Positions 1 to 44,887 of a stretch of 44,887 nucleotides of DNA are shown piece after piece. Position 1 is the stretch's first letter, and every line of letters begins with the position of its first letter. Below the pieces are notes generated by a model. It saw only the letters and a program-made list of their open reading frames with translations. It was not told the DNA's origin and made no database searches. A program made the position numbers and the translations under genes. Source of the stretch: a virus; the IMG/VR virus record IMGVR_UViG_3300017751_000040, positions 1-44,887 of that record; one strand, 5' to 3'.

Positions 1-170
1 ATATGCTTTGGGAAGTGTTTAATAGAGTTCAAGAGAATATTATTGAAGGTAATTTTGAATATAAAACACCATCAGGAAAATTACGTCAAGCTAGAGTTAT
101 TAAAAACTTTAAGCAAGATCAAAATGTGAATAAAAAAATGTTTAGTAAAGCATTAGAATTAGTAGCATAA
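1..170 (+). CDS. C-terminal end of a DUF932-like phage protein (partial)
   Basis: The window opens inside a gene whose frame runs from base 3 to a TAA at 168-170, giving about 55 residues. They include a 'VFNRVQENIIEG' segment, then a basic stretch and 'NVNKKMF' near the end. From memory this resembles the tail of DUF932 proteins of phages and plasmids, which end with a similar VQEN.I.G block and a conserved N-K-L/M-W/F segment. DUF932 function is not established. The stop overlaps the next start (TAATG), so the two genes are translationally linked. The family call rests on a short fragment; the reading frame itself is certain. Confidence 0.6.
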   Translation, partial: MLWEVFNRVQENIIEGNFEYKTPSGKLRQARVIKNFKQDQNVNKKMFSKALELVA

Positions 171-805
171 TGAAAAAATTAATTTACATAACCTTAATAA
201 GTTTCCTTTGGGCATGTAGCCCAGAGGAGCTTATTACACCTTATCCTTGTTTAGGGGGTGATTGTGAAACATTTTTTGAAATAGACCCACTTGTATCACC
301 TGGAGTGTATCAGGATCAGAATGGGTATTGGCACATAGAACATAATGATATTCAATATTTTACTATAAAGGGTATTACTAGCGAATTACACCCAGATTAT
401 ATGGTTAATGGTGTTCCTTTAATAGAAACTGTATTTGATTCTGATTATTGGGTTTGGATTGATGGAATTACATTTACAGTACCGTTATATAGCGCACTAG
501 GTTTTTTTACCAGTGGTGATTATACAAATCCAATACCCGTAGGTAATTTAACGTATACTATTGAAGATATGGCTGATAATTTCCCGCCCCTAAATATAGC
601 AGGATATTCACTTAATCCTGATGTTTGTTTAGATTGTCCTTATTTTGAAACACTAATAGGTACTTACAGTAAATATAATACACACCCTAAACAACAAATA
701 TTTTTTGATAACCAAATGGTAGGAGATACAGCTAAAGTATTTGTTAAAACTATATTTAGTGGGGAAATTGAAATTGAAAAAGAATTTAATATAATATTCG
801 AATGA
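170..805 (+). CDS. Phage-encoded lipoprotein, unknown function
   Basis: This 211-residue protein starts with Met-Lys-Lys, a hydrophobic stretch and a lipobox ending at Cys16 (LWAC), so it is predicted to be exported, lipidated and held in a host membrane. The mature part is acidic and aromatic, with several extra cysteines (PCLGGDC near residues 27-32, CLDC near 165), and I recognise no domain. It begins in a TAATG overlap with the DUF932-like gene and ends in an ATGA overlap with the GIY-YIG gene. Lipoproteins encoded by other phages often act in superinfection exclusion or lysis, but nothing in this sequence selects between these. Confidence 0.75.
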   Translation: MKKLIYITLISFLWACSPEELITPYPCLGGDCETFFEIDPLVSPGVYQDQNGYWHIEHNDIQYFTIKGITSELHPDYMVNGVPLIETVFDSDYWVWIDGITFTVPLYSALGFFTSGDYTNPIPVGNLTYTIEDMADNFPPLNIAGYSLNPDVCLDCPYFETLIGTYSKYNTHPKQQIFFDNQMVGDTAKVFVKTIFSGEIEIEKEFNIIFE

Positions 806-1272
806 AAAAACTAACAATTCAGGAATCTAAACAATTTATTCCATTAAAAGAAAACTATGGAAACACGGATTTAGAACACGCTAAATATTTCACATTAACA
901 CCTAGTAAAAGAGGTGAGGGATGGGAAGATGTAACGTATTATACGGATAAAAAATATGGTTTATACGCGGATAAAGGAAATGGAGATCAATGGGTATATG
1001 TTTTATCTAATCCTTCATCCCCTGGTTTATTAAAAATAGGATATACTAAAAAACAACCAGAAGAGAGAGCTAAGCAAATATCATCTGCAACAGGTGTTGC
1101 TTTACCTTATAAAGTAGAATGGGCTTATCAATGTTTTAATGGTGAGACTGTTGAAAGGGAAGTACATCATAAATTAAAATCACAAAGAGTAAATAATAAT
1201 AAAGAATTTTTTCAAATTAATTTGGAAGAAGCAAAAGAAGTAATTAACTTAATTGGAAATAAATTTAAATAA
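802..1272 (+). CDS. T5orf172 / GIY-YIG-type domain protein
   Basis: From about residue 64 to the end this 156-residue protein matches the T5orf172/MUG113 branch of the GIY-YIG superfamily. It shows a 'WVYVLSNP' strand, then 'LLKIGYTK' (the YIG counterpart), an Arg in 'PEERAKQIS', and 'ETVEREVHHKL', which carries the Glu-containing helix. The first 60 residues are a phage-specific extension. Family members are common in phages; some may cleave DNA, but free-standing ones are mostly uncharacterised. The start overlaps the lipoprotein stop (ATGA). The domain call is good; whether it is an active nuclease is unknown. Confidence 0.75.
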   Translation: MKKLTIQESKQFIPLKENYGNTDLEHAKYFTLTPSKRGEGWEDVTYYTDKKYGLYADKGNGDQWVYVLSNPSSPGLLKIGYTKKQPEERAKQISSATGVALPYKVEWAYQCFNGETVEREVHHKLKSQRVNNNKEFFQINLEEAKEVINLIGNKFK

Positions 1273-1273
1273 C

Positions 1274-1480
1274 ATGAAAGAATTAAAATTAACAGAAGAG
1301 CAAATCCAAAACAACAGAAAATCAGATCTAATTCAGGATTTAATGGCTACAGGTACTGTAATGGATGAATTATGGAATTATCACCCAGATAATCCTAATA
1401 AGAAAAATATAGTGGATGAATATAATGTTCTTGAGGCAATACAAAAACAAATAGAAGAAGAATTAGCAGAATTAAAATAA
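1274..1480 (+). CDS. Small conserved-type hypothetical protein (68 aa)
   Basis: I place the start at ATG 1274, one base after the upstream stop, rather than at an in-frame TTG at 1253 inside the upstream gene. The product is short, Glu/Lys-rich and mostly helical in appearance, ending in a run of Glu and Lys typical of a small coiled coil. No domain is recognised. It sits in a tight series of small early-type genes following the GIY-YIG protein. Confidence 0.7.
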   Translation: MKELKLTEEQIQNNRKSDLIQDLMATGTVMDELWNYHPDNPNKKNIVDEYNVLEAIQKQIEEELAELK

Positions 1481-1502
1481 ATTATTTACATATGTATGAT
1501 TG

Positions 1503-1676
1503 ATGAAAGAATTTAATGCCAAATTAGTAGAAGAATATGGTTACAAAGCCCATAGGAATGGGTTTTTTAGAGAATGGCAAAGATTAACATCATCTATTAG
1601 TGAAGATGAAGATATTAATTATTCGGATGCTGCTGAAAAGGCATTTAATCATTTAAAATTAATGGGGAGTGAATAA
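1503..1676 (+). CDS. Small hypothetical protein (57 aa)
   Basis: An ATG at 1503 opens a 57-codon frame ending in TAA at 1674-1676. It fills what would otherwise be a gap between the 68-residue gene and the next one. The product begins MKEFNAKLVEEYGYK and has an acidic centre. Its stop lies inside the first codons of the next gene (GTGAATAA), the same overlap style as genuine genes in this window, which supports it being real. Function unknown. Confidence 0.6.
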   Translation: MKEFNAKLVEEYGYKAHRNGFFREWQRLTSSISEDEDINYSDAAEKAFNHLKLMGSE

Positions 1677-2088
1677 AGATAAAATTTTTGATTTATTTAA
1701 TGATGAAACTATTATTGAAAAAAATAATAAAGATTTATCTACTTTTAATGCTAGCCCATACCATAAATTAGGTATGTTTACTAAATTAATAGTTAACCAT
1801 TTTGTTTTTCACCATAAATTAGAAAAATTTCTTCAAAAAGAACAACCCTCTTATAACTCAGAATCAACACGTGAAGCATCTTCATTTGTAGTATTTAATA
1901 GAGCTTGGAATTATCTTAAACAAGTTAATATAGAAGATAAAAACCACCAACGTGCTGTATTGGATTTTAATCCTAAAATACTAAATAAAACTTTGGAAAG
2001 TGCACTCTTATATTTCCAAGATAGTGAAGAATACAGGAAATGCGCACATATTTTCAAGATACAACAAATCATAAGAGAAAGAAAATAA
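1669..2088 (+). CDS. Hypothetical protein (139 aa), GTG start
   Basis: This frame begins with GTG at 1669, overlapping the end of the 57-residue gene by 8 bases. A GGGGAG stretch just upstream is one of few purine-rich ribosome-binding-like sequences here. The product is helical and charged, with a His/Phe-rich patch near residues 43-50 (NHFVFHHKL). I do not recognise it. It is the last gene before the longest non-coding gap in the window, so it probably closes this gene block. Confidence 0.65.
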   Translation: MNKDKIFDLFNDETIIEKNNKDLSTFNASPYHKLGMFTKLIVNHFVFHHKLEKFLQKEQPSYNSESTREASSFVVFNRAWNYLKQVNIEDKNHQRAVLDFNPKILNKTLESALLYFQDSEEYRKCAHIFKIQQIIRERK

Positions 2089-2218
2089 TAGCTAGGCTAT
2101 ACTATCCCTTATACGTACCTTAGTATCACAGGGTTTTGGAAAAATGGGATAATAGGGGTGGAAATAAAGGCATAATAATTAGGGTTAAGGGATACCCTGT
2201 TTTAAATATAAATAAGTC
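2089..2218. other. Non-coding gap with nested inverted repeats
   Basis: This 130-nt stretch is the longest gene-free segment in the window. It carries two pairs of inverted repeats: TATCCCTTA (2103-2111) with TAAGGGATA (2186-2194), and ACAGGGT (2128-2134) with ACCCTGT (2194-2200). The arms do not nest cleanly, because the right arms abut, so they could form alternative hairpins. A TATAAATA at 2207-2214, the T4 late -10 consensus, lies only 4 nt before the next start. It could be a regulatory leader, small RNA or protein-binding site. I see no tRNA fold. Confidence 0.4.
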
Positions 2219-2416
2219 ATGAGAAATAGAAAATTAGCACACAAAAAATTAGATAGATTAGATACAATTCTAATTACTCTCCAACAAATTGTAAATCGTC
2301 AATCACCAATTGAACAATATAAAATTAATATTGGGAAAGCTCAGGGTATAATTGAGGATTTAAGAGATATGGTAGAAAGAGAACCAATGTCTCCCGGAGA
2401 AATGAATAAAATATAA
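2219..2416 (+). CDS. Small helical hypothetical protein (65 aa)
   Basis: A 65-residue, basic, apparently all-helical product beginning MRNRKLAHKKLDRLD, with heptad-like spacing of Leu/Ile through residues 10-50. It is the first gene after the 130-nt gap and is followed 13 nt later by the HD-domain gene. No family is recognised. Dimerisation through a coiled coil is plausible, but that is only inferred from composition. Confidence 0.6.
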   Translation: MRNRKLAHKKLDRLDTILITLQQIVNRQSPIEQYKINIGKAQGIIEDLRDMVEREPMSPGEMNKI

Positions 2417-2429
2417 ATAAATAAAGGTT

Positions 2430-3206
2430 ATGAAATTAACAGCAGAACAACTCCAACAAAATTGGATAGAATTTTTATCAAACATTGAACAGCATATTAC
2501 TGGTGATAGAAAAGATAAATTACTAGAATTTTATAATAAATATGAAGACCGTATTATATTAATGCCTGCGGCTCATAAGAAAGAATATCATAATGCATTT
2601 CCAGGTGGTTATGTAGAACACGTAAATAGAGTAGTTAAAGCAGCATTATCATTATCTGCTATATGGGAAGGATTTGGTTGTGATATGACTACATTTACCC
2701 AGGAAGAATTGGTATTTTCGGCTATTAATCATGATTTAGGTAAAATGGGTGATGATGAAAATGAATCATACATACCTCAGACTGACCAATGGAGACGTGA
2801 TAAATTAGGTGAAGATTATATGTTTAATAAAAAAGTCCCATTTGCGTCTGTTCCAGATAGAGGATTATTTTTATTACAATCACATGGTGTAACTTATTCA
2901 TTTAATGAAATGTTAGCCATACAAACACATGATGGATTATATGATGAAGGAAATAAAAAATATTTATTTGCCTTTATGCCAGAACAAAAACCACGTACCT
3001 CATTACCTTTTATACTTCACCAAGCGGATTTAATGGCTGCTCGTATAGAATTTGAAAGGGAATGGTTACCTAAATTAAATGGGGAAAATAGCGTGGAGCC
3101 CAAAAAGAAAAATTATACATTGAATGGGAACATAAAATCATCTAAATCCAAGGCACTTAATACAATTTCAAGCCCAGGATTAAAGAATATGTTAGATAGT
3201 TTATGA
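2430..3206 (+). CDS. HD-domain metal-dependent phosphohydrolase
   Basis: This 258-residue protein has the HD superfamily pattern in order: a His in 'GGYVEHV' (about residues 59-65), the His-Asp doublet in 'NHDLGKMGD' (about 100-108), further His in 'SHGVTYS' (about 152) and 'THDG' (about 166), and an Asp in 'HQADLMAARIE' (about 198-208). These would bind one or two metals. HD enzymes hydrolyse nucleotides, cyclic nucleotides or other phosphoesters; which substrate applies here is not visible. Similar proteins occur in other T4-like marine phages, where they may act in nucleotide metabolism or against host signalling nucleotides. Its last bases overlap the next start (ATGA). Confidence 0.8.
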   Translation: MKLTAEQLQQNWIEFLSNIEQHITGDRKDKLLEFYNKYEDRIILMPAAHKKEYHNAFPGGYVEHVNRVVKAALSLSAIWEGFGCDMTTFTQEELVFSAINHDLGKMGDDENESYIPQTDQWRRDKLGEDYMFNKKVPFASVPDRGLFLLQSHGVTYSFNEMLAIQTHDGLYDEGNKKYLFAFMPEQKPRTSLPFILHQADLMAARIEFEREWLPKLNGENSVEPKKKNYTLNGNIKSSKSKALNTISSPGLKNMLDSL

Positions 3207-3478
3207 TACTAGAAATAATAATAGGAATTTTAGGTTTTTTAGTCGTTATCTTAGGATATACGACTTTTAACCTTTTGAGAAAAAATGAACAAGCAGAAGA
3301 TATTATTGTTTCTCAATCCGATTTTTTAAATAAATTATCATCACACTTAGATGAATCCCAAAAACGTTTAGATGAAATTGATGAAAAGGGAGCATTTAAA
3401 AGTGATGATGAAATAGGTTGGTTTTTTAATGAAATAAAGGTTTTACAAAAAGGTTTATCTCAATTTAAAATTGACTAA
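3203..3478 (+). CDS. Membrane-anchored coiled-coil small protein
   Basis: Ninety-one residues with a single N-terminal transmembrane helix (about 3-25, Ile/Leu/Gly/Val-rich) followed by an acidic coiled coil (about 30-60) and a short C-terminal helix. The layout, an N-terminal anchor with a cytoplasmic coil, resembles phage spanin-like or membrane-scaffold proteins, but there is no lipobox or proline-rich segment to support a spanin. It overlaps the HD gene (ATGA) and precedes the sigma gene by 6 nt. Confidence 0.6.
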   Translation: MILEIIIGILGFLVVILGYTTFNLLRKNEQAEDIIVSQSDFLNKLSSHLDESQKRLDEIDEKGAFKSDDEIGWFFNEIKVLQKGLSQFKID

Positions 3479-3484
3479 TAATTT

Positions 3485-4192
3485 ATGGCTCCAAGAAAAA
3501 GAAGGAAAAAAAGTAAAAATTACTTTACTCAAGATACCGAAGATGCTATAGTGTTATATAATAATACTAAGGATCCCGAAATTAGATCTAAAATATATGA
3601 ACGTGAAATACATTTCGCGTTTTTCAAGCTTACCCAGAATATAATTCACACTTTTAAATTTTACCACACTGAAGTAACTGATTTAGAACATTTACAACAT
3701 GAGATAATTACATTTTTATTATCTAAGATGCATTTATTTGATCCAACTCGCGGTGCGAAAGCATATTCATACTTTGGGACTATTGTTAAAAGGTGGTTAA
3801 TATTATATAATACTAAAAATTATAAAAAGAAAATAAATAAAGTAGGTGTAGATGAATTATCTAAAGAAGGATCATCCCATATTTACAGTATAGGAGATGA
3901 TAGAATAAAAAGTGATTTAGATAAATATGTTGATATTTATGTAAACCATGTTGAAAATAATATATTTGATTTATTCCCAAAAAAGAATGATGCTCAAATA
4001 GCAGATGCTATACTTGAGTTATTTAGAAAAAGAGAAGACTTAGAGGTATTTAATAAAAAGGCACTTTATATCTATATAAGAGAAATGGTAGATGTAAAAA
4101 CCCCTAAAATTACTAAAATAGCTGATCAACTTCATGATATATTTAAATCACAATATATATTCTTTTTAGAAAACGGTTATACTAGATTCTAA
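3485..4192 (+). CDS. T4 gp55-like late sigma factor
   Basis: The 235-residue product has a basic N-terminus, then a helical region resembling sigma region 2. The clearest part is 'FDPTRGAKAYSYFGTIVKRW' (about residues 85-105), matching the segment of phage late sigma factors that binds RNA polymerase and melts the -10 element; T4 gp55 has a comparable FDETKYKNPHAYI block. The C-terminus (about 198-235) looks like a small helix-turn-helix. It is somewhat longer than T4 gp55 (185 residues). Its role would be to direct host RNA polymerase to late phage promoters. It is followed by the first candidate promoter motif and then the baseplate genes. Confidence 0.75.
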   Translation: MAPRKRRKKSKNYFTQDTEDAIVLYNNTKDPEIRSKIYEREIHFAFFKLTQNIIHTFKFYHTEVTDLEHLQHEIITFLLSKMHLFDPTRGAKAYSYFGTIVKRWLILYNTKNYKKKINKVGVDELSKEGSSHIYSIGDDRIKSDLDKYVDIYVNHVENNIFDLFPKKNDAQIADAILELFRKREDLEVFNKKALYIYIREMVDVKTPKITKIADQLHDIFKSQYIFFLENGYTRF

Positions 4193-4207
4193 ACCCTTTC
4201 TATATCC

Positions 4208-4217
4208 ATATTTATAA
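4208..4217 (+). promoter_or_regulatory. ATATTTATAA motif, candidate phage promoter
   Basis: An exact ATATTTATAA followed by CC lies 11 nt before the ATG of the 117-residue gene, directly after the sigma gene. The same motif at similar spacing heads several other gene blocks in this window. It contains TATAA, like a -10 element. Confidence 0.55.
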
Positions 4218-4228
4218 CCAAAAATATT

Positions 4229-4582
4229 ATGGGAGCATTAGACAATGTAGTATTTGGAAAGAAAAAATTCTCGGATATCCTCAGTGAAATTTACGACAAC
4301 CAAAAAAAGAAAGATAAACAAATAACAGGTTTAATTTCAGAATTAAAACCACTTATAAATGATATAGGTGATGCCACTTTAATTGTTCCACTTATAAAGG
4401 AATATATGGAAATTGGTGTTCGTAACGATGAACAATTAATTAAAATGGCTACTATAGTACAGCGTGCGCTTAATAATAGTTCCAGCGATGATTCAATGGG
4501 TATTACAGATGCCGAAAAAGAAGAATTAATGGCGGAATTAGATAAGCTTAACGAAAACTACGAAGAAAACAAAGATGAATAA
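4229..4582 (+). CDS. Hypothetical protein preceding hub gene (117 aa)
   Basis: A 117-residue helical protein with a Lys-rich segment (about 28-35, QKKKDKQ) and a strongly acidic C-terminal tail (from about 95 to the end). It is the first gene after the candidate promoter at 4208 and overlaps the hub-like gene by 8 nt, so it is probably made late with the baseplate. Small helical proteins at this place could be assembly chaperones or minor tail proteins, but I recognise no family. Confidence 0.6.
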   Translation: MGALDNVVFGKKKFSDILSEIYDNQKKKDKQITGLISELKPLINDIGDATLIVPLIKEYMEIGVRNDEQLIKMATIVQRALNNSSSDDSMGITDAEKEELMAELDKLNENYEENKDE

Positions 4583-5834
4583 GAAAGGTTTTGCTGCTTT
4601 AAATAATAGTTTAAATCCAACACAGGGATCCCAATTACCTAATATAAATGGGTTAATTACTAGTGTTAGAGTAGTAGATATTATACTAGATAACCAACAC
4701 CCCCAATTTGATGATTATGGTGAATGGAATGGGATTGGTACTATTATGTGCGAAGATATTACTATAAATCAATTTGAAAAGAAAGATTTAACTATAGCTA
4801 CTCCTTTATTACCTTATTTAAAAAACTTTCCTTTAGTTAATGAAATAGTATTATTATTTAGTCTACCTAGTAGAAATATGAGTACTGGTGGTAAAAAACA
4901 AGAATTTTACTATTTAAATCCAATTAATCTTTGGAATCACCCCCACCATAATGCATATCCAAGTTCAATAAAATCAAATGAATTACCTAACCAACAACAA
5001 AAAAGTTATCAAAATATAGAAGCAGGATCAGTTAGAAGAATAACAGATGAATCTACAGAAATAGATTTAAATTCACCTGTAGCTGAACCTGGTACTAATG
5101 GTGGAACTTTTGTTGAAGAATTAAATATTCATCCTTTATTACCTTTTACAGGAGATAACATATATGAGGGTAGATTTGGTAATTCTATACGTTTAGGAAG
5201 TACCATAAAGACTAAAAATATTTTATACCAAAATAATTGGTCAGAATTTGGTAAAAATGGTAATCCTATTACAATTCTTAGAAATGGACAATCCCCAGAT
5301 AGTTCAGATGAAGGTTGGTTGCCTGTGATTGAAAATATAAATAAAGATTTATCTTCTATATATTTAACTTCTAATCAAAAAATTCCATTAGTATCTGATT
5401 TTAGATCATACCCATCCATTACCGGAATTCAACCTGAAACTTTAGGTACTTATAAAAACCCTCAAATTATATTAAATTCAGGACGTTTAGTATTTAATAC
5501 TAATTTAGATAGTATTTTAATAAATTCTCATGTTCATGTTGGAATATCTGCTGTTGAAGATATAGGTTTATTTTCTAGAAAAGGAAATATAAATATTAGA
5601 GGTAATAATGTAAAATTAGGTGGAGTAAATGCTACAGAATCTTTAATATTAGGAGATACATTTATGATGCAATTTGGAGCATTATTAGACGCCTTAAATT
5701 TTTTAGCTGAGGCTATTATAGAAGAACCTAATTTAGCTGTAAGTGCTCCTATGGCTGATAATTTAAAATTAATAATTGAAGGATTTAAAGGTCAATTAGG
5801 AATAATGTTATCAAAAACCGTTCAAACTACATAG
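4575..5834 (+). CDS. gp5-like baseplate hub / spike protein with OB domain
   Basis: The first 130 residues look like the OB-fold domain at the start of T4 gp5 and related hub proteins: 'INGLITSVRVVDIILD' followed by 'GIGTIMCEDI' and 'PLVNEIVLLF'. A middle region (about 190-330) includes 'GRFGNSIRLGS', typical of hub proteins just before the needle part. The end has 'SHVHVG' and short beta-type repeats (about 315-360), then a helical C-terminus. There is no visible lysozyme domain, unlike T4 gp5 (575 residues; this is 419). It would sit at the centre of the baseplate, connecting the tube to the spike. The family call is moderately good. Confidence 0.65.
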   Translation: MNKKGFAALNNSLNPTQGSQLPNINGLITSVRVVDIILDNQHPQFDDYGEWNGIGTIMCEDITINQFEKKDLTIATPLLPYLKNFPLVNEIVLLFSLPSRNMSTGGKKQEFYYLNPINLWNHPHHNAYPSSIKSNELPNQQQKSYQNIEAGSVRRITDESTEIDLNSPVAEPGTNGGTFVEELNIHPLLPFTGDNIYEGRFGNSIRLGSTIKTKNILYQNNWSEFGKNGNPITILRNGQSPDSSDEGWLPVIENINKDLSSIYLTSNQKIPLVSDFRSYPSITGIQPETLGTYKNPQIILNSGRLVFNTNLDSILINSHVHVGISAVEDIGLFSRKGNINIRGNNVKLGGVNATESLILGDTFMMQFGALLDALNFLAEAIIEEPNLAVSAPMADNLKLIIEGFKGQLGIMLSKTVQTT

Positions 5835-5836
5835 AA

Positions 5837-8137
5837 ATGGCAAGTGAAGCATTTATATTAAAGTTAGCAGAAGAATTTTTGGGTAGTGCCAAAGGTAAAA
5901 AAATTTTTGGGCAGGAACTTCCAACATCTGCTATAAATAAACAAATACAATCTATAGCTAATAAAGCAGAATTAACTGAATCTGAATTAATGAATTTAGG
6001 TTTTGTAACAGCAGCTCAACAAGGTATAGCAAAAGCTAAAAGTTTAGGAGCATCAGCTGATACAATTAAATCTGCAGCAAATTCATTACCTACTGAAGAA
6101 TTAAAAGCAATAGGACTACAATATGCCCAAAATCAAGGAATTGAAATTGATTCACTCTCAGAAGAAGATTTAGTAGCATATGGAAAACAAAATTTTGTAT
6201 CTTTTGTTTCAGGTTATACTGATGATATAGATTTTGCCAATTTAAATATAGATTTACCAAATTTAGCACTTCAATTCCCAGAATTAAATTTAAACCTTTT
6301 TGGTGGAGGTTTATCTAGGGAAGAAAGAGCCGCCAGAAGACAAAGGAGAAGAGATAGAAGAAGACAAAGAAGAGATGATGCCCGTGATGCTATTGAAAAT
6401 GCTAAAGCAGAAATTAGAGCCTTAATTCGTAAACAACAACGAGATTACACTCCTACACTTAAAACATTTGTTATTAGTGGTAAAGTATATGGTGAATCTG
6501 TACAGATAGAAGAAAAATGGAAAAAAATTGATGAAAATCAAACATTATCTGAATCCGAAAAAAGAACAAGAAAATTAGAAGTTACTACAAGTGAAACTGA
6601 TGGGTCATTTGGTGGTGTAAGAATATCTGCTGCTTACCTTCAAATGCCTGATAATCCAAATTCTTTAGATGACCAATTAAACGAAAGAGTAAACATTAAA
6701 TCCCCAGACTCAGATTATAATAGTGAAACATTTTCATCTGAAGATGTTTTACCTGTTGTAAATGCTGATGTTAGGGAAATTAATCCATTAGATATAGCAG
6801 AAGGGGTAGAATACTTTCCTTATCCTAATATGTTAATATTACCCCCATTTCGTAGTGATGGTAGTAAATTTATGGATATAAGTTTATATACATTAAAATT
6901 AGAAAATTTAACAGCTAAAGAAATCCAAGCTTTATCACCTAAAGAAAGAAGAGAATTTAGAAGAGCAGAAGGTAACCAATTAAGAGAAGCTAGAAAAGAA
7001 GAAAGAAAAGAACTTAAAAAAATAGAATTTGAAGCTACAACAAGTCCAATAGATGGAAGTTTTAATATTAGTATAAGGGTACCTGTTTTACCTGTAAATG
7101 AACGAGCTTTACTTAATTTATATTTAGTATATACTAAAGCGGGTCATGTTCCTAAGTATCAACCTATATTAAATAGGGATAGAACTGTAAAAAGTGATTT
7201 GTCTACAGTTAAAATTACTTCTATTGATGTTGAAGTAGAAAGAGCTAAGTTACTTTATCAAAATGCCTCTAATATGGTATTAAATAAAGCTAAAGTATTA
7301 GGTTTATCTGTAGTAGAGGCAGCATTAATACAAAGAAGAAAATCTGTATTAAGAATAACTAATATTATTAAACGTACCTTATTCCCTGTACTTTTAGGAT
7401 TACTTATAGAATTTGGTATAACATCTCTTCTCCAAGCAAAACAAAAAACTTGTCCTACTCCTAGTAGATTAAAAGATGTAATTAAAAGGAGAAACAAAGT
7501 AGTTAGACAATTAAATAATATATATAAAGGAATAGCAGTAAATACAGGAATAGCAGCTGCTGCCCTAGTATTAGGTGCTGCACTTAAATCAGGTAGAATT
7601 TCAATCCAAAGTTTACCTATCCCACAAGCAATAGGTTTACCACCTGCTAAGGATTTTGGGGGTTTGATAGCATCACAAACAACAGCATTTCAAAATAAAT
7701 TTACAAACATAATTACTTTATTAAAAGAATTAGAAGAAGAAAATAAAGAATTAAATAGAGAATTATTAGTAGCTTTATTATTTGCAGTTGCCGGATCTAT
7801 ATCGGCACTAGCCCTTTTAAATGCTATTGATAAACTAACCGAAGAGTGTACTACAGATGATAATCTTCAATTTGAGGCTTTATCACAAGAATTAATAGAT
7901 CTTACACAAGAACAAGAAGAAGATGGAGAACCTATAGTATCAAGTATAAATGGATTTGAACTTGCAGTAGAAACAGAAGCTAATGGGTTAGGAGATTTAA
8001 AAAGAAGATTTGCAGTTGCAAAAGACTCTAGGGGAATAACATTATTAAAAGGAGAACCATCATTTAGTTCAGTAGATCAAATATTAATAGATGAATTAGT
8101 GTTCTATATACAACAAAACGATTTAAAAGCAGTTTAA
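5837..8137 (+). CDS. Large tail/baseplate-associated protein with hydrophobic segments
   Basis: A 766-residue protein lying between the hub and wedge genes. Residues 1-150 are helical; about 155-200 is an extremely Arg-rich charged helix; about 210-290 and 380-440 are beta domains, both containing 'ATTS/VTTS..DGSF', which suggests a duplicated domain resembling carboxypeptidase-regulatory folds. Two or three hydrophobic segments follow (about 510-530, 565-585, 645-665). The C-terminus (about 705-766) has 'GFELAVETE' and 'SFSSVDQILIDELVFYI'. The hydrophobic helices could act like a tape measure or insert into a membrane during DNA entry. I do not recognise a single family for the whole protein. 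Confidence 0.55.
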   Translation: MASEAFILKLAEEFLGSAKGKKIFGQELPTSAINKQIQSIANKAELTESELMNLGFVTAAQQGIAKAKSLGASADTIKSAANSLPTEELKAIGLQYAQNQGIEIDSLSEEDLVAYGKQNFVSFVSGYTDDIDFANLNIDLPNLALQFPELNLNLFGGGLSREERAARRQRRRDRRRQRRDDARDAIENAKAEIRALIRKQQRDYTPTLKTFVISGKVYGESVQIEEKWKKIDENQTLSESEKRTRKLEVTTSETDGSFGGVRISAAYLQMPDNPNSLDDQLNERVNIKSPDSDYNSETFSSEDVLPVVNADVREINPLDIAEGVEYFPYPNMLILPPFRSDGSKFMDISLYTLKLENLTAKEIQALSPKERREFRRAEGNQLREARKEERKELKKIEFEATTSPIDGSFNISIRVPVLPVNERALLNLYLVYTKAGHVPKYQPILNRDRTVKSDLSTVKITSIDVEVERAKLLYQNASNMVLNKAKVLGLSVVEAALIQRRKSVLRITNIIKRTLFPVLLGLLIEFGITSLLQAKQKTCPTPSRLKDVIKRRNKVVRQLNNIYKGIAVNTGIAAAALVLGAALKSGRISIQSLPIPQAIGLPPAKDFGGLIASQTTAFQNKFTNIITLLKELEEENKELNRELLVALLFAVAGSISALALLNAIDKLTEECTTDDNLQFEALSQELIDLTQEQEEDGEPIVSSINGFELAVETEANGLGDLKRRFAVAKDSRGITLLKGEPSFSSVDQILIDELVFYIQQNDLKAV

Positions 8138-8141
8138 GTTA

Positions 8142-8151
8142 ATATTTATAA
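8142..8151 (+). promoter_or_regulatory. ATATTTATAA motif, candidate phage promoter
   Basis: An exact ATATTTATAA followed by TAAA lies just after the stop of the 766-residue gene and 13 nt before the ATG at 8165. It heads the wedge gene run (113-residue protein, gp25, gp6 and onward). Confidence 0.6.
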
Positions 8152-8164
8152 TAAATCATTATAT

Positions 8165-8506
8165 ATGAAAATCAGTCAATTAAAAACTATTGTTAAAGAA
8201 GCAGTAAAAGAAGCAATTCAAGATGAATTAAAAGATATTCTTCTTGAAGCAGTACGTGCACCAAAACAAGTAATTCAATCATCTACCCCACAAACTAAAT
8301 TACCTGAACAGGATAAAGTAAAGTTAAGAGAAAATATGATGGGTGTTTTAAATGGCATGAGACCAGGAGCAAATGGGAATATATCTGCAACTACAAATGA
8401 TATGCCTTTACAAGTTACAAATGCTGATACAGCGAGTCCAAATGGTCAATTACCACAAGGAAATGTAAGCATGGATCAAATTATGGGATTAATGAATAAA
8501 AGATAA
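8165..8506 (+). CDS. Hypothetical virion-associated protein (113 aa)
   Basis: The N-terminus is an amphipathic helix (MKISQLKTIVKEAVKEAIQ) of a type repeated at the start of many T4-like phage structural or internal proteins; the rest (about 40-113) is Gln/Pro/Asn-rich and probably disordered, ending in a short Met-rich helix (MDQIMGLMNKR). It is the first gene downstream of the motif at 8142 and lies 4 nt before gp25. No catalytic motif is seen. A baseplate or scaffold role is inferred from position only. Confidence 0.55.
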   Translation: MKISQLKTIVKEAVKEAIQDELKDILLEAVRAPKQVIQSSTPQTKLPEQDKVKLRENMMGVLNGMRPGANGNISATTNDMPLQVTNADTASPNGQLPQGNVSMDQIMGLMNKR

Positions 8507-8510
8507 TTAA

Positions 8511-8918
8511 ATGGCATTTGGAGAAAGAAGAATATTTCCTGTTGATTTAAACGCTAGGAGGGCTGTAGGTATAAACCTCCCTCTTAATGGGGATGCTGTC
8601 TTTGATCCAAATTTTACTACTAAAAAGGCATTAAAAAGCAATTTAATTAATTTTCTATTAACTAACCCAGGAGAAAGAATAGCAAACCCACTTTTTGGTG
8701 CTGGTTTAAGACAATTTATATTTACTCAAATTGCTCGAGATAATTTAGATTTTTTAAGGGAAGACATACAAGATAAAGTAAGTAGGGAATTTAGTGAAAT
8801 ACAATTAGATAATATATTAGTAACTGAAGAAATAGATTCTAATACTATAAAAGTACAAATTGACTATTCAGTCCCTAATACTAACATCAATGATAATTTA
8901 ATATTAAATTTTGCATAA
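8511..8918 (+). CDS. 25: Baseplate wedge protein gp25 (TssE-like)
   Basis: At 135 residues it matches the usual length of T4 gp25 (132) and carries the family signature 'NPGERIANPLFGAGLR' (about residues 50-65), the conserved E-R and G-x-G-L-R segment shared with type VI secretion TssE. This protein clamps the baseplate wedge to the first sheath ring and helps trigger contraction. It is followed 2 nt later by gp6, the same neighbour order as in many myoviruses. There is no Shine-Dalgarno before the ATG. A stem (8555-8562 with 8579-8586) lies inside the coding start. Confidence 0.92.
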   Translation: MAFGERRIFPVDLNARRAVGINLPLNGDAVFDPNFTTKKALKSNLINFLLTNPGERIANPLFGAGLRQFIFTQIARDNLDFLREDIQDKVSREFSEIQLDNILVTEEIDSNTIKVQIDYSVPNTNINDNLILNFA

Positions 8919-8920
8919 TA

Positions 8921-10762
8921 ATGGCAATTAACAGAAACATAAATTATATTAATAAAGATTTTGCAGATTATAGATCTCAACTTATTAATTTCTCTCAAAC
9001 ATATTTCCCTAATACTTATTCAGACTTTGATGAAAGTTCTATAGGAATGATGTTTATAGAACAAGCTTCTTATGTAGGAGATGTTCTTTCATTTTATCTT
9101 GATAATCAAGTACAAGAAACTTATTTACAATATGCTAGACAAAATAATAATATATTTGAACTAGCTTATATGTTTAATTATAAACCTAAAGTAACATCTT
9201 TAGCTACAGTAGATATTGACTTTTATCAACTTCTTCCTGCTAAAACTTTACTTAGTACAGAAATCGTCCCAGATTATGATTATGCTTTATTTGTAGGAGC
9301 AAATACTACAGTATCTACTAGATTAGGTGGTAATTATATTATTGAAGACCCTATAGATTTTACAGTTTCTAGTTCCCAAGATGATACTGACGTTAGTATA
9401 GCTCAGATATCATCAGGTGATCCAACTTATTATTTAATTAAAAAAACTAGAAAAGCAACATCAGGAACTATCCAAACAGAAACTTTTACGTTTGGTGATT
9501 TCCAAGAATTCCCAACAGTAACTATTAATAATGGTAATATAGCTCAGATAATAGATATATTTGATTCAGATGGGAATGAATATTTTGAAGTAGACCATTT
9601 AGGACAGGAATTAGTTTATCAATCAATTAAAAATGATAATGCTAATGATCCTAATAATTACCAAGAAAGTGATGATGCCCCTTATTTACTCCAAACAAAA
9701 CAAGTTCAACGCAGATTTGCAACTAGATTTAAATCAGAATCCCAATTACAAATCCAATTTGGTTCAGGTAATCCATCAGATACTGATGAAGAAGTTACCC
9801 CAAATCCTACAAATATAGGTTTAGGTTTACCTTTTGAAAGAAATAAATTAACAACAGCATATAGTCCAACTAACTTTATTTTTACAAATACTTATGGTGT
9901 TGCCCCTACTAATACAACATTAACTGTAAGATATTTAACAGGTGGTGGTGTTACATCAAATGTACCCGCTAATTCATTAGTAGTCCCAATTACAAGTGGA
10001 GTTAAATTTTTAGCAAGTAGTTTAAATTCAAATACTGCTCAATATATATTTGATTCTTTTGCAACAAATAACCCAAATGCCGCTACTGGGGGGCAAAATG
10101 GAGATACACTTTTAGAAATTAGAGAAAATTCATTATCTAATTATGGTACTCAACTTAGAAATGTTACGGCTGATGATTATTTAATTAGAGCTTTAAGTAT
10201 GCCTCCTAAATATGGTGGGATAAGTAAAGCCTTTATTCAAAAGCCATTAGTAAATAACACAGGAGCTGATTTAGACTTATATGTTTTAACAGCTAATACT
10301 AATGGTAATTTAATTTCAACTTCAACTGCCTTAAAAAATAATTTAAAAAGTTATTTAAATCAATATAGAATGATAGGAGATACTATTTCTATAAAAGATG
10401 GCTTTGTAGTTAATATAGGTGTTGAATTTGAAGTTATTATTTCACCTAATTATAATAATAATGAAGTATTAAATGCATGTATTTCTAGATTAATTGAATT
10501 TTTCCTAATATCAAATTGGCAAATTAATCAACCTATTATTATGAGGGATTTATATAGTATAATTGATAACATCCCAGGTACACAAAGTGTTAAAAATGTT
10601 ATGATTGTAAATAAAACAGGAACAAATACCGGATATTCTGAATATGCTTATGATATTGATGGAGCAACTCAAAACGGAGTAATTTACCCATCATTAGACC
10701 CTTGTATATTTGAGGTTAAATACCCATCAGATGATATTAAAGGTAGAATAGTAACATTATAA
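8921..10762 (+). CDS. 6: Baseplate wedge protein gp6 (baseplate J-like)
   Basis: A 613-residue protein (T4 gp6 is 660) that opens with 'INRNINYINKDFADYRSQLI' and then 'YSDFDESSIGMMFIEQASYVGDVLSFYLDN', the typical start of gp6/baseplate J proteins. The family's C-terminal half is also visible: 'VTADDYLIRALSMPPKYGGISKAFI' (about 418-442) and 'VNIGVEFEVIISPNYN' (about 500). gp6 forms the ring of baseplate wedges that reorganises upon infection. Position directly after gp25 supports the call. Confidence 0.9.
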   Translation: MAINRNINYINKDFADYRSQLINFSQTYFPNTYSDFDESSIGMMFIEQASYVGDVLSFYLDNQVQETYLQYARQNNNIFELAYMFNYKPKVTSLATVDIDFYQLLPAKTLLSTEIVPDYDYALFVGANTTVSTRLGGNYIIEDPIDFTVSSSQDDTDVSIAQISSGDPTYYLIKKTRKATSGTIQTETFTFGDFQEFPTVTINNGNIAQIIDIFDSDGNEYFEVDHLGQELVYQSIKNDNANDPNNYQESDDAPYLLQTKQVQRRFATRFKSESQLQIQFGSGNPSDTDEEVTPNPTNIGLGLPFERNKLTTAYSPTNFIFTNTYGVAPTNTTLTVRYLTGGGVTSNVPANSLVVPITSGVKFLASSLNSNTAQYIFDSFATNNPNAATGGQNGDTLLEIRENSLSNYGTQLRNVTADDYLIRALSMPPKYGGISKAFIQKPLVNNTGADLDLYVLTANTNGNLISTSTALKNNLKSYLNQYRMIGDTISIKDGFVVNIGVEFEVIISPNYNNNEVLNACISRLIEFFLISNWQINQPIIMRDLYSIIDNIPGTQSVKNVMIVNKTGTNTGYSEYAYDIDGATQNGVIYPSLDPCIFEVKYPSDDIKGRIVTL

Positions 10763-10765
10763 AAA

Positions 10766-11920
10766 ATGGCAGTATATAAATTATTTCCAATCCAAGATGC
10801 AGCTTTATATTCATTTTACCCCTTTATGAATACAGGGATAGATGCTATTATAGAGGCTGGAAATTTAAATGTAAATTACAATCCGGTACCACAAGTACAA
10901 AGGTTTGTAGTCCAATTTGATCAAGATCAAATTACAAATATTATTAATACTGAGGTAGGTGTTACCAAAGCATTTTCTAGTGATTTAAAATGTTTTATAT
11001 CTAATGCTCAAGGTGTAGTAATGAAAACAGATATGCATGCCTATGCAGTATCAGGTTCATGGGATAATGGATCAGGTACATATTTAGATTCACCATTAAC
11101 TACTAATGGAGTAAGTTGGGTATCTAGAAATTTCTCAGGAAGTGGAAATTGGCTAACATCTGGGTGGGATACTTATGTAACAGCTTCATGGTCAGGAAGT
11201 AATAACCAAGGTGGAGGTAATTGGTTTACAGGGTCTAATGATCCTAATAATACAAATCTAACACCATACCAAACTTTTAATTTAAGAACTGAAAAAGATT
11301 TAAAATTAAATGTAACAGATATTGTTAATGTTTGGTATTCTAGTTCTAATTCTATAGGTGGTTATACTAATATTGCAAATGAAGGATTTATAGTAAAATG
11401 GGAAGATGCAGTTGAATTTAGTACCGCAGATGCTATTCAACCAATAATGCAATTTTATTCTGTTGATACTAATACAATTTACCCTCCTGTTTTAGAAATA
11501 AAATGGGATGACCAATCATTTGAAACAGGTAGTTTAAGTGAAATAGATACTACTGATGTATTTGTAGCATTAGATAGTAACCCTGGAGTATTCTATTCAG
11601 AAAGTATAAATAGATTTAGATTAAATGTACGCCCTGAATACCCAATTCGTACTTACCAAACAGCATCTTTATTTACAACTAACAATTACTTAAATAGTAG
11701 TTCATTATATGCTGTAAAAGATTTGGATACCAACGAATTTATTATTAATTTCGATGAGGAATATACAAAAATAAGCTGTGATGAAATTGGAAATTATTTT
11801 ACTATATATATGAATGGTTTAGAACCTGAAAGATATTATAAAATTTTAATACAAACTACTATTAGTGGTAGTACCATAGTAAAAGATGATCAATATTATT
11901 TTAAAGTAGTTAATGGATAA
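10766..11920 (+). CDS. Baseplate/tail structural protein with DNRLRE-like domain
   Basis: A 384-residue, Ser/Gly/Trp-rich beta protein. The segment from about 45 ('QRFVVQFDQ') through 'LKLNVTDIVNVWYSS' (about 180) to 'GFIVKWED' and 'PVLEIKWDD' (about 210-250) follows the layout of DNRLRE-type beta-sandwiches found in surface and tail proteins. The remainder (about 260-384) resembles one or two immunoglobulin-like folds. It lies 3 nt after gp6, and its stop overlaps the next start (TAATG), so it is probably a baseplate component made in step with the wedge. It could be a gp7/gp8 substitute; that is inference from position. Confidence 0.5.
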   Translation: MAVYKLFPIQDAALYSFYPFMNTGIDAIIEAGNLNVNYNPVPQVQRFVVQFDQDQITNIINTEVGVTKAFSSDLKCFISNAQGVVMKTDMHAYAVSGSWDNGSGTYLDSPLTTNGVSWVSRNFSGSGNWLTSGWDTYVTASWSGSNNQGGGNWFTGSNDPNNTNLTPYQTFNLRTEKDLKLNVTDIVNVWYSSSNSIGGYTNIANEGFIVKWEDAVEFSTADAIQPIMQFYSVDTNTIYPPVLEIKWDDQSFETGSLSEIDTTDVFVALDSNPGVFYSESINRFRLNVRPEYPIRTYQTASLFTTNNYLNSSSLYAVKDLDTNEFIINFDEEYTKISCDEIGNYFTIYMNGLEPERYYKILIQTTISGSTIVKDDQYYFKVVNG

Positions 11921-12432
11921 TGGCTAATATAGAAAGAAAAGTAAATCTTCTTAAATCAGTATTTGGTAAAACTGAATATCAAAAAACAATAGATACTTCT
12001 TTTAAAGAATTAGGAGTTACAACTATTTCTCAAGAAATTGAAGAACAACCAAATGTAGAAGAGTTTTTTGATATGTACAATACTCTTTTCTATGATATTC
12101 CAGCCGAAGGTGCAACTAATTCACATCAATTTTTAGTAGAACAAAGTGGTGAATACATTAATTTCCAAGATAAAACAGAAGAAATACAAGCTTTAAGAGC
12201 TGAAATAGCAAATTTAAGAAGAGAAAATTTAAATTTACAAGTAAATAATTTAAAAGATTTAGGTGGTGAAGGTTTAGAAGAAGATATTGCTAAACTAGAA
12301 AACCAAATTCAAGCTGTTAGTGATCAACAAACAGAGGCAGCAAATAGAATACAAACTACTGCTAATTCATTAGCATCATCAACTGCGGAACCAAAAAATA
12401 AACAGGCAAGTGCTGTAGGATATTTTGATTAA
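11920..12432 (+). CDS. Coiled-coil baseplate-associated protein (170 aa)
   Basis: Residues 1-75 form a compact segment with an acidic/aromatic patch (EEFFDMYNTLFYDIP). From about 85 to 150 there is a long coiled coil (EIQALRAEIANLRRENLNL and onward), and the C-terminus is Ser/Ala-rich. It starts in the stop codon of the preceding gene and ends 2 nt before the giant protein gene. It may oligomerise and connect wedge parts or fibres to the baseplate; no family is recognised. Confidence 0.6.
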   Translation: MANIERKVNLLKSVFGKTEYQKTIDTSFKELGVTTISQEIEEQPNVEEFFDMYNTLFYDIPAEGATNSHQFLVEQSGEYINFQDKTEEIQALRAEIANLRRENLNLQVNNLKDLGGEGLEEDIAKLENQIQAVSDQQTEAANRIQTTANSLASSTAEPKNKQASAVGYFD

Positions 12433-12434
12433 AT

Positions 12435-15400
12435 ATGGAAGAAGAAAACATTGACATATACCAAGTAGATTCTACTACTTTTGAAAAAGAAACATATTCA
12501 GTTTCTGATACTAGTCTAATGCTAAAAATTAGTCAGGATACTGATTTTGATTTAGATAGAGATTATATTGAATTTTATGTTTATGATGAAAATAAAAAGT
12601 TATTATATCCTCAGGATGTAATTCCATTAAATAGTTTTAATGTAAGACAAGGAGATATATTACTTGATCCTGAAAATGATTTAAAAACTTTTGGTTTTGA
12701 TATAGGAAGATATTATATATCCTATAATTTTTATAGAAAAAGAGTAGCATCAGATCCTATTCTTAAATATTATATTAAAGAAATATCATCTGATAGAACC
12801 GAAATTAGATTAGCTAGTAATACTATATCTAATCAGGCAATAGCAGCAGGTGCTGAAACATTTACTGCCTATAGAAATTTAGCAGCATATTTTGTAGATT
12901 TTGCTTTAAATTTTGGGGGTAATAATACAATTATTGCTAATAATTTACAATTAGATACTTCTAATGCTGGAGATACTACTTTGTTAATTAAACTATATGA
13001 ACCATTACCTGCGGCATATAATACAAAAAGCCAATGTTGGATAGTAGAAAAATTATCTAAAAGCCAATCATATGAGGTATTTTTCCCATTTGTCCCCGTT
13101 TCAAATGATTCATCAATATTTCTATCAGGCCCTAATCTTAATCTAAATATAATAGGAGAATCAGCCGAAGCAGGTCAATTATATTCTTATAATACTCTTT
13201 TAAATTCAGATGTTACAAGTTCAATTAATCAATTAAAAAACTTATTAGATTCAAAAGAAATTAATATTAATATTGATTATGAAGATTATGGGGAATTTGT
13301 AAATTTTAGTTCTGCTCAAACACGATTAGAAAATTTTTATTATAAAGTTGGGCTAATTGAATCTGCTAGTAACCAATTATCTTTAAATCTTGGAAATATA
13401 GCGGGATCAACTGTTGGTACAGCAGCTTATAGTTCTAGTAAGGCCTCATTAACTTCTGTTATTGACAATACAATAAATAATTTTGATGGGTATGAATATT
13501 TCCTTTATTTTAATAGTGGATCTAAACATTCATATCCAAAATCTAATACATTACCACCATTTACTTTATATAGCACAGGAAGTACAGAAGTATTACAATG
13601 GATAGGTAGTGCGGATTCTACTTCCCCATACTATGGAGGTCAAGCACTATCCGCCTCTAACTATGATCAAGATAATCAAGATTGGTTATATTGGTCAATA
13701 CCTGAATATTTAAGAAATGATCCAGATAATGTTAGGTATGAATTGTATTTAGACATGATTGGCCAACATTTTGATAATGTTTGGTTATATACAAAAGACA
13801 TTACTGAAAAATATAATACAGACAATAGAATTAATTATGGTGTATCAAAGGATTTAGTAGCTCAAGCTATTAGAGATTTTGGAGTTAAATTATATTCAAA
13901 TAATTTTAACACTGATGATTTATTTACTGCATTTTTAGGATTAACCCCATCAGGTAGTTTATTTCCTTTCCCTAATATAACGGGTTCAATAGGTGGGCAA
14001 GTTAATACACCTACTGGGTATGAGTACATAGATACTAAAATATCATCTTCGAATGATGTAATACCCTTAGATGATACTAATAAACGTTTATATAAACGTA
14101 TTTACCATAATATACCTTATTTACTTAAAACAAAAGGTACAATAGCAGGACTAAGAGCATTAATTACTTCTTACGGTATCCCAGATACTATGTTAAGAAT
14201 TAATGAATTTGGAGGTAAAGATAAAAATGAAAATACTAATTGGGATTTTAGTCAAAATGTATTTAATTATGCTTTTAATACAGGCCCAGATAGTTTAAAT
14301 ACTATAACATCATCATTTAATATTAATGCTGATTTTGGATCACAGGAACCCACATTAAATTCAGTAGGTACTGTACAATTAAGATTCAAACCAAACACAA
14401 TCCCTGGAGTAATATCAGATAACACTCCTAATCCAAAAATTAGATATTCTCAATCTATATGGGCATTAGATAATTCTTTATCAAACCCCTTTGATAATCC
14501 TACATCTGCTGTAGTTTTAGAATATACAGGTTCAGGTTTTATAACCGGTTCTTATTCCGGATCCTCACCTAGTGAATATGATACTTGGGGTACTTTAAAA
14601 TTCTTTCCAGATATACTTTACAACCCATCTGTTAGTTGTAGTGTATATGCTCCCTTCTTTAATAATGATTGGTGGTCATTCCAAATAGCATATACTGGAA
14701 GTGGACCATCTGGTGCTTCTTCAACTGTAACTGCATCTTTATACGTAGGTAATGAAATAAATGGACAATTAGGATTTAATTTATCATCATCAGTACTTGC
14801 TGTAGATGATAGATCATGGCATAGAGCTGATATTACAACTATAAACCATCAAGATTTTATTAATATAAATTTAAAATCATATCTACCATTTTCAGGTTCT
14901 TATCAAGAATATAGATTATGGGGTCCACAATTAAGCCAAAGCATTTTTTATGATTATGTATTAAATCCTTATTCTGACCAAGGAAATAGTGTAAATTCTA
15001 CACCTAATGAATTAGCCTTTAGAGCCGATTTAGGTACAGAATTAAATACTGGAAGTAGAGTTTCTATTCATCCTAGAGTAACAGGTTCAGCTGTTCAGAT
15101 TACCCAATCATTTAATGAAATAGGCAATGTAGCAAGTAGCTTTTTAGTTACTCAAAATAAATCAGATTTATTATTTGTTACTAATGTAGAAAAAATATAT
15201 GAAAATCAAGTAATTGCAGGTATAAAAAATAGAGTATCAGATAATATACAATTACATTCATTAAATATGCCCGAACCACCTTCAGGTTCTGATGCTGACG
15301 TGGTTGTATTATCTCCATTAGAGTCTATTCAACAAGAAACATTTGAAAGTGGAAGTTATAGTCCAAAAGCTGATTATTTAGAAGTTGCTTTTTCACCTGC

Positions 15401-18400
15401 AAATCAAATAAATGATGATATTAATGCTCAACTTGGGTATTTTAATATAGGTGATTATATAGGAGATCCTAGACAAATATTATCATCATCATTAAGCTAT
15501 CCCGATTTAGATGCTTTAAATAATGCTTATTTTGAAAAGTATATTCAAAATTATGATGTTAATGATTTTGTTCGTTTAATAAAATTCTTTGATAACTCAT
15601 TATTTCAAATGATTAAAGATTTTACTCCTGCTAGAACTAGTTTAGCTTCTGGTATCGTGATAAAACAACATATCCTAGAAAGAAATAGACAAAGACAAGC
15701 TTTAGTAAGCCAATCATTTCATGATTATTCAGGTTCAATAAAACCATTCCCAAGAGATTATAATACAGGATCAGGTGATACAGGTGCATATGAGTATATT
15801 AGTGGGTCATCAATATATAGATTTAGTGGAGGACCAGGAGGTTCAACTAATAGATATAATGGATTAAATACTTCTCCTTCACAATCGGCTTATGGTTTAT
15901 CTAATAAATACTTTTTAACACAAAGTTATAGTGAATCAATAGAAGGATCAGTTGCTAATACTATAAATAATAGTGGTTCATTTGTAGGGTTTGGAAGTAC
16001 AATAATAGATTCTCAACATGAATTTTATGATGGTGAGTTTAGTGGTTCAAATATTCAAGCAACAACACAATCATTAAATCCGGGATGTGATCCTTATCTA
16101 AGAGTAGTAGATACACCTGTAAATTTATACCCATTATTTTTCTCATTAGATGAAAATCGAAGAGATGGGACAGTTTCTTCTACTACATTTGCTAATAGAG
16201 CTAATTATCCTTTAGAGGGATTTGTTTGGATAGGATACCAGTTTAATGATACTACAAATCAAACTGAAGTAGCAGGAATTAAATTCCCTACAACTGATTT
16301 AAATGGTAATTTTATACGAGATTATATAGATGATTCTAGCACAATTGAATTTTTCTTCCAAGATGGTATTGCTACTTATTATATTAATGGTATAGATACA
16401 TTTGCAGAAGGTGTATATGTAACTGTCGATAATACTCAAGGAAACTTTACTACATATTTTGACCCAAATGGAGGATCAGAAAATTGGAGTTTAGAAGTTG
16501 ATGGAAATTATAATACTCGTACTACAGTAAATACTGAAAGTGCAGATTATGATCAACAAGGTGTATTTTTAGATCCTACCCTTTTATATCAAAACCAACC
16601 AATATATTATTGGAATGGAACACCAGTAAATGACGCATTAGGTTATTTTGATACAGGATCAATAAGTTCTAACTCTAATATAATATTAGGAGCGGATGGT
16701 GATATATCTTCGGGTTCTTATACTATTCCAAATTCTTCTAATATACCTTTATTTTTTAGTGCATCCATTGTTATAAGTTCTTCTTATACTAGTTTTGATG
16801 GTCAAGGAACAGTTATAGGAGTTTACCATTCAGGAAACACACATCCAGGAGCATCAACAGATCAATCTGCATTATTAAATTCTAATACTGCTAGTGTTAC
16901 ATTCCAACCAGTCCCAACACAAATTGATTTAAATGATAGTATTTTTCAAACTAATTATAATGTTTTAATTCCAGGGGATTCAGGATCAGGTGACCCAACA
17001 TTTTTACCTCTTATAAATCCTGGAGGTCATCCTAAATTTAGAGTAGGAGCTTCATCTTCGTTTGATTTCTATTTCCCATCATTTGAATTAGATGGTTCAA
17101 TCCCAACTGAAAATGCCACTTTTATTTATACACCATATTCAGGTAGTACTTTAGATGTATCTAATGGTAGTTTCATTTCCCAAAATAACAGTAATGGAAT
17201 GGTTCAATTACATTCATATTCTGGATCTAGAGATGGAACAATAGATATTGACTATAGTTCAATGGAGCTTTTTGCTACTTTAAACCCACAAAATCCAGGT
17301 AATATTGATGATATTACAATTAATGATGTTTATATTAGACCAAGAATTAAATTTACTGCTGACTCAAATTTAAATATAACATCATCATGGCAATATATAC
17401 TTGCCCCTCCTACTAGTAATGCATTTTGGCTTACAGTTCCTCTTAAACTTGGGAATTTTTCTTACGGGAATGGAGTAGGTGAATGGGACGTAAGTCCAAG
17501 TGGATATACTACAATTGCTAGTATTTTACAACCTGCGGATAATGTAATATATTTTAGACCTGTTATCAAAAGTCCTGAAACACAGTATGAATATACTATG
17601 ACTGAATACGACTTAGATCTTAAATTTGATGTTACAGCTCAATATGATGGGGGAGCTCTAATTCAAGAAACTCATACTATTAGTAATGCATATAGTAGTA
17701 CAGGTCAAAATGGGATAAATAATGATATGTTCCCACAATCAGTAATTCTTGGGAGAGTAGGAACTGGAGATGTACAAGTACATTTAAAAGTAACAGGATC
17801 AGATAATTCAGGTGTAGGATATGAAAGAACAATTACAAGTTCAGCAAAACTATCAGGAGTAGATATGGGTCCAGGTTATGAATATTCATTTCCTGATAGT
17901 CCTATTTTAGATATATCTCACCAAACTCCTGGTGTATCTTCTTCTATAACAACAGCAGGGGATATGTACTTTATAGAATACTCTATGAGTAATTATACCC
18001 CAGGTATTGGAGGAAATGGATTTAGTTCCTTTACAGCGGATTTAACCGATGGGAAAGAACCAAATACTAAATTATTTATAACTTCTTCATTCTCAGATGC
18101 TACTTTAGGATATGATTTAACGGGGAGTTTATATATTACTAAAGGTAATACATTATCAAACAATAGTAGTTTTGGTAGTTTTATTTTATCAAACCAATTT
18201 ATAGTTCCTAACGAAGCTCAAAACGGAGTTAGAGTTAATTTAACTGGAAGTTATGGATATGAATTTTTAAATAGTGATTCATTTAGATTAGGAGTAGAAG
18301 CTAATAAGAATTTTGGGTCTGGATTTGAAATTCTTGAATACTCTATGAGTATATTCCCATCACAATCAGATAATTCAAGGATACTTGGAGATATGGCATA

Positions 18401-20645
18401 TGGTAACTATAGAGCTCCGGTATCAACTGGGTTATCTATTCCTACTTTCTTTGGAGCAGGTGTTGTACCATTTAATAGAGCACTTGATTGTCAACCCTTA
18501 TTAAATAATTATAATGCTCAAAGAGATAATAGCTTTATAATGGAAGTTGATTATTCTAATGTTACAGGATCATACTTACCATCAAATTTAAACCAAATAT
18601 TAAGTAATACAGCAGCAAAAGCAGCCCTACCAGATTCTAATTATACTTCACCTAAAGTAATAAACCCAAGATATGATGGTGTAAAATCCACGTGTGCTGA
18701 AATAAATGAATGGCATATAAAAGATACGGGTACTTATGGTAAATTACCTAATATAGAATTACGAGATGCATTTTTTGGATACTTTAATGATCTATCAGAT
18801 GATTACCCAAATATAAATGGTTTAACTAGAGTTAATTTAAATTATTTAGTAGATGAACAAAGCAATGCTTTACCTCCTTCTCTACCTTCTATAGGTATAC
18901 CAACTTTAAAATCAGTATTCCCTGTAGAAGAATTAACTTCTATAGCAGTACAATCTGGAAGTTCACAATATAAAGTATTAGGAGATAATGTTAAAGTAGA
19001 ACAATTATTAACATATTATGAACCTATAATGTACTCTCAAAATTCAGGAGATAATTATACTAATAATATTCAACTATCAGGTTCAGGTTTTGTTTCTAGA
19101 TACGATAATGACGATGAAAACTCTCAAACATTCCAACAATTTAAAGCACAAGGAACAGCTTCAGTAGATACTAGCACACCAGTTCAAAATGTAAATTATT
19201 ATGTTGATCCAAGTCAGCAAGTAACTGAAAACCCACAAAATACAAATACAACTAATCCATGGGCACAAGGAGGAAATGATTCAGCAAAATATCCACAAAG
19301 TATTTGGCTTGGTAATACAGGTGATGATTTATCAAATGCACAAGTTGTAAGCATGAAACATTCAGTTTTTACAACTTATGTTTCTGAAACAAAGAGGGTA
19401 CGAGATGAATTATCAATGGAATTTCATGTTTTTACTGGTCCTACTAGTGCAGAAGAAATATCATTTAATTTAGAAGATATTGAATGTAATGTATATACTG
19501 ATGATGGAAAAGTAACTAGCCTTGGAAGTGTTTTAGAATATGGGTGGTTTGATGTTAAAAATGTTGTTGAATGGAGAAAAAGAAAAGTAAGTCTTTCATC
19601 ATTAAGAAAAGCCTATTCATCTAGAAATAGATGGAAAGCTACAAGAATGCCAATACCAACTGGAGGAATTAAAGTAACAGCTGATTGGGAAATGTATGAA
19701 ACTCTTTTTGATAGAGGGTTAATGAGAGAAAGAAAACCTAAAGGAGGTTCAGGGGTAATAGCATTAGAATGGATAATTACTTTAAATACTGGTAATTATA
19801 CTATTAAAGTAAATGATGATATAAAATTCCAAGTTATAGGATCATTTAAAAATGCTAGAGGTGGACATAGACAAGGTTATTTCTTCCCAGATTCTGGAGA
19901 TTTTTTACAAACACCTACAAGAATTCAAGGAATGGGTGTTTATGATCATTTATTACAAGAATCTAATGTTGCAGCTTCACCATTTTGGCAAGTTACAGGA
20001 TCTGGAGAAGCAAATTATTTAGTTATGGCATCTAGTAATATGAATGAAGCTTATGGTCAAGAATTTAAACAAGCAGATTTAGAATATTTCCCTGGCCCAT
20101 CAGAATACTTTCCTGGAGGAATAGAACCTGCTAACACATCATTTGATACAATAAAATATGCACTACAATTATTTACCAACGATCAAATTAGATTTTCTAA
20201 TAATGAAAACTTTACATATGATATTATTAGAGTATGGGGGCCAGATGAAAATATAGAAAGTGATGGAATAGGAAAATTAAAAATTGAACTATCTGAACCT
20301 ATAGATAAATCAATAAATAAAGATTTCTTTTTAGTAAGAAGACCAATTGAAAGCCCTAATTCATTATATTTAGATACTCCATTTCCTTATGAAACATTAG
20401 GAAGTGCAAGTATAAGTACAGGAGTAATAGAATATTCAGGATCTAGATTTGCTTTATCAGGAAGTATAGATTCAGGTTCCGGTGGTAATTCAGATCTAAG
20501 TGGTTCTTATTCTGCTTCATTTAGTTCCTTGGAGTCGCAAATGACCCCTGGTATATTGTACCCGAATTATCCGACAGATTATCTAATTCAAAGTGCTTCT
20601 ATAATAGTAAATGATTTAATTAGTAAAGGAGTAATACAATCTTAA
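12435..20645 (+). CDS. Giant virion structural protein (2736 aa), probable baseplate/fibre backbone
   Basis: One uninterrupted frame of 2736 codons. The N-terminus (about 1-150) is a beta domain with 'DYIEFYVYDENKKLL'. About 415-600 contains 'IPEYLRNDPDN..YELYLDMIGQHFDNVWLYTKDIT' and 'RLYKRIYHNIPYLLKTKGTI', resembling phage tail protein I / wedge segments. About 640-850 looks like a LamG/concanavalin fold. About 1037-1100 has 'VNDFVRLIKFFDNSLFQMIKDF'. The middle (about 1200-2150) is a long series of Ser/Gly/Asn-rich beta repeats, and the last 600 residues are again globular. T4 gp7 (1032 residues) occupies a comparable place after gp6; this would be a greatly enlarged counterpart. The structural role is well supported, the gp7 link only by position. 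Confidence 0.7.
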   Translation: MEEENIDIYQVDSTTFEKETYSVSDTSLMLKISQDTDFDLDRDYIEFYVYDENKKLLYPQDVIPLNSFNVRQGDILLDPENDLKTFGFDIGRYYISYNFYRKRVASDPILKYYIKEISSDRTEIRLASNTISNQAIAAGAETFTAYRNLAAYFVDFALNFGGNNTIIANNLQLDTSNAGDTTLLIKLYEPLPAAYNTKSQCWIVEKLSKSQSYEVFFPFVPVSNDSSIFLSGPNLNLNIIGESAEAGQLYSYNTLLNSDVTSSINQLKNLLDSKEININIDYEDYGEFVNFSSAQTRLENFYYKVGLIESASNQLSLNLGNIAGSTVGTAAYSSSKASLTSVIDNTINNFDGYEYFLYFNSGSKHSYPKSNTLPPFTLYSTGSTEVLQWIGSADSTSPYYGGQALSASNYDQDNQDWLYWSIPEYLRNDPDNVRYELYLDMIGQHFDNVWLYTKDITEKYNTDNRINYGVSKDLVAQAIRDFGVKLYSNNFNTDDLFTAFLGLTPSGSLFPFPNITGSIGGQVNTPTGYEYIDTKISSSNDVIPLDDTNKRLYKRIYHNIPYLLKTKGTIAGLRALITSYGIPDTMLRINEFGGKDKNENTNWDFSQNVFNYAFNTGPDSLNTITSSFNINADFGSQEPTLNSVGTVQLRFKPNTIPGVISDNTPNPKIRYSQSIWALDNSLSNPFDNPTSAVVLEYTGSGFITGSYSGSSPSEYDTWGTLKFFPDILYNPSVSCSVYAPFFNNDWWSFQIAYTGSGPSGASSTVTASLYVGNEINGQLGFNLSSSVLAVDDRSWHRADITTINHQDFININLKSYLPFSGSYQEYRLWGPQLSQSIFYDYVLNPYSDQGNSVNSTPNELAFRADLGTELNTGSRVSIHPRVTGSAVQITQSFNEIGNVASSFLVTQNKSDLLFVTNVEKIYENQVIAGIKNRVSDNIQLHSLNMPEPPSGSDADVVVLSPLESIQQETFESGSYSPKADYLEVAFSPANQINDDINAQLGYFNIGDYIGDPRQILSSSLSYPDLDALNNAYFEKYIQNYDVNDFVRLIKFFDNSLFQMIKDFTPARTSLASGIVIKQHILERNRQRQALVSQSFHDYSGSIKPFPRDYNTGSGDTGAYEYISGSSIYRFSGGPGGSTNRYNGLNTSPSQSAYGLSNKYFLTQSYSESIEGSVANTINNSGSFVGFGSTIIDSQHEFYDGEFSGSNIQATTQSLNPGCDPYLRVVDTPVNLYPLFFSLDENRRDGTVSSTTFANRANYPLEGFVWIGYQFNDTTNQTEVAGIKFPTTDLNGNFIRDYIDDSSTIEFFFQDGIATYYINGIDTFAEGVYVTVDNTQGNFTTYFDPNGGSENWSLEVDGNYNTRTTVNTESADYDQQGVFLDPTLLYQNQPIYYWNGTPVNDALGYFDTGSISSNSNIILGADGDISSGSYTIPNSSNIPLFFSASIVISSSYTSFDGQGTVIGVYHSGNTHPGASTDQSALLNSNTASVTFQPVPTQIDLNDSIFQTNYNVLIPGDSGSGDPTFLPLINPGGHPKFRVGASSSFDFYFPSFELDGSIPTENATFIYTPYSGSTLDVSNGSFISQNNSNGMVQLHSYSGSRDGTIDIDYSSMELFATLNPQNPGNIDDITINDVYIRPRIKFTADSNLNITSSWQYILAPPTSNAFWLTVPLKLGNFSYGNGVGEWDVSPSGYTTIASILQPADNVIYFRPVIKSPETQYEYTMTEYDLDLKFDVTAQYDGGALIQETHTISNAYSSTGQNGINNDMFPQSVILGRVGTGDVQVHLKVTGSDNSGVGYERTITSSAKLSGVDMGPGYEYSFPDSPILDISHQTPGVSSSITTAGDMYFIEYSMSNYTPGIGGNGFSSFTADLTDGKEPNTKLFITSSFSDATLGYDLTGSLYITKGNTLSNNSSFGSFILSNQFIVPNEAQNGVRVNLTGSYGYEFLNSDSFRLGVEANKNFGSGFEILEYSMSIFPSQSDNSRILGDMAYGNYRAPVSTGLSIPTFFGAGVVPFNRALDCQPLLNNYNAQRDNSFIMEVDYSNVTGSYLPSNLNQILSNTAAKAALPDSNYTSPKVINPRYDGVKSTCAEINEWHIKDTGTYGKLPNIELRDAFFGYFNDLSDDYPNINGLTRVNLNYLVDEQSNALPPSLPSIGIPTLKSVFPVEELTSIAVQSGSSQYKVLGDNVKVEQLLTYYEPIMYSQNSGDNYTNNIQLSGSGFVSRYDNDDENSQTFQQFKAQGTASVDTSTPVQNVNYYVDPSQQVTENPQNTNTTNPWAQGGNDSAKYPQSIWLGNTGDDLSNAQVVSMKHSVFTTYVSETKRVRDELSMEFHVFTGPTSAEEISFNLEDIECNVYTDDGKVTSLGSVLEYGWFDVKNVVEWRKRKVSLSSLRKAYSSRNRWKATRMPIPTGGIKVTADWEMYETLFDRGLMRERKPKGGSGVIALEWIITLNTGNYTIKVNDDIKFQVIGSFKNARGGHRQGYFFPDSGDFLQTPTRIQGMGVYDHLLQESNVAASPFWQVTGSGEANYLVMASSNMNEAYGQEFKQADLEYFPGPSEYFPGGIEPANTSFDTIKYALQLFTNDQIRFSNNENFTYDIIRVWGPDENIESDGIGKLKIELSEPIDKSINKDFFLVRRPIESPNSLYLDTPFPYETLGSASISTGVIEYSGSRFALSGSIDSGSGGNSDLSGSYSASFSSLESQMTPGILYPNYPTDYLIQSASIIVNDLISKGVIQS

Positions 20646-20653
20646 TAAGATGC

Positions 20654-20680
20654 ATATTTATAAGCATATAATATTTATAT
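20654..20680 (+). promoter_or_regulatory. Tandem ATATTTATA motifs, candidate promoter
   Basis: Two copies occur here: ATATTTATAA at 20654-20663 and ATATTTATAT at 20671-20680, the second ending 12 nt before the ATG at 20693. This is the only place with the motif doubled. It heads the run of tail/adhesin genes. Confidence 0.6.
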
Positions 20681-20692
20681 AAAAACACAACA

Positions 20693-21358
20693 ATGGGATA
20701 TTTAAACAATTCAGTAATAACAGTTGATGCTATTCTTACTAAAAAAGGTAGAGAGCTGTTAGCAAGAAACGATGGTTCATTTAGAATCACTCAATTTGCA
20801 TTATCTGATGATGAAATAGATTATACACTTTATAATCCAACACATCCATCAGGTTCAGCATATTATGGTGAAGCAATTGATAACATGCCTCTATTAGAAG
20901 CATTTCCAGATGAACAACAAATAATGAAGTATAAGTTAACTACTTTACCAAGAGGTACAGCTAGATTACCAGTACTTGATTTAGGATACGCTTCAATAAA
21001 CTTAAAACAAGGGGCTCAGTTAGCAATAACTCCACAAACTTTAAACTATTTAAGTCAAAATCAAACATTTGAAACTAGTGGTTATGTAGCTACTATTGGA
21101 GATGTTCGTTTATTTAGTAACTTTAATGGTATAGGAATTAATACGGATGTTGCAACTAATGCAAATTCAACAACTACAATTGGTACTAATGTATCTAAAA
21201 CAGTTATTGGTACTCAGATTAATATGACAGCTACAACTGTTAATACTTTATTTGGTACACAAAATACATTAAAAACTACTTTAACAGTAACAGGTTTAGA
21301 TAGTGGAGCAAGAATAACAATCCCAGTAACAATAACACAAAACCAACTAACTTCATAA
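20693..21358 (+). CDS. Tail structural protein (221 aa)
   Basis: Begins 'MGYLNNSVITVDAILTKKGRELLA' followed by 'FRITQFALSDDEIDYTLYNP', a start I associate with a recurrent structural protein of marine T4-like phages, though its exact place in the particle is not defined. The first half is globular; the second (about 140-221) is Thr/Asn-rich beta sequence. It is the first gene after the doubled promoter-like motif and is followed 3 nt later by another structural gene. Confidence is good for a virion protein and low for a specific role. Confidence 0.6.
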   Translation: MGYLNNSVITVDAILTKKGRELLARNDGSFRITQFALSDDEIDYTLYNPTHPSGSAYYGEAIDNMPLLEAFPDEQQIMKYKLTTLPRGTARLPVLDLGYASINLKQGAQLAITPQTLNYLSQNQTFETSGYVATIGDVRLFSNFNGIGINTDVATNANSTTTIGTNVSKTVIGTQINMTATTVNTLFGTQNTLKTTLTVTGLDSGARITIPVTITQNQLTS

Positions 21359-21361
21359 GAT

Positions 21362-22417
21362 ATGGGCTTTAAAAGATTCGATCCACAAGATTTTGTAGTA
21401 AGTGCTGATACAGTTACTTCTACAGTATGGTCTAATAATAGTGTATCACTTAACACGTATGCAACCTCTTCAACACAAAGAGAAGGATCATCTGGTCCTT
21501 ATTATTTAAATGTTTATCAAACATCATCTGACCTACCAGAAGCAGCAGTACAATTCGGAATTGCTTATGCTAATGATACAGGAGGAGGAAGCTTATTGTT
21601 CGATCCCGCAGTAAGTGGTAAATCACCTTCAAGAACTTCATATGGTCAATATAGAACTTTAGTTTTAGAAGATGAAAATTCACAGTTTGTATTTGGTTCT
21701 AGTTTCTCAGGAAGCCAATTTATAGCTTTAAGCATTGAAAGAGCAAGATATAAAGAAAAATTATTCCCAAGTTCATTTGATTTAGTATTATCAAGTAGTA
21801 ATGTTAACTTAACACAGTTAAGTTTAACTGATAACTCAAAATTACAATCTATTCCTACTTATTATGGTGCTCAAAGAGCATACCAAGTAATTAGTGGATC
21901 AGGAGGTACTTCATATGATGGAGGAATTGGATACACAGAAGTATCTGGATCTTATGGTTTATTCCTTCCAGACATTTCTACAGTACTATTAAATGTAGCT
22001 GCTTTATGTGATAAAACATCAATAGGTATTGGTTTAAATATTGTAAGTGCTTCAAATGATAATGACAATTCAGCCGGTATTTCTAATGCAACTGAATTAT
22101 ATAACCACATATCAGGATCAACAGGTGATGCAGACGGAGAAATATTTAAATTAAATTCTCAAGAAACTATAACATCAGATTTTGTATTTGTTAGAGCAAG
22201 AAACGCAGAATTTAATTATTCAGAAAATCCAAGTTTTATATCAGGATCAACAGGAGAAGTAATTTATAGTTATTTTATTGATAATCCTCAAACATATGCA
22301 ACAACGGTTGGAATGTATAATGATAGTAATGAACTTTTAGCTGTAGCTAAATTATCAAAACCTTTACTAAAAGACTTTACAAAAGAAGCATTAGTTAGGG
22401 TTAAATTAGATTTTTAA
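21362..22417 (+). CDS. Tail structural protein with shared C-terminal module (351 aa)
   Basis: A Ser/Gly-rich 351-residue protein starting MGFKRFDPQDFVVSAD. The main body (about 40-270) is beta-rich ('SGSQFIALSIERARYKEKLFPSSFDLVL'). The last 80 residues carry a module with 'EFNYSENPSFISGSTGEV', 'VGMYNDSNELLAVAKLSKPL' and a terminal 'VRVKLDF'. The same module recurs in the 108-residue protein at 27350, so it is probably a self-contained attachment or assembly domain. The gene lies between the 221-residue structural gene and the first repeat protein and is certainly part of the same tail cluster. Confidence 0.6.
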   Translation: MGFKRFDPQDFVVSADTVTSTVWSNNSVSLNTYATSSTQREGSSGPYYLNVYQTSSDLPEAAVQFGIAYANDTGGGSLLFDPAVSGKSPSRTSYGQYRTLVLEDENSQFVFGSSFSGSQFIALSIERARYKEKLFPSSFDLVLSSSNVNLTQLSLTDNSKLQSIPTYYGAQRAYQVISGSGGTSYDGGIGYTEVSGSYGLFLPDISTVLLNVAALCDKTSIGIGLNIVSASNDNDNSAGISNATELYNHISGSTGDADGEIFKLNSQETITSDFVFVRARNAEFNYSENPSFISGSTGEVIYSYFIDNPQTYATTVGMYNDSNELLAVAKLSKPLLKDFTKEALVRVKLDF

Positions 22418-22423
22418 TAATGA

Positions 22424-23065
22424 ATGGCTACTTTCAAACAATTCAAAGCGCAAGATATAATAATATCTCCACTAGAGGTAAATAAGGGATTTAGGTTCGT
22501 TGCAAATTCACCAACACCTACTGTCTCACCTACTCCTAGTTTAACACCATCCATAAGTGCTACGCCTAGTATTAGTATAACACCTAGTGTTAGTGCTACG
22601 CCTAGTATTAGTGTAACACCTAGTATAACGGTAAGTATATCTGTAAGTAAAACACCTAGTATAAGTAGAACACCTAGTATAACACCTAGTATATCTTTAA
22701 GTGGAGCCCCTGGTCAATCACCAACTCCAACTCCATCAATTAGTATTACACCTAGTGTTAGTGCTACACCTAGTATTAGTGTAACACCTACAATATCTGT
22801 AACCCCATCAGCAACATCAAATCTATTTTCAGAAACAAATTATGGTTATGATAATGGTAATTCACAAGATGCTTGTGATGATATAGGTTCTAATCCAGCA
22901 ATTTATTCAAATATAGAATGGCTTGAACTTTCATCTCCAATTTTATATTTTAATTCTACTGGTACTAAACGTGCTGCACCTGGATATTATGCAATAGGTA
23001 GTATAGTTAAATATTATGGTACTTCAGGTACTTGGGGATCTAGTGGAGAATTTTGTGCAGGTTAA
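22424..23065 (+). CDS. Thr-Pro-Ser repeat adhesin, short form (213 aa)
   Basis: Residues 1-28 form a short anchor (MATFKQFKAQDIIISPLEV). About 30-130 is a low-complexity stretch built on Thr-Pro-Ser-Ile/Val-Ser, interrupted once by a Gly/Gln/Ala-rich spacer. The C-terminal domain (about 138-213) has 'GYDNGNSQDACDD', 'LYFNSTGTKRAAPGYYAIGS' and a last Cys near the end. A homologous module closes the 1235-residue protein immediately downstream, so the two proteins are related. It is probably a tail-tip or fibre protein with a glycosylatable stalk. The anchor resembles the first residues of its upstream neighbour (F-K-x-F-x-x-Q-D), which suggests both dock to the same site. Confidence 0.65.
   Translation: MATFKQFKAQDIIISPLEVNKGFRFVANSPTPTVSPTPSLTPSISATPSISITPSVSATPSISVTPSITVSISVSKTPSISRTPSITPSISLSGAPGQSPTPTPSISITPSVSATPSISVTPTISVTPSATSNLFSETNYGYDNGNSQDACDDIGSNPAIYSNIEWLELSSPILYFNSTGTKRAAPGYYAIGSIVKYYGTSGTWGSSGEFCAG
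22513..22815 (+). repeat. Thr-Pro-Ser coding repeat, first block
   Basis: About 300 bases of degenerate tandem repeats built on ACACCTAGTATTAGTGTA-type units, encoding the Ser/Thr/Pro-rich stalk of the 213-residue protein. The same unit makes up the much longer block downstream, which indicates spread by duplication. Confidence 0.85.
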
Positions 23066-23088
23066 ATAATAATATAAATAATAAATAA

Positions 23089-26000
23089 ATGGCGTTTTTT
23101 AACGATGATAATGTAGGAATAGATAGATACTTTGGGAAACCAGGGAACTATCTTAATTCTCAATCCTTATCAAGTACAGATTCTGTTTATTTTGTACCTG
23201 AAGTATTAGTTTATGCTAATGCTTCTCAGCTATATTATACAAATTATATATCAGGTAGTTTTGGAGAAATTTCAGATGCAATTGTACCTACAGAAAATTT
23301 AGATACAACATTAACTCCACCTTCGGGTTCGGATGATGTGTATAATACAATTTATTACAATTATGAGGAAACAACATTAAATCCTCAAAAGTCATTTCCA
23401 ACATCCCAAAGTATTGGAGTAATAACTATACCTTCAAAATTATATGGAGATTATATTCAACCAGGAACGGTTAAAATAGAAAGCCCAAATAGTGGAACTA
23501 TAACTGATGATGGGAATGGTAGATTAAGAATTACAGGAAGTAGTGGAAATTCTCTTTTTGTTGGTAATGTAATTTACGAACATGGAATGATTATGTTAGC
23601 TAACACATTAACAGATGCTGATTATGATACATTATCAATTCCTCCTTCACCCTCTATAACCCCTTCAATAACCCCATCACTTACACCTACAGCAACTGTA
23701 ACTAGAACACCTAGTAGAACACCTAGTATAACACCTAGTATAACAATAAGCCCATCAGTAAGTGCAACACCTAGTAGATCTATAAGTGCAACACCTAGTG
23801 TAACTGTTAGTAAATCAGTAACTACTACACCAAGTATTACAATTACACCTAGTAAATCTATAAGTAAAACACCAAGTATTAGTATAAGTCCAACACCAAG
23901 TACTAGTATAAGTAGAACTCCTACTATATCAATAACTGCTACACCTAGTGTAACCCCTAGTAAATCAATTAGTGCTACACCTAGTATAACAGTAAGTAAA
24001 TCAATTAGTGCTACACCTAGTATAACAGTAACTAAATCTGTAAGTTTAACACCTTCAATTTCACTAACCCCAAGTATTACAATTAGCCCATCAATTAGTG
24101 CTACACCTAGTATTTCAATTTCACCTACTAGAACACCATCTATATCAATTACACCTAGTAAATCTATAAGTGCTACACCAAGTGTTACACCGAGTATTAC
24201 AATTAGTAAATCGATAAGTTCTACACCTAGTATTTCTATTACACCTAGTATAACTGTTAGTAAGTCTATTAGTGCCACACCTAGTATTTCTATTACACCT
24301 AGTATAACTGTTAGTAAGTCTATTAGTGTAACACCTACAATATCTGTAACACCTAGTATTAGTATAAGTAAAACACCTAGTATAACACCTAGTATTACAA
24401 TTAGCAAATCAATTAGTGCAACACCTAGTATTTCTATTACACCTACAATATCTGTAACACCAAGTATTACTATAAGTAGAACACCTAGTATAACAATTAG
24501 TAAGTCTATAAGTGCTACTCCAAGTATTAGCATAACACCATCTACTTCAGTTACACCTAGTATTAGTATAAGTGCTACACCTAGTATTAGTATAAGTAAA
24601 ACACCTAGTATTTCTATTACACCTAGTATTTCTATTACACCTAGTAAATCTATAAGTGCTACACCTAGTGTAACACCTAGTATTACAATTAGTAAATCGA
24701 TAAGTAGAACACCTAGTATAACAGTAAGTAAATCTATAAGTGCTACACCTTCTAATACACCAAGTATTTCAGTAAGTGTTACACCTACTAGAACAGCAAC
24801 AACAACACCAAGTATTAGTATAAGTAAAACACCAGCGGTTTCATCAACACCTAGTACATCAATTAGTGCAACTCCTAGTACAACTGCAAGTAAGTCAATA
24901 ACACCTACTAGAACACCTAGTATTAGTATAAGTGCTACACCAAGTGTTACACCTACAATATCTGTTACACCTAGTATAACGGTTAGTAAATCGATAAGTA
25001 GAACACCTAGTAAAACTAGAACACCAAGTATAACACCTACAATATCTATTACACCAACTATTAGTATAAGTGCTACACCTTCTAGAACACCTAGTATAAC
25101 AGTAAGTAAATCGATAACTAGAACACCAAGTGTAACACCTACAATATCTATTACACCTACTAGCACCAGAACACCTTCTAGAACACCTAGTAAATCGATA
25201 AGTAGAACACCATCTAGAACACCTAGTATAACAGTAAGTAAATCGATAACTAGAACACCATCTAGAACTCCTAGTATCACAATAAGTAAATCGATAAGTT
25301 CTACACCTAGTATTTCTATTACACCTAGTATAACACCTACAATATCTATTACACCTACTAATACCAGAACACCTTCTAGAACACCAAGTATTAGTATAAG
25401 TGCTACACCAAGTGTAACACCTACAATATCTATTACACCTAGTAAAACTAGAACACCTAGTATATCAATTACTAGAACACCTAGTATTACAATTAGTAAA
25501 TCAATTAGTGCAACACCTAGTATTTCTATTACACCTAGTAAAACTAGAACACCTTCTAGAACACCTAGTAAATCGATAAGTAGAACACCATCTAGAACAC
25601 CTAGTAAATCGATAACTAGAACACCATCTAGAACTCCTAGTATCACAATAAGTAAATCGATAAGTAGAACACCTAGTAAAACTAGAACACCATCTAGAAC
25701 ACCTAGTATATCAATTACTAGAACACCTAGTGTAACTAGAACAAGATCAGTAACACCAACTCCATCAAGAAAATTAGTAGATATAGATATTTTCATAGCA
25801 GCATCTAATTGGGATGCAACTAAAGATATGGATTTATTCTCTTACAGCTCTTGTAATGTAATTGGAAATGGAAGTAATCAATATTCTGTAGATGTAATTA
25901 AATCAACATCAAATGGTGGTTCAAATTTATATCCAGAAGTAGGTGATGAAATAAGAGTATCAGGAGCAGTTGTACAAGGTAGTGGATTCTTTGGATACGT

Positions 26001-26796
26001 AGATACATCAGGAACTTTTGCTCCAGGACCACAAGATGTTTATGTACAAGTTAATGCACAAGGAATTGTTTCTACTGGAATGACATTATGTACTACTATT
26101 ACACCAACACCTACTAGAACAAGATCAGTAACACCTTCTAAATCTATAACACCTAGTTATACACCTACTAGAACACCATCTAAAACACCATCTAGAACAC
26201 CTAGTAGAACAGCAACACCTTCAAGTTCACCAACTTTATTCCAATACCAATCAGTTAGTTCAGAAGGTTCAGGTGCAACGACAATTGCAACTGCCTGTGG
26301 AACATTTACAAACCAAACTTCATTCTGGGTTGCTCGTTCATCATTATCTTCAATTCAAGTAGGAGATGAAATTTATAAAAACTCAGCAGGTACTGTAACA
26401 TGGGTAGGAGGTTTATATTATTATGGTATCCATGTAGTTGATGGTCTCAACGCAACAAGATATATGAGAGTAAACAATGCAGGTGAAGTTACAAACACTG
26501 GTACTTGTACTTCTCCAACACCAACTCCAACAAGAACTCCATCTGGAACACCAACTAGTTTAAATGCTATATTATTAGGTTATGATGCAGATGATATAGA
26601 TGATGCTTGTATTAATGCTATGAACCCAACAACTTATTACACAAATTGTTCATCATTTGCTAATGGATGTTTCATATACTTTAATTCATTAGGATCTAAA
26701 CATGCTCCTGCAGGATACTACTCAGATGGAACATCAGCTGGAGATAAAACTTCAACAGGAGCAATTAATTTAACAAACTTATGTACACCGTTCTAA
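23089..26796 (+). CDS. Giant Thr-Pro-Ser repeat adhesin with Cys-rich modules (1235 aa)
   Basis: Domain order: an N-terminal beta region (about 1-180); a low-complexity stalk of some 710 residues (about 185-895) made of Thr-Pro-Ser-Ile and Ser-Lys-Ser-Ile units; a module at 896-1004 with two Cys; a 45-residue repeat linker; a second Cys module (about 1049-1142); a short linker; and a third module (about 1158-1235) homologous to the end of the 213-residue protein ('GYDADDIDDACINAM', 'IYFNSLGSKHAPAGYYSDG'). The stalk is mucin-like, and Lys/Arg at intervals make it basic. Directly downstream lie glycosyltransferases of a type that modifies Ser/Thr or hydroxyproline. Probably a long fibre displaying three binding modules; the binding target is unknown. 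Confidence 0.7.
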   Translation: MAFFNDDNVGIDRYFGKPGNYLNSQSLSSTDSVYFVPEVLVYANASQLYYTNYISGSFGEISDAIVPTENLDTTLTPPSGSDDVYNTIYYNYEETTLNPQKSFPTSQSIGVITIPSKLYGDYIQPGTVKIESPNSGTITDDGNGRLRITGSSGNSLFVGNVIYEHGMIMLANTLTDADYDTLSIPPSPSITPSITPSLTPTATVTRTPSRTPSITPSITISPSVSATPSRSISATPSVTVSKSVTTTPSITITPSKSISKTPSISISPTPSTSISRTPTISITATPSVTPSKSISATPSITVSKSISATPSITVTKSVSLTPSISLTPSITISPSISATPSISISPTRTPSISITPSKSISATPSVTPSITISKSISSTPSISITPSITVSKSISATPSISITPSITVSKSISVTPTISVTPSISISKTPSITPSITISKSISATPSISITPTISVTPSITISRTPSITISKSISATPSISITPSTSVTPSISISATPSISISKTPSISITPSISITPSKSISATPSVTPSITISKSISRTPSITVSKSISATPSNTPSISVSVTPTRTATTTPSISISKTPAVSSTPSTSISATPSTTASKSITPTRTPSISISATPSVTPTISVTPSITVSKSISRTPSKTRTPSITPTISITPTISISATPSRTPSITVSKSITRTPSVTPTISITPTSTRTPSRTPSKSISRTPSRTPSITVSKSITRTPSRTPSITISKSISSTPSISITPSITPTISITPTNTRTPSRTPSISISATPSVTPTISITPSKTRTPSISITRTPSITISKSISATPSISITPSKTRTPSRTPSKSISRTPSRTPSKSITRTPSRTPSITISKSISRTPSKTRTPSRTPSISITRTPSVTRTRSVTPTPSRKLVDIDIFIAASNWDATKDMDLFSYSSCNVIGNGSNQYSVDVIKSTSNGGSNLYPEVGDEIRVSGAVVQGSGFFGYVDTSGTFAPGPQDVYVQVNAQGIVSTGMTLCTTITPTPTRTRSVTPSKSITPSYTPTRTPSKTPSRTPSRTATPSSSPTLFQYQSVSSEGSGATTIATACGTFTNQTSFWVARSSLSSIQVGDEIYKNSAGTVTWVGGLYYYGIHVVDGLNATRYMRVNNAGEVTNTGTCTSPTPTPTRTPSGTPTSLNAILLGYDADDIDDACINAMNPTTYYTNCSSFANGCFIYFNSLGSKHAPAGYYSDGTSAGDKTSTGAINLTNLCTPF
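23641..25772 (+). repeat. Main Thr-Pro-Ser coding repeat array
   Basis: About 2.1 kb of degenerate in-frame repeats with an 18-54 nt period. Some parts are exact: a 52-nt stretch at 24223-24274 recurs at 24277-24328 (54-nt period), and a 60-nt stretch at 25240-25299 recurs at 25606-25665. Exact copies imply recent duplication or gene conversion, so length probably varies between related phages. No spacer structure of CRISPR type is present. Confidence 0.9.
26098..26235 (+). repeat. Thr-Pro-Ser repeat linker between Cys modules
   Basis: A short block of the same repeat family, richer in Arg codons, joining the first and second C-terminal modules of the 1235-residue protein. A further mini-linker of the same kind lies at about 26512-26560. 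Confidence 0.8.
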
Positions 26797-26806
26797 AAAA
26801 TAAAAT

Positions 26807-27331
26807 ATGGGGTTATTAAATATAAATGAAAATAATTTACATTATTATAATGGTAATAATATTACTGTTTCACTTAATTATATGAATAATGTAAAAATGT
26901 TCTATTTAAATACAGGAAAACATATAGATGATTGTCCTAGCTATATAAATAGTTTTGTTAATAAATTAAATAAATTTGAATTTGATTCCATTTTAATAGG
27001 TGGGGCAGGTTTAGGAATATTAGCTCATTGGGTAGATACAAATACATCTTGTTCTAAAATAGATGTAATTGAAAATGAAAGTGAAGTAATTACTTGGTTA
27101 AGTGAAAGTAACCATTTATCTTCGGATATTAATATTATAGAAGGAGATGCTTTTAATCATAATATAACTGCAAGTTATGATTTAATACTAATGGATTTAT
27201 GGTGGGATACAGCAGGTGACTACAATAATGATGAATTAAAATTAATAACAAAGTATTCAGGTAGTTTAAATGAAAGTGGATCTTTATATTTTCCAATTAA
27301 TTCCAAAGTTTTAAATTTAGAATCAATATAA
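26807..27331 (+). CDS. Small SAM-dependent methyltransferase-like protein
   Basis: A 174-residue protein with the class I methyltransferase (spermidine synthase-like) outline: motif I 'SILIGGAGLGILAHWV' (about 62-77), the acidic end of strand 2 in 'IDVIENESEV' (about 85-94), 'INIIEGDAF' (about 105-113) and motif IV 'YDLILMDLWWD' (about 124-134). It is short for the family and appears to lack the last strands. It lies between the repeat adhesin and the glycosyltransferases, so it may methylate a glycan or the adhesin; equally it could be a degenerate fold with a structural role. The fold call is fairly good, the substrate unknown. Confidence 0.6.
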   Translation: MGLLNINENNLHYYNGNNITVSLNYMNNVKMFYLNTGKHIDDCPSYINSFVNKLNKFEFDSILIGGAGLGILAHWVDTNTSCSKIDVIENESEVITWLSESNHLSSDINIIEGDAFNHNITASYDLILMDLWWDTAGDYNNDELKLITKYSGSLNESGSLYFPINSKVLNLESI

Positions 27332-27340
27332 TATTTATTA
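27331..27340 (+). promoter_or_regulatory. ATATTTATTA variant motif, candidate promoter
   Basis: ATATTTATTA followed by TAAAA begins at the last base of the methyltransferase-like stop codon and lies 9 nt before the ATG at 27350. It differs by one base from the common form and is a weaker candidate. Confidence 0.4.
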
Positions 27341-27349
27341 TAAAATAAT

Positions 27350-27676
27350 ATGGGCTCAAGAGATAGTTTTTTACAAGCTTTTATAGGTGAGATGGATGTG
27401 ACTATGTCATTTTCTAGTTCATATGAAATATTTGAAACCCAATATAAATGTACAATAGGCTCTGAAGAATATAATTACACAAATAATCCAACAGTTATAT
27501 CAGGAAGTCAAGGACAACCTTATGACTATGTAACTGGATCATATTTTTCTCCTTATATTACTTGTGTAGGATTATATGATGAAGCTTATAATTTATTAGC
27601 AGTAGGAAAATTAGCACAACCATTACCAACATCTCGTACAACAGATACTACAATTTTGGTTAATATAGATAGATAA
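27350..27676 (+). CDS. Small protein with the shared tail-protein C-terminal module
   Basis: A 108-residue protein that is essentially a free-standing copy of the module at the end of the 351-residue tail protein: 'EEYNYTNNPTVISGSQGQP', then 'CVGLYDEAYNLLAVGKLAQPL' and a final 'TILVNIDR'. The start region (MGSRDSFLQAFIGEMDVT) is different. It is probably a virion protein that docks with, or substitutes for, the longer one. It lies directly before the first glycosyltransferase, separated by about 54 nt with a weak promoter-like sequence. Confidence 0.6.
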   Translation: MGSRDSFLQAFIGEMDVTMSFSSSYEIFETQYKCTIGSEEYNYTNNPTVISGSQGQPYDYVTGSYFSPYITCVGLYDEAYNLLAVGKLAQPLPTSRTTDTTILVNIDR

Positions 27677-27706
27677 AATTATTTGGTTGTTGAATAAAAT
27701 GGTCGT

Positions 27707-27715
27707 ATATTATAA
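27707..27715 (+). promoter_or_regulatory. Shortened ATATTATAA motif, weak promoter candidate
   Basis: CGTATATTATAATAAAA here closely resembles the CGTATATTTATAACAAAA seen at 40103-40120 but lacks one T. It lies 15 nt before the ATG at 27731 and would head the glycosyltransferase run. Confidence 0.35.
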
Positions 27716-27730
27716 TAAAAGTTATATCGA

Positions 27731-29161
27731 ATGTCAAAATCTAAAGGGCTGGGTGATACAGTAGCCAAAATCACTAAATTTTTTAAAATAGATAAACTTG
27801 TTAAATCCATAGATGAAGATTGTGGGTGTGATAAAAGACAAGAATATTTAAATAAAATAGTACCTTATAAATCGTCTAAAAAAGACGAAAGTATATTTAT
27901 ACAAATAGCAGCATATAGAGACCCTGAATTAAATAATACTTTAGAAGATTTATTTAAAAATGCTGAAAATCCAAATAATCTTAAAGTTTGTATTGCTTGG
28001 CAACATGATGATAAAGATGAATGGGATCAATTAGATCAATACCAAAATGATAGCAGAGTTTTAATTTTAGATATTCCTTATAAAGAATCAAAGGGTGTAT
28101 GTTGGGCTAGAAACATGATCCAACAATATTATACTGATGAAACTTATACTTTACAATTAGATTCCCATCATAGATTTATTAAAAACTGGGATACAGAATT
28201 AATTAAAATGTATAAAGATCTTCAGAAAAAAGGACATAAAAAACCTTTAATAACTAGTTATTTACCCTCGTATTTTCCAGAAAAAGACCCTAAAGATAGA
28301 ACACAAGAGTGTTGGCAACAAGATTTTAATAGATTTACTCCCGAAGGTTATATATTTACTTTTCCTTCCCTAATCTCAGGGTGGGAAAACTTAGATTCCC
28401 CGGTTCCAGGAAGATTTTATTCTGCTCATTTTGCTTTTGCAGGAGGAGCATTTTGTAATGAAGTACAACATGACCCTGAAATGTATTTTCATGGTGAAGA
28501 ACCTAGTATAGCTGCTAGATCTTTTACTTGGGGTTATGATATCTTTCACCCTCATAAAATTATAGCATGGCATTTTTATAGTAGAAACGGTTTTATAAAA
28601 CATTGGGATGACCATAGCAATTGGAATGATATTGATGAACATTCCCATTTAAGATATCGAACTTTACATGAAATGGACGGGCATAAATGTACACCATGTG
28701 CCAAAAATGCCTTAGGAAAATATTATTTTGGGGAAGTAAGAACCTTAGAAGAATATGAGCGTTATGCTGGATTAAAATTTGGGGATAGAACAGTAACCCA
28801 ATTTACTTTAGATAGAAATGTACCTCCTAACCCACCAGATAAATACGAAGGCATGTTAAGACCTCATTTTAAACATTGTATTGATGTGCATCAAGACCAT
28901 TTTAATGAAGATGATTATGATTTTTGGGTAGTTTCTTTTGAAATGGAAGATGGTACAGTAGTAGATAGACAAGATGCAGATGCTAATGAATTAAAAAGAT
29001 TATTAGAACAAGCTAAAGGAGATGATGGTTGGGTTAGAATTTGGAGGGAATTTTTTGGACAAAAACCTGATAAATGGGTTATATGGCCTCATTCCGAATC
29101 TAAGGGATATATTGAAAGATATGAAGTAAAATTAAATAAAGGAATAACACCACCTCAATGA
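27731..29161 (+). CDS. GT60-like polypeptide GlcNAc-transferase homologue (476 aa)
   Basis: From about residue 55 the protein follows the GlcNAc glycosyltransferase family that includes Skp1-hydroxyproline and mucin-type Ser/Thr GlcNAc-transferases (GT60): 'IFIQIAAYRDPELNNTLEDLF', 'VCIAWQHDD', 'ESKGVCWARNMIQ', the metal-binding 'LQLDSHHRF' (about 140-148), and downstream 'FAFAGGAFCNEVQHDPEM' and 'GEEPSIAARSFTWGYDIFHPH'. The catalytic part runs to about residue 350; the remainder is phage-specific and ends with a Trp-rich segment. Known members transfer GlcNAc from UDP-GlcNAc to protein. Lying shortly after the Ser/Thr/Pro-rich adhesin, it may glycosylate it (inference). It overlaps the paralogue downstream (ATGA). 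Confidence 0.8.
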   Translation: MSKSKGLGDTVAKITKFFKIDKLVKSIDEDCGCDKRQEYLNKIVPYKSSKKDESIFIQIAAYRDPELNNTLEDLFKNAENPNNLKVCIAWQHDDKDEWDQLDQYQNDSRVLILDIPYKESKGVCWARNMIQQYYTDETYTLQLDSHHRFIKNWDTELIKMYKDLQKKGHKKPLITSYLPSYFPEKDPKDRTQECWQQDFNRFTPEGYIFTFPSLISGWENLDSPVPGRFYSAHFAFAGGAFCNEVQHDPEMYFHGEEPSIAARSFTWGYDIFHPHKIIAWHFYSRNGFIKHWDDHSNWNDIDEHSHLRYRTLHEMDGHKCTPCAKNALGKYYFGEVRTLEEYERYAGLKFGDRTVTQFTLDRNVPPNPPDKYEGMLRPHFKHCIDVHQDHFNEDDYDFWVVSFEMEDGTVVDRQDADANELKRLLEQAKGDDGWVRIWREFFGQKPDKWVIWPHSESKGYIERYEVKLNKGITPPQ

Positions 29162-30429
29162 GAAAAATAATGTTACATCTCCCTGCTTACAGGGAACCTG
29201 AATTAATACCCACTATCAAGGATGCATTAGCCCAAGCTAAAAATCCTAAAAGAATACACTTTGGTATTTGTAGACAATATAATCCTGAGGATGGTTTTGA
29301 TAATTTAGATGAATTTAGAGATGATCCTAGATTTAAAATATCAGATATTCCTTATGAAGAAGCTAAAGGTTTACCTTATGCTAGAGCCATTATAAATGAA
29401 GAATTGTTAGATGATGAAGATTTTGTATTACAGTTAGATGCCCATCATAGGTTTGCAAAAGACTGGGATGTAACTTTAATTAAATGGTATGATAAATTAA
29501 AAAAGAAAGGTAAAAATCCTTTAATATGTGGTTATTTACCATACTATAATCCATTTAATGACCCATCAGAAAGAGTAAATGAACCATGGTTTAGTGAAGC
29601 AGCATGTTTTTATCCACATGGTACTATATTTATTCGTCCCACAGGATACCATCATGTAGACCATAAAACATTAAAAGAACCAGTACCAGCTAGATTTATT
29701 TCAGGTCATTTTTGTTTTGGTCCAAATAAATGGGCTAAAGAAGTAAAACATGACCCAGAAATATATTTTTCAGGAGAAGAATTAAATTTATCTGTTAGAA
29801 GTTTTACTCATGGTTATGATTTATTTCATCCACACCAAGTAGTTGTTTGGCATGCTACAATGCGTGAAGAAAGAGATAATATGTTAATATGGGATGATCA
29901 ATCCAAACGTGGAGATGATATGTGGTGGAGACAACAAGATATAGGAAGAGCTAGAATTAGACAACTTATAGGAGTTGAAGATAATGGTTATGATTTAGGT
30001 GAATATGGTTTGGGTAGTGTCCGTACTATAAGAGATTATGAAAAATATGCTGGTATTCATTTTAAGAAAAAATCATTTCAAAAACATACTAGAGACAATA
30101 AATTCCCTCCAAACCCTATAATTGAAGATGAACAAGAATGGGAGGATAGTTTTATGTTTTCATTTTATCATTTAGTAAATGTTACCCCTGACCAACTACC
30201 AGCTAAAGATTATAATTTTATTTTAATAGCATATGATGATAAAGATGGAAATAGTATTAATAGTGAATATGTAGATGATTATAGGCTAAAACAATTTTTG
30301 GAAGAAGGTAAACCTATCCATTATGAAAAAATGTTTATGACTGATGAAAATCCTACAAGGGTAGTATATTGGGGACATAGTGAAGAAAGAGGATGGGTTG
30401 AAAGAATAGAAGAAAATTTAATAAAATAA
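29158..30429 (+). CDS. GT60-like glycosyltransferase, second paralogue (423 aa)
   Basis: A paralogue of the preceding gene without its first 55 residues: 'IMLHLPAYREPELIPTIKDAL', 'EEAKGLPYARAIIN', metal-binding 'LQLDAHHRF' (about 91-99), 'SGHFCFGPNKWAKEVKHDPE' and 'GEELNLSVRSFTHGYDLFHPH'. All expected motifs are intact, so both copies look active. The two have diverged substantially, which suggests different acceptors or sequential addition. The C-terminus shares the 'RVVYWGHSEERGW' type of ending with the first copy ('KWVIWPHSESKGY'). Overlaps the upstream gene by 4 nt and is followed 6 nt later by the carbamoyltransferase. Confidence 0.8.
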   Translation: MRKIMLHLPAYREPELIPTIKDALAQAKNPKRIHFGICRQYNPEDGFDNLDEFRDDPRFKISDIPYEEAKGLPYARAIINEELLDDEDFVLQLDAHHRFAKDWDVTLIKWYDKLKKKGKNPLICGYLPYYNPFNDPSERVNEPWFSEAACFYPHGTIFIRPTGYHHVDHKTLKEPVPARFISGHFCFGPNKWAKEVKHDPEIYFSGEELNLSVRSFTHGYDLFHPHQVVVWHATMREERDNMLIWDDQSKRGDDMWWRQQDIGRARIRQLIGVEDNGYDLGEYGLGSVRTIRDYEKYAGIHFKKKSFQKHTRDNKFPPNPIIEDEQEWEDSFMFSFYHLVNVTPDQLPAKDYNFILIAYDDKDGNSINSEYVDDYRLKQFLEEGKPIHYEKMFMTDENPTRVVYWGHSEERGWVERIEENLIK

Positions 30430-30435
30430 AAATAA

Positions 30436-32055
30436 ATGGCAAACATAAGTTTTTACGGTTCACACAATGGGTCATATGTTGTAGAACAAGATGGTGAAAT
30501 TTTACTTGTATTAGAAATAGAACGGTTTTTAAATTATAAAAATAGTGGAATAGCACAATACAAGACTGCAAAAGCTGATGATGTTCAGTTTTTATCTAAA
30601 TTAATTCCAAAATATATAATGGATACATTAAATATTAAAGAATTTGAAAATTGTTATTATCTAAACACAGATATAATCCATAATGGGATACATATCCTTC
30701 ATAATGATATACCAGCAAAAAATTATATTTTAAGTAAACACCATGAATCACATGCTGCTGGTACTTTTTATCAATCTCCACATAAAGAAGCATTATTATT
30801 TTCTTTTGATGGTGGGGGAGATGATGGTAAATTTAATATATATCATGCAAAACGAGAAGAATCAGTAAAACTACTTGAATGCGTACCTAACCCAATAATT
30901 AATTTACCTCATGTATTTTATGACTTAGGTTTTCCTTATATGATATTTGGACATTATATGAAAGATATAAGGTTTGAACCACTTAGTGAAGGAAATTTAG
31001 TGTATGCTGGTAAGCTTATGGGTTTAGTATCTTATGGTAAGGTTGTTGAAGAATGGTTACCTCATTTTATTAATTTTTACAAAAGTGATGTTAATGGATT
31101 AAATTGGTTAGAAAAAGTTAAAATATTAGGTGATGAAATTGGTGTAAATTTTGATGTAGAGAACAGACTTGAAGGAGATATAGCATATAATGTAGCTACA
31201 ACGTCACAAAGAGCATTTGAAGAATGTTTTCTAGAAGTAGCTAAACCTTATTTTGAAAAATACCCAGATTTACCAATTGGTATAACTGGTGGTTGTGGTT
31301 TAAATATAATATTAAATACTAGATTAGTAGAAGAATTTGGTAAAAACGTTTTTGTTGCTCCTGGTCCTAATGATTGTGGTATAGCATTAGGTATGTTATT
31401 ACATCATTTAAAACCATCAAACCCAATTGATGTTACCTATAAAGGGGTAGAATTATTAGATCAAAATACTCTTGGACATCATGTTCAAACTAGAGAATTT
31501 CCTTTTAGATCATATGATTTAAATGTTTTAGACTTAGTAGAGGATTTATCAAAAGGTAAAATAGTAGGAGTAGCCAGAGGGGGAGCGGAACATGGACCTC
31601 GTGCTCTTGGTAATAGAAGTATAATATGTGATCCATCTTTCCCCGAAATGAAAGATATATTAAATGCTAAAGTAAAAAATAGAGAATGGTATCGACCTTT
31701 TGCTCCTGTAGTAAGACTTGAAGATGTTAATGAATATTTTGAATGGGATAAAGAAAGTAGATGGATGTCATTTTGCCCTAAAGTTCAGAAAAAATGGAGA
31801 AAAAAACTATCTTCAATTACTCATGTTGATAATACTGCTAGAGTACAAACCGTAACTAAAGAACAAAATCCTTGGTTGTATGATTTATTAACTCAATTTA
31901 AAGAAAAAACTGGAGTTGGAGTACTATTAAATACATCATTTAATGTTGCTGGAAAACCTATTTTATCAAGTTTAACAGATGCTTGGGATATATTTCAAAA
32001 AAGCCAAATGGATGGTTTAATTATTAATGATTATTACTTTAAAAAAACAATTTAA
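30436..32055 (+). CDS. NodU/TobZ-type O-carbamoyltransferase
   Basis: A 539-residue protein close to the usual family length. The N-terminal Kae1-like half shows 'SKHHESHAAGTF' (about 100-111), which holds metal-binding His residues, and 'FSFDGGGDDG' (about 121-130). The C-terminal half has 'GGAEHGPRALGNRSI' (about 382-396), 'WYRPFAP' (about 418) and 'LLNTSFN' (about 497), the family signature. These enzymes make carbamoyl-adenylate from carbamoyl phosphate and ATP and move the carbamoyl group to a hydroxyl, usually of a sugar. Position after two glycosyltransferases suggests capping of their product. An alternative is carbamoylation of 5-hydroxymethylcytosine in DNA, which a related viral enzyme has been reported to do. 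Confidence 0.9.
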   Translation: MANISFYGSHNGSYVVEQDGEILLVLEIERFLNYKNSGIAQYKTAKADDVQFLSKLIPKYIMDTLNIKEFENCYYLNTDIIHNGIHILHNDIPAKNYILSKHHESHAAGTFYQSPHKEALLFSFDGGGDDGKFNIYHAKREESVKLLECVPNPIINLPHVFYDLGFPYMIFGHYMKDIRFEPLSEGNLVYAGKLMGLVSYGKVVEEWLPHFINFYKSDVNGLNWLEKVKILGDEIGVNFDVENRLEGDIAYNVATTSQRAFEECFLEVAKPYFEKYPDLPIGITGGCGLNIILNTRLVEEFGKNVFVAPGPNDCGIALGMLLHHLKPSNPIDVTYKGVELLDQNTLGHHVQTREFPFRSYDLNVLDLVEDLSKGKIVGVARGGAEHGPRALGNRSIICDPSFPEMKDILNAKVKNREWYRPFAPVVRLEDVNEYFEWDKESRWMSFCPKVQKKWRKKLSSITHVDNTARVQTVTKEQNPWLYDLLTQFKEKTGVGVLLNTSFNVAGKPILSSLTDAWDIFQKSQMDGLIINDYYFKKTI

Positions 32056-33047
32056 TGCAAGATTTCCATTATATTTTTTTCCCAATAGGACCTCAATTTA
32101 TTAAGACATTAATTAGTACTTTTAAATGGGTACCTAAAGATACTAATGTTATAGTATTAACAAACACCCCTGAATTTTTTGATAATTTAGATATTAATTT
32201 TAATCTAACAGTATTAGATATAGATCAACTTTCAGATAAAGAAAGTCAATTAAATGAACCCTTAATAAAGGAATATGATAATGATAAATTCATATCAAAG
32301 CTTTTAGAAAAAAGTAAAGAAGGAAATATTTTTCCTTATGGTAAACATCGATTTGTTATACCATGGTTGTTAGAAAGAAATATTACAAAATTTGCTTTAT
32401 TAGATAGTGATTGTGTTTTAAATTATCATAACCAACATACAAGTGTTTTAAATCATATAAATACAGAATATGCTGGTAAAAATTTACTGATTTCATTACC
32501 AATGAATTTTACAGCAGATATAAATAATATTTGGGATAATTTTTCAGAGGCTTTTACTAAATATGGAATATCAGAAGATGAAGTAAAAAGTTTAGGTAAT
32601 GATTTAAAAATGAATGATGGGTGGTTAAGAGGTTTTGATTTTAAAGATAAAAATCTATTAGAAATGTATTTTAATATATGGAATGATATTTTAAAAATTT
32701 CATATAGTAATAAACATGATTTACTTAAGTGGAATTCTTGGACAGTAGCAGATGAATGGATACATGGAATACTATCATTATTATTAAAGAAAAAATTTGA
32801 TATAATTACTGAAGATATTACATTTGGTGGTCATAGATTAGTTCATCATTTTTATCATCCTGAAAATGATTATTTTAATTTACACCATGGTAGTTTATAT
32901 CAAGATATGTACAAAATGGTTCAAACTACAAGTAGACAAGAATTTTATAAAAAAAATAAAGACAATATAATTAAGTTTTATAAATATCAAAATGGAGTAG
33001 ACCCAGTAAACGTTAAAAAATTAATATACGATTGGCCATATGAGTAA
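32055..33047 (+). CDS. Putative GT-A-type glycosyltransferase (330 aa)
   Basis: The layout is that of a nucleotide-sugar-dependent GT-A enzyme: an N-terminal alternating beta/alpha half with 'TNVIVLTNTPEFF' and, after about 115 residues, 'FALLDSDCVL', whose D-S-D is a DxD-like metal site. Later segments include 'WTVADEWIHGILSLLL' (about 232-247) and 'GGHRLVHHFYHP', with His that may complete the site. I do not recognise a CAZy family. It starts on the last base of the carbamoyltransferase stop (TAATG) and overlaps the next gene by 8 nt, so it is co-translated in the glycan block. Confidence 0.6.
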   Translation: MQDFHYIFFPIGPQFIKTLISTFKWVPKDTNVIVLTNTPEFFDNLDINFNLTVLDIDQLSDKESQLNEPLIKEYDNDKFISKLLEKSKEGNIFPYGKHRFVIPWLLERNITKFALLDSDCVLNYHNQHTSVLNHINTEYAGKNLLISLPMNFTADINNIWDNFSEAFTKYGISEDEVKSLGNDLKMNDGWLRGFDFKDKNLLEMYFNIWNDILKISYSNKHDLLKWNSWTVADEWIHGILSLLLKKKFDIITEDITFGGHRLVHHFYHPENDYFNLHHGSLYQDMYKMVQTTSRQEFYKKNKDNIIKFYKYQNGVDPVNVKKLIYDWPYE

Positions 33048-34740
33048 AAATTATACAATAGTTTCGGGTTTATGGGATTTAAACCGAGAAGGAAGAAAGT
33101 TTGAAGAACATTATATTCCTAGATTTAAAGAATTTTTAAAGATCGAAGCAAATATGATTTTATTTGCTCCTGCTTCATTAGAAAAACTTATATGGGAACA
33201 TAGAAGCCCAGATAATACTTTTGTTAAAATATTTGAATTAGAGGATATAAAACAATTATATGCTCCACACTGGGATAAAACACAAGAAATCAGAAAAAAC
33301 CCAGATTGGTATAATTTAACAGGTGAAGGTGGATGGTTACCAAATAGCCCTCAGGCATCATTAGAATATTATAATCCTATAGTACAATCTAAAATGTTTA
33401 TGTTACATGATGCTGTATGTTATAATAACTTTGAAACTGATTATTATTTTTGGGTTGATGCAGGTTTAACTAATACCGTCCCTGCTACACATTTAGGTGA
33501 AAACAATTGTTTAGATTATTTAACTGAATGTTCAAATCCCTTTCTATTTTTATCTTATCCTTATGATGCAGCAGATGAAATACATGGGTTTAAATACCCT
33601 GAAATGAATGAAATTGCAGGGAAAAAAGTAAAATATGTTTGTAGAGGAGGTTTATTTGGTGGGCATAAAGACCAAATCAGAGAAGCTAACTCAACTTATT
33701 ATTCATTATTAACTCAAACCTTAGAAAGAGGCTTAATGGGTACAGAAGAAAGTATTTTTTCTATTATGGCTCATAAAGAACCAAATTTATACAGAAGATT
33801 TGAATTAGATGGAAATGGTTTAGTAGTAAAATTTACAGAAGCTTTAGTAAATAAAGATGTTAAATTAGTTGATATCCCTAAAAATTCTAAACTTAATAAA
33901 AAAGTATCTATATGGGATTTAAAAAAATTAAAAACAAATTTATATATTTTAACATTTAATTTTCCAAAACAGTTAGAATTTACAATAAAAACAATGGAAA
34001 AAACTCCCGAATGGTTGGAGAAACCCCATTTAGTATTATTAGACAATTCTACAGACGAAAAAGCAAAAGCTAAAAATAAAAAAATAGCAAAAAAATATAA
34101 ATTTGAATATATTGATAATGGAGGTAATATAGGAATATGTGGGGGAAGACAAGCAGCAGCAGATCATTTTGATAAATCAGATGCTGATTATTATTTCTTT
34201 TTTGAAGATGATATGACATCAAACCCACCTTCAATGGAAGGGCAATTTTGTAGAAATGGTTTAAGAAAATTTATTCCTGATTTATATAATATATTACATA
34301 CAATTATGTTAAAGGAAGATTTTGATTTTTTAAAATTATCCTTTACAGAAGTATATTGGGATAATAATATTCAAACTAGTTGGTATAATGTTCCACAAGA
34401 CATAAGAACTAGGGATTGGCCCAATTATGATAAATTACCTACTACTGGTAATGACCCTAATGCCCCTAGGACTATCTTTAATAGGATAGATAGTTTAAAT
34501 GGGGTAGCTTACATAAATGGGGAAATTACTTATACCAATTGGCCTATGATTGTTTCTAAAAAAGGTAATAAAAAAATGTTTATAGACACAAAATGGGATC
34601 ATCCTTATGAACAAACTAGGATGTCTTATATGTACCAAGAAACTAAAAAAGGCAACCTAAATCCTGCAGTTTTATTAGCTTCTCCTATATGGCATGAACG
34701 TATTCATTATTACAAGCCTGAGGAACGAAGAGAAAATTAA
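33040..34740 (+). CDS. Bifunctional HtrL/YibB-like + GT2-like glycosyltransferase fusion (566 aa)
   Basis: Two modules are visible. Residues 1-280 resemble the HtrL/YibB group: 'YTIVSGLWDLNREGRKF' at the start, 'QSKMFMLHDAV' and 'YYFWVDAGLTN' (about 133-143), then 'CRGGLFGG' and 'GTEESIFSIM'. Residues from about 300 are a GT2-type domain: 'NLYILTFNFPKQLEFTIKTM', 'LVLLDNSTDEKAK', 'YIDNGGNIGICGGR' and a DxD-like 'YFFFEDDMTSNPP' (about 384-396). Such a fusion would add two sugars in sequence. The acceptor is not known. It ends the glycan block; an ATATTTATAT motif follows at its stop codon. Confidence 0.65.
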   Translation: MSKNYTIVSGLWDLNREGRKFEEHYIPRFKEFLKIEANMILFAPASLEKLIWEHRSPDNTFVKIFELEDIKQLYAPHWDKTQEIRKNPDWYNLTGEGGWLPNSPQASLEYYNPIVQSKMFMLHDAVCYNNFETDYYFWVDAGLTNTVPATHLGENNCLDYLTECSNPFLFLSYPYDAADEIHGFKYPEMNEIAGKKVKYVCRGGLFGGHKDQIREANSTYYSLLTQTLERGLMGTEESIFSIMAHKEPNLYRRFELDGNGLVVKFTEALVNKDVKLVDIPKNSKLNKKVSIWDLKKLKTNLYILTFNFPKQLEFTIKTMEKTPEWLEKPHLVLLDNSTDEKAKAKNKKIAKKYKFEYIDNGGNIGICGGRQAAADHFDKSDADYYFFFEDDMTSNPPSMEGQFCRNGLRKFIPDLYNILHTIMLKEDFDFLKLSFTEVYWDNNIQTSWYNVPQDIRTRDWPNYDKLPTTGNDPNAPRTIFNRIDSLNGVAYINGEITYTNWPMIVSKKGNKKMFIDTKWDHPYEQTRMSYMYQETKKGNLNPAVLLASPIWHERIHYYKPEERREN

Positions 34741-34749
34741 TATTTATAT
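34740..34749 (+). promoter_or_regulatory. ATATTTATAT motif, candidate phage promoter
   Basis: ATATTTATAT begins on the last base of the glycosyltransferase stop codon and ends 13 nt before the ATG at 34763. It would start the GIY-YIG/primase/nuclease run. Confidence 0.5.
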
Positions 34750-34762
34750 TAAATCATAAATC

Positions 34763-35248
34763 ATGAGTTGGACCTATAAAACGCATAAAATAGGAGATAT
34801 TACTCAATTCCCAGAAAATACATTCGGTTTCGTTTATATAACAACACACAAACCTACGGGTAAGTCTTATATTGGGAAAAAGGTATTATTTCATAATAAA
34901 AAAAAGAGACTCGGAAAAAAAGAGTTAGCTGCCTTAACTGGGATTGTTGGACGTCGCCCTACATATAAATTAGAAGTTAAAGAATCAGATTGGGAAAAGT
35001 ACTATGGTTCCCAAAAAGAAATTAAACAACTATTATTAGAAGGTAAAAAAGATGAATTTGAGCGTATTATATTAAAAATGTGTCCTGATAAAAAATCAAT
35101 GACCTATTTTGAAGTTAAATATCAAATGCTTTATCAAGTATTAGAAAAACCAGATGAATTTTTTAATGATAATATTTTAGGTAAATTTTTTACAAAAGAC
35201 TTAAAAGATATTAACTACGAAGATCCTTTGGAAATTAAAATACATTAG
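34763..35248 (+). CDS. GIY-YIG nuclease-like protein (161 aa)
   Basis: Residues 22-45 read 'GFVYITTHKPTGKSYIGKK', a good GIY-YIG core in which G-F-V-Y replaces G-I-Y and Y-I-G is intact; 'DWEKYYGSQKEI' (about 76-87) is the usual W-x-x-Y-Y-G-S segment. A Glu in 'MTYFEVKYQMLY' (about 113-124) is a candidate for the catalytic helix. Homologues recur in T4-like marine phages beside replication genes. It may be a free-standing homing-type endonuclease or a repair nuclease. Downstream are primase and a PD-(D/E)XK nuclease. Confidence 0.75.
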   Translation: MSWTYKTHKIGDITQFPENTFGFVYITTHKPTGKSYIGKKVLFHNKKKRLGKKELAALTGIVGRRPTYKLEVKESDWEKYYGSQKEIKQLLLEGKKDEFERIILKMCPDKKSMTYFEVKYQMLYQVLEKPDEFFNDNILGKFFTKDLKDINYEDPLEIKIH

Positions 35249-35263
35249 TGTATATTACCCCAT

Positions 35264-36193
35264 ATGGTAAACCAGTTATTAGTTACATTAGTAAACTCTG
35301 TGATGGGTTCGGGCAAGGCAACTGCTAGAAACAATTATGCCTATCACTGTCCATTTTGTCATCATCATAAACCAAAAATGGAGGTTAATCTGACAGAAAA
35401 TAGGGAAGGTAAAAATCCTTGGCATTGTTGGGCTTGTGATGTAAGAGGCACTACTATATATTCTTTATTTAAACAGTTAAAAGTAGATGTAAGTAAGTTT
35501 ACTGAACTTAAATCCCTTGTTAAAACTTCAAAATCAATAAAAGAAACACAAGTTGCATCTAATGTTGTATTACCTAATGAATATATTGGCCTAAATAACG
35601 TTGATAACAGCGGAATTATGGCTAGACACGCGCTTGCGTACCTAAAAAAAAGACATATTAGTAAATACGATATAATAAAGTACAATATAGGATATTGTAA
35701 AGAAGGATTATATAAAAATATGATTATAATCCCAACATATGATGCCGAGGGTAGATTAAATTACTTTACTGCTCGTTCATTTGAAAAAGAACCATACATT
35801 AAATATCGTAACCCATCAGCAAGTAGAGATGTAGTACCTAATGAACATTTAATTAATTGGAATATACCAATTATTTTATGTGAAGGATTATTTGATGCTA
35901 TTGCTATAAAAAGAAACGCAATCCCACTATTGGGGAAAAACATACAGAGTAGCTTAATGAAAAAAATAGTTACCTCTGTAGTAGATAAAATTTATATTGC
36001 ATTAGATAGGGATGCAATTAAACAAGCTTTAAAATTCTGTGAAAAATTAATGGCAGAAGGTAAAGAAGTCTATCTTGTAGATTTACAAGATAAGGACCCG
36101 AGTGAAATGGGTTTCGAAAATTTCACTAGACTTATTCAAAACACAGTTCCATTAACCTACTATGATTTAATGGAACACAAACTAGCTATATGA
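35264..36193 (+). CDS. DNA primase (DnaG-type, zinc ribbon plus Toprim)
   Basis: At 309 residues this is a compact primase, near the size of T4 gp61 (342). The N-terminal zinc-binding site uses Cys of 'CPFCHHH' (about 29-35) and 'HCWACD' (about 54-59). The Toprim core is seen in 'ILCEGLFDAIAIK' (catalytic Glu near 205), 'YIALDRDA' (D-x-D near 246-248) and 'VYLVDLQDKDPSE' (about 272-284). It makes RNA primers for lagging-strand synthesis with the phage helicase, which is outside this window. The stop overlaps the nuclease start (ATGA). Confidence 0.88.
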   Translation: MVNQLLVTLVNSVMGSGKATARNNYAYHCPFCHHHKPKMEVNLTENREGKNPWHCWACDVRGTTIYSLFKQLKVDVSKFTELKSLVKTSKSIKETQVASNVVLPNEYIGLNNVDNSGIMARHALAYLKKRHISKYDIIKYNIGYCKEGLYKNMIIIPTYDAEGRLNYFTARSFEKEPYIKYRNPSASRDVVPNEHLINWNIPIILCEGLFDAIAIKRNAIPLLGKNIQSSLMKKIVTSVVDKIYIALDRDAIKQALKFCEKLMAEGKEVYLVDLQDKDPSEMGFENFTRLIQNTVPLTYYDLMEHKLAI

Positions 36194-36969
36194 TCAAAAA
36201 ATCATACAATAGAATACTAGAGATCTCAGATGATCACAAACAAATTACTTTACCTGATTCAAGGTATTACAGACGTAACGGTGAGTATTACCCATCTATT
36301 ACCTATGTTTTAAATGCTTACCCAAAAGGCAAATACTTTGAAGACTGGCTTAAAAAAGTTGGATACAGTGCAGAATGGATTGTAAAAAAAGCAGGTGAAG
36401 AAGGTACAGCAGTACACGAAATGATTGAAGAATATTTTGAAGGTAAAGAATTAAAGTATTTAAATGATAATGGTCACCCTAAAATGCCTCCTCATGTTTG
36501 GCAAATGTTTTTACGTTTTGTTGATTTTTGGGAAACTTATAAACCAACATTAGTTGAAACAGAAGTATCTTTATTCTCAGATAAACTTAAAGTAGCAGGT
36601 ACTTGTGATTTAGTTTGTGAAATTGAAATTGATGGTAAAATGGAACGTTGGGTTATTGATTTTAAAACTAGTAACCATTTACAAACAACTTACGATTTAC
36701 AAGGAGCTGTTTATGCTCAGTGTTATGAAGAATGTTATGGTATGCCCGTAGATAGAGTAGGTGTATTATGGTTAAAATCTAAGTCTAGAGGTATAGATAA
36801 AGCAGGCAAACGTTTAAAAGGTAAAAATTGGGAAGTTTATGAATCACCTCGTACACAAGAAGAAAATTTAGATATTTTCCAATCTGTAAAAAAATTATTT
36901 GATTTAGAAAATCCTAAACACAAACCAGCAACACAAAAGTTTGAAACTATAGTAAAAAGAACCGTCTAA
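36190..36969 (+). CDS. PD-(D/E)XK nuclease (RecB/Cas4-like exonuclease)
   Basis: The core order is clear: His in 'GTAVHEMIEEYFEG' (about 73-86), Asp in 'AGTCDLVCEIE' (about 136-146), Asp and Lys in 'WVIDFKTSNH' (about 154-163) and Gln in 'YDLQGAVYAQCYEE' (about 168-181). These residues make the metal-dependent active site of the RecB-family nuclease fold. Phage members of this length (259 residues) often process DNA ends in recombination or degrade host DNA. It is coupled to primase (ATGA overlap), so a replication/recombination role is most likely. Confidence 0.85.
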   Translation: MIKKSYNRILEISDDHKQITLPDSRYYRRNGEYYPSITYVLNAYPKGKYFEDWLKKVGYSAEWIVKKAGEEGTAVHEMIEEYFEGKELKYLNDNGHPKMPPHVWQMFLRFVDFWETYKPTLVETEVSLFSDKLKVAGTCDLVCEIEIDGKMERWVIDFKTSNHLQTTYDLQGAVYAQCYEECYGMPVDRVGVLWLKSKSRGIDKAGKRLKGKNWEVYESPRTQEENLDIFQSVKKLFDLENPKHKPATQKFETIVKRTV

Positions 36970-36978
36970 TATTTATAA
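36969..36978 (+). promoter_or_regulatory. ATATTTATAA motif, candidate phage promoter
   Basis: An exact ATATTTATAA followed by CAAAATA begins on the last base of the nuclease stop and ends 11 nt before the ATG at 36990. It separates the replication genes from a block of late-type adhesins. Confidence 0.6.
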
Positions 36979-36989
36979 CAAAATATTAA

Positions 36990-37679
36990 ATGGGTTTTTA
37001 TAGGGGGCCAAATATAGTAACAGAAAATCTAGTAATATCCGTAGATGCAGCATCAACCAGATCATATCCAGGTAGTGGGGGTGTTTGGTATGACTTAAGT
37101 GGTAATGATATTAATCTTGGGAGTTCAGGATCCCCTACTTTAACTACACTAGGAGGAGCAACTTGTTTTAATTTTGATCAAGATGGAGATTATTGGTCCG
37201 CAAATGGCATTCCCAGTAGTGCTAATTCTAATACTACCCAAAGAACATTAGAAGCATGGTTATACCCTGCTTCATCTGAAGTAACAAGTGGTGATAGAGG
37301 AACTATAATTTTATTACATGGTGGAAATGGAAATTATATGTCTATTACAAAAAGTGGTAGACAGTTATCAAGTTACTGGTATGGAAAAAACAATAATGGA
37401 TATTTTCAAGGAGCACCTGCAATTACAAATCAAACATGGAATTGGTGGTGTACTGTATGGACTGGGAGTGAACTTAAACAGTGGCAAAATGGAACAAAAT
37501 ACACTACTAGTAATATTACAGGTACTAGTACTCGTAATGGCAATTTATTAATAGGTAGAGAAAGTTCAGGTAGACAATATTCGGGAGGAATTGCTATAGT
37601 ACGTATTTATAATAGTGCATTAACTGATGATGAAGCTTTACAAAATTATAATGCACAAAAAACTAGATTTGGATTATAA
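36990..37679 (+). CDS. LamG-like adhesin, copy 1 (229 aa)
   Basis: Opens with 'MGFYRGPNIVTENLVISVDA', followed by a LamG/concanavalin-type jelly roll: 'VWYDLSGNDINL' (about 33-44), 'RTLEAWLYPAS' (about 85-95), 'SSYWYGKNNNGYF', 'WNWWCTVWTGSELKQWQNG' and, at the end, 'GGIAIVRIYNSALTDDEALQNYNAQK'. That last helix-capped strand is a hallmark of the family. It is the first of three tandem paralogues. Such domains bind glycans or proteins, so these are probably receptor-binding or capsid/tail decoration proteins. The stop overlaps the next start (TAATG). Confidence 0.75.
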   Translation: MGFYRGPNIVTENLVISVDAASTRSYPGSGGVWYDLSGNDINLGSSGSPTLTTLGGATCFNFDQDGDYWSANGIPSSANSNTTQRTLEAWLYPASSEVTSGDRGTIILLHGGNGNYMSITKSGRQLSSYWYGKNNNGYFQGAPAITNQTWNWWCTVWTGSELKQWQNGTKYTTSNITGTSTRNGNLLIGRESSGRQYSGGIAIVRIYNSALTDDEALQNYNAQKTRFGL

Positions 37680-38338
37680 TGGGATTTTATAGAGGACCAC
37701 ATATAATAACAGAAGATTTATTTATACAACTAGATTTTACTTCCCCTAGATGTTTAAACAATGGTTTATCATCAGTAAAAAACTTAGCTGAAGGTGGAGC
37801 GGCTTGTGGTATTACTAATTCTGGTACTGATATTTCTTTAGATACTACTACTTTAAGCAATGGTATGAGCTGTTTAAATTGGATAGGAACTACTGCTGCT
37901 TATATAGATACACCTGATACAGGTGGTATGCCTTTATTTTCATTAGAAGTTTGGGTATATAATGTTAGTGGAGGCAATAGTAGACATAGTATATTTAGAA
38001 ATTTTTGGGAAATTGTAGGTACTTCAATTCAATTTTGGAGTTATTCTTTTGATAATGATTACTGGAGAGCATCCTCAAGTGGGTTAGTACCTTATGATGA
38101 ATGGACTCATATTACAACTACATGGGATGGAACCTATGTTAGACATTATATCAATGGTGATTTAGAATATACACAACCAGATGCATCTGGGGGAACAAGT
38201 GAAAATATGTATCACCTAACAGGATATAATGGAAGGAGATTTAGAGGTAAAATAGGTTCTTTTAGCTGTTATAAAAAATGTTTAAGTGCAACTGAAATTT
38301 TACAAAACTATAATGCTAAAGTAAGCAAATTCGTATAA
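37679..38338 (+). CDS. LamG-like adhesin, copy 2 (219 aa)
   Basis: A paralogue of copy 1, with the same N-terminal tag ('MGFYRGPHIITEDLFIQLDF') and C-terminal signature ('ATEILQNYNAKVSKFV'), but its middle has diverged strongly: 'PLFSLEVWVYNVSGG', 'YDEWTHITTTWDGTYVRHYINGD'. Several Cys (about 21, 43, 63, 203, 206) are not shared with copy 1. Conserved ends and a variable middle indicate a common docking part with different ligand surfaces. It starts on the last base of copy 1's stop codon and precedes copy 3 by 2 nt. Confidence 0.75.
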   Translation: MGFYRGPHIITEDLFIQLDFTSPRCLNNGLSSVKNLAEGGAACGITNSGTDISLDTTTLSNGMSCLNWIGTTAAYIDTPDTGGMPLFSLEVWVYNVSGGNSRHSIFRNFWEIVGTSIQFWSYSFDNDYWRASSSGLVPYDEWTHITTTWDGTYVRHYINGDLEYTQPDASGGTSENMYHLTGYNGRRFRGKIGSFSCYKKCLSATEILQNYNAKVSKFV

Positions 38339-38340
38339 TA

Positions 38341-39024
38341 ATGTATGTAGGACCAAATTTAGTCAAACCGGGATTAGGAGTAGCTTATGATTTTACCTCA
38401 AGAAGATCATGGATACCAGGGAGTAGTACTGTCAAAGATATTTCAGGTAACGGTAATACAGGTACAGTCTATAATAGCCCTGCTACTCAAGATACAGATA
38501 CTACAGCACAAAATTTGTATTTTAATGGTAGTAACAATTATATCCAAATATCTGCAAACCAAACTTCATTATGGTTTAATAATGGCCAAACTATAGGTAT
38601 GTGGGTTTACCATACTATAAACTCTGGAAGAAGAAATTTTTGGGATCAAGCGTATGGAGGCTCGGGTACTATGACTCATGAACAAGGAGGAGGTATTAGT
38701 TATTATTATGGAAGTAACGGTGCAAATGGTGGGTCTTATAAAGGATTTGGTAGTAGTTCTATACCTGGAAATACTTGGTCCTACTTTTGTGTTTCAAGAT
38801 ATACAGGAGGAGCAAAATGGTATTTAAATGGGGTAAATACACAAACAACAACAGATAGTTATACACCAATGAGTACTAATACTACAGCTAATATTAGAAT
38901 AGGATTAGGGTATACTGGAGTATATTTAAAAGCAAATATAGCCTCTGTTCATGCTTATAGAAATGGACTATCAGATGCTGAAGTTTTACAAAATTATAAC
39001 GCATTAAAAGGAAGATTTATATAA
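38341..39024 (+). CDS. LamG-like adhesin, copy 3 (227 aa)
   Basis: The third paralogue: a shortened tag ('MYVGPNLVKPGLGVAYDF'), 'VKDISGNGNTGTVYNSP' (the D-x-S-G-N segment typical of LamG), 'GQTIGMWVYHTINSGRRNF', 'GNTWSYFCVSRYTGGAKWYLNG' and 'IASVHAYRNGLSDAEVLQNYNALKGRFI'. It is as divergent from copies 1 and 2 as they are from each other, so the duplications are old. It overlaps the following gene by one base (TAATG). The function is inferred to be surface or receptor binding. Confidence 0.75.
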   Translation: MYVGPNLVKPGLGVAYDFTSRRSWIPGSSTVKDISGNGNTGTVYNSPATQDTDTTAQNLYFNGSNNYIQISANQTSLWFNNGQTIGMWVYHTINSGRRNFWDQAYGGSGTMTHEQGGGISYYYGSNGANGGSYKGFGSSSIPGNTWSYFCVSRYTGGAKWYLNGVNTQTTTDSYTPMSTNTTANIRIGLGYTGVYLKANIASVHAYRNGLSDAEVLQNYNALKGRFI

Positions 39025-39944
39025 TGGGAGTATTTGGAGCACAACAATATAATGGATTGCCTAGTTATGGCTGGTATAGAAATGGAAATCAAAACCATGG
39101 AAGTAATACTAATTTTACTTGGGGTACATATCAAGCAACAGGGGGACATGATGGTGGTCCTTATCTGCAAATAACAGGAGGAAGTGGCGGGACAGCAATG
39201 TCTACAGATTTTATCCCTATTAATGATACATCAGCTAATTATCAAATAATATGTTATGTAAAAACATTTTCAAAAGATTCAAACAATAATCTTGCAGGTG
39301 GTCATATTGGTATGGCTACTTATAATTCTTCTTACCAACATATTGATTTAAGAAATTGTGGTGGACTTGGTAATACAACATTAAGTAGACCATTAGCTGT
39401 AGGTGATGATAAAGCATATATAACTAGTAACAGTGGATGGTACTCAGGAACTACTTATTATTTTAAAACTTTTTGTATGTACCCTGCAGGTTCTCCTTAT
39501 ACGGCTTATGAATATACTAGAATAGGATTACATACTCCAAGTGGTGGTCTTTATACCCAAGATGGAGGTCCAACTTTAACCGGGAATGGTGACTATGAAG
39601 TAGATTTAAAAAATTCATCTAATAGTGATATTACAATGCCTGATTTAGGTTATGGGACAATGGCTACAGGAACACCTGTAATGAATGGTAGAGCAGGAGG
39701 TTCTTATTGTTATTCATTAGGTGCACCTAATTACCCAGAAACTTGGACACAAAAAGCAACAGGTGTATTTTCGGGAGAAAATAGAAATAGTAGTACACCC
39801 TTTAGGTATGATACTAGATATGTAAAGTTTTTAATATTAAGAAATTATAACCAAAGAACGGGACCTAATAATTGTGTATGGGGTATTTCTGATATATTTT
39901 TTGGTAGAGTAGAAGGAAGCAGAACTTATAATAATATAATATGA
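39024..39944 (+). CDS. Tail/adhesin-associated protein (306 aa)
   Basis: A Gly/Asn/Tyr-rich beta protein beginning MGVFGAQQYNGLPSYGWY. Segments such as 'GGPYLQITGGSGGTAMS' and 'ANYQIICYVKTFSKDS' (about 70-95) suggest a carbohydrate-binding-module-like jelly roll in the first half. The second half (about 170-306) contains 'GNGDYEVDLKNSSNSDITMPDL' pieces and a Tyr/Arg-rich end. Composition and translational coupling with the LamG trio point to a virion protein of the same assembly. Not recognised as a known family. Confidence 0.55.
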   Translation: MGVFGAQQYNGLPSYGWYRNGNQNHGSNTNFTWGTYQATGGHDGGPYLQITGGSGGTAMSTDFIPINDTSANYQIICYVKTFSKDSNNNLAGGHIGMATYNSSYQHIDLRNCGGLGNTTLSRPLAVGDDKAYITSNSGWYSGTTYYFKTFCMYPAGSPYTAYEYTRIGLHTPSGGLYTQDGGPTLTGNGDYEVDLKNSSNSDITMPDLGYGTMATGTPVMNGRAGGSYCYSLGAPNYPETWTQKATGVFSGENRNSSTPFRYDTRYVKFLILRNYNQRTGPNNCVWGISDIFFGRVEGSRTYNNII

Positions 39945-40069
39945 TAGAAAATGACCCAACAATAGTAAGTGAATCTGTAGAATATGATGGAACTGAAGAA
40001 TTTGAACAAACCTTTTTTAGTGATGGAGAAATAGTTTGGGTTCCTTTACCAATATCTGGATCAGAATAA
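39941..40069 (+). CDS. Very small acidic protein (42 aa)
   Basis: An ATG at 39941 overlapping the previous stop (ATGA) opens a 42-codon frame ending with TAA at 40067-40069. The product is acidic and begins MIENDPTIVSESVEY, with a 'VWVPLPISGSE' end. The overlap style is the same as in undoubted genes here, and it fills the space up to the probable terminator, so I accept it. Function unknown; a small capping or accessory tail protein is possible. Confidence 0.5.
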   Translation: MIENDPTIVSESVEYDGTEEFEQTFFSDGEIVWVPLPISGSE

Positions 40070-40073
40070 ATAT

Positions 40074-40099
40074 GGTGGTGCTAGGCTCCCCCACTTTTT
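40074..40099 (+). terminator. Probable rho-independent terminator
   Basis: GGTGG at 40074-40078 can pair with CCAC(T) at 40091-40095 across a 12-nt, partly GC-rich loop (TGCTAGGCTCCC), followed by a T run to 40099. The local GC-rich patch is conspicuous in this AT-rich genome. It would end the LamG adhesin block just before the next promoter-like motif. The stem is short, so this is moderate evidence. Confidence 0.45.
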
Positions 40100-40105
40100 C
40101 TTCGT

Positions 40106-40115
40106 ATATTTATAA
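40106..40115 (+). promoter_or_regulatory. ATATTTATAA motif, candidate phage promoter
   Basis: An exact ATATTTATAA followed by CAAAATACATT lies directly after the probable terminator and 11 nt before the ATG at 40127. The downstream bases match those after the motif at 36969 (CAAAATA), which strengthens the case for an extended element. Confidence 0.6.
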
Positions 40116-40126
40116 CAAAATACATT

Positions 40127-40927
40127 ATGATAAAACTTTACGATCTTATCAAAGAACAAATTGAAAAACCAAAAGCGATAATTCTAGCTGGTGCTCCGGG
40201 TGCTGGTAAGGGGTATGTTTTACGTGGTTTAGATATTAGTGGTATTAAGACACTTAATGTAGATAACGCTTATATTGAATTATTAAAAAAAGCTAATGTG
40301 TCATTGGATTTAAAAAATGCTGGTCCTAGAGATAGGAGCGAAGCAGCTAAAGCAATGGCATCTGCTAATAAAGAATTTAAAGGAAAAGTAGCAGCAACAA
40401 TAGAAGGTAAAGAACCTTTTATATTAGATGGGACAGCGGCATCAATTAAACAAACAGCCAATTTAAAAAAGGAATTAGAAGAAGCAGGGTATGAAGTATT
40501 TATGCTTTATGTTTATACTGATTTAGAACGTTCACTTAAACAAAATCAAGATAGATTTGAAAAATCTGGAGGTGAAGATAGAAGTTTAGCACCTGCTATA
40601 GTAATGAGAACATGGGCTTCAGTTACAGATAATTATAAAGCATATGAAGCAATGTTTAAAAGTAATTTTGTTTCTGTTGCAAATACTTTAGAGGATAAAA
40701 AACTAAGTGATGTAGAGGATATAATAAAAAAATATTTAGATCCATTTAAACCTCAAGGAACAAAACCAAAAGATGCTAAAGCACAAGCAAGATCAGACAA
40801 ATCAAAAGCTGCTTTAAATTCCAAATTAAAAGAATTACTTGCAGATAAAAATGTTCAAAATATAATCAATAATTCAGTTTCAAAAGAACAGGCACAAGAA
40901 ATATTAAGACAATTTTTATCTAAATGA
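40127..40927 (+). CDS. P-loop kinase, zeta-toxin/AAA_33-like (266 aa)
   Basis: A Walker A motif 'GAPGAGKG' lies at about residues 22-29, preceded by a hydrophobic strand ('AIILAG'). Then come 'LNVDNAYIELL' (about 43-53, an acidic residue in the position used by zeta-like kinases), 'PFILDGTAASIKQT' (about 102-115, Walker B-like) and 'EVFMLYVYTDLERSLKQNQDR' (about 125-145). The C-terminus (about 205-266) is a Lys/Ala-rich helix. It phosphorylates a small molecule or nucleic acid end; candidates include nucleotides, polynucleotide 5' ends or UDP-GlcNAc. It overlaps the fusion gene (ATGA), so kinase and nucleotidyltransferase probably work together. Confidence 0.7.
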   Translation: MIKLYDLIKEQIEKPKAIILAGAPGAGKGYVLRGLDISGIKTLNVDNAYIELLKKANVSLDLKNAGPRDRSEAAKAMASANKEFKGKVAATIEGKEPFILDGTAASIKQTANLKKELEEAGYEVFMLYVYTDLERSLKQNQDRFEKSGGEDRSLAPAIVMRTWASVTDNYKAYEAMFKSNFVSVANTLEDKKLSDVEDIIKKYLDPFKPQGTKPKDAKAQARSDKSKAALNSKLKELLADKNVQNIINNSVSKEQAQEILRQFLSK

Positions 40928-43011
40928 GTTTAACAAGTTATTTAACAGAGGGACTATTACCTGAAGAGGAAAAAAAACAAACTACAGCAGTATATGCTGG
41001 TGGTTTTAAACCACCAACGGCAGGGCATTTTGAAGTTGTTGAAAAAGCATTAAAACAAAACCCTGAAATTGATGAATTTATTATTTTTATAGGTACTAAG
41101 GAACGAAATGGTATATCCCAAGATGAATCTTTATTAATTTGGGAAGTATATAATAATTATCTTCCATTTAAAGTTAAATTGGAACCAACATCTATACCAC
41201 CTATTAAAGCTGTATATGATTTTGCTAAAAACCATCCAACAAGAGAAGTATTATGGATTATAGGAGCTAGGGAAGGTAATGATGAAGACTTTAAAGATAT
41301 TTCTGCTAGAACAACTTCTATTTCTAAATACCCAAATTTAGAACTTCGTACTATTATAACACAAGGTGGTGTTTCAGGCACAGCTGCTAGAAATGCTTCT
41401 AAAATATCATTAGAAAAATTTATACCTTTTTTACCTACAATGCTTAATCCTGAAGAACAAGAGGAAGTATATAATATAGTAGCAGATAAAATACAGGAAA
41501 ATGATCCTGAAGATGGTAAAGCAGCACCTTATGGTTCAGGGTATAAAAAATTAAAAGAAAATGCATCATATAAACAATATATAGATGTTCAAGATAAAAT
41601 AGATCAATTAACACAACATATGATTGATAAAGGTATGAATGTTTTACCTTTACCTTCAGTTGAATTTGTAGATGGTGATTCAGAAAATGCTAGCGATTTT
41701 TTCGGTAAAACAGCGTATTATGATCCAAGTGAACAACATATCGTGTTATATACTGAAGGCAGACATCCAAAGGATATAGTACGTTCATATGCGCATGAAA
41801 TGATCCATCATATCCAACATCTAGAAGATAGGTTAGGTGATATACCAGGTACAGATACAACAAGTTCAGACCATTTAACTAAATTAGAAAAAGAAGCTAA
41901 TTTAAGAGGTACAATGACGTTTAGAAATTGGACAGATAGCATATTAAATGAAGATATTAAAAAAATAAATTATATTAATCCGAATTTTAAAGATGAATGG
42001 GAAGAAGCTATACGCTACCCAGAGTTTAAAGAAATGGGGATAAAGAGTTGGATCGAAATAGCAAATAAAGGATATGTTACTAATTACTCTAAGATTAAAG
42101 ACAAGTTAGGTAATGTTGATTTAAAGTTTGATAGTTTAGAAGAACCAAAAAAACAAAGATTCCAAAATGCATTAAATAAAGGAAATATTGAAATGCCAAT
42201 AGCAGTTAAATTTTCAGATAATGATTATGATTTGGTTGCAGGTAATACTAGAATATCAGGATTAGTTAAAAATAAAATAGACCCTAAAATTTGGGTTGTA
42301 GATTTATCTAATAATTTAAATGAAGCAGTTGTAGGCGATAAAATCGAATGTGATGGTTGTGGTTGGAGTTGGAATATAGTAGATGGTGGAAATGATTTAT
42401 TTATGTGTCATAAATGTGGACATAATAATGAACCCATAAGTGAAGGTAAGAAAAAAGATCCATTTGGTTTATTAGCATACGCTCAAGAATTAGGTCGTTT
42501 AAGAGAAGATGAAAGTGAATATAAAGTCTATTTAGATATGGATGGTGTATTAGCTGATTTTGATCAACGTTTTAGAGATTTATCTGGAATGGAACCAAGT
42601 GAATTTGAAAGTAAATATGGTAGAAAAGCATTTTGGAATTTAATTGACGAAGAACATAAAATTAAATTTTGGGTAGGTATTAAACCAATGGATGGAGCAT
42701 CATCATTAGTAGATGCTGTTAAAGATTATGATTATGAATTATTAACTTCCCCATCAGCTAAAAAACAATCTTATTTAGGAAAAATACTTTGGGTAAAAAA
42801 TCATACAGGTGACGTGTTTCCCTCAAAACCTCGTATTAACTTTAAGAAAGCAAAAGAAAAACACCTTATTAAACCACAATTAGCAAAAACAGATATCTTA
42901 ATAGATGATAGAGAAGATACTATTGGGAGATGGAATGCAGCTGGTGGTACAGGTATAGTATATAAAAGTATAGGTCAAACATTAAATGATCTTAAAAAAT
43001 TAGGTTTATGA
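40924..43011 (+). CDS. Five-module fusion: nucleotidyltransferase, zincin-like, ParB-like, zinc ribbon, HAD nucleotidase (695 aa)
   Basis: Module 1 (about 20-190) is a cytidylyltransferase-like nucleotidyltransferase: 'GGFKPPTAGHFEVV' with T-A-G-H at 32-35 replacing H-x-G-H, and 'VSGTAARNA' near 150. Module 2 (about 215-340) has 'YAHEMIHHIQH' (near 288-298), an HExxH zinc-protease motif, and a possible third ligand in 'KLEKEANLRG'. Module 3 (about 375-465) holds 'MPIAVKF' and 'LVAGNTRISGLV', like ParB/Srx domains. Module 4 (about 474-503) has four Cys in 'CDGCGW' and 'CHKCGH'. Module 5 (about 530-695) begins 'YLDMDGVLADFD', a HAD phosphatase of 5'(3')-deoxynucleotidase type, with 'DILIDDRED' near 660. 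I know no equivalent protein; a frame error joining genes is not indicated. Function as a whole unknown. Confidence 0.75.
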   Translation: MSLTSYLTEGLLPEEEKKQTTAVYAGGFKPPTAGHFEVVEKALKQNPEIDEFIIFIGTKERNGISQDESLLIWEVYNNYLPFKVKLEPTSIPPIKAVYDFAKNHPTREVLWIIGAREGNDEDFKDISARTTSISKYPNLELRTIITQGGVSGTAARNASKISLEKFIPFLPTMLNPEEQEEVYNIVADKIQENDPEDGKAAPYGSGYKKLKENASYKQYIDVQDKIDQLTQHMIDKGMNVLPLPSVEFVDGDSENASDFFGKTAYYDPSEQHIVLYTEGRHPKDIVRSYAHEMIHHIQHLEDRLGDIPGTDTTSSDHLTKLEKEANLRGTMTFRNWTDSILNEDIKKINYINPNFKDEWEEAIRYPEFKEMGIKSWIEIANKGYVTNYSKIKDKLGNVDLKFDSLEEPKKQRFQNALNKGNIEMPIAVKFSDNDYDLVAGNTRISGLVKNKIDPKIWVVDLSNNLNEAVVGDKIECDGCGWSWNIVDGGNDLFMCHKCGHNNEPISEGKKKDPFGLLAYAQELGRLREDESEYKVYLDMDGVLADFDQRFRDLSGMEPSEFESKYGRKAFWNLIDEEHKIKFWVGIKPMDGASSLVDAVKDYDYELLTSPSAKKQSYLGKILWVKNHTGDVFPSKPRINFKKAKEKHLIKPQLAKTDILIDDREDTIGRWNAAGGTGIVYKSIGQTLNDLKKLGL

Positions 43012-43580
43012 AAGTAAATGGATTAAAAAGAGAATTTCAAGAAAAAGATGTAGAAAGAATCAGAAATCTTGTTAAAGGTAAACATGGGGATAAAACAGGT
43101 ACTAGTGTAGGATATACTAAACCACAAGAACTTTATGAAGAAGGAGATGTATGGGAAAGTGATGGTCGTACTTGGACTATTAAAGATGGTATTAAACAAA
43201 ATATTACAAAATTGGATAAAGCTAAAAAAGCACACGTTATGCCTTTACTTTGCCCTAAATGTAATACAGTAATGAAAAACCGTAATGATAAATCTTTTTA
43301 CAATATACATAAAATGTGTTTTAATTGTGTAGTTGATTTTGAACATAAATTAAAAAAAGAAGGTAAATACGAAGAATACGAACGTAAAATTAAAAATGAT
43401 GAATTAGATAATCGTATTAAAGAATTTAAACTTTGGGTAAAAGAAAAATTAAATGAAAGTAATGATGGGTTTGTTTCTGAAGCAGGTGATGTAGAAAGAT
43501 GGGTAGGGAAATTAAATAATGAAAAAGTTGATGATCATTTAAAAGAAGTTGTAGAATATTTAGAATCACTTAAAACTTAA
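43008..43580 (+). CDS. Zinc-finger hypothetical protein (190 aa)
   Basis: Middle residues 'LLCPKCNTVM' (about 80-89) and 'HKMCFNCVVDFEHK' (about 102-115) place two CxxC-type pairs about 20 residues apart, forming a probable zinc knuckle. Before it is 'WESDGRTWTIKDGIKQNITKLD' (about 51-72), a segment I associate with a recurrent but uncharacterised protein of T4-like marine phages. The C-terminal half is a charged coiled helix. The gene overlaps the fusion gene (ATGA). Nucleic-acid binding is the likeliest role, though only inferred. Confidence 0.65.
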   Translation: MKVNGLKREFQEKDVERIRNLVKGKHGDKTGTSVGYTKPQELYEEGDVWESDGRTWTIKDGIKQNITKLDKAKKAHVMPLLCPKCNTVMKNRNDKSFYNIHKMCFNCVVDFEHKLKKEGKYEEYERKIKNDELDNRIKEFKLWVKEKLNESNDGFVSEAGDVERWVGKLNNEKVDDHLKEVVEYLESLKT

Positions 43581-43586
43581 CTTTAT

Positions 43587-43596
43587 ATATTTATAA
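43587..43596 (+). promoter_or_regulatory. ATATTTATAA motif, candidate phage promoter
   Basis: An exact ATATTTATAA followed by TAAA lies 15 nt before the ATG at 43612, the longest spacing among the exact copies. It heads the last gene run of the window. Confidence 0.55.
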
Positions 43597-43611
43597 TAAA
43601 CATATTTTACT

Positions 43612-44343
43612 ATGAAAGATAATTTTGATGTACACTCTTGGAATATAAAAAGATACCTAAATGAGTTAGACATAAATAAACAAGGTGGGGAAGATGATAT
43701 AGACCAAGAAGATGTAGCTGGGTCATTAAATGTAACCCATGGAGGTGATGATCCTACTATAGGAGCAGAAGAAGAAGCAGGTGCTATAGGGGATAGAGTA
43801 GAAGAAAATGAATCATATTTAAATAGTCTTGCATCAAAACTATCATCAAAATACCCAGATTTAAACTTTAATGTTAGAGATGAACCTTATTTTGATAGAA
43901 TTGATGTAATAGGATCTGAACGAGACAAATTAATATTTGGGGATGAATTCCATGGTAAAAAATTTGGCGAATATGAAGTATTTCATACTGACGACGATGA
44001 TAGAGGAGAAATAGTTCGTATAGTTAAATCTGATTCTATAATGAGAAGTAAGAATGAATCTTTACAAGCTGTTGAAGAAACTGTTAAATTTATAATGGAA
44101 GACCTTGAAGGTTATTCTAATTATTTTCCAGATGGTAAAACAACAGGTCTAACTTCAGATGAAATGTCTACTATTTTAATGCAGATTGTTAAAGACATAG
44201 AAGAAAATGGAAAACAATTACAAGAAAAACTTTGTAAAAAAGGAGAAGCATATAGAAAAAAAAGAATGGCAGCTGGAGAAAAATCATCTGCTTACCTATC
44301 AGGCCGTGCTGTAAAAGTATGTAAAGGAGATATGAAAGGATAA
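43612..44343 (+). CDS. Hypothetical protein with Cys-bounded basic C-terminus (243 aa)
   Basis: The N-terminus (about 1-65) is strongly acidic (Asp/Glu-rich), and a compact domain follows (about 66-150). The C-terminal 35 residues, 'LCKKGEAYRKKRMAAGEKSS' followed by 'AYLSGRAVKVCKG', are basic and bounded by Cys. I associate that tail with many uncharacterised marine T4-like phage proteins. The acidic start resembles that of internal or scaffold proteins. The stop overlaps the next start (TAATG). Possible DNA- or capsid-associated role; not established. Confidence 0.6.
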   Translation: MKDNFDVHSWNIKRYLNELDINKQGGEDDIDQEDVAGSLNVTHGGDDPTIGAEEEAGAIGDRVEENESYLNSLASKLSSKYPDLNFNVRDEPYFDRIDVIGSERDKLIFGDEFHGKKFGEYEVFHTDDDDRGEIVRIVKSDSIMRSKNESLQAVEETVKFIMEDLEGYSNYFPDGKTTGLTSDEMSTILMQIVKDIEENGKQLQEKLCKKGEAYRKKRMAAGEKSSAYLSGRAVKVCKGDMKG

Positions 44344-44618
44344 TGACTAAAGAACAACTAACAGAAAGAATACAAGAATCACTACGTGATTGGTTTAAAA
44401 AAGAAGATTGGGTTAGAATCAATACTTCAGGTAATATTTCTGGTAAGTGTGGTACAATGAAAAAGGGTAAAGCTACAACAAGATGTTTGCCTAAGAAAAA
44501 AGCCCAATCTTTAACTAAAGCAGAGCGTAAAGCTACTGTAGCTAAAAAAGTTAGAGGAGATAAAAAAGGAAAGCAATTTGTGAAAAACACAAAGAAAGCA
44601 GAATATAAAAAGAAATAA
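44343..44618 (+). CDS. Small basic protein, DUF5872-like (91 aa)
   Basis: A Lys-rich 91-residue protein: 'LRDWFKKEDWVRINTSGNIS' (about 14-33), then 'GKCGTMKKGKATTRCLPKKKA' segments with two Cys (about 36 and 48) and a highly basic tail. This pattern (W-V-R-I, C-G, R-C-L-P-x-x-K-A) resembles the DUF5872 group as I recall it; the family number should be checked. The charge suggests nucleic-acid binding. It starts in the stop codon of the previous gene. Confidence 0.65.
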   Translation: MTKEQLTERIQESLRDWFKKEDWVRINTSGNISGKCGTMKKGKATTRCLPKKKAQSLTKAERKATVAKKVRGDKKGKQFVKNTKKAEYKKK

Positions 44619-44619
44619 T

Positions 44620-44887
44620 ATGAAGAAACTTTTACTATTATTGGGGTTACTATTAACTGGATGTTCAACAACATGGCATGTAAGTACACTAAATCATGAT
44701 CCAATATATGATTTAGAAGTACCTGCTAATGTACAAATAGATACATTATCATCTTCACAATTAAGATGGAAATTAAGAACTGATTTTAGATTCAGATATG
44801 ATTTTGCTCAATATGCTTTATCCCAACCTAGATCATTTGATTGGAATAATAGAGTTTTAGGTAATAGATATAATGTTTACAATCCAT
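44620..44887 (+). CDS. Second phage lipoprotein (partial, runs off the window)
   Basis: An ATG at 44620, one base after the previous stop, begins 'MKKLLLLLGLLLTGCSTTW': a textbook lipoprotein signal with lipobox L-T-G-C, Cys15. The 89 residues present continue in frame to the window end, with Asp/Arg/Phe-rich sequence ('RTDFRFRYDFAQYAL'). The function is unknown. It has no resemblance to the lipoprotein at 170 beyond the signal. The opposite strand also has an open frame here, but the signal sequence and coupling favour this one. Confidence 0.75.
   Translation, partial: MKKLLLLLGLLLTGCSTTWHVSTLNHDPIYDLEVPANVQIDTLSSSQLRWKLRTDFRFRYDFAQYALSQPRSFDWNNRVLGNRYNVYNP

What the first reader, a model, noticed from the sequence alone, without database searches (positions are those of the whole stretch)
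23089..34740. Candidate phage-encoded virion glycosylation system: mucin-like fibre plus GT60 pair plus carbamoyltransferase
Seen: a 1235-residue adhesin with a stalk of about 710 residues of Thr-Pro-Ser repeats is followed, within about 1 kb and on the same strand, by two intact GT60-like glycosyltransferases, a NodU/TobZ-type carbamoyltransferase, a GT-A-like enzyme and an HtrL/YibB-GT2 fusion, with tight overlaps from 27731 onward. Known: characterised GT60 enzymes add GlcNAc to Ser/Thr of mucins or to hydroxyproline on Skp1; NodU-type enzymes carbamoylate sugar hydroxyls. Inference: the phage decorates its own fibre with a carbamoyl-capped glycan, giving a bacterial-virus analogue of a mucin that could stiffen the fibre, protect it or alter its adhesion. 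I know of no described system with this make-up.
Basis: partly seen in the sequence, partly recalled or inferred. Interest (0 to 1): 0.86.

Follow-up and report, generated by a model that had tools for sequence, protein, structure and literature searches.

The report
Phage cassette for mucin-like tail fibres
A water-borne bacterial virus carries a set of sugar-attaching enzymes next to its own Thr-Pro-Ser-rich tail fibres; the same enzyme family goes with such repeat tails across unrelated viruses and on bacterial injection needles, so microbes probably have their own version of mucin-type protein glycosylation.

Summary
GT60 plus HtrL-GT2 is a widespread aquatic-phage module. The carbamoyltransferase is optional. 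At genome level, all 23 cassette-bearing records of at least 100 kb encode TPS-repeat proteins. None of 50 random viral contigs does (5 of them at least 100 kb), nor any of 29 tail-lineage controls. All six large records picked only for the repeat carry GT60 and HtrL. In bacteria, GT60 lies beside P/T/S-repeat genes. In 81 Paraburkholderia genomes, the seven with GT60 are exactly the seven with a VgrG spike whose C-terminus is an S/T-P repeat. Modelled GT60 is closest to mucin-initiating ppGalNAc-transferases and has their DxH metal motif. Most likely GT60 starts O-glycans on the repeats and the other enzymes extend and cap them. No chemistry was tested. Carbamoyl capping is the weakest step. 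Repeat stalks also occur at the homologous locus without the cassette.

The parts
22424..23065 (+).
   Evidence: its C-terminal domain is homologous to the last domain of the long fibre
23089..26796 (+). 1235-aa tail-fibre-like protein: head domain (1-185), 726-residue S/T/P stalk (172-897; 23602-25779), C-terminal modules joined by two shorter STP linkers (26065-26274, 26470-26580); main candidate acceptor
   Evidence: head domain shared with stalkless structural proteins in 76 loci
26807..27331 (+). 174-aa methyltransferase-like protein; optional, seen in only a few relatives; may O-methylate the glycan (inference)
   Evidence: MTS E 0.002; phrog_15480 E 2e-6
27350..27676 (+). 108-aa structural ORF, homologous to the C-terminal half of the stalkless relatives of the fibre; looks like the split-off end of the ancestral protein
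27731..29161 (+). GT60-1: predicted retaining polypeptide O-glycosyltransferase (residues about 50-468; DSH motif at 144-146); residues 1-46 are a separate phage domain
   Evidence: PF11397 E 7.7e-68; DxH invariant in 43 GT60s; AF2 pLDDT 88.8, PDB best hits ppGalNAc-T2 E 1e-9; dN/dS 0.055
29158..30429 (+). GT60-2: second GT60 paralogue, 39-40% identical
   Evidence: PF11397 E 1e-49; alignment A1; dN/dS 0.067
30436..32055 (+). NodU/TobZ-type O-carbamoyltransferase, predicted sugar-hydroxyl carbamoylation; optional part
   Evidence: PF16861 4.7e-65 and PF02543 7.5e-23; carbamoyltransferases incl. TobZ in PDB; 45% identical to XacN1 ORF333
32055..33047 (+). GT-A-fold glycosyltransferase of a family with no Pfam match, about 50 relatives in the fetched loci
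   Evidence: D119 nearly invariant; pLDDT 90; GT6/GT8/LARGE1-like, E 5e-5, TM about 0.4
33040..34740 (+). HtrL/YibB + GT2 fusion; regular partner of GT60
   Evidence: about 40% id to XacN1 and RAS14; co-occurrence with GT60
34763..35248 (+). SegE-type GIY-YIG endonuclease: right-hand border of the island; directly follows the structural ORF where the cassette is absent
   Evidence: PF19835 E 1.2e-25

Best explanation
The window encodes a dedicated, cytosolic, mucin-type O-glycosylation cassette for the phage's own tail proteins. Proposed course: (1) GT60-1 and/or GT60-2 transfer a HexNAc, probably GlcNAc, from a UDP-sugar straight onto Ser/Thr of the Thr-Pro-Ser repeats before or during tail assembly. 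Inferred from family, fold, metal motif and genome association. (2) The two domains of HtrL-GT2 and the GT-A enzyme at 32055 extend the glycan. Inferred. (3) The carbamoyltransferase, and perhaps the methyltransferase-like ORF, cap sugar hydroxyls. Inferred and optional, since most cassettes lack it. (4) The stalk becomes a glycan-coated brush that holds the C-terminal modules away from the tail, resists proteases and shows a variable sugar surface. Inferred. What is shown is comparative: GT60 goes with S/T-P repeats across unrelated phages and bacterial injection machines; the first and last cassette genes are under strong purifying selection while the middle is swapped between sister phages; and the repeat sequence drifts while its S/T/P content stays constant.
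For: Large records: 23/23 cassette records of at least 100 kb carry the TPSxTPSxTPS pattern, all with GT60; 0/29 tail-lineage controls and 0/50 random viral contigs do. Reverse: GT60 in 16/50 records picked only for repeats and HtrL in the same 16, including all six of at least 100 kb; GT60 in 0/36 and 0/80 controls. Orthologue-matched: 76 stalkless head-domain loci have no GT60 in the flank held. Distant phages XacN1 and RAS14 have GT60-CarbT-HtrL-GT2 at 40-50% identity near a large tail protein with short SPTPTP tracts. Cellular GT60s lie beside P/T/S repeats; 13/13 VgrGs of the type found with GT60 have S/T-P tails, 0/17 other VgrGs of those genomes; Paraburkholderia 7/7 vs 0/74. Fold and DxH as in GT27 (PMC7185993). 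Selection and module swap.
Against: No biochemistry. Repeat stalks occur without the cassette at the homologous locus (L460/L473, L462; records up to 86 kb without GT60). Eighteen of 49 cassette records, all under 100 kb, lack the pattern, e.g. the 89-kb fragment G088. The 23 large records form about 9 GT60 clusters at 70% identity and share some phage lineages, so they are not 23 independent events. Structural TM-scores to ppGalNAc-T are only about 0.42-0.46. Many cellular GT60 loci show no obvious repeat gene nearby.
Confidence: 0.74

Rival explanations
1. The cassette modifies phage DNA bases (hypermodified cytosine carrying sugars or carbamoyl), not protein.
For: A phage-type carbamoyltransferase makes 5-carbamoyloxymethyl-cytosine (PMC8670742); phage glycosyltransferases often act on DNA; weak phrog_842 hit of the GT2 half.
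Against: In that study DNA-modifying carbamoyltransferases neighbour thymidylate synthase/dCMP hydroxymethylase within 3 kb, while those next to glycosyltransferases lie in unmodified contigs; the window's sits among glycosyltransferases and no thymidylate synthase family was found among the neighbours scanned. GT60 is a polypeptide Ser/Thr glycosyltransferase family (PMC7185993) and recurs beside T6SS VgrGs, where DNA modification makes no sense.
Confidence: 0.06
2. The enzymes remodel the host's surface glycan during infection (receptor masking, superinfection exclusion, serotype-like conversion).
For: Common role of phage glycosyltransferases; HtrL/YibB is associated with bacterial surface-glycan loci (own knowledge); sister phages swap the middle enzymes.
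Against: Cassette lies in the tail-gene region; genome-wide association with repeat proteins is near total in large records; no flippase or polymerase recognised among the cassette proteins.
Confidence: 0.08
3. Repeat stalks are plain unmodified spacers; the association reflects shared ancestry or shared ecology of large aquatic phages.
For: Stalks without the cassette at the same locus (L460, L462, L473); some shared lineages among positives.
Against: At least three phage lineages with few shared genes (G093 shares 2-9 genes with the others) plus XacN1/RAS14; random and lineage controls at zero; independent bacterial cases, with other VgrGs of the same genomes as internal control.
Confidence: 0.1
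4. The cassette glycosylates the virion, but the main acceptor is another protein (capsid, sheath, C-terminal modules) and the stalk is a bystander.
For: Mycobacteriophage glycans sit on capsid and tail-tube subunits (stated in PMC12619734); in many genomes the repeats lie far from the cassette.
Against: The VgrG contrast and the adjacency in bacteria point to the repeat tract itself.
Confidence: 0.1

Closest known systems
Mycobacteriophage virion glycosylation (Freeman et al. 2023, as cited in PMC12619734)
   Same: Phage-encoded glycosyltransferases decorating the phage's own structural proteins
   Different: There capsid and tail-tube C-termini; here GT60/HtrL enzymes with long S/T-P stalks. 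The primary paper was not held, so this is second-hand
GT60 of protists (UDP-GlcNAc:polypeptide GlcNAc-transferases of T. cruzi mucins; Skp1 Gnt1)
   Same: Same Pfam family PF11397; DxH motif; polypeptide acceptor rich in T/P (PMC7185993; acceptor detail from own knowledge)
   Different: Phage or bacterial, predicted cytosolic, in a multi-enzyme cassette, with tail fibres and injection spikes as predicted acceptors
GT27 ppGalNAc-transferases (animal mucin initiation)
   Same: Best structural neighbours of the model; DxH motif; P/T/S acceptors
   Different: Different sequence family, no detectable sequence match to PDB chains; no Golgi; no lectin-type domain recognised by Pfam
Serine-rich-repeat adhesin glycosylation (GtfA/GtfB) of streptococci (own knowledge)
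   Same: Logic: cytosolic enzymes encoded with their own repeat-rich substrate
   Different: Different enzyme families; not virion proteins
Phage 5hmC carbamoyltransferase (MetaGPA, PMC8670742)
   Same: Same carbamoyltransferase superfamily, in phages
   Different: That one neighbours thymidylate synthase; this one sits among glycosyltransferases

Membership tests
GT60 (PF11397) | Profile match over the curated cut-off | tested here: met
   230 and 170.4 bits against a cut-off of 21
GT60 (PF11397) | DxH metal motif in place of DxD | tested here: met
   D144 and H146 invariant in 43 aligned GT60s; motif stated for GT60 and GT27 in PMC7185993
GT60 (PF11397) | Transfers HexNAc to Ser/Thr or hydroxyproline of a polypeptide | not testable with these tools
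   needs an enzyme assay
NodU/TobZ O-carbamoyltransferase | Both Pfam domains, near full length | tested here: met
   PF02543 at 89-319 and PF16861 at 369-537; matches to TobZ, GdmN and related PDB chains
Phage 5hmC-DNA carbamoyltransferase | Thymidylate synthase / dCMP hydroxymethylase in the neighbourhood (within 3 kb) | tested here: not met
   neighbours are glycosyltransferases, GIY-YIG, primase and nuclease
Phage 5hmC-DNA carbamoyltransferase | Specificity residues aligned to TobZ W408, G421, R423 | tested here: inconclusive
   my reading of the alignment gives V, G, R; the residues of DNA-active enzymes are in a figure supplement not read
Phage virion-glycosylation systems | Phage-encoded glycosyltransferases next to structural genes | tested here: met
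Phage virion-glycosylation systems | Glycan demonstrated on the virion | not testable with these tools
   needs mass spectrometry
Mucin / PTS-domain protein | Long P/T/S-rich tandem-repeat domain | tested here: met
   726 residues, about 65% S+T+P
Mucin / PTS-domain protein | Dense O-glycosylation of the PTS domain | not testable with these tools
   needs glycopeptide mapping
SRR-adhesin glycosylation (GtfA/GtfB type) | GtfA/GtfB-type (GT4) initiating transferase | tested here: not met
   no GT4-type Pfam match in the cassette proteins

The most novel reading that the evidence does not exclude
GT60 is a general prokaryotic counterpart of mucin-type polypeptide O-glycosyltransferases, dedicated largely to S/T-P repeat tails on contractile injection machines and related surface proteins: phage tail fibres, T6SS VgrG spikes and probably other contractile systems. 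In phages it sits in a swappable glycan cassette that varies the sugar surface of the fibre while GT60 and the repeat composition stay constant.
Probability: 0.55. Interest if true: 0.93.

Novelty: new variant of a known kind. Interest (0 to 1): 0.84.

Why it matters
It would give a predicted enzyme and predicted acceptor sites to the Thr-Pro-Ser repeat proteins of large aquatic phages, whose role was unclear, and extend mucin-type O-glycosylation to phages and bacterial injection machines. It makes a direct prediction: wherever GT60 and a P/T/S tail occur together, the tail should be glycosylated. The perfect GT60-VgrG match in Paraburkholderia provides a cellular system in which this can be tested without isolating an uncultured phage. 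I found no paper in the held library linking GT60 to phages or to VgrG; that library lacks most subscription journals.

Tried and rejected
Flank-only co-occurrence (10 kb) looked like a refutation (32/78 GT60 loci positive) and was misleading, because repeats are often far from the cassette; whole records gave the answer. A random 17-mer for control sampling returned nothing and cost a scan; a 14-mer worked. The gp6 tail-gene controls contain only two records of at least 100 kb, so random contigs were added; five of those are at least 100 kb. BLASTP of the 330-aa ORF against XacN1 ORF331 gave no homology, so that gene is not counted as conserved there. The 724-aa antisense ORF at 23622-25796 is taken as a by-product of repeats that lack stops on the other strand. 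GT60 has no sequence match in the PDB. The primary mycobacteriophage glycosylation paper is not held. TobZ specificity residues were inconclusive. PHROGs marks GT60 only as 'moron' glycosyltransferase, which does not decide function.
Full report
What is there. The window is a 44,887-base IMG/VR virus record with gp25- and gp6-like baseplate genes, followed by the region in question. The 1235-aa protein has a 726-residue tract that is about 65% Ser+Thr+Pro, with 98 TP dipeptides and only three acidic residues. A second repeat protein (22424-23065) precedes it. The cassette is GT60-1, GT60-2, carbamoyltransferase, a GT-A-like enzyme and HtrL-GT2, joined by overlaps or a 6-bp gap. Residues 1-46 of GT60-1 are homologous to stand-alone phage proteins of mostly 57-70 aa and are modelled with low confidence.

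The cassette is a real, widespread module. XacN1 and RAS14, jumbo phages of Gammaproteobacteria, carry GT60, carbamoyltransferase and the same HtrL-GT2 fusion at 40-50% identity, and a very large tail-region protein (3313 aa in XacN1) with short SPTPTP tracts about 9 kb away. GT60 was present in 23 of 24 HtrL-selected records. The carbamoyltransferase is optional: 16 of 50 records, nearly all cassette-bearing.

Does it go with Ser/Thr/Pro repeats? Within 10 kb, only 32 of 78 GT60 loci have a repeat ORF. Whole-record reading of seven seemingly negative genomes found long repeat proteins in six; the seventh is an 89-kb fragment. A pattern for TPSxTPSxTPS was then run on records: 31 of 49 cassette records, including 23 of 23 of at least 100 kb; 0 of 29 tail-lineage controls; 0 of 50 random viral contigs drawn with a meaningless 14-mer, five of them at least 100 kb. 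The reversed pattern never matched. Fisher p is 5e-7 for the large records, and 9e-5 if the 23 are reduced to 9 GT60 clusters. In reverse, 50 records chosen only for period-6 repeats had GT60 in 16 and HtrL in the same 16, including all six of at least 100 kb; GT60 was in 0 of 36 gp6 controls and 0 of 80 random contigs. The positives include phages that share only a few genes (G093 shares 2-9 with the others).

An orthologue-matched comparison. The fibre's head domain occurs in 76 loci of the head-domain scan fused directly to an S108-like C-terminus, without stalk and without any cassette gene in the flank held (flanks often short). In stalked proteins the S108 part is a separate gene, as in the window. 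So the stalk and modules appear to have split an ancestral structural protein. In L460, L462 and L473 the repeat proteins and the split gene are followed at once by GIY-YIG and primase, i.e. the island without the cassette. The stalk therefore does not strictly need a cassette at that place; whether those fragmentary genomes have one elsewhere is unknown.

Bacterial genomes. Among GT60 loci in bacterial genomes, P/T/S tracts are in 8 of 114 genes within 600 bp of GT60 against 1 of 154 at 6-12 kb (p = 0.005): Jiulongibacter (79 bp, with carbamoyltransferase and HtrL fusion), an Acidobacteria MAG (12 bp), Gemmatimonas (115 bp), Prosthecobacter (227 bp), Sphingomonas (5 bp) and others. In Burkholderiaceae the gene often sits in a T6SS-like cluster with VgrG (gene names here are my reading of the sequences). 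The VgrG orthologue has a low-complexity S/T-P tail in 13 of 13 genomes, with different repeats (PTPT, PPPSEE, TEEPPQ, PDET, STPEP, PSDEQPE, PAASDEE); 0 of 17 other VgrGs of those genomes has one. For two of the 13 (L676, L685) I did not establish that VgrG and GT60 are on one contig. In 81 Paraburkholderia genomes, GT60 is in seven; the same seven alone have the orthologous VgrG (at least 73% identity; next best 51%), on the same contig within about 5-7 kb, and all seven have the tail. These seven share ancestry of the locus, so 7 of 7 shows strict linkage, not seven origins.

Mechanistic clues. The GT60-1 model (pLDDT 88.8) has ppGalNAc-transferases as its best 24 PDB neighbours (best E 1e-9, TM about 0.42-0.46). 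D144 and H146 are invariant in all 43 aligned GT60s, the DxH motif that PMC7185993 gives for GT27 and GT60, where it also states that both families O-glycosylate polypeptide Ser/Thr. Between the window and its sister L004, GT60-1, GT60-2 and HtrL-GT2 have dN/dS of 0.055-0.067, while the stretch between 30422 and 33046 is replaced by other tailoring genes (another carbamoyltransferase, another relative of the 330-aa enzyme, a different 327-aa protein) inside 87-95% identical flanks. The fibre protein itself has dN/dS 0.36 and many indels but unchanged S/T/P content. Constant initiators, variable decorators and a constant acceptor composition fit a glycan surface under diversifying selection.

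Rivals. DNA modification is unlikely: no thymidylate synthase neighbour was found, and the T6SS cases make no sense for it. Host-glycan remodelling lacks flippase or polymerase genes and does not explain the repeat association. Pure hitchhiking is weakened by several lineages and by the internal VgrG control. Glycosylation of a different virion protein remains open.

Verdict. No wet evidence exists here. The known kind is dedicated protein O-glycosylation of a repeat-rich substrate; the enzyme family, its acceptors and its spread across phage tails and T6SS spikes are, to my knowledge, undescribed.

Noticed in passing
L664-L685, L712-L724, L742-L745 (Burkholderiaceae): VgrG spikes found with GT60 carry long S/T-P low-complexity C-terminal tails with very different repeat units; other VgrGs of the same genomes do not.
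   Followed up: yes
L655:7966-15169 (Jiulongibacter sediminis chromosome): Bacterial locus with a P/T/S-repeat protein flanked by two divergent GT60s plus carbamoyltransferase and an HtrL fusion.
   Followed up: partly
27731-27868 and L006-L018: The 46-residue GLGDT...DEDCGCDKRQ segment at the start of GT60-1 is a stand-alone small protein in many phages; fused to GT60 in others. Function unknown, perhaps a targeting tag.
   Followed up: partly
30422-33046 against L004:12694-16226: Tailoring part of the cassette is swapped between sister phages between conserved GT60-2 and HtrL-GT2, like a serotype switch.
   Followed up: partly
L677:6385-14053, L688:6384-12477 (Sphingomonas MAGs): GT60 beside an approximately 1200-aa protein with PTPVPTP tracts; it may belong to another contractile system, identity not tested.
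   Followed up: no
36990-39024: Three consecutive paralogous proteins; the first has a Laminin_G_3 (ConA-like lectin) match; possible further receptor-binding proteins.
   Followed up: no
40127-40927: Zeta-toxin-like kinase (PF06414 E 1.1e-17) in the phage.
   Followed up: no
G010:C1:23862-25480 and G033:C1:72847-74465: Extra truncated-looking GT60 copies, one in a 933-aa frame, in the two records with the most GT60 copies.
   Followed up: no
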